Source: Clostridiales bacterium (lineage in GTDB: Bacteria; Bacillota; Clostridia; Oscillospirales; UBA644). From it: DNA of 64,000 bases. The notes under the pieces were generated by a model. That model saw nothing but the letters and a program-made list of their open reading frames with translations, was not told where the DNA came from and ran no database searches. This document shows, piece by piece, positions 1 to 64,000 of the stretch. Where the stretch lies: contig JAEEJO010000077.1 in assembly GCA_016281915.1 (NCBI GenBank), positions 191,508 through 255,507 on the forward strand. Direction: 5' to 3'. Every line of letters starts with the position of its first letter. The first letter of the stretch is position 1. The translations under genes were made by a program, and so were the position numbers.

Positions 1-1
1 T

Positions 2-925
2 TCACGTGGTAGGGTTGAACTCGCGGAGATCAAAATTGATAATGACAGCGCATTGGATGGACAGATACTGTCTCAGCTCTATAAAAAGTATAATCTAAAA
101 ATACTTGTTTGCGTTGTTGAGAGAGAAAACGACGTATTTATTCCGGGCGGCGATTTTGTTCTTAAAAAGGGAGATAAAATCTACATTACAGCCTCTCACG
201 CTGCTCTTTCACAGTTTTTTAAAGCGATTAAAAATTATCAGCATAAGCTTAAAAAGGTAATGATCGTTGGCGGAGGCAGAATCGGATATTATCTTGCCGG
301 ATTGCTTTCGGCATCATCAATAGAAGTTAAAATAATTGAGCAGGATGAAAAACGCTGCCTCGAACTTAGCGATCTGTTACCCAAATGCACAGTTATTTGC
401 GGTGACGGAACGGATCAAACTGTTCTGAATGAGGAAGGTCTTAATGAGACTGATGCAATCGTTTCACTTACAGGCATTGATGAAGAAAATATGGTCATTT
501 CAATGTATGCGCAGCATCGCGGATTAAAAAAGGTTATTACCAAGATCAACAGACAGTCCTTTGTCGGCATGCTGAATACAGTTGGATTGGAGTCTATCAT
601 CTCTCCTAAAATCATTTCGGCAAACAGAGTTCTAGGCTACATACGAGCAATGACCAACAGCGAGTCAAGCAGTTTAAAAACAATGTATAAGCTTGTTGAC
701 GGACGAGTAGAAGCGCTTGAATTCGAAATATCAGAGAATTCTGAAGTAATAGGGATTCCTCTTCGTGATCTTCGAATCAAGAAAGGTATTCTGATAGGAT
801 GTATCATCAGAAGAGGTCAGATCCTTTTTCCGGGCGGCAATGATACCATTGAAAAATATGACAGTGTAATTGTAATAACAAACAACAAAGGATTGACGGA
901 GATTACCGATATTATTACTAAATAA
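2..925 (+). CDS. trkA: Trk system potassium uptake protein TrkA, 5'-truncated by window edge
   Basis: Peripheral NAD(H)-binding regulatory subunit that gates the TrkH potassium channel from the cytosol. The reading frame is open to the left edge, so the first in-frame ATG (position 53) is internal and the true start lies outside the window. About 307 of the usual ~450 residues are visible: the end of the first RCK_C domain, then a complete second RCK_N Rossmann domain with the glycine-rich motif VGGGRIG and an acidic residue at the end of strand 2 (KIIEQDE), then a second RCK_C domain. trkH starts 2 nt after the stop, so the two are translationally linked. Family assignment is firm; regulation cannot be seen because the 5' end is missing. 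Confidence 0.95.
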   Translation, partial: SRGRVELAEIKIDNDSALDGQILSQLYKKYNLKILVCVVERENDVFIPGGDFVLKKGDKIYITASHAALSQFFKAIKNYQHKLKKVMIVGGGRIGYYLAGLLSASSIEVKIIEQDEKRCLELSDLLPKCTVICGDGTDQTVLNEEGLNETDAIVSLTGIDEENMVISMYAQHRGLKKVITKINRQSFVGMLNTVGLESIISPKIISANRVLGYIRAMTNSESSSLKTMYKLVDGRVEALEFEISENSEVIGIPLRDLRIKKGILIGCIIRRGQILFPGGNDTIEKYDSVIVITNNKGLTEITDIITK

Positions 926-927
926 TT

Positions 928-2367
928 ATGAATTACCGTAATGTTTTATCTATTCTGGGCATCGTTCTGTTCGCTGAAGGAATACTGCTTTCAATACCTC
1001 TTCTTATCAGCGTTATCATGCACGACGATTGCATCCTTGCATTTGGTGTGACTGCACTTTCAGCGATTGTTATCGGTCTGGCTCTCTCGTTTGCAAGGAA
1101 AAAAACAAGTGACCTTACAGCAAAAGACGGGTTTATTATTTGTGGACTTTCATGGATTATTCTCAGTCTTTTCGGGGCCTTACCCTTCTTCATCAGCGGG
1201 CATGTCAGCTCTTTCACAGATGCTTTGTTCGAGACGGTTTCAGGATTTACCACAACCGGATCCTCCGTTATTTCGGATGTTGAAGCATTGACTAAAAGCT
1301 TGCTTTTCTGGCGATCGTTTACACATTGGATCGGTGGAATGGGCGTTCTTGTTTTTATCCTTGCAGTATTGCCCCTTTCTCAATCGAGAACGATGCATCT
1401 GATGAAGGCAGAAGTTCCCGGTCCCAAAGTCGGAAAGCTTGTATCAAAACTCAGATTTACCGCACAGATTCTTTACGCCATTTATATTGTTTTAACTATT
1501 GTTGAAGTTATCTTGCTGCTTGTTGGCGGAATGCCGTTTTTTGACGCTGTGGTAAATTCATTTGCAACCGCAGGTACCGGTGGTTTTGCAATCAAAAACG
1601 CTTCAATAGCTGCTTATAACAGCGCATACGTTGACGGAGTTATTACCGTATTCATGATTCTTTTCGGAATTAATTTTAATCTGTATTATCTTCTTTTGAT
1701 GCGTGATATAAAAAGCGTATTGAAAAATCGTGAGCTTCATGTTTATCTTGGGATAATCGTTCTTGCAACGGCGATTATAGCTGCAGATATTTATTCAACT
1801 TATTCTTCCGTAGCTGATGCGCTCCGTTATTCCTCATTCCAGGTCGCATCGATAATTACAACAACAGGTTTTGCAACTGCAGACTTTAACCAATGGTCTA
1901 ATTTTTCAAAAACGATACTTGTTGTTTTAATGTTTATAGGCTCTTGCGCCGGTTCTACTGGCGGTGGTATAAAAGTATCAAGAATTATGATACTTATCAG
2001 AAACTCCATGCGAGAAATTAAACGCATGATCATGCCTCGTGCAGTAATGTCAGTAAAAATCGACGGCAAGCCTATTGATAATGATACGATTTCAGGCGCT
2101 CATTCTTATCTTTGCATCTACCTGCTGATATTTTGCGCCTCAGTGATTATTCTTTCAGCAGACTGTTTTGATCTTACAACCAACTTTACTTCTGTTGCCG
2201 CGTGCCTTAATAATATCGGACCGGGACTGTCTATGGTCGGACCGACAGGAAACTATGCGGCATTCAGCGACATTTCTAAGATCGTTTTGATATTCGATAT
2301 GCTTGCAGGTCGTCTTGAAATATTCCCGATATTGATGCTTTTTAACCTATCCGCGTGGAAAAAATAA
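928..2367 (+). CDS. trkH: Trk system potassium uptake protein TrkH
   Basis: Membrane-embedded pore-forming subunit for K+ (or Na+/K+) uptake, partner of the TrkA protein encoded just upstream. 479 residues, the usual length, with about ten to twelve hydrophobic segments. The four pore-loop selectivity regions typical of TrkH/KtrB are recognisable: FTTTGSSV near residue 107, ATAGTGGFA near 213, TTTGFATADF near 311 and NNIGPGLSMVG near 429, each with the conserved glycine. The stretch GSCAGSTGGGIKVSR near residue 337 matches the family's flexible gating segment. Start ATG lies 2 nt after trkA. A strong hairpin follows the stop. The Trk versus Ktr label is by length and TrkA type; ion selectivity was not tested. 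Confidence 0.95.
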   Translation: MNYRNVLSILGIVLFAEGILLSIPLLISVIMHDDCILAFGVTALSAIVIGLALSFARKKTSDLTAKDGFIICGLSWIILSLFGALPFFISGHVSSFTDALFETVSGFTTTGSSVISDVEALTKSLLFWRSFTHWIGGMGVLVFILAVLPLSQSRTMHLMKAEVPGPKVGKLVSKLRFTAQILYAIYIVLTIVEVILLLVGGMPFFDAVVNSFATAGTGGFAIKNASIAAYNSAYVDGVITVFMILFGINFNLYYLLLMRDIKSVLKNRELHVYLGIIVLATAIIAADIYSTYSSVADALRYSSFQVASIITTTGFATADFNQWSNFSKTILVVLMFIGSCAGSTGGGIKVSRIMILIRNSMREIKRMIMPRAVMSVKIDGKPIDNDTISGAHSYLCIYLLIFCASVIILSADCFDLTTNFTSVAACLNNIGPGLSMVGPTGNYAAFSDISKIVLIFDMLAGRLEIFPILMLFNLSAWKK

Positions 2368-2386
2368 TAATTAAATTAGAAACATC

Positions 2387-2417
2387 AGACCTCTTGATAT
2401 ATAAAATCAAGAGGTCT
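2387..2417. terminator. Bidirectional intrinsic terminator between trkH and trmR
   Basis: Perfect 12-bp stem (AGACCTCTTGAT paired with ATCAAGAGGTCT, 7-nt loop) followed on the + strand by a T-rich tract. It sits between convergent genes and can serve both. Confidence 0.88.
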
Positions 2418-2421
2418 TATT

Positions 2422-3069
2422 TTATTTTTTTATTGATAATGTAACTCCGTCGCTTATGGGGAGCAATACAGTTTTGAATTCCGGATCTGCTTCGAGCATT
2501 TTTAAATATTCGTCAAGTCGCATAACAATTGTTTTATTTCTGTGCCTGTCCGGTGCTCCTTGGGCGACAAAACCGTTAAATAGGACGTTGTCACTGATGA
2601 AAATTCCTCCTGAGTCAAGCATCCGCTTGATTTCCTGAAAATATACAGGATATTGTCCTTTTGCTGCATCAAGAAAAACAAGATCGAATTCAGAATCGAT
2701 ACCAGGAAGAATATCAGCTGCGTCGCCTTCCAACAGTTTGATATGTTTGTTTGTATCATACATATCAAAATTAATCTTCGCTTCTTTTATCATTACAGGA
2801 TTTCTTTCTATGGTAACGATATCTGCCTCAGGCGAGCTCTGACTCATAAGCAAAGCAGAAAAGCCGACACACGTTCCAATTTCAAGAATTCTTTTAGGTT
2901 TTTTCAAAGCGCAGATAATCTCTATCAGATCCCCTACTTCTGGTTCTGCTATTGGATAGCCACTTTCGCGCCATACCTTTTCCTTTTCCGCAATCCATCC
3001 GCTTCTTTCTGCCCTTACGGAATGAAGATATTCGGAGATATAATCAAAAGTAATACCTGTTTTGCTCAT
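2422..3069 (-). CDS. trmR: O-methyltransferase, probable tRNA 5-hydroxyuridine methyltransferase TrmR
   Basis: SAM-dependent class I methyltransferase of the O-methyltransferase 3 family, 215 residues. The SAM motif I is visible as LEIGTCVGFSALLM near residue 80, followed by an acidic residue in VTIERNP and the motif DLVFLDAAKGQYP near 130, where the metal-binding aspartate of this family sits. The gene overlaps the mltG stop by 4 nt (ATGA). In Bacillus subtilis the same pair yrrL(mltG)-yrrM occurs, and YrrM is TrmR, which makes 5-methoxyuridine at position 34 of tRNA. The methyltransferase call is firm. The tRNA substrate is inferred from synteny and family; a catechol-type small-molecule substrate is the alternative. 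Confidence 0.82.
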   Translation of the reverse strand: MSKTGITFDYISEYLHSVRAERSGWIAEKEKVWRESGYPIAEPEVGDLIEIICALKKPKRILEIGTCVGFSALLMSQSSPEADIVTIERNPVMIKEAKINFDMYDTNKHIKLLEGDAADILPGIDSEFDLVFLDAAKGQYPVYFQEIKRMLDSGGIFISDNVLFNGFVAQGAPDRHRNKTIVMRLDEYLKMLEADPEFKTVLLPISDGVTLSIKK

Positions 3070-4124
3070 TTGCGTAAATAAGTAGCTACGTTTTTCTCGT
3101 GTTCCTCAAGCGTTTCGGCAAACACATGTGCTCCCGTACCATCGTTTTTGGAACAGAAATAGTAGTATGTAGTTTGTTCAGGATTAATTGCTGCAAGTAT
3201 AGATCCGACAGTGGGATTCGATACCGGTGTCGGAGGCAGACCATAATACATATATGTATTATACGGACTGTCTATTGAAAGGCTTTCAGCCGTAGAAGAG
3301 CCTCGCCTGTCTTCAACAGCCAGAAGATAGTTGACAGTTGCATCGCTTTGCAGTTTCATTCTGATTTTAAGACGGTTGTAGAAGACAGATGCAATAGTTG
3401 CTTTTTCGGCATCAACCTGGCTTTCTTCTTCAATAATTGATGCCATTATCATTACCTCGTAAAAGTCTCTACCACTTTCCTCAAGCTTCTTAAATACTTC
3501 AGCGGAAGTGATTTTTCTGTTGAAGTTATCAAGGAAACGTTTGATAACGCTTTCTTCGGACTCATCAAGATAGAACTCATAAGTATCCGGGTATAAAAAA
3601 CCTTCAAGTCTGTTTTCAATACCCGCAGCAGGTAGATAATCGTATCCGAAATCCCATCCTTTGATTACCTGTTCAAACCTGTCTCTGTTACCTATTCCAT
3701 TTTCAATGAGAAGGTCAAGAATTTCGCTTACGCTTTTGCCTTCAATAAATGTTATTCTGACTGTCTGGCGATAGTTTTGAGTGGTTTTGAAAACCTCGAA
3801 AATTTCGTCATATGACATATTCTTCGATACGGTAAATGTGCCAATCTGAAGTCTTGTATCAAGAGACGCAAAACGTGCCATCAGTCGGAATACTTCTTTA
3901 TATTTGATTATTCCGGCATCCTTTAAAGACTGAGCAAGAACAGATGCGGTATCGCCTTTTTCAATCGTTATGTTGATTTCTTCGGTCGAATCTCCGCCTC
4001 CGCGTATATCGTTCATTATATCAATAAGATATAATGCGGCTACAACCAGAGAAGCAATCAGAATAAGACAAAAAACAAGTTTTACGATTTTTTTTATTAT
4101 TCTTTTCCTTTTCTTTTTTCCCAT
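3066..4124 (-). CDS. mltG: Endolytic murein transglycosylase MltG
   Basis: Membrane-anchored lytic transglycosylase (YceG-like) that cleaves nascent peptidoglycan strands and is thought to terminate glycan polymerisation. 352 residues, normal length. A basic N-terminus precedes one transmembrane helix (about residues 11-34), then a LysM-like subdomain containing EKGDTASVLAQSL, then the catalytic domain. The catalytic glutamate lies in MIMASIIEEESQ near residue 230, followed by SVFYNRL and the conserved SPYNTYMYYGLPPTPVSNP segment. A GAAGGAG ribosome binding site precedes the ATG. It overlaps the CPBP gene upstream by 28 nt and trmR downstream by 4 nt, so the genes are one transcription unit. 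Confidence 0.94.
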   Translation of the reverse strand: MGKKKRKRIIKKIVKLVFCLILIASLVVAALYLIDIMNDIRGGGDSTEEINITIEKGDTASVLAQSLKDAGIIKYKEVFRLMARFASLDTRLQIGTFTVSKNMSYDEIFEVFKTTQNYRQTVRITFIEGKSVSEILDLLIENGIGNRDRFEQVIKGWDFGYDYLPAAGIENRLEGFLYPDTYEFYLDESEESVIKRFLDNFNRKITSAEVFKKLEESGRDFYEVMIMASIIEEESQVDAEKATIASVFYNRLKIRMKLQSDATVNYLLAVEDRRGSSTAESLSIDSPYNTYMYYGLPPTPVSNPTVGSILAAINPEQTTYYYFCSKNDGTGAHVFAETLEEHEKNVATYLRK

Positions 4125-4909
4125 ATCAGTTCTCCTTCGTTAACCAGAGGACGGTCTATTTTGAGATCTTCCTTATATTTTTTTGCAATTGCTCCGACGG
4201 TATTGTAAAGAGCAATAAGAAACAATAAAGCAAGCAACCATATGACAACGTTGTCAAAACCGACGGTCATCAATCTGCTGCTGTATACAAATAAAATATA
4301 GGACAGAATATTATTTAGAAAATGAGCGGTAACAGACGCAAAAATCGATCCTGTAAGATAGATCATCAGAGAAAAGACCGCACCTGCAAAAAAGTTGCTT
4401 AAAAAATAGTATATCGATCCGTGAACAAATGCAAAGTAAAGTGATGAGACTAAAATTGCAAGAAATGTTTTTTCTGTTGACAGAGATGAAAGAACAGCTC
4501 CACGAAAGAACAGTTCTTCAAATATCGCAGGAATGACGGCGACGGTGAAAACAGATATCCAGATATTGCCGGAATCAAACTGTGAAAACGCGTTTGACGG
4601 AACGGTGACTCCGGAAAACTCAAGAAGAGTTATAGTGAGAAGATTTAAAAGAAATCCGCCTGTAATAACAAGAACGGTCATGTGGATCACAAGTTTGGAA
4701 TCACTGTTTTTTATGAATTGAAACTTGAAAAACCGCCTGCGAGACATTTTAGGTGCAATAAACTTGAGTATTACGCTGCCGATAACAAAGAGAAAAACGC
4801 TGAGAGCTGTGTATACAATCTCTCTGTTGTCGAAATAAAACAGGGAAACAATTTTCAGAACGGCAACTATAAAAGTGCAGATGCCGGCAGTCAGTAAAAA
4901 TCTTTTCAT
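4097..4909 (-). CDS. CPBP family intramembrane metalloprotease
   Basis: Polytopic membrane protein of the CAAX protease / bacteriocin-processing (Abi) family, 270 residues with about seven to eight hydrophobic segments. All three family motifs are present: EELFFRG (the EExxxR motif) near residue 139, FVHGS near 167 and HFLNN near 202. These supply the glutamates and histidines proposed to bind metal in the membrane. The ATG at 4909 overlaps the stop of the folate gene as ATGA, which I prefer to the TTG two codons earlier. Substrate is unknown. Position beside mltG suggests an envelope-related role, but this is only context. Confidence 0.85.
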   Translation of the reverse strand: MKRFLLTAGICTFIVAVLKIVSLFYFDNREIVYTALSVFLFVIGSVILKFIAPKMSRRRFFKFQFIKNSDSKLVIHMTVLVITGGFLLNLLTITLLEFSGVTVPSNAFSQFDSGNIWISVFTVAVIPAIFEELFFRGAVLSSLSTEKTFLAILVSSLYFAFVHGSIYYFLSNFFAGAVFSLMIYLTGSIFASVTAHFLNNILSYILFVYSSRLMTVGFDNVVIWLLALLFLIALYNTVGAIAKKYKEDLKIDRPLVNEGELIWEKRKGKE

Positions 4910-5472
4910 AAACAAATGTATCTTTTTTCGGTAACAATTATGTCTACAGATAAGTCATAACGACCTCTCGGCAAACTGTCAACAATAAAATCCGAATAGG
5001 AAAGGCCGATTTTTGTTCCTAAAAAACCAGATAAAAATCTGTCATAAAACCCCTTCCCGTATCCTAGACGGAATCCGTTTTTGTCATACGCCATTGCGGG
5101 AACGATTATAATATCCGAAGGCATCGGAGAATATGGATCATCTTCGTATTTCGGAGCTTTAATGTTAAAAGCGTCCATAATAAGATCGCTGCTGTCTTTA
5201 ACGCTGTAAAAAATCATTTCGGAATGCTCGTAGCACTTCGGGAAAAAGCATTTTTTTCCACATTCAAGAGCATAATCAAAAATATATGAAGTAGATATCT
5301 CATCATCGGTCGAGGCATAAAGCAGGATCTGATTCGATGATTTAAAAGCATTCATAGCAACAAATCGCTTTGCAATATCGTCATCAAGTGCTCTTTTTTC
5401 GGACGGCGGTATTGTTTGCCTCTTTTTTGAGAAATAATTTCTTAACTCGTTTTTTTGAGAACGTATATCCAT
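4906..5472 (-). CDS. 5-formyltetrahydrofolate cyclo-ligase
   Basis: Cytosolic enzyme converting 5-formyl-THF to 5,10-methenyl-THF with ATP, clearing a dead-end folate and feeding one-carbon metabolism. 188 residues, usual size. Recognisable parts are the N-terminal basic region with LRNYFSKKRQTI (first substrate/ATP-binding lysines and arginines), VPAMAYDKNGFRLGYGKG near residue 124 and the signature GYGKGFYDRFL, the phosphate-binding loop of the family. It starts 1 nt after the DJ-1 gene stop and overlaps the CPBP gene by 4 nt. No close functional link to its envelope neighbours is obvious; co-transcription looks like housekeeping packing. Confidence 0.93.
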   Translation of the reverse strand: MDIRSQKNELRNYFSKKRQTIPPSEKRALDDDIAKRFVAMNAFKSSNQILLYASTDDEISTSYIFDYALECGKKCFFPKCYEHSEMIFYSVKDSSDLIMDAFNIKAPKYEDDPYSPMPSDIIIVPAMAYDKNGFRLGYGKGFYDRFLSGFLGTKIGLSYSDFIVDSLPRGRYDLSVDIIVTEKRYICL

Positions 5473-5473
5473 A

Positions 5474-6010
5474 TCAGTATATTTTTCTAATAACTTCTTT
5501 TGCGGTATTCTCGTCTTTAAGGCGTGATGCTAAAGCATATCCAAAATCGAATGCAGCGCCGGCGCCCTTTGCCGTGATTATCTTACCCGAACAAACGACG
5601 CGGTCCGATGATATTTCCGCTCCTGCAAGATATTTTTCAAAGCCAGGATAACAGGTTGCCTTGAGTCCTTTCAGATAACCTCTTTTGCCTAAAACAGACG
5701 GTGCAGCACAGATAGCTCCGATTATTATTCCTTTATCGACAGCTTTTTTAATTATATTATCGATTTCGGTGTTTTTGTCAAGGTTTTCTGTTCCCATACC
5801 TCCACCGGGGAAGACAATGCATTCTGCATCAGATAAGTCAAGATCTTTTAGCATCATATTAGCAACAACGCTGATCCCGTGAGATCCCTTTACGATCTCA
5901 GTTTCGGAAAAAGAAACAAGATTGCAGGAAAGACCGCAGCGTGTGAGAATGTCAAACGGAACAAGAGCTTCAGCCTCTTCAAATCCGTCAGCCATCATAA
6001 AATATACCAT
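5474..6010 (-). CDS. DJ-1/PfpI family protein (YajL-like)
   Basis: Class I glutamine amidotransferase-like protein of 178 residues. The motif IGAICAAPSVLGKRGYL near residue 98 carries the nucleophile-elbow cysteine, preceded by FPGGGMGTENL near 69, and a glutamate near the N-terminus (DGFEEAEAL) matches the conserved acid that tunes the cysteine in DJ-1 proteins. Such proteins have been described as chaperones, glyoxalases or deglycases; the true role is disputed, so only the family is assigned. RBS GGAG lies upstream of the ATG. It sits between the membrane protein gene and the folate cyclo-ligase in the same orientation. Confidence 0.88.
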   Translation of the reverse strand: MVYFMMADGFEEAEALVPFDILTRCGLSCNLVSFSETEIVKGSHGISVVANMMLKDLDLSDAECIVFPGGGMGTENLDKNTEIDNIIKKAVDKGIIIGAICAAPSVLGKRGYLKGLKATCYPGFEKYLAGAEISSDRVVCSGKIITAKGAGAAFDFGYALASRLKDENTAKEVIRKIY

Positions 6011-6031
6011 AATTACTCCTTATTTTAACGG

Positions 6032-8035
6032 TTATTTGCCAAGCAGGTCAGAGAGGTATTTTTCTGATATTTCAAGAACAACAGAATCGGGTGCTTCGTT
6101 AAGAATATCACGCATTACTATATCCCCGTCTCTGTAAATAAAGCTTGCTTCGGAGAAAGCTTCTGAGATAAATGGCATCATGGTAAGCAGAGCCTCGTCG
6201 TGAACTACGACAACGTGCTTGTTGTTTACTGCATTTTTATTTGTTGTGTTAATATAGTTTTCAGTAAGATAAAGAAGGTTTTCGTCGGTCATCCATTCAA
6301 CTGCACCTTCGCCGAACTGCTTGTTGATATCGCGGTAAACGGGCTGAGCCTCCTCTGCGCCGGTTGAATTGGGATTGATCGCTGCTGTTGAAACGATAAT
6401 ATTCTGTCTCCTTTTCTTTGTAAAGTTATAATCGTATTCTTCATAGCTGTCACCGTAGCCCATAATCATTGCAAGTGATTTAAACTTTGTTTCAGCTGTC
6501 TCAATATCATATGATTCAACATCGAGAGCCTCTAAACTTTCATCGTTGGCAGCCATCTTCATCAAAAGAAGATTTGTTGAGTTAAATGCCCCGAAAGAAT
6601 TCATATAATTATCTGTTTTAAAATACATATCTTTGTCATATGAAGCAGATACAAGTGCGTCTCTAAGCTCAACAATATTCATATCGGAATATTTCCACAG
6701 ATAATCGTAAACCTGTTGCAGACGTTCTTCTCTTGACATCCTTCTGATTGAAGAAGGCATCATATTCTGATATACGGAACTCTTATAAGGAACAATTACG
6801 ACATAGAAGTCTATTCCCTGTGCATTCAATACTTTTTCATAATTCAAAAGTGTATTTCTGATAGCAATGAGATCTTCTTTTGAATATGAATTCATTCTCT
6901 TGTAAGAAACTAATTCTTCTGAACTGAAGAGCCAATTATTTTTACCTATTACTACCTCATCATAGCGAGAGTCAGAGAAGAAAAACGTCTTCATTTCAGA
7001 ATAGGAAGAAGAAAGCATCGAGTTGATGGGATACTGCGTCTGATAATTATTGGTCAATTCTTCAGGATACTGCAAGAACCTGCCTAAAGTGAAATCAGGG
7101 GCCGTATAGTCTGCAGGAAGTTCATTTGCAAAAAACACCCCGGTAATTATTGGAATACAGATTACTATACCAAGGCAGACTACAGTAAAGATATCCGTAA
7201 AAGCAGGTTTTTCACCCGATTTGATGAATCGGAAAACTGCAAGAACGAGACATGCCAGGAATAAAAGAAGGAAAAACACTGTTTTGATTATATAGTCAGT
7301 ACTGCCTGAAGGAGAAACAAACAGTCCGAAAACAATTACTAATATGAGTGAAAGAATAAAAAGGCAAAACAAAACAAACTCAGGTGTTTTAAACCATTCC
7401 GTCGCGCCTTCTTTTATCATTTTGATTATGAAAAGAGCGCCGGATATCAATACAAGGGCGATGGACATTGATATTATTGCAAGGGTCGGTCTTCCGTTTG
7501 TAACCTCTATCGGTTTGGAATTGGCAAAATAAGCCCCTGCCCTGTTTGCTTTTGTATATACATATCCGTCTCTGTTTGAAAAGCTACCTGCTTTTGAAAC
7601 TATGTCAAAAACCGTGCCGATTTTATCGTAAGTGATCGTTTTCTCATGTGAAAACGAATTGATTTTAATACTTCTTATGGCAAATGCTGTTCCGCTCTGA
7701 GTTCCAAGAGAAAAACGGAGATATGATATGTTTTCCGCAGGAACTTCGAATACAACAGATTGGAATCCTTTTTTACCTTTAACGTTGGCGGAACGCTTGT
7801 GTTCCTCATCGTAACGGCTGAAATCAAGGTTGTCGTAATAAAGCGTAAGAGTATCGCTTACAGTTGTCTGAACATCAAGAGTTACATTATATGTCAACCC
7901 TTTTGCATCGTCACCAAGAAGAGGATTGACGGCAAGAAAGAATATCAGAACCGATGCAACGATAAATATTCCAAATAAAACAGCAAAGCGGATAAGTTTG
8001 TTTTTGTCTATCGTAATATCAAGATTTTCAAGCAT
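6032..8035 (-). CDS. DHHW/AlgX-like membrane protein with degenerate SGNH site
   Basis: 667-residue protein paired with the MBOAT gene upstream, the usual arrangement for AlgI plus AlgJ/AlgX-type partners that O-acetylate extracellular polysaccharides. Visible layout: a transmembrane helix (about 15-37), an extracellular beta-rich region (45-175), four more membrane helices (183-303), then an SGNH-like domain starting at IGKNNWLFSSEE (363). In active relatives the domain has a D-x-H-W motif and a GDSF serine motif. Here the first reads DNYM (475-478) and the second HDEAL (612-616), so histidine and serine both appear lost while the flanking fold is kept (PYKSS, PFISEAF, VVLEISEKY). RBS GGGAGG precedes the ATG. 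Possibly a structural or binding partner rather than an esterase or transferase. Confidence 0.75.
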   Translation of the reverse strand: MLENLDITIDKNKLIRFAVLFGIFIVASVLIFFLAVNPLLGDDAKGLTYNVTLDVQTTVSDTLTLYYDNLDFSRYDEEHKRSANVKGKKGFQSVVFEVPAENISYLRFSLGTQSGTAFAIRSIKINSFSHEKTITYDKIGTVFDIVSKAGSFSNRDGYVYTKANRAGAYFANSKPIEVTNGRPTLAIISMSIALVLISGALFIIKMIKEGATEWFKTPEFVLFCLFILSLILVIVFGLFVSPSGSTDYIIKTVFFLLLFLACLVLAVFRFIKSGEKPAFTDIFTVVCLGIVICIPIITGVFFANELPADYTAPDFTLGRFLQYPEELTNNYQTQYPINSMLSSSYSEMKTFFFSDSRYDEVVIGKNNWLFSSEELVSYKRMNSYSKEDLIAIRNTLLNYEKVLNAQGIDFYVVIVPYKSSVYQNMMPSSIRRMSREERLQQVYDYLWKYSDMNIVELRDALVSASYDKDMYFKTDNYMNSFGAFNSTNLLLMKMAANDESLEALDVESYDIETAETKFKSLAMIMGYGDSYEEYDYNFTKKRRQNIIVSTAAINPNSTGAEEAQPVYRDINKQFGEGAVEWMTDENLLYLTENYINTTNKNAVNNKHVVVVHDEALLTMMPFISEAFSEASFIYRDGDIVMRDILNEAPDSVVLEISEKYLSDLLGK

Positions 8036-8050
8036 ATCGACAACCTCCCT

Positions 8051-9526
8051 TTAATATCTGAAATATTCAAAAATTCCGTTTTCGCCGGATGAAAGCGTTA
8101 AAACGGTAAACGCAAGTATCAGAGTCATAACTACCGTGCAAACCGGTTTATAAGCCTTTTCGAACCATGTGAACTTTGCGCTCAGCCCATCGTATAGTTT
8201 TTTAAGGAGCGGCTTGGTGAACGGTAACGCAAAAATCAAAGCAAATATTGCAATTATAAAAGATTCGTTATCGAAAAACTCTCTGATTCCCATCCTAGTG
8301 TTTATGTATCCGAAACCGGCGAGAGCTCTCATGATCGACCATAAATGCGCAGGTGAATCAGCGCGCAGCATTGTCCAGCCAAGCATTACAACGGCAACTG
8401 AGTAAATATTGCCGAGCACTCTTCGAGCCTTTTCAGGAATTCTTGAAGTAATTCTTCTGACGCGCTTTGTTTTTTCGATCATAAGGAAAAATCCGAAATA
8501 AATACCGACAAGAATAACGATCCAGGAGGCTTTATGCCACAGTGCGCAGAGAAAAATGGTGATACCCATATTGATATACATCCATTTTCTGCTATGCTCG
8601 TTACCGCCAACTTTTCTGTTTCCTCCGAGAGGAATATAAATATATTCTTTGAACCATGATGAGAGGCTGACTCTCCAACGGTTGGTCCAGAAATCAGTAA
8701 TGGAACGGGCTCCGTAAGGATTGTTGAATTCTTCAGGAAGAACAAAACCGAACATTTTCGAAAGCCCCAAAGCCATGTCGACATATCCTGTAAACTCATA
8801 GAAGACCTGAAGAGCAAGGCATATAACGCCTGTCCATGAGATCGCAATAGAAAGGCTTGTGGCTGCGAGAGAAAAAATACCGTCAACAACAATTTTAAGG
8901 TTTGAAGAAACAAGGACTATTTTCATCAGACCAAGAGCGAACCTGAATAAGCCTTCGGCGATATTTTTTACAGTTGATTCGCGATTTTCTATCTGCGGAA
9001 TCATGTTTTTGTATTTAAGAACGGGTCCGACTATCAGATTAGGGAAAAAGGCAAGATAAAGACCTGTGTCAACTACGCTTTCTCTGCGCGGAGCGCCTTT
9101 ATAAATATCGATACTGTGTGAGATCGCCTGAATTGTGAATACCGCGACACCAAACGGAAAGCCGAATTCGACGACAGGAATAAAGGAACCGAGACCCATC
9201 CAGAAAAGCGAAATAAACTCACGGAGAGAAATGCAAAGAAACTCTGAATATCTGAATACGGCGGCAACAAGCAAATTAAAAACAATTGAAATGATAAGAA
9301 AGAGCTTTCTGTTTCCGCCTTCACTTTCGGCGATGTGCTTAGCAAGAGAATGATTGATTATTATGCTGATTATGAGCATAAAACAGAAAACAGGTTCTCC
9401 CCAGGCAAAAAACAAAAGAGTAGAGACTAATAATGTAAGATTCTTATATTTTTGCGGAACGGCATAATATGATACGAGCATTATCGGGAGAAATAAGAGC
9501 AAAAATAATGGTGAGTCAAATTGCAT
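8051..9526 (-). CDS. MBOAT family O-acyltransferase (AlgI/DltB-like)
   Basis: Polytopic membrane acyltransferase of 491 residues that moves acyl groups, usually acetyl, across the membrane to a cell-surface polymer. The conserved region RWRVSLSSWFKEYIYIPLGG and the histidine of LCALWHKASW mark the MBOAT active site. The start is set at the ATG at 9526: it has the ribosome binding site GGAGG 7-8 nt upstream and the family's typical N-terminus MQFDSPLFLLLFLPI, whereas the longer frame (from 9604) begins upstream of the promoter's -35 box. First gene of the envelope operon; the DHHW protein follows 15 nt later. The acceptor polymer is unknown; teichoic acid or an exopolysaccharide are both possible. 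Confidence 0.9.
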   Translation of the reverse strand: MQFDSPLFLLLFLPIMLVSYYAVPQKYKNLTLLVSTLLFFAWGEPVFCFMLIISIIINHSLAKHIAESEGGNRKLFLIISIVFNLLVAAVFRYSEFLCISLREFISLFWMGLGSFIPVVEFGFPFGVAVFTIQAISHSIDIYKGAPRRESVVDTGLYLAFFPNLIVGPVLKYKNMIPQIENRESTVKNIAEGLFRFALGLMKIVLVSSNLKIVVDGIFSLAATSLSIAISWTGVICLALQVFYEFTGYVDMALGLSKMFGFVLPEEFNNPYGARSITDFWTNRWRVSLSSWFKEYIYIPLGGNRKVGGNEHSRKWMYINMGITIFLCALWHKASWIVILVGIYFGFFLMIEKTKRVRRITSRIPEKARRVLGNIYSVAVVMLGWTMLRADSPAHLWSIMRALAGFGYINTRMGIREFFDNESFIIAIFALIFALPFTKPLLKKLYDGLSAKFTWFEKAYKPVCTVVMTLILAFTVLTLSSGENGIFEYFRY

Positions 9527-9569
9527 AAGAACCTCCGGAAACAGAGTCTGTCTGATATTTATAATTATT

Positions 9570-9598
9570 ATTTTATCATATAATTTATTACATTTCAA
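9570..9598 (-). promoter_or_regulatory. Sigma-A promoter of the MBOAT-to-trmR operon
   Basis: On the minus strand TTGAAA, a 17-nt spacer, then TAAAAT, about 45 nt upstream of the MBOAT ATG. Confidence 0.7.
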
Positions 9599-9678
9599 TA
9601 TCATTTTAAAAATATGCCGAAGTTTTACGCAAATTGTTAGTTTTAGGACATATCTTTAACATACCGATTTAAAAAAAT

Positions 9679-9703
9679 AATCTCAGAGAATATCTCTGAG
9701 ATT
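9679..9703 (-). terminator. Intrinsic terminator of tRNA-Arg
   Basis: Perfect 11-bp stem (AATCTCAGAGA with TCTCTGAGATT, 3-nt loop), followed on the minus strand by a run of T. It starts 2 nt after the encoded CCA end of the tRNA. Confidence 0.85.
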
Positions 9704-9704
9704 A

Positions 9705-9781
9705 TGGCGCGCTTTGAGGGACTCGAACCCCCGACCTACGGCTTAGAAGGCAGTTGCTCTATCCAGCTGAGCTAAAAGCGC
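9705..9781 (-). tRNA. tRNA-Arg(TCT)
   Basis: Folds as a complete cloverleaf on the minus strand: acceptor GCGCTTT paired with AAAGCGC, D-arm TAGCTCAGCTGGATAGAGCA, anticodon loop CTTCTAA with anticodon TCT (reads AGA), T-loop TTCGAGT, discriminator G and an encoded CCA tail (complement of 9705-9707). 77 nt including CCA. Confidence 0.96.
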
Positions 9782-9818
9782 ATATATAAGCTGAAATGTT
9801 TTTCAAATCAGCTTAAAT

Positions 9819-9847
9819 ATTATATCATATTAATTAAAGGAATTCAA
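9819..9847 (-). promoter_or_regulatory. Sigma-A promoter of tRNA-Arg
   Basis: Minus strand TTGAAT, 17-nt spacer, TATAAT. The leader of about 30 nt contains a short inverted repeat (GCTGA/TCAGC, 9790-9812) just before the tRNA. Confidence 0.78.
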
Positions 9848-9891
9848 TACCCAAATGTGAAATATTGACGAAATTTCCTCGAAGTAAAATA

Positions 9892-11970
9892 TCATTTGTT
9901 ATAAGCCGGCCAAAGGTTCAGCTTTTTCTGCAGATATCCGTAGTAGTCTTTATCAAGAATTTTAGTTGAGTATTTGAATTTATTAGCCACTACCTTGTTC
10001 ATCGTGGAAACGTATGAAGAGTCTACTTCAACGCCTTCATTTGCAATAAACTCTCGTTTCTTTGCGTTATAATATCCCGCATCAGTAAGCCAGCTGTAAT
10101 TATCAAACACAACCAGAGACGGCGCTGTGGAAAGCATATCATAACCCATAAGAAGCCTTGAATCATAATCAAGTCCGAAAAGGTTGTGAATAGTCGGAAG
10201 AATATCGAGGCTGCACGTGATTTTATCGACAACGGTCGGTTCCATTCCCTGACAGTATATAATGCAAACGCTCTCGTAGTACTCTGTGTTGGGGTCGAGA
10301 TGTCTTCCGGCAAGTTCATCATACTCTTCATAAGTAAGTCCGTAAGGAATATGGTCAGGACTCATTATAATAACGGTATCTTCAGCAATGCCGAGCTCAT
10401 TTAGCTTATTAAGAAGGAATTCACATGCTTTGTCCAATTCGATATTGCAGGCAAGATATCCCTTAACGATTTCGGAGTAAGGAAGATCAGCTACTTCACT
10501 TCTGTGCTTTGACGACATTGCATTGTCCGGCCAGGTGTATTCCATATGCCCGCTTACCGTCATATAGTATGCGTGGAAAGGTCTGTTATACATATACTCT
10601 TCATATGAAAGTTCCATCATTTCAAGGTCACTTTCAGGCCAGGTCTTTTTAACGTTCAAACCGTTGCCGTAGCCTTTGTATATGTAGCCCATATTGGGAT
10701 GAGAATAGTCTCGGTTGTAATAAGTATACGTGTTATTGTGATAAGCAAGAGTTCTGTAACCTTGAGCACGAAGAGTGTTTCCCATACAGAACGCCATAAG
10801 GTTTTTCTGAAGACCGGAACGGTAGAAACTCCAGACACCCTCTTTCGGTATAAGACCGGTGCAAGCAACATATTCACCATCCGATGTCGATACCGTCCAA
10901 CTCGGGTTATAGAAATTTGTGAAATAGAACCCTTCGGTCATCATTTTATAAAGTGTAGGTGTCGTATCCGGTCTGATCGCATATTTAGACAATGCTTCAC
11001 ATGTCATAAATATAAGGTTTTTTCCCTTAAACATTCCGGTATACTTATTTGTTTTAGTCGGAGTAAGACTTGAGAAATATTTATTCATCGCATCATACTC
11101 AGAATCGGTCTCTGTATTGAGAAGTGTTTCAAAGTCAATAATCATGACGTTATCAACAGGGACGAATTCTTCTTCATGCGGAGCTTCTTCGACCGGAGCC
11201 TGCTCCTGCTCAGTATTTTGTTCAACATCAGTCTCCTCAGGCTCCTGCTGCTGAACAGGAACGGTGATGACGTCAGGAATTTCAACTATGTCGTTTCCTT
11301 CGGAGGAATCAGAATAAGGGAATACAAGATGCTGAAGATCAAGGCGCGAAGAAGTGAGAAGTCCGAATCTTCTGACAGAATGATCTATTGAGAACGTATG
11401 AAAATATAAATCGTTTGAACTGGGCGCTCCCCCTGAAGACAATAATATCAATATTATCGTGAAGAAATAAAGGATAACTGAAGTTGCAATCAGTATTAAC
11501 GTCGATTTAAGCTTTGTTTTTCTCGGTTTTAATTTATTTTTTCTGAATATAAGATATACTGCACCGGGAATAAGGAAAATAATTATGAAGATGAGTGAGT
11601 CGAAAATACCTTTGATTGTTGAATTTGTAAAACCTGCTATCGCCGCACCGGCGCCTGAAATTGAAGATATTATGTAAAACTTGTTGAATATCTGATGATA
11701 AACAAATTGAGATCCGTAAATAAGCAACAGAATTATTAAACCGATAATGGCAAGAATATTGCCTATTTTAGGCTTGAAAAGTGTGCAGACGGCAGTCATG
11801 AGCAGGCCTATCGATACTGAGAAAAGAAGAGTATACAACAGTCCGTCATCAAAAGAAAAACCGAAGATACTGATTTTAATTATCAGTTCATAAAATACAA
11901 TTGATATAGGGAACAGAAACCAGAAATATCGCTTTGAAAACCTGTTCCTTGCAATCTTTGAAGTAGTCAT
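9892..11970 (-). CDS. LtaS-like sulfatase-fold phosphoglycerol transferase
   Basis: Polytopic membrane enzyme, 692 residues, related to lipoteichoic acid synthase, which transfers glycerol-phosphate from phosphatidylglycerol to a surface polymer. About five N-terminal helices are followed by a Glu/Gln-rich linker (near 230-270) and the extracellular sulfatase-fold domain. Catalytic features match LtaS: metal glutamate in IFMTCEALS, nucleophile threonine in TVSTSDGEY, histidine in TVSGHMEY and the Asp-His pair in MSPDHIPYG. The ATG at 11970 has AGAGG upstream and is preferred to the TTG at 11994. It lies 30 nt after manA. Whether it makes lipoteichoic acid, primes it or decorates another glycan cannot be told from sequence. 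Confidence 0.85.
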   Translation of the reverse strand: MTTSKIARNRFSKRYFWFLFPISIVFYELIIKISIFGFSFDDGLLYTLLFSVSIGLLMTAVCTLFKPKIGNILAIIGLIILLLIYGSQFVYHQIFNKFYIISSISGAGAAIAGFTNSTIKGIFDSLIFIIIFLIPGAVYLIFRKNKLKPRKTKLKSTLILIATSVILYFFTIILILLSSGGAPSSNDLYFHTFSIDHSVRRFGLLTSSRLDLQHLVFPYSDSSEGNDIVEIPDVITVPVQQQEPEETDVEQNTEQEQAPVEEAPHEEEFVPVDNVMIIDFETLLNTETDSEYDAMNKYFSSLTPTKTNKYTGMFKGKNLIFMTCEALSKYAIRPDTTPTLYKMMTEGFYFTNFYNPSWTVSTSDGEYVACTGLIPKEGVWSFYRSGLQKNLMAFCMGNTLRAQGYRTLAYHNNTYTYYNRDYSHPNMGYIYKGYGNGLNVKKTWPESDLEMMELSYEEYMYNRPFHAYYMTVSGHMEYTWPDNAMSSKHRSEVADLPYSEIVKGYLACNIELDKACEFLLNKLNELGIAEDTVIIMSPDHIPYGLTYEEYDELAGRHLDPNTEYYESVCIIYCQGMEPTVVDKITCSLDILPTIHNLFGLDYDSRLLMGYDMLSTAPSLVVFDNYSWLTDAGYYNAKKREFIANEGVEVDSSYVSTMNKVVANKFKYSTKILDKDYYGYLQKKLNLWPAYNK

Positions 11971-12000
11971 TTCAAACCTCTTCCATACAATCAAAGTAAA

Positions 12001-12945
12001 TTATTTAACGTAAGCAGAAAGAGCGGTCATATTGCCCTCTATCTCTGTAAATCCTGCATCGGCAGGTATAAATACGGTAGTTCCTTTGCACACGTCAAGA
12101 GATCCGATCCGTCCTTTTCCCTCAACAACTGTTACGGAAATAAAGCTACCGTCCGGGAATAGATGATGTTTACCGTTAAGAATAATTTTATCTACGACAA
12201 AATATTCGCAGTTAGCAAGATTTTCTACGGAAACACTTTTATTCTCAAATACGACCGATGTTTCTGCATAAGATTCCTCGGGAGCAAGCTTTGCAACCTC
12301 TATCGCCTTCTCAACATGCAGAGGACGTTTATTTCCGTTAGCATCAACACGGTCATAGTCATAAACCCTGTATGTGAGATTACTGTTTTGCTGGATCTCA
12401 CATATCAGCAGACCTTTTCCGATCGCATGAATAACACCGGATCTTATGAAAAATACGTCACCTTTTTTAACGGGTACGAAATTCAGAACGTTCATCAGTT
12501 CCGGACCTTTTGCAAGCGAGGCAAATTCTTCCCGTGAAACCTCTTTATTGAGCCCATAGACAAGCTTGGCGTCGTCTTCTGCGTCAACAACGTACCACAT
12601 TTCCGTTTTTCCGTATTGTCCTTCATTTTTGAGGGCATATTCATCGGACGGATGAACCTGAACAGAAAGATCTTTGCATGCGTCTATAAGCTTAATAAGT
12701 ATCGGGAAAAATTCGAATTTTGCTGCTTTTTCACCAAGAGCTTCGGGAGCTTCGGCAAGAGCTTCAATAAGAGTTTTACCTTTGAACTCTCCGTCTGCAA
12801 CTCTGCACATACCGTCTTTATGGCATGCAAGTTCCCAGCTTTCTGCAGTAACAGACAATCCGCTGTTTTTGCCGTATTCTTCATTCAGTTTGTTTCCGCC
12901 CCAGATATAATCTTTAAATATGGGATCAAGCCTTGTGATATTCAT
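12001..12945 (-). CDS. manA: Mannose-6-phosphate isomerase, class I
   Basis: Cytosolic zinc cupin interconverting fructose-6-phosphate and mannose-6-phosphate. 314 residues, the short Bacillus-type form. Zinc ligands are visible in the cluster QVHPSDEYA near residue 99 and KTEMWYV near 115, with a further histidine in SGVIHAIGKG near 173. RBS GAGGG lies upstream of the ATG. First gene of a two-gene operon with the LtaS-like transferase, which suggests supply of mannose-derived sugar for the envelope; it could equally handle mannose released by the GH38 enzyme encoded at 24-27 kb. Confidence 0.93.
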   Translation of the reverse strand: MNITRLDPIFKDYIWGGNKLNEEYGKNSGLSVTAESWELACHKDGMCRVADGEFKGKTLIEALAEAPEALGEKAAKFEFFPILIKLIDACKDLSVQVHPSDEYALKNEGQYGKTEMWYVVDAEDDAKLVYGLNKEVSREEFASLAKGPELMNVLNFVPVKKGDVFFIRSGVIHAIGKGLLICEIQQNSNLTYRVYDYDRVDANGNKRPLHVEKAIEVAKLAPEESYAETSVVFENKSVSVENLANCEYFVVDKIILNGKHHLFPDGSFISVTVVEGKGRIGSLDVCKGTTVFIPADAGFTEIEGNMTALSAYVK

Positions 12946-12974
12946 ATTTTATCCCTCGCTAAAACATTTACTTT

Positions 12975-13003
12975 ATTATAATCCTTTTTGATTGTATTTG
13001 CAA
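12975..13003 (-). promoter_or_regulatory. Sigma-A promoter of manA
   Basis: Minus strand TTGCAA, 17-nt spacer, consensus TATAAT, about 30 nt upstream of the manA ATG. Confidence 0.75.
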
Positions 13004-13043
13004 TACTGCACAAAAATTTCACAAAAGAAATTCTGGTGTTTCT

Positions 13044-15818
13044 TCATTGAAGCTTATCGAAAATCTGTTTAAGATACTGACCTGTATATGACTCGGCGCA
13101 TTCAGCTACTTCTCTTGGAGAACCTGTGATAACGATGTTTCCTCCCCTGTCACCGCCTTCCGGACCGAGATCGATAATATAATCAGCGCATTTTATAACG
13201 TCAAGATTATGTTCGATTACAACGACCGAATTACCCGCGTCAACAAGTTTCTGAAGAACTTCAATCAGCTTGCTTACGTCCGCAGTGTGAAGACCCGTAG
13301 TGGGTTCGTCAAGAATATACATCGTTTTTCCTGTTGAACGCTTGGACAGCTCCGTAGCAAGCTTTACACGCTGTGCCTCTCCTCCAGAAAGCGTTGTAGA
13401 TGACTGACCGATTTTGATATAGCCGAGGCCAACATCATAAAGTGTTTGAAGCCGTCTTGCGATGTTGGGGATGTTCTCAAAGAATTTAAGTCCTTCCTCA
13501 ACAGTCATCTCGAGAACTTCGTGAATATTCTTACCTTTGAATTTTACTTCAAGAGTTTCACGATTGTATCTCTGGCCGTTGCAGACATCGCAAGGAACGT
13601 AAATATCCGGGAGGAAATGCATTTCAACCTTAACTATTCCGTCACCCTGACATGCTTCACAGCGTCCGCCGTCAATATTGAAGGAAAAACGACCGGATTT
13701 ATATCCTCTTGATTTTGCGTCGGGCGTCTGGGCAAAAAGTTCACGAATATCATTAAAGATACCGGTATATGTTGCAGGGTTGGATCGCGGGGTTCTGCCT
13801 ATCGGACTTTGATCGATATTGACAACCTTGTCAATCTGGTCAAGACCCTTTATTTCCTTATATTTACCGGGAATGTGCTTTGATCCGTATATTTTAACAG
13901 AGAGCGCCTTATAAAGAATTTCATTTACAAGGCTTGACTTACCTGAGCCTGAAACACCCGTAACACATGTAAATAACGATAATGGAATATCAACATTGAT
14001 ATTTTTAAGGTTATGTTCGCTTGCACCTATTATTGAAAGGCATCTGCCGTCACTCTTCCGGACCTTTTTCGGAACAGGGATCGTCATTCTTCCCGAAAGG
14101 TACTGACCTGTTATCGATTCTCTGCAATCCATTATCTCCTGAGGTGTTCCCTGAGCAACAACGTATCCGCCGTGTATGCCTGCGCCTGGACCTATATCAA
14201 CGATATAATCCGCTGCGAGCATTGTTTCTTCATCATGCTCAACAACAATTAGTGTATTCCCGAGGTCACGGAGGTCTTTAAGTGTTTTTAATAATTTGGC
14301 ATTGTCTCTCTGATGAAGACCGATAGAAGGTTCGTCAAGGATATAGATACATCCCATCAAAGAGGTGCCTATCTGTGTTGCAAGTCTGATCCTTTGTGCT
14401 TCGCCGCCGGAAAGAGTTCCTGCTGAACGTGAAAGTGTAAGATAGTCAAGACCGACTGACTGCAAAAAATTAAGCCTTGATCTGATTTCTTTAAGTATTT
14501 GAGACGCTATTGCCTCTTCGCGGGCGGAAAGAGTGAGAGAATCAACAAATTCCAGCGCTTTTTTAATTGAAAGATCGGAAAGATCGTTAATATTGATTCC
14601 GCCGACAGTAACGGCAAGAGATAAAGGATTAAGCCTTGCGCCGTGACATTCAGGACACGGATTATTTTGCATCAATGATTCCATTTCCTGTTTGACATAG
14701 CTGCTTGTCGTTTGATTATACCGTCTTTGAAGCGTTGGTATTATTCCTTCGTGCAATTCGCTTCCGTAGAGTATATCATTAAGCGCTTCTTTGGAATATT
14801 TTGAAATCGGATCTGCAATGGATAATCCGTATTTTTTCAGAACATTGGTATATAGACGAAGTGACGTTGCACTTGATGCAATATTGCCGAATCCGCTTGC
14901 GTTAACGGCATTGTCAAGGAGACTTAATTCTTTGTTTGGCAGTATCAGATCGGGGTCAAATGACATTGTAAAGCCAAGGCCAGAGCAATGCTTGCAGGCG
15001 CCCATTGGATTGTTGAAAGAAAACATTCGAGGCGTCAGCTCTTCAATTCCGATATCGTGATCGGGACATGAATAACGCTGCGAATACATTTTCTCTTCAC
15101 CGTTGGGAACTGAAACAATTATCAGTCCGTTTGATAATTTTGAAGCGGTTTCACAAGAGTCTGTCAGACGTTTTCTTACTTCACTTCTGACAACAAGGCG
15201 GTCTACAACAACTTCAATATTGTGCTTTTTATTCTTGTCAAGACTAATCTGATCATTTAAATCATAAATGATCCCGTCAACTCTGACTCTTACGTACCCG
15301 CTTCGCTTATACTGTTCAAAAAGATTCTGATATTCGCCTTTTCTGCCTCTGATAACGGGTGCAAGAATCTGTATTTTTGTCTGTTCTGGCATTGAGAGAA
15401 TGCTTTCTATTATTCTGTCAAGGGGCTGCTGTTTTATTTCTCTGCCGCAAACAGGACAATGAGGGATACCAACTCTCGCATAAAGCAGACGAAGATAGTC
15501 ATGAATTTCGGTAATCGTTCCTACAGTAGAACGCGGATTTTTAGAAGTTGTTTTCTGATCTATCGAAATTGCGGGAGAAAGCCCGTCTATATAATCTATA
15601 TCCGGTTTCTCCATCTGACCGAGGAACAGGCGCGCATATGATGAAAGTGATTCTACATAACGTCTCTGCCCTTCGGCATATATAGTATCAAATGCAAGTG
15701 AGCTTTTTCCGGAACCTGAAATACCGGTAAAGACAATAAACTTATCTCTCGGAATTTCAAGATCTATATTTTTGAGGTTATTTTCGCGGGCGCCTTTAAT
15801 TAATATACTGTCTCGCAT
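13044..15818 (-). CDS. uvrA: Excinuclease ABC subunit A
   Basis: DNA-damage sensor of nucleotide excision repair, loading UvrB. Two ABC ATPase modules: Walker [10 protein letters not shown] near residue 32 and GVSGSGKSS near 625, with signature motifs LSGGEAQRI and [10 protein letters not shown], and Walker B/His-switch regions ending IVVEHD and VVIEHN. Zinc-finger cysteines are seen at CPVC (module 1) and [12 protein letters not shown] (module 2). By homology translation starts at the ATG at 15818 ([13 protein letters not shown]), giving 924 residues; ribosome binding there is weak, and an in-frame TTG at 15869 overlapping the uvrB stop would add 17 residues. It follows uvrB in the same operon. 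Confidence 0.96.
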
Positions 15819-15865
15819 TGTAAACTGCTTTATAAGCATCCTTTCTGGGATTAATTGAATGAAAT

Positions 15866-17839
15866 TCAACGGTTTTTGATCTTTTTCAGCTCATCGCGAA
15901 GTTTTGCGGCATATTCAAACTCAAGTTTTTTCGCTGCTTCAAGCATTTCATCGGTAAGTTTCTTGATAAGCCTGTCCTTCTCTGATTTAGACATTTTTCT
16001 GATGTTTTCTTCGTTTTCTTGATCAAGCGTTTTTATTTCTTCGACAACGTTTGATACCGCAAGAGTATCGGAAACATTCTTGACAACTGTTTTAGGTATG
16101 ATTCCATGTTCCGTATTATACTGCATCTGTATTTTACGGCGTCTTTCTGTTTCAACTATAGCTTTTTCCATTGCGTCCGTAACGCTGTCCGCATACATTA
16201 TTACCTTACCGGAAGCATTTCTTGCGGCGCGTCCTATAATCTGGATAAGGGACGTTTCGTTTCTGAGAAAGCCTTCTTTATCTGCATCCAATATTGCTAT
16301 CAATGATACTTCAGGTAAATCGAGTCCTTCTCTGAGAAGATTGATGCCTACAAGAACATCAAAATCTCCCGTTCTTAAATCATGAAGGATCTCAACTCTC
16401 TCAAGCGTATCGATATCATGGTGCATGTATCTGACTTTAATATCGAGACCTTTCAGATAATCTGATAAAGATTCCGCCATTCTTTTGGTAAGAGTTACAA
16501 CAAGAACCCTCTCCTTTTTCTCGATCCTGTCATTGATCTCTTTTACAAGATCATCTATCTGATTTTCTGTCGGTCGAACAGAGATTTCAGGATCAACAAG
16601 CCCTGTCGGACGAATTATGCATTCGGCAATCTGAGAGGAACGGATCCTTTCATATTCGGCAGGAGTAGCGGAAACATAAATAACCTGATTGATTTTTTTA
16701 TTGAATTCTTCAAAAGTGAGAGGTCTGTTATCATATGCAGAAGGCAGACGGAATCCGTAATCAACAAGATTCTTTTTTCTTGCCCTGTCCCCTGCGCTCA
16801 TACCCCTGACCTGGGGAACTGTTGCATGACTTTCATCAATAATCATTAGAAAGTCATCCGGGAAGAAATCGAGCAACGTATATGGCGTAGATCCGGGCGC
16901 TCTGCCGGAAAGAACTCTTGAATAGTTTTCAACACCTTTGCAATAACCAAGCTGACGCAAAAACTCAATATCGTATAGAGTTCTCTCTTTGATTCTCTGC
17001 GCTTCGATCAGTTTACGCTGAACAGTGAATTCATCTATTCTCTCTTCAAGCTCTTGATGTATCTCTGCAATGGCTTTTTCCATACGTTCGCTGTCTGTTA
17101 AATACTGCATTGCGGGATATATGGAAATATGCTTTAATGTTTCTATGATCTCGCCTGTAACGTGGTTTACAAGGCAGATGCGGTCGACTTCGTTATCAAA
17201 GAACTCGATTCGTATAAGTCTTTCAAATTCAGAAGAAGGAAACACCTCAAGCACGTCGCCTCTTACGCGAAAAGTGCCTCTTGCAAGATCGTAATCATTT
17301 CTTGAATAACGTATTTTTACAAGATGATCCATCAGATCATCCCTGTCATAAGTCTGTCCCTGCCGAACAGAAACGGTCATTTTTCTGTATGTTTCGGGAT
17401 CACCCAATGAGTATATACATGATACGCTTGATACTACTATCACATCATCACGTTCAAGCAATGAAGAAGTTGCGGAGTTTCTCAGTCTGTCTATCTCATC
17501 GTTTATACTCATATCTTTTTCGATATAAGTGTCCGTGTGAGGAACATATGCTTCAGGCTGATAATAATCGTAATAAGAAACAAAATACTCGACTGCATTA
17601 TGCGGAAAGAGTTCTTTGAACTCGCTGCAGAGCTGCGCCGCGAGTGTTTTATTATGAGCAAGAACAAGAGTAGGCTTATTTATCTTTTCGATTACTTTTG
17701 CCATTATAAATGTTTTACCGCTCCCTGTTACACCAAGGAGCGTTTGCTCTTTATATCCTTTTTTTATGCCGTTTGACAATTTTTCAATCGCCCCCGGTTG
17801 GTCTCCCGAAGGAGAATAGGGAGAAACGACCTGAAACAT
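15866..17839 (-). CDS. uvrB: Excinuclease ABC subunit B
   Basis: Helicase-like component that verifies damage and recruits UvrC. 657 residues, normal length. Walker [10 protein letters not shown] near residue 39, the beta-hairpin region [21 protein letters not shown] near 91 that inserts between DNA strands, DESH (motif II) near 337, motif VI region [10 protein letters not shown] near 537, and a C-terminal UVR domain ([20 protein letters not shown]) that binds UvrC. RBS AAGGAG precedes the ATG. 16 nt separate it from radC upstream. Confidence 0.97.
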
Positions 17840-17855
17840 TAAAACTGACTCCTTT

Positions 17856-18545
17856 TTATAAGCTATTTTTCAATAAACCGCTTTGAATGAATGAAATAAA
17901 ATCCTCATCTGAAAAAATAAGATGATCTATTAATTCAATTCCGCGATTTTTCAGCATGGGCTGAAGTGCGAGAGTGGCGTTAATATCTTCTTTTGATGGT
18001 ATTGGAGTAGCTCCGGGATGATTATGCGCAAGAATAACATATGATGATTTATAGCCAATAGCTGCTTCCGCCACTTTTTTCGGATCGATCCAAAGATTGT
18101 CAGAATTACCCTCTGTAAGCTCGACGAACGATATGATTTGCATTTCTTTATCTAGGCAAATAAGAATCGCGATCTCTTTTTCAGAGGCAGAAAACCTCGT
18201 TTTCAAAACATCGGCGAGTTTATCAAATGAATAATTCTTATTATCTGCTGTTTTTCTTACGGACGAATAATCAGCTAGCGCTTCGTGAAACATTTTGATA
18301 TATTCCGCAGAAGTCTTTCCGATTCCGTCAACAGACAAAAGATCATCAGTGTTTGCTTCAAGTACGCCGGCAAGTGAACCGAATTTTGAAAGCAGATCTT
18401 GCGCTATGGGGTTCGTATCTTTCCTCGGAATTACAAAAAAGAGCATATATTCGAGTATCTGACATTGCGTCATTCCGGAAAAACCGCTTTCGGCAAAGAT
18501 CTTGCGCATTCTTTCTCGGTGCTTTTCATGTGTGTTGTCTGGCAT
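17856..18545 (-). CDS. radC: RadC family protein (JAB1/MPN metalloprotease fold)
   Basis: 229-residue protein with an N-terminal helix-hairpin-helix region ([16 protein letters not shown] near residue 66) and a C-terminal JAMM domain with the motif [14 protein letters not shown] near 173, giving the HxH plus Ser and Asp metal-site residues. The name RadC is historical: its repair role was withdrawn and its true function is unknown, although a metal-dependent hydrolase is likely. Its place directly before uvrBA and after nrdR is suggestive of DNA metabolism. Spacing to nrdR is 18 nt. Confidence 0.9.
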
Positions 18546-18563
18546 TCTGATTCACCCGAAATG

Positions 18564-19016
18564 TTAGTTAATCTTTTTTGTGATATTATCAAGTTCAAGT
18601 TTGAATGTATCTATATCCTTAAAATCCTTATAAACCGAGGCAAATCTGACATATGCAACGTCATCTATTTCGACAAGTTTTTTCATCGCGAGCTCCCCTA
18701 TTCTGTATGAAGGAATCTCTCTGTCACCTTCAAACAGCAGATCCTGCTCTATATCGGTAACTGTTTTTTCGAGAAGAGAATAAGGAATATCGCGTTTTAC
18801 GCATGCGCGCCTGAAGGAGGTAAGCAGCTTTTCCCGGTTAAATTCTTCCCTTGTTTTATCCTTTTTTATAACGATAAGAGGAGCGTGTTCAACCTCCTCA
18901 TATGTTGTAAAACGCCGCTGGCAATTCAGGCATTCTCTTCGACGACGTATTTTTTCTTCCACGGGCCGTGAATCAAGCACCTTACTGTCATTAAATCCGC
19001 AGTATGGACATTTCAT
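18564..19016 (-). CDS. nrdR: Transcriptional repressor NrdR
   Basis: Zinc-ribbon plus ATP-cone repressor that senses (d)ATP and controls ribonucleotide reductase genes. 150 residues. The N-terminal ribbon has CPYC and CLNC pairs (near residues 3 and 31), the linker [10 protein letters not shown] is a family signature, and the ATP-cone begins with [17 protein letters not shown]. The ATG at 19016 has AAGGAG 8 nt upstream and overlaps the upstream gene's stop as ATGA; an upstream GTG is less likely. No nrd gene or NrdR box was recognised in the window. Confidence 0.95.
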
Positions 19017-19810
19017 AGAAAACACTCCTTCATTACCGAAACGGCATATTTTACTGAATCGGATATTTCAGTGTTGGCACTATAAGCATCCGAATAAACT
19101 TCTATAATAAAATTACCGTTATAGCCGACAGATTTCAGCATTGAAAAGAATTGCTTATAATCAAATGCTCCCTTACCCGGAAGCAAACATGAAGCATTTT
19201 TATCATAATCGTTAAGATGGACGAGCGCAAGCTTATCTGCAACAGCAACAGAAAACGTTAAAGGATCATACCCGTACATAACAGCCTGCTTGATATCAAA
19301 CGTAAATGCAACGTTATTGCCAAGCTGATCCGAAAAACGTTTTATAAAATCGAGATTGCCGCAAACATGTTGACGCACGTTTTCCTGAGAAAAAACAACG
19401 CCATGTTTTTTTGCTCGCTCAAAAAGCCCCGAATATACCTGACAGTATTTTTCGAAAGAAACCTGTTTTTCAGCCTTAAGACCGTGAAAGTTGAGAACAT
19501 TTGCTCCAAGCAGATTGCAAATATCAAAATACCTGTCGTAAATTTTCAATCCGTCTTCTGTTCTTCTGGGGTAATCCGAAAAAAACAGATAGCTTTCTGC
19601 AAACGATGTAAATGGATGAACTGAACAAACACTAAGTCCGTAACTGTCGATAATGCTTTTTATTTCTTTGATATACCCGATTTCCATTTCGGAATGAGTA
19701 TTAATGAACAGTTCAATTACATTTGCCCCTGTCTGCGCTATTTGCTCAATAACGGTTTCAGAAAGCATCGGATAGTAACATCCGGTAGAAACGCCAAGCT
19801 TATTCTTCAT
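19013..19810 (-). CDS. Sugar phosphate isomerase/epimerase-like TIM barrel (AP endonuclease 2 superfamily)
   Basis: 265-residue xylose-isomerase-like TIM barrel. Recognisable strands are [14 protein letters not shown] at the N-terminus, VLNFHGLK near 105, [14 protein letters not shown] near 145 (typical metal glutamate), [14 protein letters not shown] near 175 and LVHLNDYDK near 200 (His and Asp), FIIEVYSD near 242 (last metal glutamate). The metal-binding residues thus seem intact. The ATG at 19810 overlaps the SCIFF maturase stop; an ATG at 19822 is also possible, and neither has a good ribosome binding site, suggesting translational coupling. Substrate unknown. Wedged between ranthipeptide maturase and nrdR. 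Confidence 0.8.
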
Positions 19811-21218
19811 TAACGGCAGCATATGCTTTCAGATAAACGGCGCATTCAATACGTTTTCTTTCCATTTCGCATGAAATTTCATGAGGCTTGAGGATATCAC
19901 CGTGACAATTATAATTATTAGCAGCGCAACCGCCCGAACAATAATATTTTGCCCAACATTTTTCGCATACGGGTTTGTTGAGAACTGTAGATTTTTTGAA
20001 ATAATCAACGAGCTCACGCTTTGTATCAAAGCTTTCCATAACATTGCCGAGCTTGAAATCATCCATTCCCGCAAAACGGTGACACGGGAAAATATCCCCG
20101 TCGGGTGTGATTGCAACATATTCAGTTCCACAGCCGCAGCCTTTAACACGTTTTACTACGCAAGGTCCCTGATCAAGGTCTATCATAAAGTGGAAAAAGT
20201 TGAAAAACTCACCCTTATCATGTATCTGTGCCATTTTGTCAGTCAGTCTGTCATACTCTGAGAAAATACGGTCAAGATGTTCTTCCTTAATGGCAAGTGG
20301 ATCGTTTTTATCAAGAACTACAGGTTCAACGGAAACCTGGTCGAATCCGAGTGAACGTATATGTTCAACATCAGACGCAAAATCAAGGTTGCGCGCGGTA
20401 AACGTTCCGCGAACATAATAATCCTTGCCTGCCCTGTTTTTGACCAGCTTTTTGAATTTGGGAACAATTCTGTCGTATGAACCGTTACCGGCAACATCAT
20501 AACGAACAGAATCGTTGATTTCTTTTCTGCCGTCAAGTGAGAGCACAACGTTTGACATCTCACGGTTAATATATTCGGCAACATCGTCATTTAAAAGGAT
20601 ACCGTTTGTTGTTATTGTAAACCTGAAATATTTGTTGTGCTGCTTTTCAATTGATCTTGCATATTCAACAGTCTTTTTAACGACATCGAAATTAAGAAGA
20701 GGTTCTCCTCCGAAAAAGTCGACTTCGAGATTATGTCTTGTTCCAGATCTCTCAATTACAAAATCGATTGCGCGTTTCGCAACCTCAAAAGGCATGTTCT
20801 TCCGTCCGTGTCCGAAATCTCCGCCTTCAGCAAAGCAGTATTTGCATCTGAGATTACAGTCATGGGAAATATGAAGACAAAGCGCTTTTATGGGATAATC
20901 ATCAGGTAAGTTTATCTCATAGTCGCGTTCTGCAAACAGAAGCTCATCTTCATAAAGAGATTTAAGTTCCGAGAACGCTTCTTCTATATTCTCAGGGTCA
21001 AAGATGAAATCTGAAACGAGAACATTCTTGATCTCGGCAGGACAGGATGAGCATGAAAACACCGATTCGGGAGTGCAGACTTTTACTGCGTCGTCGCCTT
21101 CGCACGCACTGTTAATAAGCCTACAGAGTTCATAAGCGGTCGGTTCAAGAACATGAACCGAACCGCTTTCAACGTCCAAAACGATATTTATGCCGTTTTT
21201 TGAGTAAAGGTGCAGCAT
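19800..21218 (-). CDS. scfB: Radical SAM thioether-forming SCIFF peptide maturase
   Basis: 472-residue radical SAM/SPASM enzyme that installs a sulfur-to-carbon thioether in the SCIFF precursor encoded directly upstream. An N-terminal RRE-like domain (residues 1-60, with HVLEPTAYELCRLI) precedes the radical SAM cluster motif C121-x3-C125-x2-C128 (DCNLRCKYC). The C-terminal SPASM region is cysteine-rich (CGCGTEY, FPCHRF, CEKCWAKYYCSGGC, then CEMERKRIEC) and holds auxiliary Fe-S clusters. The ATG follows the peptide stop codon with no gap. Known relatives in Thermoanaerobacter and Clostridium thermocellum form a Cys-Thr thioether. The call is firm; the biological role of SCIFF is unknown. Confidence 0.95.
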   Translation of the reverse strand: MLHLYSKNGINIVLDVESGSVHVLEPTAYELCRLINSACEGDDAVKVCTPESVFSCSSCPAEIKNVLVSDFIFDPENIEEAFSELKSLYEDELLFAERDYEINLPDDYPIKALCLHISHDCNLRCKYCFAEGGDFGHGRKNMPFEVAKRAIDFVIERSGTRHNLEVDFFGGEPLLNFDVVKKTVEYARSIEKQHNKYFRFTITTNGILLNDDVAEYINREMSNVVLSLDGRKEINDSVRYDVAGNGSYDRIVPKFKKLVKNRAGKDYYVRGTFTARNLDFASDVEHIRSLGFDQVSVEPVVLDKNDPLAIKEEHLDRIFSEYDRLTDKMAQIHDKGEFFNFFHFMIDLDQGPCVVKRVKGCGCGTEYVAITPDGDIFPCHRFAGMDDFKLGNVMESFDTKRELVDYFKKSTVLNKPVCEKCWAKYYCSGGCAANNYNCHGDILKPHEISCEMERKRIECAVYLKAYAAVNEE

Positions 21219-21368
21219 TTATTTACGAGCTTCGTTCTCGCACTTCTGGTTGGCGACAGTGCAGGAAGTTTTGCAGGCGCTCTGGCAGGAAGTCTGGCAT
21301 TCGCCGCATCCGCCTTTACAAGCTGATTTTTTGAGGGTTTTTTTAACAAGAGTTTTAACCTGTTTCAT
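21219..21368 (-). CDS. scfA: SCIFF ranthipeptide precursor
   Basis: 49-residue ribosomally made peptide with the SCIFF (six cysteines in forty-five residues) signature. A basic leader (MKQVKTLVKKTLKKSA) is followed by a core with CGECQTSCQSACKTSC and a final Cys at 43. Cysteines fall at 17, 21, 24, 28, 32, 36 and 43, so there is one more (C17) than the usual six. C32 and T37 match the positions reported as thioether-linked in characterised homologues. GGAG lies 8 nt before the ATG, and the stop abuts the maturase ATG. Likely co-transcribed with yajC. Confidence 0.95.
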   Translation of the reverse strand: MKQVKTLVKKTLKKSACKGGCGECQTSCQSACKTSCTVANQKCENEARK

Positions 21369-21410
21369 ATTATGCTCTCCTTAATGATTTTATATTTTAT
21401 GTTATGTTGA

Positions 21411-21827
21411 TCAGGAATCCGAAATAGTATCCTTAGACTGGATAGCCCATTTCTTAATTGAGATACGGTTTTTATCAGCACCGGTCTCGATAATATACGT
21501 ATCGTCATCCTTTATCTGACGAACAATGCCCGTGATTCCGCCGATTGTTGTTATCTGGTCGCCTATCTCTATGCTGTTACGCATCTTTTGAGTTTCTTTT
21601 TCCTGTTTGCGCTGAGGTCTGATAAGAAAGAAATAAAATGCAACGATTACAAGAACAAAAGGAATGAAGCTTAAAAGCGTAGTCCATATATTAGCGGTCG
21701 GCTGTGTTGCAGCTGATGCAGCTGCGTCTGTCGCGTTTGCAGCAGTCCCGTTGAGATAACTGTCTACATTATCAACTGCAGAGTCAAGAAGGATGGAAAG
21801 TGCTGTGAATATTTTAGATAAAAACAT
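21411..21827 (-). CDS. yajC: Preprotein translocase subunit YajC
   Basis: Small single-pass protein of the Sec accessory complex, 138 residues. An N-terminal Ala/Thr-rich segment precedes the transmembrane helix (about residues 47-67, SFIPFVLVIVAFYFFLIRPQ) and the conserved cytosolic motif RPQRKQEKETQKMRN with GDQITTIGGITGIV. The ATG at 21827 has GGAGG 8 nt upstream; the longer frame from 21890 would begin at the promoter and is rejected. The N-terminus is longer than typical YajC (about 45 extra residues before the helix). Head of the run yajC-SCIFF-maturase-epimerase-nrdR-radC-uvrBA. Confidence 0.93.
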   Translation of the reverse strand: MFLSKIFTALSILLDSAVDNVDSYLNGTAANATDAAASAATQPTANIWTTLLSFIPFVLVIVAFYFFLIRPQRKQEKETQKMRNSIEIGDQITTIGGITGIVRQIKDDDTYIIETGADKNRISIKKWAIQSKDTISDS

Positions 21828-21861
21828 AGATATCCTCCAAAATGAATTTATGTTTATATTA

Positions 21862-21890
21862 ATTATACAATATATAGATAAAAAAAGCAA
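21862..21890 (-). promoter_or_regulatory. Sigma-A promoter of the yajC-SCIFF operon
   Basis: Minus strand TTGCTT, 17-nt spacer, consensus TATAAT, about 35 nt upstream of the yajC ATG. Confidence 0.72.
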
Positions 21891-21968
21891 GTGTTTTAAG
21901 AAAGAAGATTATGACATTTTTCTGATAATTCTGTTTTTACATGTGCTTTATGCGATTAATTTCGATGT

Positions 21969-22931
21969 TCAGTTCGGGTTTTTGATTTGAGGATCAATAC
22001 TCACGGAATCATCGGAATTATCAGAGACGATATTTGATTCGTCATCGTTATCGGATTTTTCGGTAGATTCCGTAACAAATACCGCATCATTGTTTTTTGC
22101 TCCCGTTGCTTTATCCTGTTTTTTCGAAACAAGAATAACAAATCGAAGGATTACAAGTGAAACGAGAAAATCGGCGATATAAGAAAACATATTCTCAACA
22201 GGAACATTGTAAGGATTACCGGGAAGGAAATAAATCACGAATTCTACAAGATGCATAACTGCAAGGAAAAAAGCACAGAGACCGAAAGCAGCAAAATAAC
22301 GTTTAACGCGAAGTCCCGCGAGAAGCTTTGAGAAGTTCAGACACGATAAAACGATAAATCCAAGAAGAAGTATTGTGTGGGTGCTGTAGGCCTTCGAAAG
22401 TATTTCGTTCATATCCATAAAACGTGTAAACAAACGAAGTAGATAATAAAACGTCAAAGACAGAGAAAGAATGGACATAAACGAACTTACTGAATATCTT
22501 CTGGGATCAGAAACGTAGAAAACGATAAAAATACATGACAGTGCAGCAAGTATCAAAATATATATTTTGGAATCTGCAAACATATCGGTAATTTTTTCAT
22601 ATGAAAAGTTGATTTCAAATTCAACAAGAAGATCGCGCAACGCACTTCCGAGAATAAAGACTGCAGAAGCTATCATGATAACCTTATCCGGAACGCTGAT
22701 AGCGCCCAGTCTCTTCCTTAGGGTTTTGGATTCCTGTTTAGTTAAAAAAATCTCAGAGATAAAAAAGGCAATAACAAGGAAGATAAATATATTGCAAAGA
22801 AGTGGGATAAAGCTTTCGAGATAGTAAAATCCGCTTGACGGCTCAATAGCAAACAGAATCTCGAGCGTTCGGAAAAGAAGCCCGAAAATAGATAAGGGAA
22901 GAAGCATTTTTGTGTAGATTTTGGTTTTCAT
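21969..22931 (-). CDS. Polytopic membrane protein of unknown function
   Basis: 320-residue protein with about seven to eight hydrophobic helices (roughly residues 8-30, 37-60, 85-105, 125-142, 150-170, 185-207, 213-233, 245-265) and an acidic, Ser/Asp-rich cytoplasmic-looking tail (about 270-320). I recognise no family motif. ATG at 22931 directly follows an in-frame GTG; AAAAGG lies about 13 nt upstream. It has its own promoter and is followed by the yajC promoter, so it appears to be a single-gene unit. The family is unknown to me. Confidence 0.7.
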   Translation of the reverse strand: MKTKIYTKMLLPLSIFGLLFRTLEILFAIEPSSGFYYLESFIPLLCNIFIFLVIAFFISEIFLTKQESKTLRKRLGAISVPDKVIMIASAVFILGSALRDLLVEFEINFSYEKITDMFADSKIYILILAALSCIFIVFYVSDPRRYSVSSFMSILSLSLTFYYLLRLFTRFMDMNEILSKAYSTHTILLLGFIVLSCLNFSKLLAGLRVKRYFAAFGLCAFFLAVMHLVEFVIYFLPGNPYNVPVENMFSYIADFLVSLVILRFVILVSKKQDKATGAKNNDAVFVTESTEKSDNDDESNIVSDNSDDSVSIDPQIKNPN

Positions 22932-22974
22932 CACAGAATATGATCCTTTTTGAGTATAATTTCTCGATTTTTAT

Positions 22975-23003
22975 ATTATACAATATCATGCTCAAAAAGT
23001 CAA
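22975..23003 (-). promoter_or_regulatory. Sigma-A promoter of the unknown membrane protein
   Basis: Minus strand TTGACT, 17-nt spacer, consensus TATAAT, about 40 nt upstream of the start. Confidence 0.75.
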
Positions 23004-23047
23004 GCATTTTAACAGATTTATCAGATTATTGATAAATTTGAGCACTA

Positions 23048-23078
23048 AAAAAGCCGTTCAAAAGCTGAACGGCTTTTT
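23048..23078 (-). terminator. Intrinsic terminator after degV
   Basis: Perfect 13-bp stem (core AAGCCGTTCA with TGAACGGCTT, 5-nt loop) with T-runs on both sides, 13 nt downstream of the degV stop. It closes the unit starting at 30.9 kb. Confidence 0.9.
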
Positions 23079-23090
23079 AATTGCTATGGT

Positions 23091-23945
23091 TTAATCTTCG
23101 GTTTCGAAAAGAATACCGAGAGTGTTTGGTCCGCAATGGGAAGATATTGTAGCCCCTGCCCGGGTATTATAAACATTTTCGAATATTCCGGTTGCCCTGA
23201 CAGCTTCGACGCACGCCGAAACATATTCGGGATGATCGATGCATGTATGAGTAATAAATACGCGTTTTTTAGAGAATTTCATACCGTCAACAGAAAGTCG
23301 GTCATTAATATATTTAACGAGGATATCTTCCATCTTTCCGCGGTATTTTTTACCTACTCCGAGTTTACCGTTTATAACTTCTATGCAAGGGTGAAGTTTA
23401 AGAAGATTCGCTCCCAAAGCGGATACAGCCGAGCAACGGCCGCCCTTATAAAGATAGTCAAGTCTGTCTATGATAAAGCTGACGTTCATGTTTTTTGTTT
23501 CGTTGTCAACTTTTTTTGCTATCTCTTCGGCTGCAATTCCGGCATCTCTCATATCGCAAGCTTTAAGAAGACTGAGAGCGATACCCGTTGAAAGATTTAT
23601 TGAATCTACAATGTATACATTCCCTACTTCCTTTCCTGCAATCATCGCATTCTGCATTGTAGAGGAAAGATCGTTGCCGATACCGATAAATACCACGTCA
23701 CATCCGTCATCAACAAACGGCTTGAAAAACGCGATAAAATCACCAACGCTTCTTGCAGCAGTTTTAGGAAGGACACCGGTCTTGTCTACGTAGCTGAAAA
23801 TATCTACAGGAAATATATCTTCACCGTCAAGAAATGTTTCGCTGCCCAGGACGACATTAAGAGGCAAAACCTTAATATCTGACTGCTCGATCAGTTCTTT
23901 CGAGAGATCACAGCAGCTGTCCGTTGCAATTACTACTTTACGCAA
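23091..23945 (-). CDS. DegV family fatty-acid-binding protein
   Basis: 284-residue cytosolic lipid-binding protein of the DegV/FakB fold. FakB proteins present fatty acids to the kinase FakA for phosphorylation. Signature stretches are IATDSCCDLSKEL at the N-terminus, the serine-containing VGDFIAFFKPF near residue 66, IVDSINLSTG near 112 and DRLDYLYKGGRCS near 160, which carries the arginine/lysine loop that coordinates the carboxylate. It lies 12 nt after the alpha-mannosidase gene and ends the unit. Multiple DegV paralogues are common in Bacillota and not all are FakB. Confidence 0.9.
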   Translation of the reverse strand: MRKVVIATDSCCDLSKELIEQSDIKVLPLNVVLGSETFLDGEDIFPVDIFSYVDKTGVLPKTAARSVGDFIAFFKPFVDDGCDVVFIGIGNDLSSTMQNAMIAGKEVGNVYIVDSINLSTGIALSLLKACDMRDAGIAAEEIAKKVDNETKNMNVSFIIDRLDYLYKGGRCSAVSALGANLLKLHPCIEVINGKLGVGKKYRGKMEDILVKYINDRLSVDGMKFSKKRVFITHTCIDHPEYVSACVEAVRATGIFENVYNTRAGATISSHCGPNTLGILFETED

Positions 23946-23957
23946 GGTTATTCCTCC

Positions 23958-26900
23958 TTAAAATTCAATGAGAACGGTCTTGATTTCAAAAGGTTTGACA
24001 TACATTTCAAAATCTGCACATTCAGAAACAGGAGCTTTCTCTTCTTCAAGCATATTTGTTTCGGTTATACGCTTAATGCCGTTGATGCCTACATGAGCGC
24101 GAACTTTCTTGCCCGTGCCGAGAGCGTCGTAAAATCTAATAACAACGCCGTTTACGTTTTCTGCCTTTTTAACAGCCTCAACGATTATATTCGAAGAATC
24201 GAATTTAATAAGAGATTCCGAAGCATCGCAGCGACCGCCGACCGTTGTAACGTTAACGTTCAATTCATATGCGGGTCTGATGACGTTTTCAACAGAAAAT
24301 GTATCATGCGGAAGAAGTGAATATGTAAACGTATGAACACCGTTATCGCCTCTCGGGTCAGGATGTGTGCTGCTCTTAAGAAGAGTGGGACGGACATCGC
24401 TGCCGAGCACTGAAATACCGTATTTGCAGTCATTTAAAATTGCGGCGCCGAATTCCATTTCGGAAATATCAGTCCATTTATGGTTGCATACTTCAAAACG
24501 TGCTCTGTCCTGTGAAAGGTTTCTGTGAGTAGGACGTTCAGCATAACCGTATTGTATCTCGTGACGTGCGGTTCCTGAGAAAACATTGAGTTCAAAGCCG
24601 GCTTTAAGCAGTTTATGTTTTTCTTTCCAGTCGACCTTAGTTTCAAAGTCAACTTTTTTGCTGTCTGAATAGAAAACCATATCCTGAGTAAACGTGGACG
24701 CCTCGCCTATCTTCCAAACGCTTCTGATACGAAGCTGAAGTTCTCCGTTAGCTATAAGTTCACGGGAAACAAGATTTTTCTGAAGCTGCATCTTAAGATA
24801 CTGATCGGGATTTATATCCCAGTTGTCCCAGTAATTCGGAAGGTCTTCACCAAGCCAGATAGAGTTGAGGGCTCCGCCTTCTTTAACAAGCTCACGTCCT
24901 GATGACTTATCGATAAAACTTGAAATTCTGCCTATTTTATCAAATTTGATCTCAGCATAAGGAGTAACTACTTTTGTAAGCGCAGCGTTAACTCTGAACG
25001 GAGTCTTTGCAGATTCTTTGATTTCATCAAGAGTATAAACGGCAGCAGCAAGCGCAGGAACATCGGCACCGGAAACATAGACTTTGTTTACGCCGTCAAT
25101 ATCGGTGAATTTCTGCGCTTTGAGACCTTTGGGCGCCTTATCCGTGTTTTCAAGAACGAATGACTTTCTGTTCCAGCTCAGATCGTTGAATACGGTTATT
25201 TCATCATTGTTTATATCTGTAATTTCGAGAGTTTTTTCAGAAGTAAGAAGTTTTGCAGCCGCAATACCTTCCTTAAAAGCTAAGATAGCTTCATCGTTTA
25301 CACGTGCGATCGATGAGCCGGGAAGTATATCGTGGAACTGGTGCATGAGAAGATGTTTCCAAAGCTTTTCGAGCTCTTCTGCGGGATATCCTTTACCGCG
25401 AAGGAACGCAAGCGTAGCTATAAACTCAGCATCTCTCATAGCAAATTCAAGTTTTCTGTTACCCTTTTTTACCCCTGCAATAGACGTCAGCGTTCCTCTG
25501 TGAAGCTCGAGATAAAGCTCACCGAACCATTTGGGAAGATCAACAGACGTTTCTTCAAGCTTATGCATGAATTTTGAAACCGTTGTCATTTCGCCTTTGG
25601 GGCAGCCTTCAAGATCGCGGACACGTTTTGCATATTCAGCAAGTTCGTAGGTCGGTCCGCCGCCTCCGTCGCCGTGACCGAGAGCTGCAAGACGCATTTC
25701 CTGAACATCTTTATGCTGAACGTCGTTCCACATCGAAATCAGAGTCTCAGGTGTGGGATTGGCGGGAATCGTATTGAAATGAGCGAGTACGGAAGAACCG
25801 TCAATACCTTCCCAGACAAAAGTATCGTAAGGGAAACGGTTTGTATCGTTCCATGAAAGCTTAGTCGTGCAGAAGTAGTTTATTCCGCAGCCTTTAAGTA
25901 TCTGAGGAAGCGCTGCAGAGTATCCGAAAACATCAGGTTCCCAGAGAACATCTGATGAAAAACCGTAATATTTTCTTGTGAACGACTGACCGACAAGAAG
26001 CTGACGGACAAAACTTTCGCCTGAAGTTATATTGCAGTCAGGTTCGACCCACATTCCGCCGTTAGGTTCCCATCTGCCTTCTTTTACGCGCTCCTGGATG
26101 CGTGCAAAAAGTTCCGGATAGTCCTGACGAATGAAGTCGGCATGGCAGGGTGCGCTCTGGATAAATATAAAGTCATCATTCTGTTCCATAAGGTTGAGAA
26201 CGGAAGAGAATGTCCTGCCGCATTTTCTGCGCGTTTCACTTATCGGCCAAAGCCATGCCGTATCTATATGGGAGTGACCGACAAGACCGATGGTAGGAGC
26301 AGTTTTTGAGTTTTTGGAGGCAAGGAAAGGCTTCATGACGGAGCATGCCTCTGCAAGTTTGGGACGCCATTCAGATTCTGGAGTTTCATCAGGATCACCG
26401 TTGATTATGGCGAAAACCATTTCGAGCACTTTCATGCCTTTTGCCATACGAAGGTTGTTTTTATCGTTATGTGTTGCTTTTACAAATGAGAGTATCGTTG
26501 CAAGATCAAAAATAAAATCACGGACGTCTTCACGTTCCTGAGCGATGAAAATACCTCCGAAAGTCTTACAGCCTTTAACAATTTTAGGATTAGACTCCCC
26601 TATTCCGCAGCCGGGGAACCAGTGTCCGCTGTATGCCTCGAAAGCAAAATGATACTTATCACCTTTTTTAGCTGATTTGACAAGATGGACGTACGGATGA
26701 TTATTATCGAAAACACCCTTCAGTATATCATTTGCAAACCAAAGTGTTTCACCGTTTGTTTTAGCACCGACAAAAAGACGTTTACCATCCATTGAGGCAG
26801 GGATTTTATAATCACAACGGAACCACGCCGTTATGCCTTCGTCACCCCACGCACTGCCTTTTTCGACGGGAGTTCCTTTTTGCGACGGTTCATGCTGAAG

Positions 26901-27020
26901 TCTTTCGGGTGTTTCAAAAATCGTTACGCCCGTTACTTCCGCAATGTCCTCAAAGCGGTAGCGTTCATACTTTCTCAAGGCTCTGTTGAGTTTTTCAGTC
27001 AAAGTGTTGACAACAAGCAT
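23958..27020 (-). CDS. Alpha-mannosidase, GH38
   Basis: 1020-residue retaining exo-alpha-mannosidase of glycoside hydrolase family 38. No signal peptide, so cytosolic. N-terminal domain, then the catalytic barrel beginning with GHSHIDTAWLWP near residue 250 (zinc His and Asp), nucleophile aspartate in LWEPDVFGYSAALPQIL near 355, and zinc histidine in MHQFHDILPGSSI near 563, followed by the long beta-sandwich C-terminal domains. RBS AAGGAG before the ATG. Probably trims alpha-mannosides imported as oligosaccharides, for example from host N-glycans or plant and yeast mannans; the linkage is not predictable. Lies 38 nt after the repeat-protein gene, likely the same transcript. Confidence 0.94.
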   Translation of the reverse strand: MLVVNTLTEKLNRALRKYERYRFEDIAEVTGVTIFETPERLQHEPSQKGTPVEKGSAWGDEGITAWFRCDYKIPASMDGKRLFVGAKTNGETLWFANDILKGVFDNNHPYVHLVKSAKKGDKYHFAFEAYSGHWFPGCGIGESNPKIVKGCKTFGGIFIAQEREDVRDFIFDLATILSFVKATHNDKNNLRMAKGMKVLEMVFAIINGDPDETPESEWRPKLAEACSVMKPFLASKNSKTAPTIGLVGHSHIDTAWLWPISETRRKCGRTFSSVLNLMEQNDDFIFIQSAPCHADFIRQDYPELFARIQERVKEGRWEPNGGMWVEPDCNITSGESFVRQLLVGQSFTRKYYGFSSDVLWEPDVFGYSAALPQILKGCGINYFCTTKLSWNDTNRFPYDTFVWEGIDGSSVLAHFNTIPANPTPETLISMWNDVQHKDVQEMRLAALGHGDGGGGPTYELAEYAKRVRDLEGCPKGEMTTVSKFMHKLEETSVDLPKWFGELYLELHRGTLTSIAGVKKGNRKLEFAMRDAEFIATLAFLRGKGYPAEELEKLWKHLLMHQFHDILPGSSIARVNDEAILAFKEGIAAAKLLTSEKTLEITDINNDEITVFNDLSWNRKSFVLENTDKAPKGLKAQKFTDIDGVNKVYVSGADVPALAAAVYTLDEIKESAKTPFRVNAALTKVVTPYAEIKFDKIGRISSFIDKSSGRELVKEGGALNSIWLGEDLPNYWDNWDINPDQYLKMQLQKNLVSRELIANGELQLRIRSVWKIGEASTFTQDMVFYSDSKKVDFETKVDWKEKHKLLKAGFELNVFSGTARHEIQYGYAERPTHRNLSQDRARFEVCNHKWTDISEMEFGAAILNDCKYGISVLGSDVRPTLLKSSTHPDPRGDNGVHTFTYSLLPHDTFSVENVIRPAYELNVNVTTVGGRCDASESLIKFDSSNIIVEAVKKAENVNGVVIRFYDALGTGKKVRAHVGINGIKRITETNMLEEEKAPVSECADFEMYVKPFEIKTVLIEF

Positions 27021-27058
27021 ACTTTATCTCCTTTAAAATTTTTAGTTATGTAATAATG

Positions 27059-30000
27059 CTATTGATTATCAAGTATACCTTCTCCGCCGGGTTTTTCCAT
27101 GATTATTCTCCAGTCGGAATCATCGGATGTTTTAATCATATAGATCTCGATAGATGATGATTCTGTGGTGTAAATAAGCCATTGGTCTTCAGAGGCCTCG
27201 ATCGAAACCTCCGCTACGACGCAGACGTATGCTGCAGGAGATTTATACCATGGGTCATACCAGTCGTAGTCGGATGGAACCTCTGCGCATGATTTCACTG
27301 AAATTTTCGTCAGTTTGTCAAAAGCGAATTCCTCATCGCTTTTAGCATACGTTTCATAGACTAAACTGTTGGCCTTTTCGGCATCTTTTTCATTCAGGTA
27401 TTCGAAATATTTGAACAGTGTTTCTGTCGGAGTAAGTCCTGCGGGAGGAGCAAAAGATTGCGCTGCATCGTCTCCTGAGTGTTCGGAATCATCGCCTTCG
27501 TCTGCCTTGCCGTTATTATCCTGAACTTCTGGTTGCAAAGCAGGATTTTCAGGAGTCTCCTCACCATTTTCGCCATTGACGGGTTTTACGGCAGACAATA
27601 TTGCAAATGAACCGTCTTCGTTTTTTGTTAAATTATATACAAGAGTGTCTGTGCAGTAGAGGCAAAGAGGATCTGCATACCATTTATAAGTAACTGATGC
27701 GTCACCCGCTTCGTTGAATTCAAGAGACGATACGCGTTTATATCTTGTCGGAGAACTTATGCCTTCATACGAATACATTTTTGTTTCGCTATTGTATGCG
27801 GCAATATCATGCGCCACATATTTATCGGCTGCAAAATATTTTTTTGCGGCAGAATTCATCTCATCGTCACTGATCAGAAACAGTGACGGATTCTCTGAAG
27901 AAACTTCTCCTATACCGTCTTTACGGCAATTCATCATCAGATATGCTGCAATTGCTGAGCTGTTGCTGAAGTCCTCAATCGATTCAAATGTAATTCCGGC
28001 TGCGTCGACCCAGGAAGTAAAGCTGTCGACAGCAGCAACGGCGGAACTTGACAGATTAACTGTATTGTATTCTTCAAGCGGAATAAACGAGGTCACTGAC
28101 AGTGATCCGCCTGATGAGCTTACAGTGAGGACGTAGTCTTTAATTCCCTTTTCAAACGGGGAATCGACGGGATCTTCAACATTAAGACGTACTGTATACT
28201 GCCCGTTTCCGTCAGAACTCTCAATCGACAAATAATTGAGCATAAGCGTTTTTATTCCGCTGTAATCAAATGAAGAATTACCTGTAAGCCTGTTGATTGT
28301 ATCTATATCACCTGTTCGTAACGATTCACAGAAAAGCGCCGCCGCAGTGTCAGAAGATTTTGCGTTAACTTCCATAATGCCCTTTACAATGTCGGAATAC
28401 GACGATGAACAAAGGAACCAACGGTCGATATATTTTCCCTTTGAGTAGAACGTACCTGAAACATTCACAACAGCCTGTCCCGATTCGAGAGGATAGAAGG
28501 TCATCAAAAACTTTTCGGAGCCTTTGAAAAGGATTTCGGTTTTTTCGGGGGAAATTATGTCCGGAACTGACTCAGAAGGCAATAGATCTACGGCGGCAAG
28601 AACGTCAATTGCGTCTTCTGAATCTTCACTGTATTTTTCTCTGAATGAGTATTTATCAGTAACCGTAATATCCACACCTTCGGATTTCTTTTGCAGAGCG
28701 CCAAGTTCTGTTGCTGAAACAGTCCATGATTCCGTATAAAGATTATCCTGAATATAGGTGATCAAAGCAGATGAAACTGCAGACGGAATGCGATACACTT
28801 TATTGTCTCCCCCGCTGATAACAATGGCGGAGTTTTTTGAGGGATAAATGCTTATTGAAAGTGCTGGAAGCTTATTCAGTTCAAAAACGATGTCAGGTTC
28901 GCCTATTAGTTCAAGAACGGGGCTCTCCGTCCATGAAGAAATGCCGAGTGCAGACAGAAGATCAGATTGAACGGAAACTATGTATTGGTTCCCTTTATAC
29001 TGAACGGGAATCTGTTTTTTCTCGGAAATGGAGTTTGAAATCGATGTTTTTAAAACAGATATCGTCTCGGGGCTTTCGCTATCGCCTTTAAGTAATTCGG
29101 TTATAGAAGAAAAGACTGTTGACGGTACAGAATAGTATACGTTTTCAAATTCCGCCACAGAGTATGCCGAATAAAGACTGACAGTAACGGATTTTCCGCC
29201 ATTTATAAAGATATCGCCCTTGTCAGGTAATCCCGCCGGTGCGGTAAAACGGCGTTCCCAATTTGTAACATCAAGAAGGATATCAAGAGACGTATCCGGG
29301 GAAAGATTATATTCTTCTCCGCCTTTTGTAACCTTTATGCCTTCTCCGTCGGATATTTTACCGTCAAAAAGAGATGAAACATCGTTAAAATATGATTTTG
29401 CAACAAGCTCAGAACTTGCAACGGAGAGTTCGTTGACGGAATAAACGGTGTTTGTGCCGCTGTATTCTATTACGCCGATATTGATCGATTTATAGACATT
29501 GATTTTCAGCCCGGTTTTTGTATCGACAATAACTGTCGGTTCAAAATCGGGGTAGACAGAATCGCTTTCAGTCCACTCGGACATATTCAACGCAGATGCA
29601 AGCTGTGCGCCGGAAGGGACTGTTTTTGAGGAACCGAGTACTGTAACCGTAACATTATCGGATGCGGCGAGAAACGACGAAGCGTCCGCAGGTGAAATAA
29701 ATGTATTATCATATAAATAAGCAGTAACGATAGGCAAAATATCTGAAGGCACGGAATAATATCTTACCTTATCGTCATACTGAATCCGCGCTACTTCATT
29801 GTCACCAAGAGACATTGTATAACCGTCGTCTATGCTTAACGCCAATGAATCATGGAACGTATTATTATAATCAGGCAGATACTTCCAGTCTTTAATCTTC
29901 AGCAAATCAAGAACAAGTTCTTTTTGTGTGATGATGATTTTTTTATCTTCAAATGTGCCTGTCAGTGCGTCCTTCTGCATCAATACGCCCAGAGCGACAT

Positions 30001-30139
30001 CTTTGTTCAGTTCACTGTCATCATCTTTGTTTTTCATGTTAAGGTAAACAGACAGTCCAACTATCAGGGCTGTAAGAATCACAGCGACAGCCACAACACT
30101 GGCTATCTGACCGAACGACACAGGCTTTGATGTTTTCAT
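27059..30139 (-). CDS. Large membrane-anchored repeat protein with NTF2-like C-terminus, unknown function
   Basis: 1026 residues. A short basic N-terminus and one transmembrane helix (about 12-33) anchor a large extracellular part. I see at least four divergent tandem repeats of about 105 residues, each with a conserved Trp (85, 189, 294, 403) followed 42-46 residues later by a Tyr-x-(Val/Ile)-Pro/Asn-Ser-like motif (YSVPS 128, YSVNE 233, YSVPS 336, YRIPS 449); a fifth may follow (FYSKG 564). Between about 605 and 860 comes another extracellular region, then an acidic linker (880-915), and a C-terminal NTF2/DUF4829-like domain starting TPTETLFKYFEYLNEKDAEKA. No enzyme motif. The neighbour upstream is another membrane-anchored protein. 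Function unknown. Confidence 0.75.
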   Translation of the reverse strand: MKTSKPVSFGQIASVVAVAVILTALIVGLSVYLNMKNKDDDSELNKDVALGVLMQKDALTGTFEDKKIIITQKELVLDLLKIKDWKYLPDYNNTFHDSLALSIDDGYTMSLGDNEVARIQYDDKVRYYSVPSDILPIVTAYLYDNTFISPADASSFLAASDNVTVTVLGSSKTVPSGAQLASALNMSEWTESDSVYPDFEPTVIVDTKTGLKINVYKSINIGVIEYSGTNTVYSVNELSVASSELVAKSYFNDVSSLFDGKISDGEGIKVTKGGEEYNLSPDTSLDILLDVTNWERRFTAPAGLPDKGDIFINGGKSVTVSLYSAYSVAEFENVYYSVPSTVFSSITELLKGDSESPETISVLKTSISNSISEKKQIPVQYKGNQYIVSVQSDLLSALGISSWTESPVLELIGEPDIVFELNKLPALSISIYPSKNSAIVISGGDNKVYRIPSAVSSALITYIQDNLYTESWTVSATELGALQKKSEGVDITVTDKYSFREKYSEDSEDAIDVLAAVDLLPSESVPDIISPEKTEILFKGSEKFLMTFYPLESGQAVVNVSGTFYSKGKYIDRWFLCSSSYSDIVKGIMEVNAKSSDTAAALFCESLRTGDIDTINRLTGNSSFDYSGIKTLMLNYLSIESSDGNGQYTVRLNVEDPVDSPFEKGIKDYVLTVSSSGGSLSVTSFIPLEEYNTVNLSSSAVAAVDSFTSWVDAAGITFESIEDFSNSSAIAAYLMMNCRKDGIGEVSSENPSLFLISDDEMNSAAKKYFAADKYVAHDIAAYNSETKMYSYEGISSPTRYKRVSSLEFNEAGDASVTYKWYADPLCLYCTDTLVYNLTKNEDGSFAILSAVKPVNGENGEETPENPALQPEVQDNNGKADEGDDSEHSGDDAAQSFAPPAGLTPTETLFKYFEYLNEKDAEKANSLVYETYAKSDEEFAFDKLTKISVKSCAEVPSDYDWYDPWYKSPAAYVCVVAEVSIEASEDQWLIYTTESSSIEIYMIKTSDDSDWRIIMEKPGGEGILDNQ

Positions 30140-30160
30140 AATAGTATCTCCGGGAATGAC

Positions 30161-30880
30161 TTATCCGAACATGGTTTTAATATCTGAGTATTCAGGGGCT
30201 TTCCAGTAAACGACGTCTCCGTAAACTATATCTCTTGAGACTACTGCCATTATCTTATCGTCATCGTAGAACGCTGCGCTGTATCTGAAAACCGCGCCGC
30301 CCTCTTCATTCAACTCCGTAACGGAATCAATAAAATCCGAAACGGATGCAGCCAGATTATCGGCATCGGTATTTATTTCAAGATACAATGCGGGCTGTTC
30401 CATGCCAATAGTGTCGTAAAACCCTATGTAGCGGCAGTCGTATCCTTTTTTTCTGAGGTCATACTTGATAAAAAACTTCTTCATAACCTCATCACGGTCT
30501 CCGCCGGTATACTGAACGATTATTTGCTCAGAAGAAGTGTAAATATTGTAAAAGAGCGTTGAATATACGGTTTTTCCTGACGGGGAAACAAGCGAAACAT
30601 TGTATATATTCTGATCAAAAACTGCACAGCGAAGCGCGTTGAGTAGCTTCCTGATATTCATGATGTCGTTAGCGGTTACCTGTTCGCCGTCTGAATTAAT
30701 TGAAAGATAAACGGTGTCTCGGGCATAGGATGTCTCGCGAACAACAATTCCGTATTCGGAGAGTTTTCCGCGAACATATGCGTCTCTTTTCTCGATCTCT
30801 GACTCGCAGAAGGAAAATGCAAGCCATCCTGCAAGACATACGATCACAATAAGATAAAGAAATGCTTTTATAAATCTCAC
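30161..30880 (-). CDS. Single-pass membrane-anchored protein of unknown function
   Basis: 239 residues if translation starts at the GTG at 30880. It has one N-terminal helix (about residues 4-23, FLYLIVIVCLAGWLAFSFC) and an extracellular alpha/beta region of two similar-sized halves. I recognise no family. The start is chosen because GGGGTG lies just upstream, and because an earlier in-frame GTG (30913) lies upstream of the promoter's -10 box and so cannot be on the transcript. It is 21 nt upstream of the large repeat-protein gene, so the two extracellular proteins are probably partners. Confidence 0.65.
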   Translation of the reverse strand: MRFIKAFLYLIVIVCLAGWLAFSFCESEIEKRDAYVRGKLSEYGIVVRETSYARDTVYLSINSDGEQVTANDIMNIRKLLNALRCAVFDQNIYNVSLVSPSGKTVYSTLFYNIYTSSEQIIVQYTGGDRDEVMKKFFIKYDLRKKGYDCRYIGFYDTIGMEQPALYLEINTDADNLAASVSDFIDSVTELNEEGGAVFRYSAAFYDDDKIMAVVSRDIVYGDVVYWKAPEYSDIKTMFG

Positions 30881-30903
30881 ACCGTCACCCCATATCTTTT
30901 GTA

Positions 30904-30932
30904 ATTTTATCACAATAATACAATTTAGTCAA
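30904..30932 (-). promoter_or_regulatory. Sigma-A promoter of the repeat-protein/GH38/DegV unit
   Basis: Minus strand TTGACT, 17-nt spacer, TAAAAT. The -10 box ends about 24 nt before the GTG start at 30880, implying a very short leader that just contains the GGGGTG ribosome binding site. It diverges from the antiporter promoter 80 bp away. Confidence 0.7.
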
Positions 30933-31013
30933 GACTTTTGTTTAAAAAAGAGCAACTGATGCGCGCATTTATTTACAAAATCAAATTCCGAAACATGAAG
31001 ATAGCAGCGGATA

Positions 31014-31042
31014 TTGACATTTAACCGAAAAAAGAGTATAAT
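31014..31042 (+). promoter_or_regulatory. Sigma-A promoter of the antiporter operon
   Basis: Full consensus: TTGACA, 17-nt spacer, TATAAT. The leader to the first ATG is about 125 nt; I saw no clear riboswitch or strong hairpin in it. Confidence 0.88.
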
Positions 31043-31173
31043 TCAAGAGATATACAAAAATATTCCAAGGCTACTTATCATATATCTTGCCAATAAAATG
31101 CACCTTCTGATCAATAATCACTGAAAATGATTTATAAGCTCCGTTTGAACTATTCCCAAAGTGAGGTATTTGT

Positions 31174-31440
31174 ATGGAGATACTGAAATTCATACTTCTT
31201 TGTCTTCTTGTGATCTGCGCCGTATCTGTCAGCGTCACAAAGAATCTTCTTTCATCTGTAATTATTTTCATGTCATACAGCGGAATCATGGCCCTTGTAT
31301 GGATGCTTTTGCTTTCTCCAGATCTTGCGATTACCGAGGCGGCTGTGGGAGCGGGAATCAGCAGTATTTTATTCTTTGTTACGCTCAAAAAACTTGGCTT
31401 GCTTTCAGGAGGCTCGAACGATGGCAAGAATAAGAGATAA
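31174..31440 (+). CDS. MbhD-like (DUF4040) subunit of Mrp-type antiporter
   Basis: 88-residue membrane protein with three hydrophobic helices, matching the MbhD/DUF4040 module that in classical MrpA is fused to the C-terminus. Motif LSPDLAITEAAVGAGISSILF near residue 47 is the family's signature with acidic residues inside the membrane segment. GAGG lies 8 nt before the ATG. It overlaps the next gene by 20 nt. As a free-standing subunit it resembles the layout of membrane-bound hydrogenases and archaeal Mrp complexes rather than the Bacillus operon. Confidence 0.85.
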   Translation: MEILKFILLCLLVICAVSVSVTKNLLSSVIIFMSYSGIMALVWMLLLSPDLAITEAAVGAGISSILFFVTLKKLGLLSGGSNDGKNKR

Positions 31441-32362
31441 TTATGAGCGATCTGCAGCATACAGAGCGGAAAAGGTGATCAAAGGTGAGGCTGAACCTCT
31501 TGACTTCCTTCCGGAAGAAGATCGCACGACAGAGGATAAGCTGACGATAGAGAAAACAGTAAAAGAATCCGAATCAGAACTGTCTCTTTCACCTGAAACA
31601 CTTACAGAAACGGTAGAATTCAAATTATACAGCAGAATTTACAAAGCTTTATCCGTTGTTGTTTGCATAATTTTTATAACTTCACTCGTCATAACAGCTA
31701 TTCATCTGCCGAGTCTCGGAAGCGATTTAAACCCTGCAAACAACGAGGTCCCTGAAAGGTATGTTGAAAAAGGTGTTGAAGAGACCGGGGCTATCAATAC
31801 TGTTGCAGGAATGATTCTTGATTACAGAGCTTTTGACACGTTTGGAGAATCGTGTGTTCTTTTTGCAGCAGTAATCTGTGTTCTGATTCTTCTGAAGGAA
31901 TCCGATCTGTCAGCCGCAGAGCACAGCGACAGGCAGAACGAACCTAAAAACGACGGGATACTGAAAGCAGCTGCGTCCATCCTCTTTCCGGTTATAATTA
32001 TTTTCGGATTTTACGTAATACTTAACGGTCATCTTTCTGCCGGAGGAGGTTTTTCGGGTGGAGCGATTCTCGGATCGGGAATGATTCTATATCTGCTTGC
32101 TTTCGGATTTGAAAAAGCGCATAAACTGTTTAACTACAAAACGTTTGCCGTTACTGTTTGTTCAGCGCAGATCTTTTACTGTATAGCAAAAGGGTTCTCG
32201 TTTTTTACGGGCGCAAATGAAATCGAAACTCATATACCCCTCGGCAATCCCGGCGACATCCTGTCAAGCGGACTGATTCTTCCCCTGAATATCTGCGTTG
32301 GTCTCGTTGTTGCATACACAATATACACCTTTTATGTAATGTTCCGTCGAGGAGGTTTTTGA
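31421..32362 (+). CDS. mnhB: MnhB-type antiporter subunit with N-terminal MbhE-like domain
   Basis: 313-residue membrane protein. After a hydrophilic, acidic N-terminus (residues 1-65) comes a helix, then an MbhE-like stretch (TVAGMILDYRAFDTFGE near 127, followed by a helix), a charged linker, and the MnhB domain with ILNGHLSAGGGFSGGAILG near 204. This fuses the last module of classical MrpA to MrpB. Start is the ATG at 31421, which has GGAGG 8 nt upstream; the longer frame lacks support. The stop abuts the mnhC ATG. The long acidic N-terminal extension is unusual. Confidence 0.87.
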   Translation: MARIRDNYERSAAYRAEKVIKGEAEPLDFLPEEDRTTEDKLTIEKTVKESESELSLSPETLTETVEFKLYSRIYKALSVVVCIIFITSLVITAIHLPSLGSDLNPANNEVPERYVEKGVEETGAINTVAGMILDYRAFDTFGESCVLFAAVICVLILLKESDLSAAEHSDRQNEPKNDGILKAAASILFPVIIIFGFYVILNGHLSAGGGFSGGAILGSGMILYLLAFGFEKAHKLFNYKTFAVTVCSAQIFYCIAKGFSFFTGANEIETHIPLGNPGDILSSGLILPLNICVGLVVAYTIYTFYVMFRRGGF

Positions 32363-32734
32363 ATGGGATTGATTTCAAATTACGAAGAAGTATTTGCCGT
32401 TATCCTTTTCGGTATAGGGTTTTCAAATCTTTTATTCAACCGAAATCTTTTAAAAAAAATAATCGGATTCAATATCATGGATTCCGGCGTATATCTGTTT
32501 CTGGCTTCTATGGGATATATAGACGGCAGGATGGCGCCAATCATAACAGACGGAATAACAGATGCCGAAGCATATATCAACCCTGTTCCGTCAGGGCTTG
32601 TCCTGACAGGTATAGTTGTTTCGGTATCAGTTACGGCAATGATGCTTGCCTTAACGATCCGCCTTTACAGGAGATATAATACTTTGAATCTGGATGAGAT
32701 TTATATGTTTGCTTCAAGGGAGACAAAGAAATGA
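32363..32734 (+). CDS. mnhC: Na+(cation)/H+ antiporter subunit MnhC
   Basis: NuoK-like small membrane subunit of 123 residues with three helices. The N-terminus (FAVILFGIGFSNLLFNRNLLKKIIGFNIM) matches the MnhC/NuoK family, and PVPSGLVLTGIVVSVSVTA near residue 73 is its characteristic third helix. It would sit between the antiporter-like subunits and the small core subunits. Starts directly after mnhB and overlaps the next gene by 4 nt (ATGA). Confidence 0.92.
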   Translation: MGLISNYEEVFAVILFGIGFSNLLFNRNLLKKIIGFNIMDSGVYLFLASMGYIDGRMAPIITDGITDAEAYINPVPSGLVLTGIVVSVSVTAMMLALTIRLYRRYNTLNLDEIYMFASRETKK

Positions 32735-34236
32735 TGCTCTGGTGGCAAAATCTTCCCTTTTTATCAATTTTTTTAATGATTCTTTCGTCAATCGTCTCTC
32801 TGTCACTGTCATTCAAAGCAGCAAGGAATATATGCGTTATATCTCTCGGAACGGTTTTAACAATGTCAGTTATAACGTTTTGCGGCGTATACGTCAGTAA
32901 AGAATCTTTTGTTTACAAAATGGGACACTTCCCTGCTCCATGGGGAAATGAGATAAGATCAGGTCTGTTGGAACCGTTTCTTGCTTCGATTTTTGCCATT
33001 ATAATGCTTTTGGCTGTTTTAGGCGGAATGAAGCACATAAGGAATGATATAGAATCAAAAAAGCTGAACCTGTATTTTCTTACCACAGATCTCCTGTTTG
33101 CGTCGATACTCGCCCTTATTTACACTAACGACATATTTACCGGATATGTTTTTCTGGAAATCTGCACGATAACAACATGCGGTATCCTCATGATTCGTCA
33201 GATCGGCAGAACTACGCTTGCAGCCGTAAGATATATGATAATAAGCCTGCTTGGATCGGGTATATTCCTAATCGGAATAACGCTTATGTACGATATTTCA
33301 GGCTATCTGCTTATGGAAAATATGCGAGAAGGTATTGCAAAAGCGATCGAAACAGACGGAATGACATTACCTACGGTTATGTCTATAGTTCTTGTATCGC
33401 TTGGTCTGTCTATAAAGTGCGGTCTTTTTCCATTTCATTTCTGGATGTCTGATACATATGGTTACGCAACACCCTCGTCAAGCGCGATATTATCCGGAAT
33501 AGTATCAAAAGGATATATCATCCTCCTCCTTAAAATATATTATCGGGTTATTGGAATAGAAACCGTGGCTCAGAGTCATATTCAGGATATACTCTTTGTA
33601 TTCGGACTTGCAGGAATAATCGTTGGTTCCGTAAACGCAATAAGGGAAAACGATATTTTCAGGATGATAGCTTTTTCTTCAGCTGCACAGATAGGATATA
33701 TTTTTGTAGGTTTCAGTTTAGGAACTCAAGCGGGTTTTACTGCTGCTGTATTTCAGATATTATCTCATGCCGTTACTAAGCCGTTACTTTTTATTTCCGC
33801 TTCCATGCTTTCGGACGCATCCGGAGGAAGCAAAAAATTTTCCGACCTTATGGGCTCTGCTCTCAGGTCGAAGATAGCGGGGATCGGTTTTACGGCTGGC
33901 GCGCTGTCGATGGTAGGAATTCCGTTCCTGTCAGGTTTTGTTACTAAAATACTGATCGGCACGGCATCGTTCGAGTCACCTTCAAAAATGATGCCTATAT
34001 TGGTCGTTCTTGCAATTAGCACGGTATTGAACGCCGTTTACTATCTCAGGACAGTGGTGCGTATATATCACCCGAGAGATCTGAACAAAAAAGAGCCCAA
34101 ATATTCAAACGACGGTTACTCTTCCTCTGTGTTTTCTGCCGTGATAGTTTGCTTTGTTGCGCTCAATCTTTCGATCGGATTCTTTTCGGACTTTGTTACG
34201 GATATCATTCGAACCGGACTTTCCATGTTAGCATAG
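32731..34236 (+). CDS. Antiporter-like subunit 1 (MnhD/NuoN family)
   Basis: 501-residue proton-conducting membrane transporter family protein with about 14 helices. Residues known to be essential in the family are present: glutamate in VFLEICTIT near residue 147 (helix 5), lysine in LSIKCGLFPFHFW near 228 (helix 7), lysine in LSGIVSKGYI near 259 (helix 8) and lysine in FLSGFVTKILIG near 400 (helix 12). It is therefore likely a functional proton or cation channel half. First of four such subunits in a row. Confidence 0.88.
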   Translation: MMLWWQNLPFLSIFLMILSSIVSLSLSFKAARNICVISLGTVLTMSVITFCGVYVSKESFVYKMGHFPAPWGNEIRSGLLEPFLASIFAIIMLLAVLGGMKHIRNDIESKKLNLYFLTTDLLFASILALIYTNDIFTGYVFLEICTITTCGILMIRQIGRTTLAAVRYMIISLLGSGIFLIGITLMYDISGYLLMENMREGIAKAIETDGMTLPTVMSIVLVSLGLSIKCGLFPFHFWMSDTYGYATPSSSAILSGIVSKGYIILLLKIYYRVIGIETVAQSHIQDILFVFGLAGIIVGSVNAIRENDIFRMIAFSSAAQIGYIFVGFSLGTQAGFTAAVFQILSHAVTKPLLFISASMLSDASGGSKKFSDLMGSALRSKIAGIGFTAGALSMVGIPFLSGFVTKILIGTASFESPSKMMPILVVLAISTVLNAVYYLRTVVRIYHPRDLNKKEPKYSNDGYSSSVFSAVIVCFVALNLSIGFFSDFVTDIIRTGLSMLA

Positions 34237-34260
34237 AATAAAACTGTAAGGGAGAAGAAT

Positions 34261-35715
34261 ATGCTTTTTATTCCTTTTCTTGTTCCCGTTATTTCGGGAA
34301 TAATACTTATCATTACAAAAAACATGCCTCGCAAACCAAGATGCTATTTCGTTTTGTTCGTTCTTGCGGCAACGCTGGCATCCAGTATTGCTTCTGCTTT
34401 TTTAAACGAACAGTTCACATTGCTCTCTTTAGGTGATCTGCTGCAGATATCTTTTGCAACAGATACTTTAGCAAGGATATTTTCTGTTCTGGCGTCTTCC
34501 GTCTTTCTTATTTGCGGTATTTTTGCATTTGATTATATGAAGGGAGAAAGGAGCGAAAGCACATTTTTCGGCTTCTTTGTAATAGTGCTAGGGGTTTTGA
34601 ATGCTCTTGCCTATGCTTCAAATCTTATTACGATGTACCTGTGCTTTGAATTCGTAACTCTTGTATCTGTTCCGCTTGTTTTGCATAATATGGATAAAAA
34701 GGCGATAAACGCCGGTTTGAAATACCTGTTCTACTCAATCGTAGGTGCATTTATAGGTCTTTTCGGAATCATAATAATATACGGCTATTCTTCGGGAGTT
34801 TTTATTGCGGGAGGCAATATAGGCGAATCATCATTGAATGAAAACAGCGGTCTCCTTCTAGTGGGAATAGTTCTTACCGTCATCGGTTTCGGAACAAAGG
34901 CAGGTATGTTCCCGATGCACGCTTGGCTCACTTCAGCTCACCCGGCAGCGCCCTCCCCCGCTTCGGCTGTTCTTTCAGGACTGATTGCCAAAGCAGGTAT
35001 TATTGCTGTTATAAGGATTATTTACTTTGTTGCAGGTCCGTCACTGATTCGTGGAACATGGGTGCAATTCGCATGGTCTTCGATCGCGCTTCTGACGGTT
35101 CTTATGGGGTCTGTACTTGCTTTTACGGAAAAACAGTTAAAAAAGAGACTTGCATTTTCATCGATAAGTCAGATTTCATATATCATGCTTGGTTTATCTA
35201 TGCTTACCCCTGATGCTCTTACAGGTTCCGTATTGCACATGATATTCCATGCAGCTATAAAAAGCGGCCTGTTTCTTGCGGCAGGAGCTATTATCAAACA
35301 AACCGGCACTACATACACAGACGGGATTAACGGCATAGGCAAAAAAATGCCCTATACCGTAATGTGCTGGACGTTTTACTCTCTCGCTCTGATCGGAATT
35401 CCGCCGTTTTCGGGATTTGTCAGCAAATGGTATCTTGCCATTGGCTCATTGAATTCAGGATTAAGTATCATCAACTGGCTTGCGCCTGCAATTCTTTTGA
35501 TTTCAGCAGCTCTAACCGCGGGATATCTCTTGCCTCTGATAATCAACGGTTATTTCCATTCCGGCAGCGATAATGAATCAATTTATGAACGAAACGAGGC
35601 TTCTAAACTTATGGTTGCGCCTATGGCTGTTCTTGCCGTCGCCGTACTTATGCTTGGTTTATGCTCTTCGTATTTAATTGAAATTATAACAGAGATCACG
35701 GGGGCCGCTTTGTGA
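34261..35715 (+). CDS. Antiporter-like subunit 2 (MnhD family)
   Basis: 484 residues, about 14 helices. Key residues: glutamate in LCFEFVTLVS near residue 129, lysine in GFGTKAGMFPMHAWL near 208, lysine in LSGLIAKAGIIA near 240, lysine in PPFSGFVSKWYLA near 385. GGGAG lies before the ATG. The gap of 24 nt from subunit 1 is the largest within this cluster. Closest by eye to MnhD/HyfB-like proteins. Overlaps the next gene. Confidence 0.88.
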   Translation: MLFIPFLVPVISGIILIITKNMPRKPRCYFVLFVLAATLASSIASAFLNEQFTLLSLGDLLQISFATDTLARIFSVLASSVFLICGIFAFDYMKGERSESTFFGFFVIVLGVLNALAYASNLITMYLCFEFVTLVSVPLVLHNMDKKAINAGLKYLFYSIVGAFIGLFGIIIIYGYSSGVFIAGGNIGESSLNENSGLLLVGIVLTVIGFGTKAGMFPMHAWLTSAHPAAPSPASAVLSGLIAKAGIIAVIRIIYFVAGPSLIRGTWVQFAWSSIALLTVLMGSVLAFTEKQLKKRLAFSSISQISYIMLGLSMLTPDALTGSVLHMIFHAAIKSGLFLAAGAIIKQTGTTYTDGINGIGKKMPYTVMCWTFYSLALIGIPPFSGFVSKWYLAIGSLNSGLSIINWLAPAILLISAALTAGYLLPLIINGYFHSGSDNESIYERNEASKLMVAPMAVLAVAVLMLGLCSSYLIEIITEITGAAL

Positions 35716-37178
35716 TGCCTTCTGTATTTCTGTTAATTATCGTTTTGTTTCCGATATTCAGTGCGGCACTGATACCAGTTTTCAGGCTCGGAAATGGATC
35801 AAAACTCAAAATATACGTTTTTGCAGTTACGGCGTTAACTTCATTGTCAGTCCTTTCCCTTTTTGTTTTTAAGCCGGTAAGCAATCTTGTTTTGAAAGTT
35901 ATTTTCGCAGACGTTTCCCCGGGTATAAGCTTTTCTCTTGGATTTGACGGAGCTTCGGCCGTTTTTTCAGTAATGATCGCAATCCTCTGGCCTCTTGCTT
36001 CCCTATATTCGTTTGAGTATATGAAGGACGAGAGATTTCATACGCTGTTTTACGTCTTTTATACTGCCACGTATGGCGTAACGCTTGGAATAGCTCTGTC
36101 TGCAAATCTGTTTACGCTGTATATATTTTACGAGTTTCTCACTATATCCACCCTTCCGCTTGTAATGCACGGATTCAACGATAAATCCATCAGAGCCGGA
36201 CGCAAATATATGTATTATTCTCTGGGCGGCGCTGCGTTTGCGTTTATCGGCCTGTTGTATGTGATCAATTATGCCGGATCTACGGATTTTGTCCTTGGCG
36301 GTATTTTTAAAGGAGAGGTTCCTCCGTTTTTTGAAACGGTATATCTTCTGACGTTTATGGGATTCGGTGTTAAAGCAGCCGTATTTCCGCTTCACGACTG
36401 GCTGCCCTCCGCCTCTGTTGCACCTACACCGGTTACCGCGCTCCTGCATGCCGTTGCCGTTGTTAAATCAGGAGCCTTTGCAATAATTAGAATGACCTAT
36501 TATTGCTTCGGAACACAGATGCTCGAAGGATCATGGGCTCAATATACCGTTATAGGAATTTCTCTTTTTACTGTTCTCATGGGTTCAGTATTGGCATTAA
36601 AAGAAAGCCATTTTAAACGCAGGCTCGCCTATTCAACCGTCGGTAATCTTTCTTATATTCTTTTCGCCGCATCTCTGATGACTCCCGAGGGGCTTTTGGC
36701 TGCATTCATTCATATGCTCGCTCACGGTATAACAAAATCTCTCGGTTTTTTTGCGGCGGGAGCAATTATGAAAAAGACAGGAAAAGAATATGTTTATGAC
36801 CTTGACGGACTATATAAATCAATGCCTTTTACCTGTATTTGTTACTGCGTTTCAGCTGTTTCTCTTGTCGGTATTCCGCCTTTTGCTTGCTTTATAAGTA
36901 AGTGGAACATTTGTTTAGCTGCTTTACATTCAAACAGTGTGGCAGGTTATCTCGGAATGGCTGTGATTATTATATCTGCAATGCTGACAGGCTTTTATAT
37001 GTTCACTCCTGCGATAAGAATGTTCAGTCAACAAAAAAATAATGCACAAACAAATGTTTGTGACCCTCAATATACAATTAAAATCACTCTCGCATTACTC
37101 GCCTTCTCAACATTTATATTCGGTATTCTTGCATCACCAATTACTTCAGGCTTAAATCAATTGATCTTCGGAGCATAA
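35712..37178 (+). CDS. Antiporter-like subunit 3 (MnhD family)
   Basis: 488 residues, about 14 helices. Key residues: glutamate in IFYEFLTIS near residue 138, lysine in GFGVKAAVFPLHDWL near 218, lysine in AVAVVKSGAFA near 250 and lysine in PPFACFISKWNI near 395. Start is either the GTG at 35712 or the ATG at 35715; both overlap the preceding stop, so translation is coupled. The active-site helix 8 reads LLHAVAVVKSG, a variant typical of MbhH-like subunits, unlike LSGxxxK of its neighbours. Confidence 0.87.
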   Translation: MMPSVFLLIIVLFPIFSAALIPVFRLGNGSKLKIYVFAVTALTSLSVLSLFVFKPVSNLVLKVIFADVSPGISFSLGFDGASAVFSVMIAILWPLASLYSFEYMKDERFHTLFYVFYTATYGVTLGIALSANLFTLYIFYEFLTISTLPLVMHGFNDKSIRAGRKYMYYSLGGAAFAFIGLLYVINYAGSTDFVLGGIFKGEVPPFFETVYLLTFMGFGVKAAVFPLHDWLPSASVAPTPVTALLHAVAVVKSGAFAIIRMTYYCFGTQMLEGSWAQYTVIGISLFTVLMGSVLALKESHFKRRLAYSTVGNLSYILFAASLMTPEGLLAAFIHMLAHGITKSLGFFAAGAIMKKTGKEYVYDLDGLYKSMPFTCICYCVSAVSLVGIPPFACFISKWNICLAALHSNSVAGYLGMAVIIISAMLTGFYMFTPAIRMFSQQKNNAQTNVCDPQYTIKITLALLAFSTFIFGILASPITSGLNQLIFGA

Positions 37179-37183
37179 TTGAA

Positions 37184-39394
37184 ATGAACGGATCACATTT
37201 ATCTTTTATGACAGAACAGTTTACTGCATTTTGCGTATACGCCGCAGTCTTTTTTCCGTTTATTGCTGCCATTGTTTCAGTGATTTTGGAAAAAATAAGT
37301 AAAAAAGCTCGTTCTCTGTTTATCATTTCGGCTTCCGCACTTGAAGTGATAATCTCCTTTTTGTTGCTTTTTTCACAGACCGAAACCGCCTTTACAATTC
37401 CCTATGTACTGATTTTCGGTCTGAAATTCGAGCTGAACGGATTTAACAACATTTTTATTATAATAACCGCAATTATGTGGTTTGCAACATCTTTATTTTC
37501 AAATGAATATTTTGCTCACTACAAAAGTACTAACAGATTCTTTTTCTTCTATCTTTTAACCTTAGGTGCTGTTTGCGGAGTATTTCTGTCGGCAGACTTT
37601 ATGACGCTGTTTGTGTTTTTTGAGATAATGTCCTTTACTTCTTACGTATGGGTTGCTCACGATGAAACAAACAATGCTCTTAAAGCAGCGGAAACCTATC
37701 TTGCGGTTTCGGTAATCGGCGGACTTTCAATACTTATGGGAATGTTTCTTATTTATTCCGAAGCAAACACTCTTGATTTCAATGCGCTTGAAAACTTCTT
37801 TGACGACGGAGTAAACGGAACGACTATAGCCGCGGGACTTTGTATGCTTGCTGGGTTCGGAGCAAAGGCTGGTATGTTTCCGCTTCACATATGGTTGCCC
37901 AAAGCGCATCCCGTGGCGCCTGCCCCCTCCTCGGCATTGCTTTCAGGCATACTGACGAAAACAGGGGTATACGGAATTCTTATTATTACCGCGAAAATAT
38001 TTTATCGTAATTCATTCTGGGGCAGTTTGATACTGACACTCGGGGTCATAACAATGATAATCGGAGCATTGCTTGCACTGCTCTCTATCGATCTTAAAAG
38101 AACTCTTGCGTGTTCGTCTATGTCTCAGATAGGCTTCATTCTTATAGGCACCGGCGTTTTCGGACTGGGCGGAAAAGGCGCAATAATAGCGATTTGCGGT
38201 GTTGTTTTACATATTATAAATCACGCAATGTTCAAACTTCTTCTGTTTACAGCTGCCGGTACTGTTTATATGAATACGCATAAGCTGAACCTTAATGAAA
38301 TTCGCGGCTTCGGTAATAATAAACCTTTTTTTGCAGTTTTGTTTTCAATCGGTTCGCTGGGAATAAGCGGTATTCCTCTTTTAGGCGGATATGTCAGCAA
38401 AACCGTTCTTCACGAAAGTATTTCGGAATTATCAGCAGCAACAGCCTTTCCTCTTTACGTTAAAATAACGGAATACCTTTTTATTTTTGCAGGAGGACTT
38501 ACGTTTTCCTACATGATCAAGCTGTTTACGGCAATCTTTATTGATAAAAGCAGCAATGGCATTACCGATAAACGTTATATGAGTGCGATAACGGCGACAT
38601 CAATGCTGATACCTTCAGCTGTAATTGTTGTTTCGGGCATATTGGGTAACTTTTACGTACGGTATATTCAGGATACGATATCGTCATTTTTCGGCATTTC
38701 AGTTTCGGAACACAGCATCAATGTTTTCTCTGCCGAAGCACTGATCAGTGCGTTGATCTCTCTCGTAACGGGACTGTCAATATATCTACTTGTCGTTCGT
38801 CGGTTTATGATAAGAAAAGTCAATTCAGATGAAACACAGTATATTGATCTTTTGCCGGAAAAAGTAGATCTGGAAACAATGATTTACAGGCCCTTGATAT
38901 CGCTGATAATCCAAGCTATGTCTGCAGTACTCGGTCTATTCAATATTTTAACGGACACCGTAACAGCATTTTTCTTCAGGTCCGGAATTATCAGCAGAAT
39001 ATTATCTGTTTTCAATTCTTTTACCGACGCCGTTGTGCTGTTTTTCAGCAAAACCGGATTTATCAGGTATTTTTTCAACATTATAAATTCAGTTACCGAT
39101 TACATTGTGCTGGCGTTAAGAAAAACTGTTTTCAGAAAATCCAAACCGAAAGCAGAGCTTAACGCAAATGAAAGGGCGAGTTATTCAATCGGGGCATTTC
39201 TTGACAGGATATACGCATTTTTTAATAAAGGTGTGGACACCAGAAAGAAAACCTTTGCACAAACGGCAGTTCAGCTAAGAACAGTTAATTTTGAAGTAAA
39301 CAGAATGATTGGAAAAACGTTTTCTTTTGCTTTGATAATGACATGTCTTGGAATATGCACCGCGATAGTATATATTTTGATTACAGTATTCTAA
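37184..39394 (+). CDS. Antiporter-like subunit 4 with extended repeat-bearing C-terminus
   Basis: 736 residues. The first ~510 form a NuoL/MnhA-like transporter core with the conserved glutamate in VFFEIMSFTSYVW near 145, lysine in GFGAKAGMFPLHIWL near 226, lysine in LSGILTKTGVYG near 259 and lysine in LGGYVSKTVLHE near 405. The C-terminal ~220 residues carry three tandem 24-residue amphipathic repeats (586-609, 610-633, 634-657) with the pattern (F/I)NxxTDxxVxxFF, then a charged stretch and a final helix (708-733). In NuoL the C-terminal extension is a lateral helix that clamps neighbouring subunits; a similar brace is plausible but inferred. Last transporter gene of the cluster. Confidence 0.87.
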   Translation: MNGSHLSFMTEQFTAFCVYAAVFFPFIAAIVSVILEKISKKARSLFIISASALEVIISFLLLFSQTETAFTIPYVLIFGLKFELNGFNNIFIIITAIMWFATSLFSNEYFAHYKSTNRFFFFYLLTLGAVCGVFLSADFMTLFVFFEIMSFTSYVWVAHDETNNALKAAETYLAVSVIGGLSILMGMFLIYSEANTLDFNALENFFDDGVNGTTIAAGLCMLAGFGAKAGMFPLHIWLPKAHPVAPAPSSALLSGILTKTGVYGILIITAKIFYRNSFWGSLILTLGVITMIIGALLALLSIDLKRTLACSSMSQIGFILIGTGVFGLGGKGAIIAICGVVLHIINHAMFKLLLFTAAGTVYMNTHKLNLNEIRGFGNNKPFFAVLFSIGSLGISGIPLLGGYVSKTVLHESISELSAATAFPLYVKITEYLFIFAGGLTFSYMIKLFTAIFIDKSSNGITDKRYMSAITATSMLIPSAVIVVSGILGNFYVRYIQDTISSFFGISVSEHSINVFSAEALISALISLVTGLSIYLLVVRRFMIRKVNSDETQYIDLLPEKVDLETMIYRPLISLIIQAMSAVLGLFNILTDTVTAFFFRSGIISRILSVFNSFTDAVVLFFSKTGFIRYFFNIINSVTDYIVLALRKTVFRKSKPKAELNANERASYSIGAFLDRIYAFFNKGVDTRKKTFAQTAVQLRTVNFEVNRMIGKTFSFALIMTCLGICTAIVYILITVF

Positions 39395-39408
39395 AAACGG
39401 AGGTAATT

Positions 39409-40636
39409 ATGGCGGAATTCAATCAAACAGATTTTATAAAGAAATTTTATTTCACGCGACAGGCAGGAAGTGACGGCGAACACAGAGCTGCAAAAATAAT
39501 TGCAGAAACTATCGTGTCTATGGGCGGAGATAGTTCGTACGAAGAATTTGATATCAATTACTTTAATATTGAAAAAGCCTCACTGACAGTCCATTCTAAA
39601 GGAAAAGATCATAGCAATGAAGTGACAGGATACGGCAGAACGGGTTCCACACCAATTAACGGTATAACAGCGCCGTTTGTTTATGCCGGAACAGGAAGCG
39701 AAACGGAGCTTGAAGGATGTGAAGGGAAAATTGTTTTCGTAAATGCCGTTCATCATGATATTTACAGAAGGATGATCGATAAAAAAATCGCGGGTTTCAT
39801 AACTTTTGACGGTTCTGTTTCGGACGACAGAACGAAAACAGACCTGAATACTCGCTCGATCAAAGAAAAAACAGCTGAATTCGGATCACTTCCCGGAATT
39901 ACCATGCGTTCGGCAGATGCAGTTAAAATGATAAAATCCAACCCGGGAGAGTGTGACGATCGAGCTGAAACAAAATAATACTGTCTTGCATTCAGGTAAT
40001 ATAGTTGCTGATATAAAAGGTATAAAAGATAAAGAAAAAATGCTCTTTACCGCGCATTATGACAGCACCATGTTTTCGAAAGGTGCGTGGGATAATGCAT
40101 CGGGATGCGCAAATCTGATGTCTCTTTATTCTTATTTCATTAAAAACAAGCCCGACAGAAGCATACGTTTTATCTGGTGCGGCGGTGAAGAACTCGGACT
40201 GAAAGGCAGCAGGGCATATGTTGAGAGACATATGCAGGAACTTGACGATTTTTCTCTCGGCATAAACATCGATATGACCGGAACAGTGATAGGAAATGAT
40301 ATAGCATGCGTTACAGGGGACGATTCGATTAAATCTTATCTGCAGTATTGCGCATCTGAAGCAGCATTTCCCGTATCCGTTTCATCCGGAATTTTTCCGA
40401 GCGATTCTTCTTCATTTGCATACGCAGGCGTTCCGTTTATCGTATTTCAAAGAGGAGGCCAGGGCGGAATGCATACGCGAAACGACAGGATAGATTTTCT
40501 TTCGGAAAGATCACTTAGAAATACGACAGAATTTATAAGGTTTGTATCACAGCGTCTTTTGAATTCAAAGCGATTCCCTGTTCCCAGAACAATTCCGGAG
40601 AGAATTCGGGAAGAGCTGGAAAATTATTTCCGATAA
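39409..40636 (+). pseudogene. M28 family aminopeptidase, interrupted by a single-base frameshift
   Basis: Zinc-dependent peptidase of the M28 family, about 409 residues if read as one protein. Part 1 (39409-39978) holds the N-terminal and PA-like inserted domain; part 2 (frame from 39953) holds the catalytic core: HYDS, DNASGC, CGGEELGLKGSR, DMTG and MHTRND, all metal and catalytic positions present. Part 1 reads SNPGE then departs into a short tail, while part 2 continues VTIELKQN, as expected of one uninterrupted protein. One extra T at about 39952 explains the break. It has a perfect RBS (GGAGG) and follows the antiporter by 14 nt. Either a real inactivating mutation or a sequencing/assembly error. 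Confidence 0.8.
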
Positions 40637-40640
40637 AAAT

Positions 40641-40665
40641 ACGTGGACATATTACATGTCCACGT
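40641..40665. terminator. Bidirectional intrinsic terminator
   Basis: Perfect 10-bp stem (ACGTGGACAT with ATGTCCACGT, 5-nt loop) followed by an A/T-rich tract, between the M28 gene and the convergent Nudix gene. Confidence 0.8.
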
Positions 40666-40673
40666 TAATTATT

Positions 40674-41123
40674 TTATTGAACGGTTAATGGTGAATCAAA
40701 AGAATCTGTCCATTCCGCAAAAAGCTCTATCGGCTTTTCTGAAAAGAAAGCAGGCAGATAAACGTCAAAACTCGGGGAAAGTTTCATTTTGTATAAATCA
40801 TCTGTTTTAGTCCAGAACACCCTGCCCTCTTCTGTTCCATCTGAAAGCGTCCCAGAATAGTCGTTTGTCTTAAAAAGATATTCCACATATCTTTCATCAG
40901 AGTTCTTTTTTGCCCAGTTAACGATCCCGCACAAGACAGGATTCCTGATTTTCAGACCCGTCTCTTCAAACGCCTCTCGGATCGCACATGCTGTAAAACT
41001 TTCACCTTGTTCAACATGCCCTCCAGGAAAGCATATACCGGGATATTTTTTCAGTCTGTCAATCACCACGACCTCACCGGCAGTGGTATTTTCAATCATA
41101 ATCATTGTAGTTAGTTCATGCAT
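40674..41123 (-). CDS. Nudix hydrolase (MutT-like)
   Basis: 149-residue nucleotide diphosphate hydrolase. Full Nudix box is present as GGHVEQGESFTACAIREAFEETGL (G-x5-E-x7-R-E-U-x-E-E-x-G-U) near residue 35. Resembles YtkD/MutT-type 8-oxo-dGTP diphosphatases but substrate is not certain. Starts 0 nt after the VanY-like gene stop, so the two are co-transcribed with the solute-binding gene further upstream. Confidence 0.9.
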   Translation of the reverse strand: MHELTTMIMIENTTAGEVVVIDRLKKYPGICFPGGHVEQGESFTACAIREAFEETGLKIRNPVLCGIVNWAKKNSDERYVEYLFKTNDYSGTLSDGTEEGRVFWTKTDDLYKMKLSPSFDVYLPAFFSEKPIELFAEWTDSFDSPLTVQ

Positions 41124-42380
41124 TTACTGGTTCTGATCTCCGTATTGCTCTATAAATTCTTCAAAACATATTCCTTCAGACATAATAAATGATGCATATT
41201 CAACGCCGACGTAACGATAGTGCCAGGGTTCAAATATGATTTTAGTAATCTCTGTTTTGTCTTCAGGATAACGCAGAATAAATCCGTATTTTGCTGCGTT
41301 AGCTTTCAGCCATTTTGCCGCATCCGTTTTTGCATAACCTGAATTCAGCCTCTGATAAGACGGAGTAACTATATCCATTGCCAGTCCCGTGTGATGCTCG
41401 CTTGTTCCCGGAACAGCAACTATTGTTGCAGCAACTATCGGTGCTTCCTCTTTGGAATATCCTTCGTCTATTAGGTCATTGATTTTGTTATTGAAAAGAC
41501 GGGTCTGAAGATCTATATCACGAATTGATGAGCAGATCTGAAGATCTATACCCTCTTTTTTAGCATCTGCGATCATTTGTATTGCATATGGCGCAACACG
41601 GCTGTCAAGATAATAATTGCCTTGAACCTGCATTTTATCGATTACAAAGCCGTCAGGAAGGAAATGATCGGGATTTACAAGTATAAGGTTCCACAACGAA
41701 GTGTCAACCTTAGTTGTTCCGTCAAAATAAGCTGTTTCATCCTGTGGTTCATCTTCGAAAAGAGGTTCTGCTTCGCTGTTTTGCGTTTCTTCATTTGATT
41801 CAGAAGAAACAGAAGATTCAGCAGATGTTGATTTCGTCAAAGATGCTTCTTCGGATACATCGTTGTTTTCTGTTACTTCCGGATCATTGTTTTCCGCTTG
41901 TTCTACATTGTTATTTGATGCAGCAGAATCTGTTTGAGGAACAGACGATTCAGCAGATGTTGATTTCGTCAAAGATGCTTCTTCGGATACATCGTTGTTT
42001 TCTGTTACTTCCGGATCATTGTTTTCCGCTTGTTCTACATTGTTATTTGATGCAGCAGAATCTGTTTGAGGAACAGACGATTCCGCAGTCTGAGATTCTT
42101 CGGCGCTTTGTATCTCTTCTTTGATCTCAGGTTCTTCCGGCTTCAACGCATCTTCCGCAACAGTTTCGGAAGATAAATTTTGATTTTGACTTTCCGTTGT
42201 CAGCAGTAATTGATCGTTTTTGCTTTCGGAAGAGTTTGAAGAAACAGACGATTCCTGCGTATCAGGTTCTGATGTATCAACAACTGTATTAGCGGATGAA
42301 CATGAGACAAATACAAGTAAAGAAACACCCAGAACGATACAAAGTATACCCAATAACGGAATTACTATATTCTTCTTCAT
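41124..42380 (-). CDS. VanY-type D-alanyl-D-alanine carboxypeptidase lipoprotein
   Basis: 418-residue secreted zinc peptidase (family M15B). A signal sequence with a lipobox-like end (LLVFVSC, Cys near 27) is followed by a long Ser/Glu/Asn/Thr-rich, acidic linker (about 28-215) and the catalytic domain. Zinc motif SEHHTGLAMD (SxHxxGxAxD) near residue 328 and EPWHYRYVG near 386 (ExWH) are intact; SSIRDIDLQTRLF supplies the conserved arginine. The linker contains two exact copies of a 44-residue unit (see repeat). It would trim the fifth residue of peptidoglycan stems at the cell surface. 24 nt downstream of the solute-binding lipoprotein gene. Confidence 0.9.
   Translation of the reverse strand: MKKNIVIPLLGILCIVLGVSLLVFVSCSSANTVVDTSEPDTQESSVSSNSSESKNDQLLLTTESQNQNLSSETVAEDALKPEEPEIKEEIQSAEESQTAESSVPQTDSAASNNNVEQAENNDPEVTENNDVSEEASLTKSTSAESSVPQTDSAASNNNVEQAENNDPEVTENNDVSEEASLTKSTSAESSVSSESNEETQNSEAEPLFEDEPQDETAYFDGTTKVDTSLWNLILVNPDHFLPDGFVIDKMQVQGNYYLDSRVAPYAIQMIADAKKEGIDLQICSSIRDIDLQTRLFNNKINDLIDEGYSKEEAPIVAATIVAVPGTSEHHTGLAMDIVTPSYQRLNSGYAKTDAAKWLKANAAKYGFILRYPEDKTEITKIIFEPWHYRYVGVEYASFIMSEGICFEEFIEQYGDQNQ
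41815..42078. repeat. Exact 132-bp tandem duplication in the VanY linker
   Basis: Two adjacent, apparently identical 132-bp (44-codon) units starting at 41815 and 41947, in frame, encoding the acidic Ser/Asn/Glu-rich linker. A third, diverged edge (GATTCCGCAG) begins right after. Confidence 0.92.
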
Positions 42381-42404
42381 ATCTTTCTATCGATTATGAC
42401 CTCT

Positions 42405-43832
42405 TTATTCGTGAAAGTATTCTTCATATTCATGAATAGTATTATATTCGGGGATTACATATTTATCAACGGCGGTATACACGCGGCTTTCAAACGATTC
42501 TACGCATTTAGCAACAGAGTTGTTTTTGGCAAGCTGACCGAACATATCAGACATTCCGTGCATATGGTCATGATAATAATTATGCCCGAGTTTCGTTATA
42601 TCAATAAAGAGACGCGCGTCACGCTCATCCTCAAAATAGTTTCTGATAATATAATCAGTTATTTTTTCTTCGGTCTCATAACCTTCAAACGGTTCGTAGA
42701 GGGCATCAAGAACCAGTGCGGAAGCCTCAGCGTCTTTAGCCGTGATCGGAATAGCAAGAGTGAAATCCGCAGATTCATATGACGTAGTATAATCAAACGG
42801 AGATTTTGCGCCGGGACCGCACGGGAAAGGAACGATTCCGAAATTTTCCATTCTGTACGCGATGGATTCTGATGATGAAAGAATCTGATATGCGTCAATA
42901 AGAGTCATTACGGATTTACCGTCTATAAACTGATCCAAGCCATACGATTCGGTATTAATATTGCTGGCAGTAGCGCCGAAAAGCCATTCTGCGACCTGAT
43001 TATAAGCATCAATGGCGTTCTGAGTGAAATAGCCCAGTTGATACGACCCGTCATCATTCATGGTTATAAAATCGCATCCGTTGCACATCGGCATAATCAT
43101 AAACATTCTGCCGTATTCAAAGCATGAACCAAAGGAGTATACGAATTCATTAGTGGTTGAGTTGACGTGAGCATATGTTTCGATCGCATTGCCGAACGTA
43201 TCCCAGTTCCATTCACCGTTTTCGAAATAGTCTCTGGGATCCGTTGTAACAAGATCTGCAATATATTTTTCATTAACGGCAATAAGGTTGGAAGGAGAGT
43301 TGGAAAGGCGTAACGGGTGCTGTGCGGGAAGGAGTCCGTATATTGCGCCGTTATACATAGTAGACATGCGCAGATACCTGTTGCCCCATTTAGTTTCATC
43401 AAAAACATCGAGGCTGTCAATACCTACAAGATTAACAAAAGTACCTGAGGGAATGTAGTTGACGAGCCAGTAGGATTCTTCCTGCAACATGTCAAATATA
43501 TAGGAACCGGATGCAACGCTGAAATATGCTGTTTCTCCGGATCTGTTTACATAATCAAAAACAATCTCACAATTATATTTATCTTCAACCTCTTTAATAC
43601 GTTTTGCCGCAAGGTCACCGAATTCGGTATTGCTGATAAATGTAAGAGTAGAATCAGCGCCTTCAAAAAAATAGTCTTTCACCATACCCATTACAAACTT
43701 CTGACCGCGCAAGTTGATCTCATCAGCGCTGATCTCGGATTCATAATCGGGGACAACTTCTTCGGAATCAGAACATGAAACGAAAGAAAATACTATAATA
43801 AAGCAAAGCAATAAAGCAATTATTCTTTTCAT
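42405..43832 (-). CDS. Extracellular solute-binding lipoprotein (family 1-like)
   Basis: 475 residues with a lipoprotein signal (FSFVSC, Cys near 20) and a bilobed binding protein fold resembling carbohydrate ABC transporter SBPs: MLQEESYWLVNYI, GVDF-type elements replaced by YIADLVTTDPRDYFENGEWNWDTF near 210, IPFPCGPGAKSPF near 340 and LVLDALYEPFEGYE near 380. No ABC permease or ATPase gene is adjacent, which is odd for an importer. Related to the second such protein at 45.1 kb. Own consensus promoter upstream. Ligand unknown, probably a glycan fragment. Confidence 0.82.
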   Translation of the reverse strand: MKRIIALLLCFIIVFSFVSCSDSEEVVPDYESEISADEINLRGQKFVMGMVKDYFFEGADSTLTFISNTEFGDLAAKRIKEVEDKYNCEIVFDYVNRSGETAYFSVASGSYIFDMLQEESYWLVNYIPSGTFVNLVGIDSLDVFDETKWGNRYLRMSTMYNGAIYGLLPAQHPLRLSNSPSNLIAVNEKYIADLVTTDPRDYFENGEWNWDTFGNAIETYAHVNSTTNEFVYSFGSCFEYGRMFMIMPMCNGCDFITMNDDGSYQLGYFTQNAIDAYNQVAEWLFGATASNINTESYGLDQFIDGKSVMTLIDAYQILSSSESIAYRMENFGIVPFPCGPGAKSPFDYTTSYESADFTLAIPITAKDAEASALVLDALYEPFEGYETEEKITDYIIRNYFEDERDARLFIDITKLGHNYYHDHMHGMSDMFGQLAKNNSVAKCVESFESRVYTAVDKYVIPEYNTIHEYEEYFHE

Positions 43833-43868
43833 TGTTCAAACCTTCTTGTTTTTTATTATTTTTTTGTT

Positions 43869-43897
43869 ATTATAACATAGACAAAACAATTTGTCAA
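43869..43897 (-). promoter_or_regulatory. Sigma-A promoter of the solute-binding/VanY/Nudix operon
   Basis: Full consensus on the minus strand: TTGACA, 17-nt spacer, TATAAT, about 36 nt upstream of the ATG. It diverges from the DtxR-type promoter with only about 50 bp between the two -35 boxes. Confidence 0.85.
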
Positions 43898-43948
43898 TTA
43901 CGAAATTCAAAAAGATTTTTTTGAGAATGGTAATTACCTTATAAATAC

Positions 43949-43977
43949 TTGACAACATGTTCGAAACATGATATAAT
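43949..43977 (+). promoter_or_regulatory. Sigma-A promoter of the DtxR-family gene with embedded dyad
   Basis: Full consensus TTGACA, 17-nt spacer, TATAAT. The spacer contains CATGTT-CGA-AACATG (43956-43970), a perfect 6+6 inverted repeat filling the space between the boxes. A repressor bound there would block RNA polymerase, and autoregulation by the encoded DtxR protein is the natural hypothesis. Confidence 0.85.
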
Positions 43978-44007
43978 ATAACCATAATGAACATTGGAGG
44001 TACTAAA

Positions 44008-44373
44008 ATGAAAATTCAGGAATCAGGCGAGATGTACCTTGAACATATACTAATTCTGAGTCAGCAGATAAACCATATAAGAGCGATCGACATTGTTAAT
44101 CGCACCGGATATTCAAAACCGAGCATAAGCAGAGCTTTAAAGCTTTTAAAGGAAGACGGTTTTATCAATATAGATAAATCCGGTTATATTTCATTAACCG
44201 CGTCGGGTGAACAAACTGCAAAAAAAATCTATGAAAGACATAATATTCTTTCCGGAATTTTCAGAAAAATCGGCGTATCAGTTGAAAATGCAGTTGCTGA
44301 TGCCTGCAAGATTGAACATGACATAAGCGATGAAACGTTTGAAAAACTAAAACAGTACTTTACAGATAAATAA
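44008..44373 (+). CDS. DtxR/MntR family metal-dependent transcriptional regulator
   Basis: 121-residue winged-helix plus dimerisation domain, without the C-terminal SH3-like domain. The DNA-recognition helix is in NRTGYSKPSISRALKLL near residue 31. Metal ligand candidates are M9, E12, H78, C100, E103 and H104 (motif DACKIEH). The Met and Cys positions match the iron-type site of DtxR rather than the Asp/Glu of Bacillus MntR, so an iron-type response is likely though unproven. The ATG at 44008 with TTGGAGG 8 nt upstream is chosen over an ATG at 43987. No metal transporter gene is nearby, so the regulon is not visible. Confidence 0.9.
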   Translation: MKIQESGEMYLEHILILSQQINHIRAIDIVNRTGYSKPSISRALKLLKEDGFINIDKSGYISLTASGEQTAKKIYERHNILSGIFRKIGVSVENAVADACKIEHDISDETFEKLKQYFTDK

Positions 44374-44428
44374 TTATTATTCTTTTTACGGATGTGAATA
44401 CTCATTTAAATCGGCATTATAAACATAG

Positions 44429-44470
44429 AAAAGACCGGATTGCAATAATCGAACTGCAATCCGGTCTTTT
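44429..44470. terminator. Bidirectional intrinsic terminator
   Basis: 16-bp perfect stem (core AGACCGGATTGCA with TGCAATCCGGTCT, 10-nt loop) with A-run and T-run flanks, between the DtxR-family gene and the convergent O-acetyltransferase gene. Confidence 0.93.
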
Positions 44471-44502
44471 AATTTATCGGGAATATTTATGATTATGACG
44501 AT

Positions 44503-45138
44503 TTATTTTACGCTGTTGTCTGCGAGAATTTCAGGTTTATTAGCCATGCTGTCATCTTCGGTTATCTCTCTTATCACTCTGCATGGAACTCCCGCAGCAA
44601 AAGAATTTGAAGGTATATCATGTGTGACTACGCTCCCCGCTCCTATTACACAGCCGTCACCGATTGTTACGCCAGGACATACCGTTACGTTTGCACCAAA
44701 CCAGCAATCCGAACCGATCGTGACCGGCCTTGCATAACAGAAACGTTTATCGTTGCCTTCTTTATCAAGCATGAGTTTTCTCTCTGATGCAACCATGGGA
44801 TGCAACGGTGTAACTATTGTTACGTTAGGACCGAAATTGCAGTCGTTACCGATTTTCACAAGCGCATCGTCCTGAACAGTAAAATTATAGTTTATAAACA
44901 CTCTGTCACCGATCTCGGTGTGCTTTCCGTAATGGAAAAACACAGGTCCCTGCATGAAACTGCCCTCTCCGAATTTCGCAAGTATTTCCTTGGCAAGCAG
45001 TGCGCGTTTTTCTGTTTCATCTTCACGGGTCTCACTGTATTCTTTGCTGAGATTATGCGATCTGAGCTTTATGGCGCGAAGTTGAGCATCACCCGGACAA
45101 AAAAGTATTCCTTTAAATATTTTTTCTTCTTCTGTCAT
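44503..45138 (-). CDS. Sugar O-acetyltransferase (maltose/galactoside acetyltransferase family)
   Basis: 211-residue left-handed beta-helix (hexapeptide) enzyme that acetylates sugars from acetyl-CoA. N-terminal Mac domain (KIFKGILFCPGDAQL) precedes the hexapeptide repeats (IGDRVFINYNFTV, IGNDCNFGPNVTI, IGSDCWFGANVTVCPG, IGDGCVIGAGSVV). The catalytic histidine is in VTPLHPM near residue 113. Unlike the MBOAT-type, it is cytosolic. It follows the second solute-binding gene by 3 nt, suggesting it acts on an incoming sugar; detoxification is the usual proposed role. Confidence 0.92.
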   Translation of the reverse strand: MTEEEKIFKGILFCPGDAQLRAIKLRSHNLSKEYSETREDETEKRALLAKEILAKFGEGSFMQGPVFFHYGKHTEIGDRVFINYNFTVQDDALVKIGNDCNFGPNVTIVTPLHPMVASERKLMLDKEGNDKRFCYARPVTIGSDCWFGANVTVCPGVTIGDGCVIGAGSVVTHDIPSNSFAAGVPCRVIREITEDDSMANKPEILADNSVK

Positions 45139-45141
45139 AAC

Positions 45142-46518
45142 TCACTGATTCTCCCATGAAATAAGTTGAACGTTGTTTTCGGCAACATATTCGTTGATTG
45201 CTGATTCGATGGACTGCATAGCGGATGCGGCTGTTTCTTTTCCGCTCAGGACGTTCATAATTGAATTTCTGAAATTATCGTAATTATCTCCAAGCTGTAT
45301 CTGGTAATTATAGCTCGGTCTTTCGATCGCGTCAATATAGAAATCAACATCTTCATCGTGATGGAACATATAACGTGATCGTTCTTTCCATCCTCCTGAA
45401 TTGTTCAGAGGTTCGAACATAAAATCAATAATCTTGCCAATGCTTTCAACGTCGTTTTTTGTCATTTTAACGATATAAAGGAGGCGGTCATATGCAACAT
45501 ATGTACCCGTCTGACCGTTGTTGTTCGGTCCTTTAGGGAACGGAATCATTCCGTAATCTTCCATCTCATAGCCGATTGCGCCTTCTTCAATCGAAGTTGC
45601 TTCAAAGCTTCTTGTAAAATAAAACGGTCCTTCTTCGTTGATAAAGTTATCCACTTCCCTGTCTTTGCATAGTTTTTGCTGATACAGACTTGCCAGATAA
45701 TCAAATGCCGCAAGTGCTTCGGGAGACGTCATGCCGAAAACAACTTTGCCGTTATTGTCAACAAGCATCTGTGCACCGTTTGAAAATGCAGCTGACTGCG
45801 CCATATCGGCAGGTGTTGTTCCGCCTGTTTTTACAAGCATACCGGTATAGGAAGTATCTCCTTCGGTGAACGTGGCGATTTTCAATTGATCTTCCATTGT
45901 TTCCCACGTCCAGCTTCCGTTTTCAATAAAATCGTAAGGACTGGTAAGACCGATTTTTCGGATAAGATTATTATTTGTAAGAATTACGCCGTGTATCTCA
46001 GGCATCCATTCCCATTCATAAGGGCAAAAGCCGTAGACATCGCCGTCAAATATGCTTTGAGCTCTGAAATAAAGGGGTCCGAATTTTTTATCTTCTGCAT
46101 CAAGCGTTGATATTTCATTCATTGATGCAAGAAAATTTGCTTTATAAAGAGAGTAAGCAACGCCAACCTCTCTGTCTATGATATCGGGGACGGGAAGTCC
46201 GGCAATATAACGAGTGGTAATTGCAGAAGCGTCATAGGATTCAGAGTCCATATTTAAATATGTAAACGTGCAATTGAATTTTTCTTCTGTTTCGGCATAC
46301 CGCTGAAGCATTTTATCGCCCGCATCAGTATCCCCGGACTGAGGAAAATACATCGAAACACGCCATGGCGCAAAGTAAAAAACTGCTCCGTTAAAATCCT
46401 CTGTACCGTCATCTGACATATCATAATCAGGCACTGTTTCTTCTGTTTGCGCCGCGCAGGAGGTAATGAAACAAAGGATCAGAAAAGAAATAATTATTTT
46501 TAAAAATCTGCTTTTCAT
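45142..46518 (-). CDS. Extracellular solute-binding lipoprotein (second, related)
   Basis: 458 residues from the ATG at 46518 (GGAG upstream), lipobox FITSC (Cys near 21). Like the protein at 42.4-43.8 kb it has, soon after the lipid cysteine, a V-P-D-Y segment (ETVPDYD here, EVVPDYE there) and a shared plan: IPFPKGPNN near 324 and IIDFMFEPLNN near 375, corresponding to IPFPCGPG and LVLDALYEPF of the paralogue. No permease or ATPase lies nearby. Paired with the O-acetyltransferase. A binding function is inferred; a non-transport role such as glycan capture is also possible. Confidence 0.8.
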   Translation of the reverse strand: MKSRFLKIIISFLILCFITSCAAQTEETVPDYDMSDDGTEDFNGAVFYFAPWRVSMYFPQSGDTDAGDKMLQRYAETEEKFNCTFTYLNMDSESYDASAITTRYIAGLPVPDIIDREVGVAYSLYKANFLASMNEISTLDAEDKKFGPLYFRAQSIFDGDVYGFCPYEWEWMPEIHGVILTNNNLIRKIGLTSPYDFIENGSWTWETMEDQLKIATFTEGDTSYTGMLVKTGGTTPADMAQSAAFSNGAQMLVDNNGKVVFGMTSPEALAAFDYLASLYQQKLCKDREVDNFINEEGPFYFTRSFEATSIEEGAIGYEMEDYGMIPFPKGPNNNGQTGTYVAYDRLLYIVKMTKNDVESIGKIIDFMFEPLNNSGGWKERSRYMFHHDEDVDFYIDAIERPSYNYQIQLGDNYDNFRNSIMNVLSGKETAASAMQSIESAINEYVAENNVQLISWENQ

Positions 46519-46551
46519 TTTTTTCTCCGATAAATAATAATTGAACATGAA

Positions 46552-46579
46552 AACACCGTATACATACGTACACGGTGTT
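46552..46579 (-). terminator. Intrinsic terminator after the Cys/Asp-rich gene
   Basis: 8-bp stem (AACACCGT with ACGGTGTT) with an inner GTA/TAC pairing and a T-rich tail on the minus strand, 11 nt beyond the stop of the gene at 46590. Confidence 0.75.
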
Positions 46580-46589
46580 AAGAATAGAA

Positions 46590-46919
46590 TTATTCTTCGC
46601 TTTCCGAATCGTCTTCTTTAGAAGTGTCGGGTTCTTCGCTGTCTTCTTCGCAGTCGCATTCGCCGTTGTTAACGTGATCAACGGAGATATAATCCTCGTC
46701 AGAGCAATCATCGCAATCACATTTTTCGCTGTTGCAATCGCAATCATCATCGCAGCAGCAATCACAGTCGTCATCGCCGCAGCAGCAACAATCGTCGTCC
46801 CAGTCGCCGTCTTCTTTAGCTTTTTTTATTGCTTTATATGTGTTATACGCAGAAAAAGCGGCAACAGCGGCAATGGCTCCAACTGCAAGACCGATAAAAA
46901 ACTTTGTTGAATTCTTCAT
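46590..46919 (-). CDS. Cys/Asp-rich membrane-anchored small protein, metal-binding candidate
   Basis: 109 residues. The N-terminus (residues 7-25, FFIGLAVGAIAAVAAFSAY) is a Gly/Ala-rich helix like that of YtxH-type proteins, followed by a short Lys-rich stretch and then an extremely acidic tail holding 15 cysteines (44-47, 52, 54-56, 60, 62, 67, 69, 72, 88, 90) in runs such as CCCC and CDCCC, separated by Asp. No known metallothionein or ferredoxin spacing is obvious. Own consensus promoter and terminator, so it is an independent unit. I infer metal or Fe-S handling at the membrane. Codon choice (GAC/TGC runs) makes it locally GC-richer. Confidence 0.75.
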   Translation of the reverse strand: MKNSTKFFIGLAVGAIAAVAAFSAYNTYKAIKKAKEDGDWDDDCCCCGDDDCDCCCDDDCDCNSEKCDCDDCSDEDYISVDHVNNGECDCEEDSEEPDTSKEDDSESEE

Positions 46920-46957
46920 TTCGAGGCCTACTTTCTATAATCTATATAATTGTTTTA

Positions 46958-46986
46958 ATTATACCTTATTTTGAATTTAATGTCAA
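46958..46986 (-). promoter_or_regulatory. Sigma-A promoter of the Cys/Asp-rich gene
   Basis: Full consensus on the minus strand: TTGACA, 17-nt spacer, TATAAT, about 39 nt before the ATG. Strong by sequence. Confidence 0.85.
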
Positions 46987-47053
46987 TATGCAAAGTGTGG
47001 ATTTTATGTGGTAATTTTAACAATTTGTTATTCCCGGTTCAATATTGTATAAT

Positions 47054-47094
47054 CAAGGCAGAATCACGGTGATTGCTATCATGATCCTGCCTTG
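47054..47094 (-). terminator. Intrinsic terminator after guaB
   Basis: Stem of 13 positions with one mismatch (CAAGGCAG pairing CTGCCTTG plus AATCA/TGATC), about 20 nt downstream of the guaB stop, but with only a weak T tract. Confidence 0.65.
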
Positions 47095-47115
47095 TTAAAT
47101 TCAAGTCTTCAATAA

Positions 47116-48606
<1,491 letters not shown>

Positions 48607-48619
48607 TCAAGAATCAATA

Positions 48620-49141
48620 TTATAATTCGCTCAATTTCTGTTCAAACTTTTCGCGTTCCGCGCGAAGTTTTCTTTCAAATGTGAAATCCATTGTCAGGCC
48701 GTCATTTTCGGCTATTATCCCGCCGATCATAATGCGAAGATCCTGTTTGACATCTATATCAGGGAAAACCGCCCGCATTATATCAAGATCGGTTCTTGAA
48801 ACATACAGTCTTGTTAGACCGTCAAGTTTTTCATTAGCTTTTGCAACACATTTTTTTAAATACTCAATATATGCATCGGTTTTTTTGAACTCCAAAAGCT
48901 GCTTTTTTACTGCTGCCATTACGGCATCGACATAATGACCTTTTTCGGCAAAAACTTCCTTTTTGCTTTCAATCTTATGCATGGAAAGCTCTCGAGCCAT
49001 TTCGCTTTTGATGTCAAAAACACTCTGCTGAATCATATCATAAGCTTCTGTAAGAAGTTTTTCTTCTACTGCGTCTTTATTATTCTGATCAACAGAGACT
49101 GCCGCCTCGGCGTTATTGTTTATCTCATCATTAAGAACCAT
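48620..49141 (-). CDS. V-type ATPase subunit E-like protein
   Basis: 173 residues. A long N-terminal helical region, rich in Lys/Glu and heptad-like, is followed by a C-terminal alpha/beta domain with LTRLYVSRTDLDIMRAVFPDI near 109 and IIAENDGLTMDFTFERKL near 142, resembling the C-terminal domain of the V/A-ATPase peripheral stalk subunit E. No other V-ATPase genes (A, B, C, D, F, I, K) are in the window. The 104-residue gene just upstream would be its stalk partner. Could be a remnant, a displaced pair serving a complex elsewhere, or a re-used coiled-coil pair. Confidence 0.65.
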   Translation of the reverse strand: MVLNDEINNNAEAAVSVDQNNKDAVEEKLLTEAYDMIQQSVFDIKSEMARELSMHKIESKKEVFAEKGHYVDAVMAAVKKQLLEFKKTDAYIEYLKKCVAKANEKLDGLTRLYVSRTDLDIMRAVFPDIDVKQDLRIMIGGIIAENDGLTMDFTFERKLRAEREKFEQKLSEL

Positions 49142-49168
49142 ATTTACACTCTTTTCGAAATAAGTATA

Positions 49169-49483
49169 TTAGTCCGGAGTAATTATATTCCTGAAAATTT
49201 CGTCGACCCATTCGATATTGTTGTTGTCGTAGGCAATCTTTATTCGTCGCAGTTTATCAGCTCGCTGCTCATCCATTTCACGCATAACGGTTTCGAGGTG
49301 TTCCTGTTCGTTTTCTCTGTAAATATCTATTCGTCTCTGAGCGCGTTCGATATATTCTCGTCTGAGCTGCTCAATCTCTGCGGTTGCAGCAACTCCGTAT
49401 CTTCCCTGGACATTCCGGGTCTGTGTAATGATTTCTTTTGCCTGATCAAAAGAAGCCGCGTAAGGATCTTTGTTGTTTTCCAC
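49169..49483 (-). CDS. Coiled-coil protein resembling V-ATPase peripheral stalk subunit G/H
   Basis: 104 residues, almost entirely helical and highly charged: AATAEIEQLRREYIERAQ (near 32) and NEQEHLETVMREMDEQRADK (near 57) have heptad-like character. This and the adjacent subunit E-like gene, 27 nt downstream, fit an EG stalk heterodimer. Start is GTG at 49483 with AAGGAGG upstream. Family assignment by context and composition only. Confidence 0.5.
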   Translation of the reverse strand: MENNKDPYAASFDQAKEIITQTRNVQGRYGVAATAEIEQLRREYIERAQRRIDIYRENEQEHLETVMREMDEQRADKLRRIKIAYDNNNIEWVDEIFRNIITPD

Positions 49484-49535
49484 GCTTTATGCCTCCTTAA
49501 ATAAACAGTCTGTTATGATTTTTTATATTTAGTAT

Positions 49536-49564
49536 ATAATACAACATTAAGAATTATTTTGCAA
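49536..49564 (-). promoter_or_regulatory. Sigma-A promoter of the stalk-like/guaB unit
   Basis: Minus strand TTGCAA, 17-nt spacer, TATTAT, about 50 nt before the GTG start. Confidence 0.62.
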
Positions 49565-49643
49565 GTGTCTGATAATTTTTTTCGGTTTTTTTTCATAAAT
49601 TCTTATTTCAGCAGTTTTATCCGGCTGGCAACTGATATAGGAA

Positions 49644-49673
49644 AAGGACGGCAGAAATAAATCTGCCGTCCTT
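49644..49673 (-). terminator. Intrinsic terminator after the GH2 gene
   Basis: Perfect 12-bp stem (AAGGACGGCAGA with TCTGCCGTCCTT, 6-nt loop) with a short T-rich tail on the minus strand, 19 nt beyond the stop. Confidence 0.83.
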
Positions 49674-49691
49674 ATATGTGATTTGAAAGTA

Positions 49692-52600
49692 TTACTCTTC
49701 TTCCTCTACAGGAACATAGTACCAGTTTTCGCCTGCTTCAACAATGATTCTCTGATTTTCATCGGTATTAAGAGACCACATCTGTGTAGCAAGTCCGTTA
49801 TATTCGGATGCAACGAGATAACTTGTTTCATAATACTTATCATCTTCTGTTCTGATATAAGTTGTTGCAAGATATTCATCGTCATACATAACACGTTTAA
49901 CGGCGATACCGAGAGCATATCCGTTCTTCTTGTTTACGATGGAGAAGAGACCGTCATGCTCGGTAACGAGCCACTGCTGGTTTTCTGCGCCCGTATTGTT
50001 TGCTTCACTGATTACATCGTCGTCAAGCGTAAGAGCAAGTCCTGTTTCAACGTTTGCAATAGTGTAGTAATCACCCTGAACGTTTGTGAATGTCCAGTGC
50101 TGTGTAGTTCCGGGGAGAAGCTCCCACTGAGTTATATACGTGTCAGAATAAGCCCAGTTGGGATCGATCAGATCGTCTGGATAAGGTTCGCTCTTAAGGT
50201 CTTCAAGGCTGTTCCACTTAATGCTCGGATTGTAATGTCTGATTCTGTCGTTCTGAATCTGTCCGAGAACTGTTCTGAATGACATTTCATCGATTACGGA
50301 CATATAGTAGCCTGTACCGATATTTTTAAGACGAACCATAGTATGCTCTTCGTCAACATACTCAAGTTCCCATCCGGAGTTAAGGTCTGTTTCCTTAGGC
50401 TGTTTGAGTAATGCAACGCGGCATCCCATTGTAGGTGCAAGGGGCTGGAATGACCAGTTAACACCTATTGAGAATATGTTGGAGTTGAGCGCACTATGCG
50501 CAAGGTTTGTCCAATAGTGTCCGTCATTTGCATAGTCATAGTCTACAAGACCTGCGTCAACGCTGAGCAAATTACCGCCTACGTTGAGCTGGCTAAGGTA
50601 TTTACCATATTTAACGCTCTTGAGTCTGAAGGAGCTGGCTTGTCCGGTATCGTTGTCTTTTTCGTAGATCCAGAGCTGGTTGGTGCTGCCGGTACCCTGT
50701 GCGATTTCAAGACCTGCAGTCAGATAAGAGCCTGCCTTTGTGGATGAAAGAACTGAGTAATTGCGTCCGCTGATGATCGATCTGTCTTTAGCGTGCGGCA
50801 ACTCAACGGGATTTGAAGTTGTAGCAACAGCAGCAGGATCATCTTTTTCGTTGAGGGGTATAATTCTGTAGGAGAATTCTGCTATTTCGCCGGGTATAAT
50901 GATGGAAGGATCAACGTAATACTCAGAGTCTGTAAGGTTGCCTGAAGATACGCCTCTCTGTTTTGCTATAATTCTGAGACTTGTATTTCCTGAGCTCTGA
51001 AGAGCATTGAAAGCAAAGTTTGAAGTATCGCTTGTGAAGAGAAGCTTCATACCTGTTTCGGAATCTTCAAGAGCTACCCATCTTGCTTCTGATTTATCGC
51101 CGACGTTATTCTTAATAAGGTAGTTTGCATTTGAAAGTGCGGCAACGGTCTGGTCATATACGCCGATCTTTGTGTCTGCGTATTTATCCGGATAGCTTGA
51201 TCCGGGACCTCTTCCGTACCATGTATATTCGGAGAATGTCTGCGGAAGATCTGCGATAGTTGAGATATTCATCGGGATTCCGACGTAAATCGAGGGATCA
51301 TATGCATAGCTTACAACGATTTCGCCGTCACCGTAGATATCGTAATACATTGTCAGATCTGCGCTGCTTGTTTCACTGCTGTAGAGTGAGTAATCGTTTG
51401 CTACGCAGGAGATATCAAGACCGAGACGATAGTGGTTATCGGCAATACGCTGAATATCGATGTAGTCGCGCAGGAACTGATTGTTTGTTACTCTGCTAAT
51501 AACATTGTAATTGGAACCTGTTACTTCAGAGTAAGCATCGCCGCCTGTCGAGGTTCTAGTAAGGCTGAATCTCGGAGCATTTCTGAGGATAAGAGAGTCG
51601 TTGTAATAAACAGACATTATACGTCCGTTTTCTGCATTGACTTCAACGGAAACGAGGTCGTTTTCCAACAGGATATACGGAGTATAGTCATCATACTCTT
51701 CTTCCCATTCTTCCTCTTCAACGTATTCAGGTTCAACATCGGGATAGTTAAACAGCGGGTTGCCTTTTTCATCCTTCATCTGATTGCCCTCTTCATCGAG
51801 GATCGGAGTCGGGGTTCTTGCAGGATCAACTTCAAAAGGAAGCTCCTGACCGAAATATTCGGCATTGAATACCCACTTAAGCTGATATCCTGCAGGGATA
51901 TCGCCAAGGTCTTCTTTTTGTGTAAACTTGATGGTCAGCGCGTAATTACCGTTATTGACGGCTTTTTGCGGAGTGTTATAATCAATATGAAGCTTAACGT
52001 CTTTAGTGTATGCTGGAACGTCAAGATCAACTGTTCCTTCTGAAATAGGAACGGGACGCGGATTTGTCCAGTAGTTGTTTACTTCGGTAAGCACGTATGT
52101 GCAATCATAAATATCGCTGAGCTTTCTTTCCGCATTGTTTGTTACGTAGAAATCACCTGATACGATATCAAGGATAGTTGCGCTTATTGAAGGTTTCTGA
52201 ATTATGGTAACATCGAGAGCGTCGCCGTTGTTATTCTTTACTGTGCCTGTCTTAGGCATCGTTTCGAAACCTGTAAGATCATACTGAGCAAAGAATACGT
52301 TGCCCGAAAGAGCGTCTTTCCAATCGGCATCGGAAAGGGAAACGACGTAAAGGTTGAGGAAATACTCGGTATTTGCCTTGAATGAACCGTAATTTACGGT
52401 AAATTCTTTTGTTTCGCCCGGAGCGATTGAAAGGCCGGATACGGTTGAAGACGAAACGACTTCATTGCCTGTAACGATTTCATATCTGATTTCGTAATTG
52501 TCTTCAAAATTGATGAAATAATTCTTATTTTCGGCAGTAAACTTACCTGCCGCAAGGTCTGTAGCTGTGATCTTTATCGGTGAATATGCATTTTTAAGTT

Positions 52601-54629
52601 CATATGCATCGGACTGAACAGATCTGTCTGCATTGAGAACGCCTGAAAGTGCAATTGTGCCGTCAGAAATGTTTTCACCCCACGTACCGGGCCAAGAGAG
52701 AGTATAAAGCTCGGGGTACTTAGCGAAAGGTGTTTCTGAAAGGATAACGCTTGCGTTTGCAGAGTCTGTAGGCCAGTAGAGAGCTCTGTCAACCCAGTAG
52801 TTAAAGAATCCGCCGAGGATTTTAGGATTCCTGTCTACAAAATCAACATAAGATTTAATATTGCCGGTACCTTCAAGATAGCCCATTGTGTAGGACTGAA
52901 GAATGATCGGTTTTTTAACGGAAGGATCATTGATGGTTTCTTCGATCTTGGAGAAATCCCAGTCTATAGCTACAACGATATCACTGTAAGAAGAATCTCC
53001 GTCGTAAAGGATCATTCTGTTGTCTTCGCCCTGAAGGAAGTCACGAAGATTCTTGAAGTTGGAACCTTTACCGCTTTCGTTACCGAGAGCCCACATAATA
53101 ACGCTGGGATTATTCTTGTCTCTCTCAATAACGTTGACAAGACGGTCAACAAGGGAGCTCTGCCAGATCGACTGATCGCCGGGAATCGTTGATTCACCGT
53201 TATTTGAATACGGAGTTGACTGAAGGTTCATATCGGAAACGATATAAAGACCGTATTTATTGCAGAGCGAGATAAAATCATTTGAGAACGGGATGCCGGG
53301 AGAACGAACAGCGTTGATATTCATCGCCTTCATTCTGAGAACGTCCTGCTCTTTTACTTCATAAGGAACATAATTACCTGTTTCTGCGCAGAATTCATCA
53401 TATACTACGCCGTAAAGGGTTATGGGTTCGCCGTTTACAACGAATGTCTGATTTCCGTCGTCGTCATAAACAAAGCCGGAGGCGATATAGCCGTACTGAG
53501 TGCTTACTATATCAACTACTTCCCCTTTGTTGTCTTTAAGAGTAAAGACTGCAGTGTAAACATTCGGAGTTTCTGCTGTCCATTTTTCGGGCGCGGAAAC
53601 GGGAAGTCTGCCGCCGCATGCAGCTACGTAAGAGTTACCTACCTTGCTGACACCGAACTGGATCTCAGAACCGAGCTGACGGTTTGCGACGTATGCTTTT
53701 CCGTCCTTATCGTAAAGAGCCACTTCAAGAGTGTATCCAGTAGGCGCAGGATCGAACGTAGCAACTTCAACTTCGATCTGCATCAGGGCATTTTCGAACT
53801 CACTGTCAAGACCCGGATCGATGGAAATATCTCTTATATATACGTTCGGTGAGGAATAAAGATAAACATCACCGAAAATACCGCCGAGTTTTACGGAATC
53901 GTGTGCTTCAAGCCATGAAGAGTAACAATATTTATATACTTTTACGGCAATAGTGTTTTCGCCTTTTTCAAGGTAATCTGTTATCCAGAATGACTTGTTG
54001 GTAAATGCATCTTCACCGTAACCTACCATATAACCGTTTACATAAACATAGCAGGCAGATGAAACGCCTTCGAACGTAATGAAAACTTCACGTCCGTCCC
54101 AATCTTCGGGAATGGTTACTTTAGTTCTGTAAAGACCGATCTCGTTGTTTGTTTCGGGAACGTTGTTCGGTCTGAGAGATGTGCCCCACGCATATTTAGA
54201 ATCGGTATAGATCGGTGTTCCGTATCCGGAAAGCTCCCAGTTTGAGGGAACATCAATCGTATCCCAGTAAAGGATCTGCGTGTTGCTGGCTGTAAGTACT
54301 TCTTCGTTGGGATCGGGGTAAACGAAGTTGGTCTTCATAAAATCTGCAGGGACATACGAATTATTGTTAGTAAACGTAAAATCCCATGTTCCGTTAAGGG
54401 ACATATAGTATGAAGACTCTTTAATGTCCGCTTTTACTGCGCTGTTAGCATCGGGATATGAAACAAGCGTTGTGGTCGGGTTGAGTTTGTTTCTCGAAAC
54501 CGTATCGCTCTTCCATTCTCCGTTTTCAGTGAATACAGTGACATTCTTGCTGCATCCTACTGCCAAAGTGAGGATGAGAATGACTGCAAGGCACTGAAAC
54601 AGACGCTTAAGTGACTTTTTCATTTGCAT
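49692..54629 (-). CDS. Large GH2 (LacZ-like) lipoprotein with ricin-like C-terminus; nucleophile apparently absent
   Basis: 1645 residues, about 600 longer than LacZ. Lipoprotein signal ends LAVGC (Cys26). Domains in order: jelly-roll sugar-binding (75-265), immunoglobulin-like (265-385), TIM barrel (385-690), further beta domains including a LacZ beta-gal small-chain-like region (about 1000-1280), and three or more ricin-type segments with Q-x-W motifs (NQLW, TQHW, ENQQW, ATQMW; about 1280-1640). The acid/base glutamate is kept in MWALGNESG (E518). At the nucleophile strand the family motif CEYAHAMGN reads LQSYTMG (577-583), with Ser where Glu is expected; Mg-site and substrate histidines are also changed. 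Own promoter. Could be a glycan-binding protein. Confidence 0.85.
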   Translation of the reverse strand: MQMKKSLKRLFQCLAVILILTLAVGCSKNVTVFTENGEWKSDTVSRNKLNPTTTLVSYPDANSAVKADIKESSYYMSLNGTWDFTFTNNNSYVPADFMKTNFVYPDPNEEVLTASNTQILYWDTIDVPSNWELSGYGTPIYTDSKYAWGTSLRPNNVPETNNEIGLYRTKVTIPEDWDGREVFITFEGVSSACYVYVNGYMVGYGEDAFTNKSFWITDYLEKGENTIAVKVYKYCYSSWLEAHDSVKLGGIFGDVYLYSSPNVYIRDISIDPGLDSEFENALMQIEVEVATFDPAPTGYTLEVALYDKDGKAYVANRQLGSEIQFGVSKVGNSYVAACGGRLPVSAPEKWTAETPNVYTAVFTLKDNKGEVVDIVSTQYGYIASGFVYDDDGNQTFVVNGEPITLYGVVYDEFCAETGNYVPYEVKEQDVLRMKAMNINAVRSPGIPFSNDFISLCNKYGLYIVSDMNLQSTPYSNNGESTIPGDQSIWQSSLVDRLVNVIERDKNNPSVIMWALGNESGKGSNFKNLRDFLQGEDNRMILYDGDSSYSDIVVAIDWDFSKIEETINDPSVKKPIILQSYTMGYLEGTGNIKSYVDFVDRNPKILGGFFNYWVDRALYWPTDSANASVILSETPFAKYPELYTLSWPGTWGENISDGTIALSGVLNADRSVQSDAYELKNAYSPIKITATDLAAGKFTAENKNYFINFEDNYEIRYEIVTGNEVVSSSTVSGLSIAPGETKEFTVNYGSFKANTEYFLNLYVVSLSDADWKDALSGNVFFAQYDLTGFETMPKTGTVKNNNGDALDVTIIQKPSISATILDIVSGDFYVTNNAERKLSDIYDCTYVLTEVNNYWTNPRPVPISEGTVDLDVPAYTKDVKLHIDYNTPQKAVNNGNYALTIKFTQKEDLGDIPAGYQLKWVFNAEYFGQELPFEVDPARTPTPILDEEGNQMKDEKGNPLFNYPDVEPEYVEEEEWEEEYDDYTPYILLENDLVSVEVNAENGRIMSVYYNDSLILRNAPRFSLTRTSTGGDAYSEVTGSNYNVISRVTNNQFLRDYIDIQRIADNHYRLGLDISCVANDYSLYSSETSSADLTMYYDIYGDGEIVVSYAYDPSIYVGIPMNISTIADLPQTFSEYTWYGRGPGSSYPDKYADTKIGVYDQTVAALSNANYLIKNNVGDKSEARWVALEDSETGMKLLFTSDTSNFAFNALQSSGNTSLRIIAKQRGVSSGNLTDSEYYVDPSIIIPGEIAEFSYRIIPLNEKDDPAAVATTSNPVELPHAKDRSIISGRNYSVLSSTKAGSYLTAGLEIAQGTGSTNQLWIYEKDNDTGQASSFRLKSVKYGKYLSQLNVGGNLLSVDAGLVDYDYANDGHYWTNLAHSALNSNIFSIGVNWSFQPLAPTMGCRVALLKQPKETDLNSGWELEYVDEEHTMVRLKNIGTGYYMSVIDEMSFRTVLGQIQNDRIRHYNPSIKWNSLEDLKSEPYPDDLIDPNWAYSDTYITQWELLPGTTQHWTFTNVQGDYYTIANVETGLALTLDDDVISEANNTGAENQQWLVTEHDGLFSIVNKKNGYALGIAVKRVMYDDEYLATTYIRTEDDKYYETSYLVASEYNGLATQMWSLNTDENQRIIVEAGENWYYVPVEEEE

Positions 54630-54664
54630 TAACCTCCAAACAGGTTATTTTTGATTACGCTATT

Positions 54665-54693
54665 AGTATAACAAATATTCTTATTTTTTTCAA
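54665..54693 (-). promoter_or_regulatory. Sigma-A promoter of the GH2 gene
   Basis: Minus strand TTGAAA, 17-nt spacer, TATACT, about 36 nt before the ATG, and divergent from the proS promoter. Confidence 0.68.
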
Positions 54694-54747
54694 TAAACAA
54701 TTTATTCAAAATTACGACAAGTTTACAAACATTTTATGATACCGTTG

Positions 54748-54776
54748 TTGACAATTTCGTATTTCTGATGTATAAT
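54748..54776 (+). promoter_or_regulatory. Sigma-A promoter of proS
   Basis: Full consensus TTGACA, 17-nt spacer, TATAAT, about 41 nt before the proS ATG. No T-box leader fits in this space. Confidence 0.87.
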
Positions 54777-54817
54777 ACAGAAAAACGCAATTTATTTTTT
54801 TAAAGGAACTGAAAACG

Positions 54818-56251
54818 ATGGCTGACAAACTTGTCAAAGAAATCACATCAATGGATGAGGATTTCGCAAAATGGTATACAGATATAGTAACCAAAGCAAA
54901 CCTGATCGATTATTCCTCCGTTAAAGGATGTATAATTCTTCAACCCTACAGCTATGCTATATGGGAAAGCATTCAGAAACTTCTTGACGGAATGTTCAAG
55001 GCAACGGGACATACAAACGTCTATATGCCTATGTTTATTCCTGAAAGTCTTCTGCAGAAAGAGAAGGATCACGTAGAAGGGTTCGCTCCCGAAGTTGCAT
55101 GGGTAACAATGGGCGGAAACGAACCGCTTGCGGAAAGACTCTGCGTAAGACCTACGTCCGAAACGCTTTTCTGTGAATATTACGCACATACGATCCATTC
55201 TCACCGCGATCTGCCGAAGCTCTGCAATCAGTGGTGTTCGGTCGTTCGCTGGGAAAAAACCACTCGTCCTTTCCTTCGTTCAAGAGAATTCCTCTGGCAG
55301 GAAGGACACACAGCTCACGCATCACCGGAAGAGGCAATAGCCGAAACAGAGCGCATGCTCAACATTTACGCGGATTTCTGTGAAAAATGCCTTGCTATTC
55401 CGGTAATTAAGGGCAGAAAAACAGAAAGCGACAAATTCGCGGGCGCAGAGGCAACATATGCAATCGAATCTCTTATGCACGACGGTGTTTGTCTTCAGGC
55501 AGGAACCTCTCACTACTTCGGAGACGGCTTTGCAAAAGCATTCAATATTCAGTATGCTGATAAAAACAACACTCTTCAGTATGTTTATCAGACATCCTGG
55601 GGCGTAACAACGCGTCTTATCGGCGCTATAATAATGGTTCACGGCGACAACAGCGGTCTCGTTCTTCCGCCTATGATAGCTCCCGTGCAGGCTGTTATTA
55701 TTCCCGTAGCAATGCATAAACCCGGTGTTCTTGACAAAGCAAAAGAGATCTATGAAGCACTCGATAAAGCCGGAATAAGAGTAAAACTTGACGACTCAGA
55801 GAACTCTCCCGGATGGAAATATTCCGAATATGAAATGAAAGGCGTTCCCCTCAGAATAGAAATAGGACCGAGAGATATTGAAAACGGTGTGGTTGTTGTT
55901 GCGCGCAGAGACAACGGAGAAAAGACTACACTTTCAATCGACAATCTCCCCTCTTCAGTTTCCGATCTTCTAGATGATATAATGAAAGGTCTCTACGATA
56001 AGGCAAAAGCACGCAGAGACGCAATGACTTACGTTGCACACAACACTGATGAACTGAGAGAAATAACTTCAACTAAAAACGGATTCATCAAAATGATGTG
56101 GTGTGGCGACGAGGCATGCGAAAAAGCGGTCAAAGATACCTATGGCGTCGGTTCAAGATGCATTCCTCTCGAACAGGAGCATTTAGGTGATGTTTGCCCG
56201 ATATGCGGAAGACCTGCAAAACATATGGTGGTCTGGGGCAAAGCATATTAA
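54818..56251 (+). CDS. proS: Prolyl-tRNA synthetase, archaeal/eukaryotic-like type
   Basis: 477-residue class II aminoacyl-tRNA synthetase charging tRNA-Pro. It is the short form (ProS type 3) lacking the ~180-residue editing insertion. Class II motif 2 is [24 protein letters not shown] near residue 146, motif 3 lies in the [11 protein letters not shown] region near 280, followed by the anticodon-binding domain ([14 protein letters not shown]) and a C-terminal zinc-type domain with CGDEAC and [10 protein letters not shown], ending in Tyr. RBS AAAGGAAC. Start well placed 41 nt after the promoter. 53 nt upstream of the deacetylase gene. Confidence 0.96.
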
Positions 56252-56304
56252 TATAATAATGAAGCAAACTCAGCTTTATATTTTTTGCAGAACGGAGATT
56301 AAAT

Positions 56305-57549
56305 ATGGAGACTGAATATTCTCATCCCAGAAGAGGAAAAACAAAAAAGAAACTGAAGGTTTTCAGATTTCTGACCGTATTATTCGTCATTCTATTTATA
56401 GCAGCCGCGGCAGCTGCGATATATTCCGCGATTTCATCATCAAACGAAATATCCGGACTGAAAAGTCAGATTGACGGGCTGCGAAAAGAGATTTCCGATA
56501 CAACAAACGAAAATCTGTCATTAAAGTCAAAGTATTCCGATCTTGAAGCTCAGAACGATGAACTGAATAAAAAATACGAACGTCTAAACGTTGATACGGA
56601 AACATTTCAGACGACGATCACCTCTCTTCAGTCCCAGGTTACTTTGCTCAATGAAGAGAATGAAAAACTCAGCACAGATTTCAAAGAAATATCCGATACT
56701 CTTGATACGGTAAGAAATACAAATAAATCTCTGACTGACAGAAACTCAACTCTTTCTTCTCAGGTTTCCAAACTCAACTCAGGTCTCACAGCACTGCAAA
56801 ACGAAAACAGTGCACTCAGAAAAATCATAGAATCCTCAGGTCTGTCCGTTCCTGAAGAAGGCGGAACAGATGAAGGCGACAAAAAAGTGACGGAACAGAA
56901 TCCTGCCACATCGGGTAAGGTCGCCTATCTGACATTTGACGACGGCGTATCAAAATATACGAACGAAATTCTTGATATTCTTGCAAGGTATAACGTTAAG
57001 GCAACTTTTTTCCCGAACTGGAAAGGGAACAGCAACGAGAAATATAAACGGATGGTCGATGAAGGACATGCCGTAGGCAACCATACATATTCTCATGAGT
57101 ATGCCGACGTTTATACATCTGTTTCCGGATTCAAGTCTGAGATAACAAGACTAAACGATAAAATTAAGGAAGTAACAGGATACACCCCGGTTATTTTCAG
57201 GTTTCCCGGAGGATCTAACAACACCGTTCACAGAAATTACAATAAAGATATAATGCAGCAGGCTATCAGCACAGTTTTCGATCTGGGAATGCAGTATTAT
57301 GACTGGAACGTTAACAGCGGTGATGCGGATAGTTCAAAGGGCGCCTCTAAAAGCACGATCCTTTCAAACGTTCTTGCAAGGGCAACTATGGACAAAGCAG
57401 TTATTCTGATGCATGACACTAATACAAAAGGCACTACTGTTGAAGCGCTGCCTGAAATAATTGAAGGACTTATAGCAAAGGGCTATTCTTTCGGAACATT
57501 GCTCGATACGGACGCACCGGTTGTTCACTCATTGAATCCGGCAAATTAA
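56305..57549 (+). CDS. Polysaccharide deacetylase with coiled-coil stalk (PgdA-like)
   Basis: 414 residues: a basic cytoplasmic tail, one transmembrane helix (about 20-45), a long coiled coil (about 48-175, many Leu/Asn/Ser heptads), a Glu/Gly-rich linker and a C-terminal NodB domain. Catalytic motifs are all present: TFDDG near residue 209 (metal Asp and catalytic base), HxxxH as GNHTYSH near 257, RFPGGSNN near 304 and ILMHDT near 373. It likely removes N-acetyl groups from peptidoglycan, protecting against lysozyme. The coiled-coil stalk is unusual in length and probably places the domain away from the membrane or mediates oligomers. Confidence 0.92.
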   Translation: METEYSHPRRGKTKKKLKVFRFLTVLFVILFIAAAAAAIYSAISSSNEISGLKSQIDGLRKEISDTTNENLSLKSKYSDLEAQNDELNKKYERLNVDTETFQTTITSLQSQVTLLNEENEKLSTDFKEISDTLDTVRNTNKSLTDRNSTLSSQVSKLNSGLTALQNENSALRKIIESSGLSVPEEGGTDEGDKKVTEQNPATSGKVAYLTFDDGVSKYTNEILDILARYNVKATFFPNWKGNSNEKYKRMVDEGHAVGNHTYSHEYADVYTSVSGFKSEITRLNDKIKEVTGYTPVIFRFPGGSNNTVHRNYNKDIMQQAISTVFDLGMQYYDWNVNSGDADSSKGASKSTILSNVLARATMDKAVILMHDTNTKGTTVEALPEIIEGLIAKGYSFGTLLDTDAPVVHSLNPAN

Positions 57550-57573
57550 TTTCAATAGTATTAAGGAAGGAAA

Positions 57574-57593
57574 GCGGCGGTTATTATCGCCGC
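57574..57593 (+). terminator. Possible weak terminator or attenuator before mnhE
   Basis: Short GC-rich hairpin (GCGGCG with CGCCGC, 8-nt loop) followed by CTTCTTAAT. The T tract is poor, so termination is uncertain; it lies 13 nt before the mnhE start. Confidence 0.4.
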
Positions 57594-57606
57594 CTTCTTA
57601 ATAAAA

Positions 57607-58104
57607 ATGACGCTTTTAATTTTTATAATATGGATAATTTTAAACGGGAAGATCAATGCAGAGATCATCCTATTCGGAATCGGCATTTCTTTACTGATTT
57701 TCATTTTTGCTAACAGGTTCCTGTCATTGACGGTAAAGAAAGAATTATGGATTTACAGAAATTATTTCCTGTTTTCCGCATTCTTACTGATTGTTTTAAG
57801 GGATATTTTTATAGCAAATTATAAGGTCATATCATTTGTTATTTCTCCAAAAAAAGAAGCTGTTCCCGCTATTGTAACCTTTAAAACAAGCCTGAAGCTT
57901 AACTTTATTCGCGCACTTCTTGCAAACTCGATCACCATAACGCCCGGGACTATCACCGTTTCGCTTGATAACGATACTTTTACAGTGCATTGTCTGGATG
58001 AAGAACTGACAAAAGATCTTGAAGACAGCACAGCAAAAAAAATCTTATCAAAAATAGAAGCTACATACCCCTACCCTGACATTAAAGAGGACCACAATGG
58101 ATAA
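57607..58104 (+). CDS. mnhE: Na+(cation)/H+ antiporter subunit MnhE
   Basis: 165 residues with two to three N-terminal hydrophobic helices and a soluble C-terminal part. The stretch LLANSITITPGTITVSLDNDTFTVHCLD near residue 104 is the MnhE signature. It overlaps mnhF by 8 nt. No good ribosome binding site is seen. With F and G it forms a separate half of the Mrp complex; the B, C and transporter genes are at 31-39 kb. Confidence 0.93.
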   Translation: MTLLIFIIWIILNGKINAEIILFGIGISLLIFIFANRFLSLTVKKELWIYRNYFLFSAFLLIVLRDIFIANYKVISFVISPKKEAVPAIVTFKTSLKLNFIRALLANSITITPGTITVSLDNDTFTVHCLDEELTKDLEDSTAKKILSKIEATYPYPDIKEDHNG

Positions 58105-58408
58105 AACGATTGTTTGTATAATAGCACTTTGTTTTTTTTCACTTTGTCTGTTGATCAACCTTCTGCGAGCCATCTTTGCGCACTCAGCTGCAGACAAACT
58201 TATTTCGATCAACATGTCAGGGACCGTAGTAATATGTTCAACGGCAATTCTTACCGTGTTGCTTGATGAACCCTGGCTTGCCGACATCTGTATTCTTTAC
58301 GCCCTTCTCAGTTTTATAGCCGTAATAGTAATAACAAAAATATATATAGGCGCATCAATAGACAAGGAACAGAAAGAAAAAGAGGAAAAAACAGATGGAG
58401 ACCGTTAA
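58097..58408 (+). CDS. mnhF: Na+(cation)/H+ antiporter subunit MnhF
   Basis: 103 residues, three hydrophobic helices, with the family's helix pair around INLLRAIFAHSAADKLISINMSGT and DICILYALLSFIAVIVITK. C-terminal Lys/Glu-rich tail. It overlaps mnhE by 8 nt and mnhG by 14 nt, as expected of a tightly coupled operon. Confidence 0.9.
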   Translation: MDKTIVCIIALCFFSLCLLINLLRAIFAHSAADKLISINMSGTVVICSTAILTVLLDEPWLADICILYALLSFIAVIVITKIYIGASIDKEQKEKEEKTDGDR

Positions 58409-58727
58409 AATAATTATTGCATCCGTTTTAACTTTTATAGGCCTTGCGCTTGAAGCGACAGCGATTATAGGTGTTTTTAAATTTAAGGATACGCTTAGCA
58501 GAATGCATTCAGCAGGAATTGCAGACACTCTCGGAATTCTGTTTATTTCCGCCGGAATGATCCTCCTTTCTGATTTTGCGGGATTCTCTGTAAAGTTTAT
58601 TATAGCAGCCGTATTTGTTTGCTGTTCAGCGCCTGTATCCTCTCATATGATAGCAAAAATGGTTTATAACGATAAAAATAAATCATATAAGACCGAAACA
58701 AATACCAATAATAAAGAACAGGAGTAA
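58395..58727 (+). CDS. mnhG: Na+(cation)/H+ antiporter subunit MnhG
   Basis: 110 residues, three helices, motif FKFKDTLSRMHSAGIADTLGI near residue 28 is the classical MnhG/PhaG signature with the conserved Arg-Met-His. C-terminal hydrophilic tail. 5 nt before the GH29 gene, so the antiporter trio and glycosidases share a transcript. Confidence 0.94.
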   Translation: METVKIIIASVLTFIGLALEATAIIGVFKFKDTLSRMHSAGIADTLGILFISAGMILLSDFAGFSVKFIIAAVFVCCSAPVSSHMIAKMVYNDKNKSYKTETNTNNKEQE

Positions 58728-58732
58728 CCATA

Positions 58733-60157
58733 ATGACCCTTGATGAAAAGCTGATCAAAACAGTTCCGACCAAAGTTCAGGTAGAGCATCAAAAAACCGA
58801 ATTTTACGCATTTGTTCATTTCACCGTCAATACGTTTACAGATAAAGAATGGGGCGATGGAACGGAGAGCCCTGCTATATTCAATCCTTCAAACCTTGAT
58901 GCGGAACAATGGGCAAAAACGTTCAAGGCAGCCGGAATGAAAGGAATGGTTCTCACCTGCAAACATCACGATGGCTTTTGTCTGTGGCCATCCAGGTTTA
59001 CCGAACACTCGATTAAAAATTCGCCCTATAAAAACGGTAAGGGCGATATAGTCAGAGAGGCGTCGGACGCGTGCAGAAAATACGGTCTCAAATTCGGCGT
59101 TTATCTTTCCCCATGGGACAGAAATTCCGTTTATTACGGCAGAGGCAAAGAATATGACGATTATTACGTTGCTCAGTTAACGGAACTTCTTACACAATAC
59201 GGTGAACTCTTCACTGTTTGGTTTGACGGAGCATGCGGCGAAGGACCGAACGGAAAGAAACAGGTTTACGATTGGACAAGGTATTATTCAACAATAAGAA
59301 AACTTCAGCCTGATGCTGCGATCACAGGATGCGGTCCTGACGTTCGCTGGTGTGGCAATGAGGGCGGCCATACAAGATACGCAGAGTGGAGCGTTGTTTC
59401 CGAAAGGATGCTGTACGGGCTTTACCCGAATGGCGAAAAGCTCATAAAAGAGGCTTCCGAAGCCGGAATGAAAGAAATAAAAATCGACGCCCCGGATCTT
59501 GGAAGTCGTGAACTCATGAAAGATGAAAAAAGCTATATCTGGTATGCATCAGAATACGATGTATCTATAAGACCGGGCTGGTTCTGGCACGAGAACGAAA
59601 ATGAAAAACTGCGCTCGCTTGATAATTTAATTAAAATATACGACAATTCCGTAGGCGGCAATGCTACTCTTATTCTAAACGCACCGCCGACACCCGAAGG
59701 ATTGATTCATGAAAACGACGTTCAAAGACTTACTGAACTCGGACAGTATATCGAAAAATCATTCAGAGAGAATATGACGGATTCAGCAGAAGTTACAGCC
59801 AGCGAAGCAGACGAGATTCACAGTATCAAAAACGTTCTTAAAGACGGTTATGATGCATTCTATATGCCTGAAAAAGGGAATAAAACACCTGATATCATTT
59901 TCAAATGGAATGAACCTGTCAATATCGGCAAGATTGTTTTGAAGGAAAATATTTTATGCAGTCAAAGAGTTGAAACATTTTCTGTTGATATAATGAAAAA
60001 CGGAAGATTTGAAGAATATTTCAAGGGATCTGTAATAGGATATCAGCGTTTTATTTCTATGAACGGAATCAAAACTGATTTACTCAGAATAAGAATAACA
60101 GATTCAAGAGAAGAACCGACGCTGGCATTTATAGGCATTTATAAAAATATAGAGTGA
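58733..60157 (+). CDS. Alpha-L-fucosidase, GH29
   Basis: 474-residue glycoside hydrolase family 29 enzyme, no signal peptide, so cytosolic. Barrel motifs: KHHDGFCLWPSRF near residue 80, YLSPWDRNS near 123, nucleophile aspartate in FTVWFDGACGEG near 160. The C-terminal part (about 385-474) looks like a discoidin/F5_8-like beta-sandwich remnant. It would remove alpha-linked fucose from imported oligosaccharides such as host mucin or milk glycans. Acid/base residue cannot be assigned with confidence. Co-operon with GH51. Confidence 0.92.
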   Translation: MTLDEKLIKTVPTKVQVEHQKTEFYAFVHFTVNTFTDKEWGDGTESPAIFNPSNLDAEQWAKTFKAAGMKGMVLTCKHHDGFCLWPSRFTEHSIKNSPYKNGKGDIVREASDACRKYGLKFGVYLSPWDRNSVYYGRGKEYDDYYVAQLTELLTQYGELFTVWFDGACGEGPNGKKQVYDWTRYYSTIRKLQPDAAITGCGPDVRWCGNEGGHTRYAEWSVVSERMLYGLYPNGEKLIKEASEAGMKEIKIDAPDLGSRELMKDEKSYIWYASEYDVSIRPGWFWHENENEKLRSLDNLIKIYDNSVGGNATLILNAPPTPEGLIHENDVQRLTELGQYIEKSFRENMTDSAEVTASEADEIHSIKNVLKDGYDAFYMPEKGNKTPDIIFKWNEPVNIGKIVLKENILCSQRVETFSVDIMKNGRFEEYFKGSVIGYQRFISMNGIKTDLLRIRITDSREEPTLAFIGIYKNIE

Positions 60158-60173
60158 ATAGGAGCAATAACGA

Positions 60174-61694
60174 ATGAAACTAACCGTAAACAAAAATCAG
60201 ATCACCGGTAAAGCAAACCCGATGATTTACGGACATTTTCTCGAGCATTTTCACAGACAGGTATACGGAGGAGTATATGACCCGACCTCGAAATTTGCAG
60301 ACGAAGACGGATTCAGAGCAGATGTTATAGAAGCTTTGAAACGTATCAAAACTCCCGTGATACGATGGCCGGGAGGATGCTACGTTTCCGACTATAAATG
60401 GAAATTCGGTGTTGGAAAAGAAAGAATACCGTCCTACGACAAGGCATGGATGGTTGAAGAATCGAATGAATTCGGAACAGATGAGTTTATAAAACTTTGC
60501 AAAAAAATAAGCTGCGAACCTTATATCTGCACTAATGCAGGAACCGGCTCAGCGGAAGAAATGAGCGACTGGGTCGAGTATTGCAATCTAAAAAATATGG
60601 GACGTTTTGCGAAGCAGCGTATCGCAAACGGAAACCGCGAACCGTTCGGAGTAAAATACTGGAGTATAGGCAACGAGAACTACGGGGGATGGGAAATAGG
60701 AGCAAAAGAATCAGGCGAATGGGGAAGACTTGTTGCCGAATCTGCGAAAATGATGTTGAGAGCCGACCCCACGATCGAACTTTCCGCCGCGTCTATAAAT
60801 GATCTTGACTGGAATATAGATCTTCTCAGAAAAGCAGGAGCTTTTCTTAACTGGATATCGATTCACAGTTATTTTGAAGGGTCTGCGGACGGGTTGAAAA
60901 ACAACAGTTACGAGACCTTAATGCTCAGGACCGGAAAAGATATCAGCAACAATATAGACAGAGCCCGTGCGATTCTGACTGCTCTGGGTTATGGCGATAA
61001 AATTAAAATTGCATATGACGAGTGGAATCTCAGAGGATGGTATCACCCCAATACTCACGGAGTTTATTCCATCGATCAGAAGCATGAGATCGCAAACGAC
61101 CGCGATGGTTCATATAGAAAAATGATTCTTGAACCGAGAGATAAAAACGATGTAAATGAGACATACAGCATCGCCGACGCAGTTTTCTCCGCAGCATTCT
61201 TAAACACATGTCTGAAAAACTGTGATATAATCGGTATGGCATGCTTCTCCCCCATTGTAAATACCCGAGGAGCAATATTCACATATAAAGACGGTTTGGT
61301 TTTACGTCCTCAGTATTTTGTTTTTGAGTTATATGCAAATCTGCTGAAAGATACGGTTCTTGATATGTGGCAAGCAGAAACGCCTGTTATGACAGGAAAA
61401 GACGGAAATACGACCAAAACAGTTGACACTGTGGATATAGTTGTAACGTATAAAGACGGAGAATATGCAATCGGAGCCGTAAATAAAGACCCCGAAAATT
61501 CTCAGACAATAGATATTTCACTGTTAGAAGACAGCGTCAATACCATGAGAATCCACACAGTACGCGGCAAGACAGCTGATTCTTATAATGATATCGGAAA
61601 AACCGAAGTCGGTATAGAATCATCCGACATCATGACCTTCAACGGCAGAATCGAACTTTCACCGCATTCTGTAAACGTAATAGAATTAAAATAA
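60174..61694 (+). CDS. Alpha-L-arabinofuranosidase, GH51
   Basis: 506-residue retaining exo-enzyme, cytosolic, usual length. Barrel start MIYGHFLEHFHRQVYGG, substrate loop IRWPGGCYVSDYKW near 62, acid/base glutamate in WSIGNENYGGWEIG near 163-175, nucleophile glutamate in IAYDEWNLRGWY near 280, and a C-terminal beta-sandwich. It removes arabinofuranose from arabinan or arabinoxylan fragments. 16 nt after GH29. Terminator follows. Confidence 0.95.
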   Translation: MKLTVNKNQITGKANPMIYGHFLEHFHRQVYGGVYDPTSKFADEDGFRADVIEALKRIKTPVIRWPGGCYVSDYKWKFGVGKERIPSYDKAWMVEESNEFGTDEFIKLCKKISCEPYICTNAGTGSAEEMSDWVEYCNLKNMGRFAKQRIANGNREPFGVKYWSIGNENYGGWEIGAKESGEWGRLVAESAKMMLRADPTIELSAASINDLDWNIDLLRKAGAFLNWISIHSYFEGSADGLKNNSYETLMLRTGKDISNNIDRARAILTALGYGDKIKIAYDEWNLRGWYHPNTHGVYSIDQKHEIANDRDGSYRKMILEPRDKNDVNETYSIADAVFSAAFLNTCLKNCDIIGMACFSPIVNTRGAIFTYKDGLVLRPQYFVFELYANLLKDTVLDMWQAETPVMTGKDGNTTKTVDTVDIVVTYKDGEYAIGAVNKDPENSQTIDISLLEDSVNTMRIHTVRGKTADSYNDIGKTEVGIESSDIMTFNGRIELSPHSVNVIELK

Positions 61695-61696
61695 CA

Positions 61697-61724
61697 AAAA
61701 AAGCAGCGTAATCGCTGCTTTTTT
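61697..61724 (+). terminator. Intrinsic terminator after GH51
   Basis: Perfect 12-bp stem (AAAAAAGCAGCG with CGCTGCTTTTTT, loop TAAT) ending in a T-run; symmetric, so it also works for the convergent oxidoreductase gene. Confidence 0.92.
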
Positions 61725-61739
61725 AATGTCAGTTTTCGG

Positions 61740-62954
61740 TTAAACGATACCGAGCTCGTCAAGATGGAGCATGATACCGCGCGATGTTAATACATTCTGA
61801 ACGATATGATAATCTGTATTTTCAAAATCGGATGAAACTGCTGCGAGCGCTCCTGCCGCTTCACCGCTTACGGCGCAAACCGGTATTACGCGGGTAATAT
61901 CCCACATATTGTCACCTTCAACAGAAATGCATCTTCCTGCAGCGCATACGTTTTTTATTCCTGCGCAGTAAAGTGATTCAAGCGGAAGCTCGAATGCTGG
62001 GCCTGACTCAAGCCAGCTGCCGAACGAACCGACACTCGATTCGAATTTCTTTTTATCATCCTGTTTTGAAATACGGTATTTGCCCAGAATCATTCTTGAC
62101 ATACGCAGTTGCGGTATTGACGGAATCGTTGCAATTGAATGAATGCGGGAAACATCACCCTTTTTAAGAAAGTCGTTTATGATTTTTTCATGTGAAATAA
62201 TCATTTCACGTGAATTTTCCTCACCGTCGATTCCTGAGATGCCGCCAATGAAGTTATCATCATATATGTGGGAACAATTCCCGATCTGTCTGAGAAGATA
62301 CTCTCCGTCCTTCACCTCATAATACCATGCTGCATTTGCGTTTTTATGTACAGGTAAAATTGTTTCTCCTCCTAAAAGATAAAACAGTGACGCGTCACCG
62401 GTGCAGTCAACAAACGATTTTGCAAATATTTCATAAGCGTCTGTTTTTGTTGTCAGAAACAAAGAAAGGACAGAGTCGGATTTATCATTTTTAGTTAAGC
62501 CGAACATCGTGGCACCGTATAGTATATCAACACCGTTTTCTGAAAGAAGCTTTTCGCTTAAAATTGCAAATACATGAGGGTTGAAACGTGTAAGATATCG
62601 CTGCTTTTTGCGCTGCGAAACGTTCATTTCATCGTCTGAAAACCATGCTGAAGGATAATCGCCTTCAGCGCCGCAACTAATACTGAGTTTCAGAAGCTCT
62701 TCTGCGATACCGAATGACACCTGATGTCCCATGCCATCACAAAGAGGAAGATAAATAGTTACAAGTCCTGCAGTGGCAAGTCCTCCGAGCATATACGAGC
62801 TTTCAGCTAAAACAACCTTTGCCCCTGCTCTGGCAGCAGAAAGTGCAGCGGCAATTCCGGCTACTCCTCCGCCAATTACGGCGACATCATATGTTCTTTT
62901 TTTCTTAATGTAGGAATATACACAGTCCGATTTGCAATTGATCTGTTCCGACAT
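61740..62954 (-). CDS. FAD-dependent oxidoreductase (FAD_oxidored family)
   Basis: 404-residue flavoprotein. N-terminal Rossmann dinucleotide motif GGGVAGIAAALSAARAGAKVVLAE near residue 28 with the second-strand Glu, followed by GGLATAGLVT near 57 and CTGDASLFYLLGG near 198; the C-terminal segment AAGRCISVEGDNMWDITRVIPVCAVSGEAAG is the conserved FAD-binding end. Such proteins are frequent in polysaccharide-use clusters of gut bacteria but their substrates are mostly unknown. RBS GGGAG. Convergent to GH51. Confidence 0.85.
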   Translation of the reverse strand: MSEQINCKSDCVYSYIKKKRTYDVAVIGGGVAGIAAALSAARAGAKVVLAESSYMLGGLATAGLVTIYLPLCDGMGHQVSFGIAEELLKLSISCGAEGDYPSAWFSDDEMNVSQRKKQRYLTRFNPHVFAILSEKLLSENGVDILYGATMFGLTKNDKSDSVLSLFLTTKTDAYEIFAKSFVDCTGDASLFYLLGGETILPVHKNANAAWYYEVKDGEYLLRQIGNCSHIYDDNFIGGISGIDGEENSREMIISHEKIINDFLKKGDVSRIHSIATIPSIPQLRMSRMILGKYRISKQDDKKKFESSVGSFGSWLESGPAFELPLESLYCAGIKNVCAAGRCISVEGDNMWDITRVIPVCAVSGEAAGALAAVSSDFENTDYHIVQNVLTSRGIMLHLDELGIV

Positions 62955-63005
62955 ACAGACACTCCCTTATTGCTCTTTATCATTCAGAAGCTTAAAAAGG
63001 TTTGA

Positions 63006-63040
63006 AAAAAGTCTCTTTTGAAAAACAAAAGAGACTTTTT
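63006..63040 (-). terminator. Intrinsic terminator of tRNA-Gln
   Basis: Perfect 15-bp stem (core AAGTCTCTTTTG with CAAAAGAGACTT, loop AAAAA) with a T-run on the minus strand, directly after the tRNA. Confidence 0.9.
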
Positions 63041-63043
63041 ATA

Positions 63044-63117
63044 TGGCTGCGGGAGAAGGGCTCGAACCCTCACAAACAGAGTCAGAGTCTGCCGTGCTAC
63101 CATTACACAATCCCGCA
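63044..63117 (-). tRNA. tRNA-Gln(CTG)
   Basis: Cloverleaf on the minus strand: acceptor TGCGGGA with TCCCGCA, D-arm GTGTAATGGTAGCAC, anticodon stem GCAGA/TCTGT with loop CTCTGAC (anticodon CTG, codon CAG), T-loop TTCGAGC, discriminator G and encoded CCA. U1-A72 is usual for tRNA-Gln. 74 nt with CCA. Confidence 0.94.
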
Positions 63118-63160
63118 ATACGCTGACGGCGATTATACATCGCCTGCAATCAGCTTAAGT

Positions 63161-63189
63161 AGTATATAACAAATTTCCCTATTTGTCAA
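63161..63189 (-). promoter_or_regulatory. Sigma-A promoter of tRNA-Gln
   Basis: Minus strand TTGACA, 17-nt spacer, TATACT. A small hairpin (GGCGA/TCGCC, 63128-63144) lies in the leader before the tRNA. Confidence 0.82.
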
Positions 63190-63290
63190 CCCCTTTTTTT
63201 TCGTTTTACTAATTTTGTAACAATTAATTTCAACGGGATATGTCTGTATTATTCATTATATCAAAAATCAAATTCTCATTAATATTTTTC

Positions 63291-63319
63291 TTGACACATG
63301 TAATAAAGTATGATAAAAT
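63291..63319 (+). promoter_or_regulatory. Sigma-A promoter of the TraX gene
   Basis: TTGACA, 17-nt spacer, TAAAAT, about 25 nt before the start codon. Confidence 0.75.
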
Positions 63320-63344
63320 AGATAAAAATCCGGAGGGGAAAACA

Positions 63345-64000
63345 ATGTCTGCATTTGTTTTGAAAATAATTGCAATAATTGCTATGGTATGCGACCATGC
63401 AGGCGCAGTATTCTTTCCTTCGGTATTATGGTTGCGTGCCGTAGGTCGTCTGACCATGCCGATAATGGCTTATTTTGCCGCAGTAGGCTTCAGAAAAACA
63501 AGAAGCGTTCCCAAATATCTGCTGAGACTTGGGATATTTGCTTTAATTTCAGAACCGTGTTATTATTTGCTTTTCGAAGAGCATTCAAATGTTATTATTA
63601 CTATATTTTTAGGCGTTGCGGCACTGTATACGGCTGATATTATCAAAAAAAAATGGGATAAACGATTTCTTGTTGTTATACCGTATATTACAGCATGTAT
63701 AATTGCAGTATTTTTGAATTCTGACTGGTCTTACGCAGGTGTACTTTTTATAATCGCATTATATTATGCAAACGGAAACAGAGTAAAGACCTTGCTTTAT
63801 CCCCTACCCGTTTATTTACTGTTTATGCTTGATTTTCTTACAAAAGGTATCGAGTACTTTACTCTCAATCTGCTGCAGTTAACAGGTATTGCCGCTTTAT
63901 TTATTCTTTGCCTTTATTCAGGGAAAAAGGGGCCTGGCCTGAAATACTTCTTTTATATTTTTTATCCGTTGCACCTTATGATAATTTATCTGATCAAGTA
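63345..64000 (+). CDS. TraX family membrane protein (acyltransferase-like), 3'-truncated by window edge
   Basis: At least 218 residues; the frame is open to the right edge. TraX-family proteins are polytopic membrane proteins; F-plasmid TraX N-acetylates pilin, but chromosomal copies in Bacillota have no proven substrate. N-terminal motif IIAIIAMVCDHAGAVFF with Asp-His, then VGRLTMPIMAYFAAVGF near residue 33, and LRLGIFALISEPCY near 60, match the family; IFYPLHLMII near the visible end is its conserved C-terminal motif, so only a few residues are missing. RBS CGGAGGGG. No conjugation genes are near, so a surface-modification role is likelier than pilin. Confidence 0.9.
   Translation, partial: MSAFVLKIIAIIAMVCDHAGAVFFPSVLWLRAVGRLTMPIMAYFAAVGFRKTRSVPKYLLRLGIFALISEPCYYLLFEEHSNVIITIFLGVAALYTADIIKKKWDKRFLVVIPYITACIIAVFLNSDWSYAGVLFIIALYYANGNRVKTLLYPLPVYLLFMLDFLTKGIEYFTLNLLQLTGIAALFILCLYSGKKGPGLKYFFYIFYPLHLMIIYLIK

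Follow-up and report, generated by a model that had tools for sequence, protein, structure and literature searches.

The window (the whole stretch of 64,000 nucleotides analyzed here), which comes from an anaerobic bacterium, carries on its + strand one operon that encodes a free MbhD, an MbhE-MnhB fusion, MnhC, and 4 large antiporter-like subunits of 501, 484, 488, and 736 aa, which we designate D1 to D4. MbhD (31174..31440, 88 aa; PF13244, E=5e-18) corresponds to a C-terminal piece of MrpA and bears the cation-path glutamate (E55). The MbhE-MnhB fusion (31421..32362, about 313 aa; PF20501 and PF04039) has a cytosolic stretch at its N-terminus, and its start is most likely the ATG at 31421, downstream of an AGGAGG at 31408, which would give 313 aa. 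The MrpC/NuoK-like MnhC (32363..32734, 123 aa; PF00420), which could be aligned with classical MrpC, is adjoined by D1 (32731..34236), followed by D2 (34261..35715), D3 (35712..37178), and D4 (37184..39394), the last with a long C-terminal extension resembling a lateral helix. D1 to D4 all match PF00361, and they are the only proteins in the genome that do so. The open reading frames and the Pfam matches both agree with the gene content given in the preliminary description of this DNA. A putative sigma-70 type promoter (31014..31042, + strand; TTGACA-17-TATAAT) matches the consensus at 12 of 12 positions, lies 130 bp upstream of mbhD, and is the single such site within 30000-41500. A terminator-like hairpin (40641..40665, both strands) with a 10-11 pair stem and a T-rich tail lies 3' of the downstream M28 peptidase ORFs and is likely to mark the transcript end. 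Both elements are consensus matches only.

Three further genes, absent from the preliminary description, were found on the same strand 18 kb downstream, at 57607-58727 and still inside the window. These encode (i) MnhE (MrpE; 57607..58104, 165 aa; PF01899, E=1e-29); (ii) MnhF (MrpF; 58097..58408, 103 aa; PF04066), which has a single copy in the genome and whose conserved Asp33 is the equivalent of MrpF Asp35; and (iii) MnhG (MrpG; 58395..58727, 110 aa; PF03334, E=2e-19). Mrp subunit classes A to G are all represented, class A by MbhD, MbhE, and the NuoL/MrpA-like D4, and classes B to G by their Pfam matches. The separation of E-F-G from the operon was seen in this genome only; in relatives, sampled as 80 loci found by D1 similarity and mostly from Lachnospiraceae, the genes are normally contiguous. 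E-F-G is outside the transcript of the main operon in this genome, which counts against the stand-alone antiporter that we favor below. The one-operon arrangement usual for Mrp antiporters (CPA3), which this genome lacks, is not a mechanistic requirement.

The helix-5 glutamate and the helix-7, -8, and -12 lysines, described at first reading as kept in all 4 large subunits, are E143, K229, K260, and K406 in D1; together with their equivalents in D2, D3, and D4, they are invariant among the 4 paralogs. D3 carries an additional TMH8 histidine within an LLHAVAVVK motif, as in MrpA and NuoL. Among relatives, the glutamate and the 3 lysines are kept in 295 of 296 sequences, being invariant in 84 D1, 67 D2, and 73 D4 sequences, with a single exception in D3, where 1 of 72 sequences has Asn in place of the TMH8 Lys. 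Taken with the tree, this conservation agrees with the earlier suggestion that all 4 are active, and all 4 large subunits look functional from their sequences. In the tree, D1 to D4 form 4 separate clades, and the sister relationship of D2 and D3 shows that one of these 2 paralogs is a duplicate. The duplication would suit a reading in which the added subunits transport no protons themselves and are either redundant structural spacers or residual paralogs. We consider this the least probable of the readings weighed here, because the Glu/Lys/His proton-path residues are invariant in every subunit across diverged sequences, whose mean identity is 55-63%.

None of the 4 subunits clusters with complex I, hydrogenase-4, or classical MrpA/MrpD, and the Pfam content and the tree together bear out the proposal of an expanded Mrp-type antiporter. 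This tree led us to reject membership of any subunit in the complex I or hydrogenase-4 families, although its deep nodes are weak and its E. coli references sit on long branches. The top PDB match for each of the 4 D profiles was MbhH. The AlphaFold model of D4 (mean pLDDT 82.5, with residues 584-632 of low confidence) matches the folds of the MrpA and NuoL structures along its full length.

The four-subunit layout is routine and widespread in related gut bacteria, with the order D1-D2-D3-D4 in all 72 of the 72 loci long enough to tell. Eisenbergiella porci and Fusibacillus kribbianus are among the relatives in culture. An apparent loss of D3 at L077 and L085 was rejected as an artefact of the ORF filter, because tblastn detects D3 in both. 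The preliminary description had named 2 outcomes that would count against it; membership of some subunits in a separate complex is not apparent, whereas the layout is indeed commonplace in relatives. Related clusters with 2, 3, and 5 large subunits exist in a small phylum sample, and across these the D1- and D4-type ends recur while the middle subunits vary. The two-subunit D1-D4 clusters stand alone (L141, L142, and L143), as would be expected if 2 complexes shared the operon, for example, a D1-D4 antiporter and a separate unit containing D2 and D3. We regard such sharing as very unlikely, because there is only one set of MnhC, MnhE-G, and MbhD, and because, among close relatives whose loci are long enough to judge, D2 and D3 always came with D1 and D4. 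D1 to D4 are also inherited together, their divergence being correlated (r=0.79-0.90 across 60 loci; highest value after permutation, 0.28), though common descent by itself would also produce such co-variation.

The preliminary description had also raised coupling to an unseen redox or hydrogenase module. The separate MbhD and MbhE pieces do typify Mbh-type complexes, and in some phylum relatives (L030 and L153) hydrogenase-like genes lie beside an E-F-G/MbhD cluster. The four-subunit arm might accordingly act as ion module for a complex driven by redox chemistry (a hydrogenase or an oxidoreductase of ferredoxin or NADH), with the soluble part encoded elsewhere. The hydrogenase-linked clusters, however, have one large subunit and are placed elsewhere in the tree. 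The genome, which is 96% complete, contains no homolog of the redox subunit NuoD (Complex1_49kDa, PF00346), for which 11 of 14 control genomes were positive, and no fifth PF00361 protein; the PF00346 model also detects the large subunits of group 4 hydrogenases. No hydrogenase gene was found adjoining the operon, and flank clustering over 61-63 loci revealed no recurrent redox complex, the flank clusters being TrmB/carboxypeptidase genes and thioredoxin genes (the latter in 10 loci). A redox-driven complex is therefore very unlikely. Neither complex I nor a group 4 hydrogenase is represented by a large subunit in the genome, and no redox partner recurs nearby, which argues for a stand-alone Mrp; we conclude that the locus probably encodes a secondary Na+(K+)/H+ antiporter of the Mrp type (CPA3, group 3) with a lengthened proton arm.

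In such an antiporter, MnhE-F-G, MbhD, the MbhE-MnhB fusion, and MnhC would form the cation module, with the cation route probably running via MnhF Asp33, MbhD Glu55, and a carboxylate of MnhC (Asp40). Cations would couple at D1 Glu143 to the row of antiporter-like subunits, in which D1 may be positioned against MnhC, D2 and D3 may serve as middle modules derived by gene duplication, and D4, with its NuoL/MrpA-like extension, probably caps the row. The cation-path residues described for Mrp, namely, MrpF Asp35, MrpG Pro86, MrpE Pro114, and MrpA Glu706/MbhD Glu69 (PMC7419157), have conserved equivalents in MnhF, MnhG, MnhE, and MbhD, and at least 95% of the 80 relatives have the MbhD glutamate. 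As placed by alignment, this glutamate is shifted from MrpA Glu706 by roughly one turn of the helix. The cation ligands His37 and His40 of MrpC are replaced in MnhC by Ser and Tyr, and Asp40 aligns at the classical Ser36, beside the lost His37. Because these 2 cation-coordinating histidines of the Anoxybacillus Mrp are absent, the cation site differs here, a point that counts against the favored antiporter; MBH likewise lacks His40 (PMC7419157).

The genome also encodes Rnf and a V/A-type ATPase. The ATPase K subunit contains LPATQ, YQG, and VETF, which we take to resemble the Na+-binding NtpK of Enterococcus. These complexes would suit an antiporter operating mostly in reverse, turning an Rnf-made Na+ gradient into a proton gradient, or balancing both, in the service of fermentation. 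This alternative, which seems to us unlikely though less so than those above, is compatible with the favored antiporter and differs from it in direction alone; direction is not readable from the sequence, and the ion specificities of Rnf and the ATPase are putative.

How many protons pass per antiporter-like subunit, and how movement propagates through the row, is a central unsolved problem in work on complex I, Mrp, and membrane hydrogenases. Complex I arms with 4 or 5 pumping subunits are known but are tied to redox chemistry, whereas stand-alone antiporters with 2, 3, 4, and 5 subunits would make the ratio of H+ to cation measurable against channel number without electron transfer. It is conceivable, though in our view less likely than not, that the stand-alone Mrps of Bacillota form a natural length series with 2, 3, 4, or 5 active subunits and one cation module, in which each addition raises the number of protons per cation, perhaps by one. 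If so, 4 subunits would alter the stoichiometry as first supposed, and the gut Lachnospiraceae form would hold a steep sodium gradient at low proton-motive force. Although the four-subunit Mrp is common in gut Lachnospiraceae, we found no published study of it there and nothing joining Mrp, MrpD, and Lachnospiraceae. A four-subunit stand-alone Mrp apparently remains undescribed in the searchable literature, which excluded most subscription journals, so that this absence carries little weight; the complex appears to be an under-described variant of Mrp rather than a new type of machine.

Comparison with classical Mrp/Mnh/Pha (CPA3; Anoxybacillus 6z16 and Bacillus pseudofirmus 7qru) revealed that E, F, G, B, C, the antiporter-like classes, the proton-path residues, and the absence of a redox arm are common to both. 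The locus differs in that (i) it has 4 large subunits instead of 2; (ii) MrpA is split into MbhD and the MbhE-MnhB fusion; (iii) MrpC His37/His40 are replaced, with an Asp at the neighboring Ser36 position; and (iv) E-F-G is displaced. Free MbhD and MbhE pieces also occur in the Pyrococcus Mbh hydrogenase and MBS (6cfw and 6u8y), which have one or two large subunits and a hydrogenase or sulfur-reductase module that is missing here. The complete subunit set with irregular order and copy number conforms to the definition of group 3 Mrp, whose clusters include the cyanobacterial CDCDEFGBB and the Microbacterium FGBCDDAE (PMC5703873); these resemble the present cluster in being stand-alone, irregularly ordered, and duplicated in D, but have 2 D genes, whereas here 4 distinct ortholog groups occur in fixed order. 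Among complex I forms, the membrane arm is likewise lengthened by extra antiporter-like subunits, to 4 or 5 pumping subunits, in the 2M type, in rhizobial green complex I, and in Manganitrophaceae Complex_I_3 (PMC9040806). These forms are redox-driven, whereas our searches revealed no redox module. The added subunit is accompanied by a lateral-helix insert in 2M complex I and in Complex_I_3, measuring 26 aa in the latter (PMC9040806). By contrast, the D4 tail does not lengthen as subunits are added, and scaling of a D4 clamp with subunit number was rejected: the tail past the TMH12 Lys motif measures 336-392 aa in two-subunit clusters, 374 aa in a three-subunit cluster, a median of 304 aa in four-subunit clusters, and 249-263 aa in a five-subunit cluster, which weakens a simple clamp model.

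The Mrp operon contains MbhD (31174–31440), an MbhE–MnhB fusion (about 31421–32362), and MnhC (32363–32734), each assigned from an ORF and a domain match, together with 4 antiporter-like subunits of 501, 484, 488, and 736 residues (designated D1 to D4); all are on the forward strand. An AGGAGG site at 31408, upstream of the fusion, is followed by an ATG at 31421, and the fusion is therefore most likely about 313 residues long, shorter than its 355-residue open frame. A perfect match to the consensus TTGACA-17-TATAAT is present at 31014–31042. PF00361 gave exactly 4 matches genome-wide, every one in this operon, in an assembly of 2.18 Mb that is about 96% complete. The 4-subunit Mrp operon of the preliminary description is confirmed. 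A genome search for MrpF gave a single match, inside the window. MnhE (57607–58104), MnhF (58097–58408), and MnhG (58395–58727) form a cassette (57607–58727) that lies 18 kb downstream of the main operon in the same orientation, with a polysaccharide deacetylase gene on one side and an alpha-L-fucosidase gene on the other; the Mrp subunit set is therefore complete once this cassette is counted. In the examined relatives with long enough flanks, MnhE-F-G is located directly upstream of MbhD, and its separation was found only in the window's genome among the relatives examined.

A search of 84,980 species genomes for D1 orthologs confirmed at least 578 relatives, of which the best 80 loci were kept. 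These loci are mostly from Lachnospiraceae (Hungatella hathewayi, Eisenbergiella porci, and Fusibacillus), with a few from Butyricicoccus, Oscillospiraceae, and other Clostridia. All 4 subunits were present in the ORF calls of 70 of these 80 best D1-matching loci, a set that leaves distant clusters outside, and the complete order MnhE-F-G–MbhD–fusion–MnhC–D1–D2–D3–D4 was present in 61; in 2 loci (L077 and L085) D3 lies beneath an over-long D4 ORF call, and the other 8 are cut by a contig end. Thus, every one of the 80 loci long enough to tell has 4 subunits, and the layout is routine in relatives. In the relative locus L036, D4 is in 2 overlapping frames (266 and 475 residues). In the window's own order, a D1 ortholog was found in 22 of 295 genomes (the window's genome counted); of the 10 newly read loci with an uncut D region, 9 have 4 subunits (one with D4 in 2 broken frames) and one, L167, has 3, and 2 or 3 of these loci are on the same contigs as members of the 80-locus set. 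The operon was absent from all 9 examined genomes of the window's genus, and no gene outside the operon was found to be common to the window and 4 relative loci, a distribution consistent with either horizontal spread or repeated loss.

A maximum-likelihood tree built from 94 sequences (quick search, SH-aLRT support only) recovered D1, D2, D3, and D4 each as a clade (97–100) and D2 and D3 as sisters (99), and it placed D4 with the D4-type proteins of other clusters (98). The sister relation suggests that the 4-subunit form arose, most simply, through duplication of a middle subunit. None of D1 to D4 grouped with E. coli NuoL/M/N and HyfD/F, Pyrococcus MbhH/MbsH, or classical MrpA/MrpD in this tree, in which the deep branching is weakly supported and the reference sequences from E. 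coli and Pyrococcus sit on long branches or are incomplete (the 2 Pyrococcus sequences were taken from a printed alignment); HyfB joined at the base only, on a long branch.

The AlphaFold model of D4 (38 sequences, mean pLDDT 82.5) includes an antiporter core, a further helix (residues 517–542), helices of low confidence up to residue 680, and a last helix (residues 691–735). In Foldseek, this model aligned along its entire length to MrpA (7qru_A and 6z16_A) and NuoL-type chains, whereas MrpD and MbhH matched only about the first 500 residues; the predicted architecture therefore resembles that of a lateral-helix-bearing subunit, although by sequence D4 is neither MrpA nor NuoL.

Examples of stand-alone clusters with other subunit numbers, chosen by eye from a 101-genome phylum sample and not representing frequencies, include (i) 2 large subunits, D1 and D4-type (L141–L143); (ii) 3 subunits, either D1, D2-type, and D4-type (L152) or D1-like and D3-type subunits with a third of another kind (L149–L151); and (iii) 5 subunits, D1, one D2-like, and 3 D4-type (L139). 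The 3 D4-type copies of L139 (G114:C1:2648000-2667000, a genome and contig handle) are closely related, and one is upstream of MnhE. The length of the D4 extension did not scale with subunit number across clusters. Such clusters could possibly serve as a natural series for stoichiometry. Two MnhE-F-G/MbhD clusters (L030 and L153) have one large subunit with NuoH-like, HyfG/HyfI-like, and ferredoxin-like genes, and are probably Mbh-type hydrogenases or related complexes.

The proton-path residues, namely the Glu of transmembrane helix (TMH) 5, the Lys of TMH7, TMH8, and TMH12, and a His/Lys pair that precedes TMH12, show no variation in D1 (84 sequences), D2 (67), and D4 (73), and none in D3 (72) save one Asn at TMH8, with mean identity inside each group of just 55–63%; the earlier claim that all 4 subunits keep the key Glu and Lys residues thus holds across relatives. 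D3 has an extra TMH8 His (LLHAVAVVK), which is typical of MrpA/NuoL (PMC7419157). The divergence of D1 to D4 is strongly correlated (r 0.79–0.90 over 60 loci), a pattern that a single co-inherited unit would show but that shared descent by itself also produces.

Among the cation-path landmarks listed for MrpF, MrpG, MrpE, and MrpA/MbhD (PMC7419157), MnhF Asp33, the MnhG Pro, the Pro of MnhE TPGT, and MbhD Glu55 are kept. By contrast, MnhC lacks both cation-binding histidines (His37 and His40): Asp40, at the classical Ser36 position, begins Asp-Ser-Gly-Val-Tyr instead of the classical Ser/Thr-His-Gly/Ala-Val/Ala-His. At least 95% of 82 relatives retain the Met-Asp, and Glu occupies the Asp position in several other clusters of the same type. 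From these sequences, we infer that a carboxylate ligand replaces the histidines and that Asp40 may be a group-specific cation site.

The suggested coupling to an unseen redox module was not supported, as Complex1_49kDa had no match in the genome (about 96% complete). Rnf is present, as is a V/A-type ATPase whose two-hairpin K subunit carries LPATQ, YQG, and VETF, the motifs of the Na+ site in Enterococcus NtpK. In such a cell, a Na+/H+ exchanger would tie the sodium circuit to the proton circuit. Irregular Mrp clusters with 2 D genes have been described (PMC5703873), whereas 4 are present here; complex I with 4 or 5 pumping subunits and a 26-residue lateral-helix insert has also been described (PMC9040806). 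No published description of a 4-subunit stand-alone Mrp was found in the part of the literature covered. The operon is a variant of Mrp group 3.

Behind D4, an M28 peptidase gene (39343–40636) is split into 2 overlapping frames (39343–39978 and 39953–40636), suggestive of either a frameshift or two separate genes. The protein encoded at 41124–42380 looks like a D-alanyl-D-alanine carboxypeptidase lipoprotein and has a duplicated Ser/Glu-rich stretch of more than 40 residues (AESSVPQTDSAASNNNVEQAENNDPEVTENNDVSEEASLTKST).
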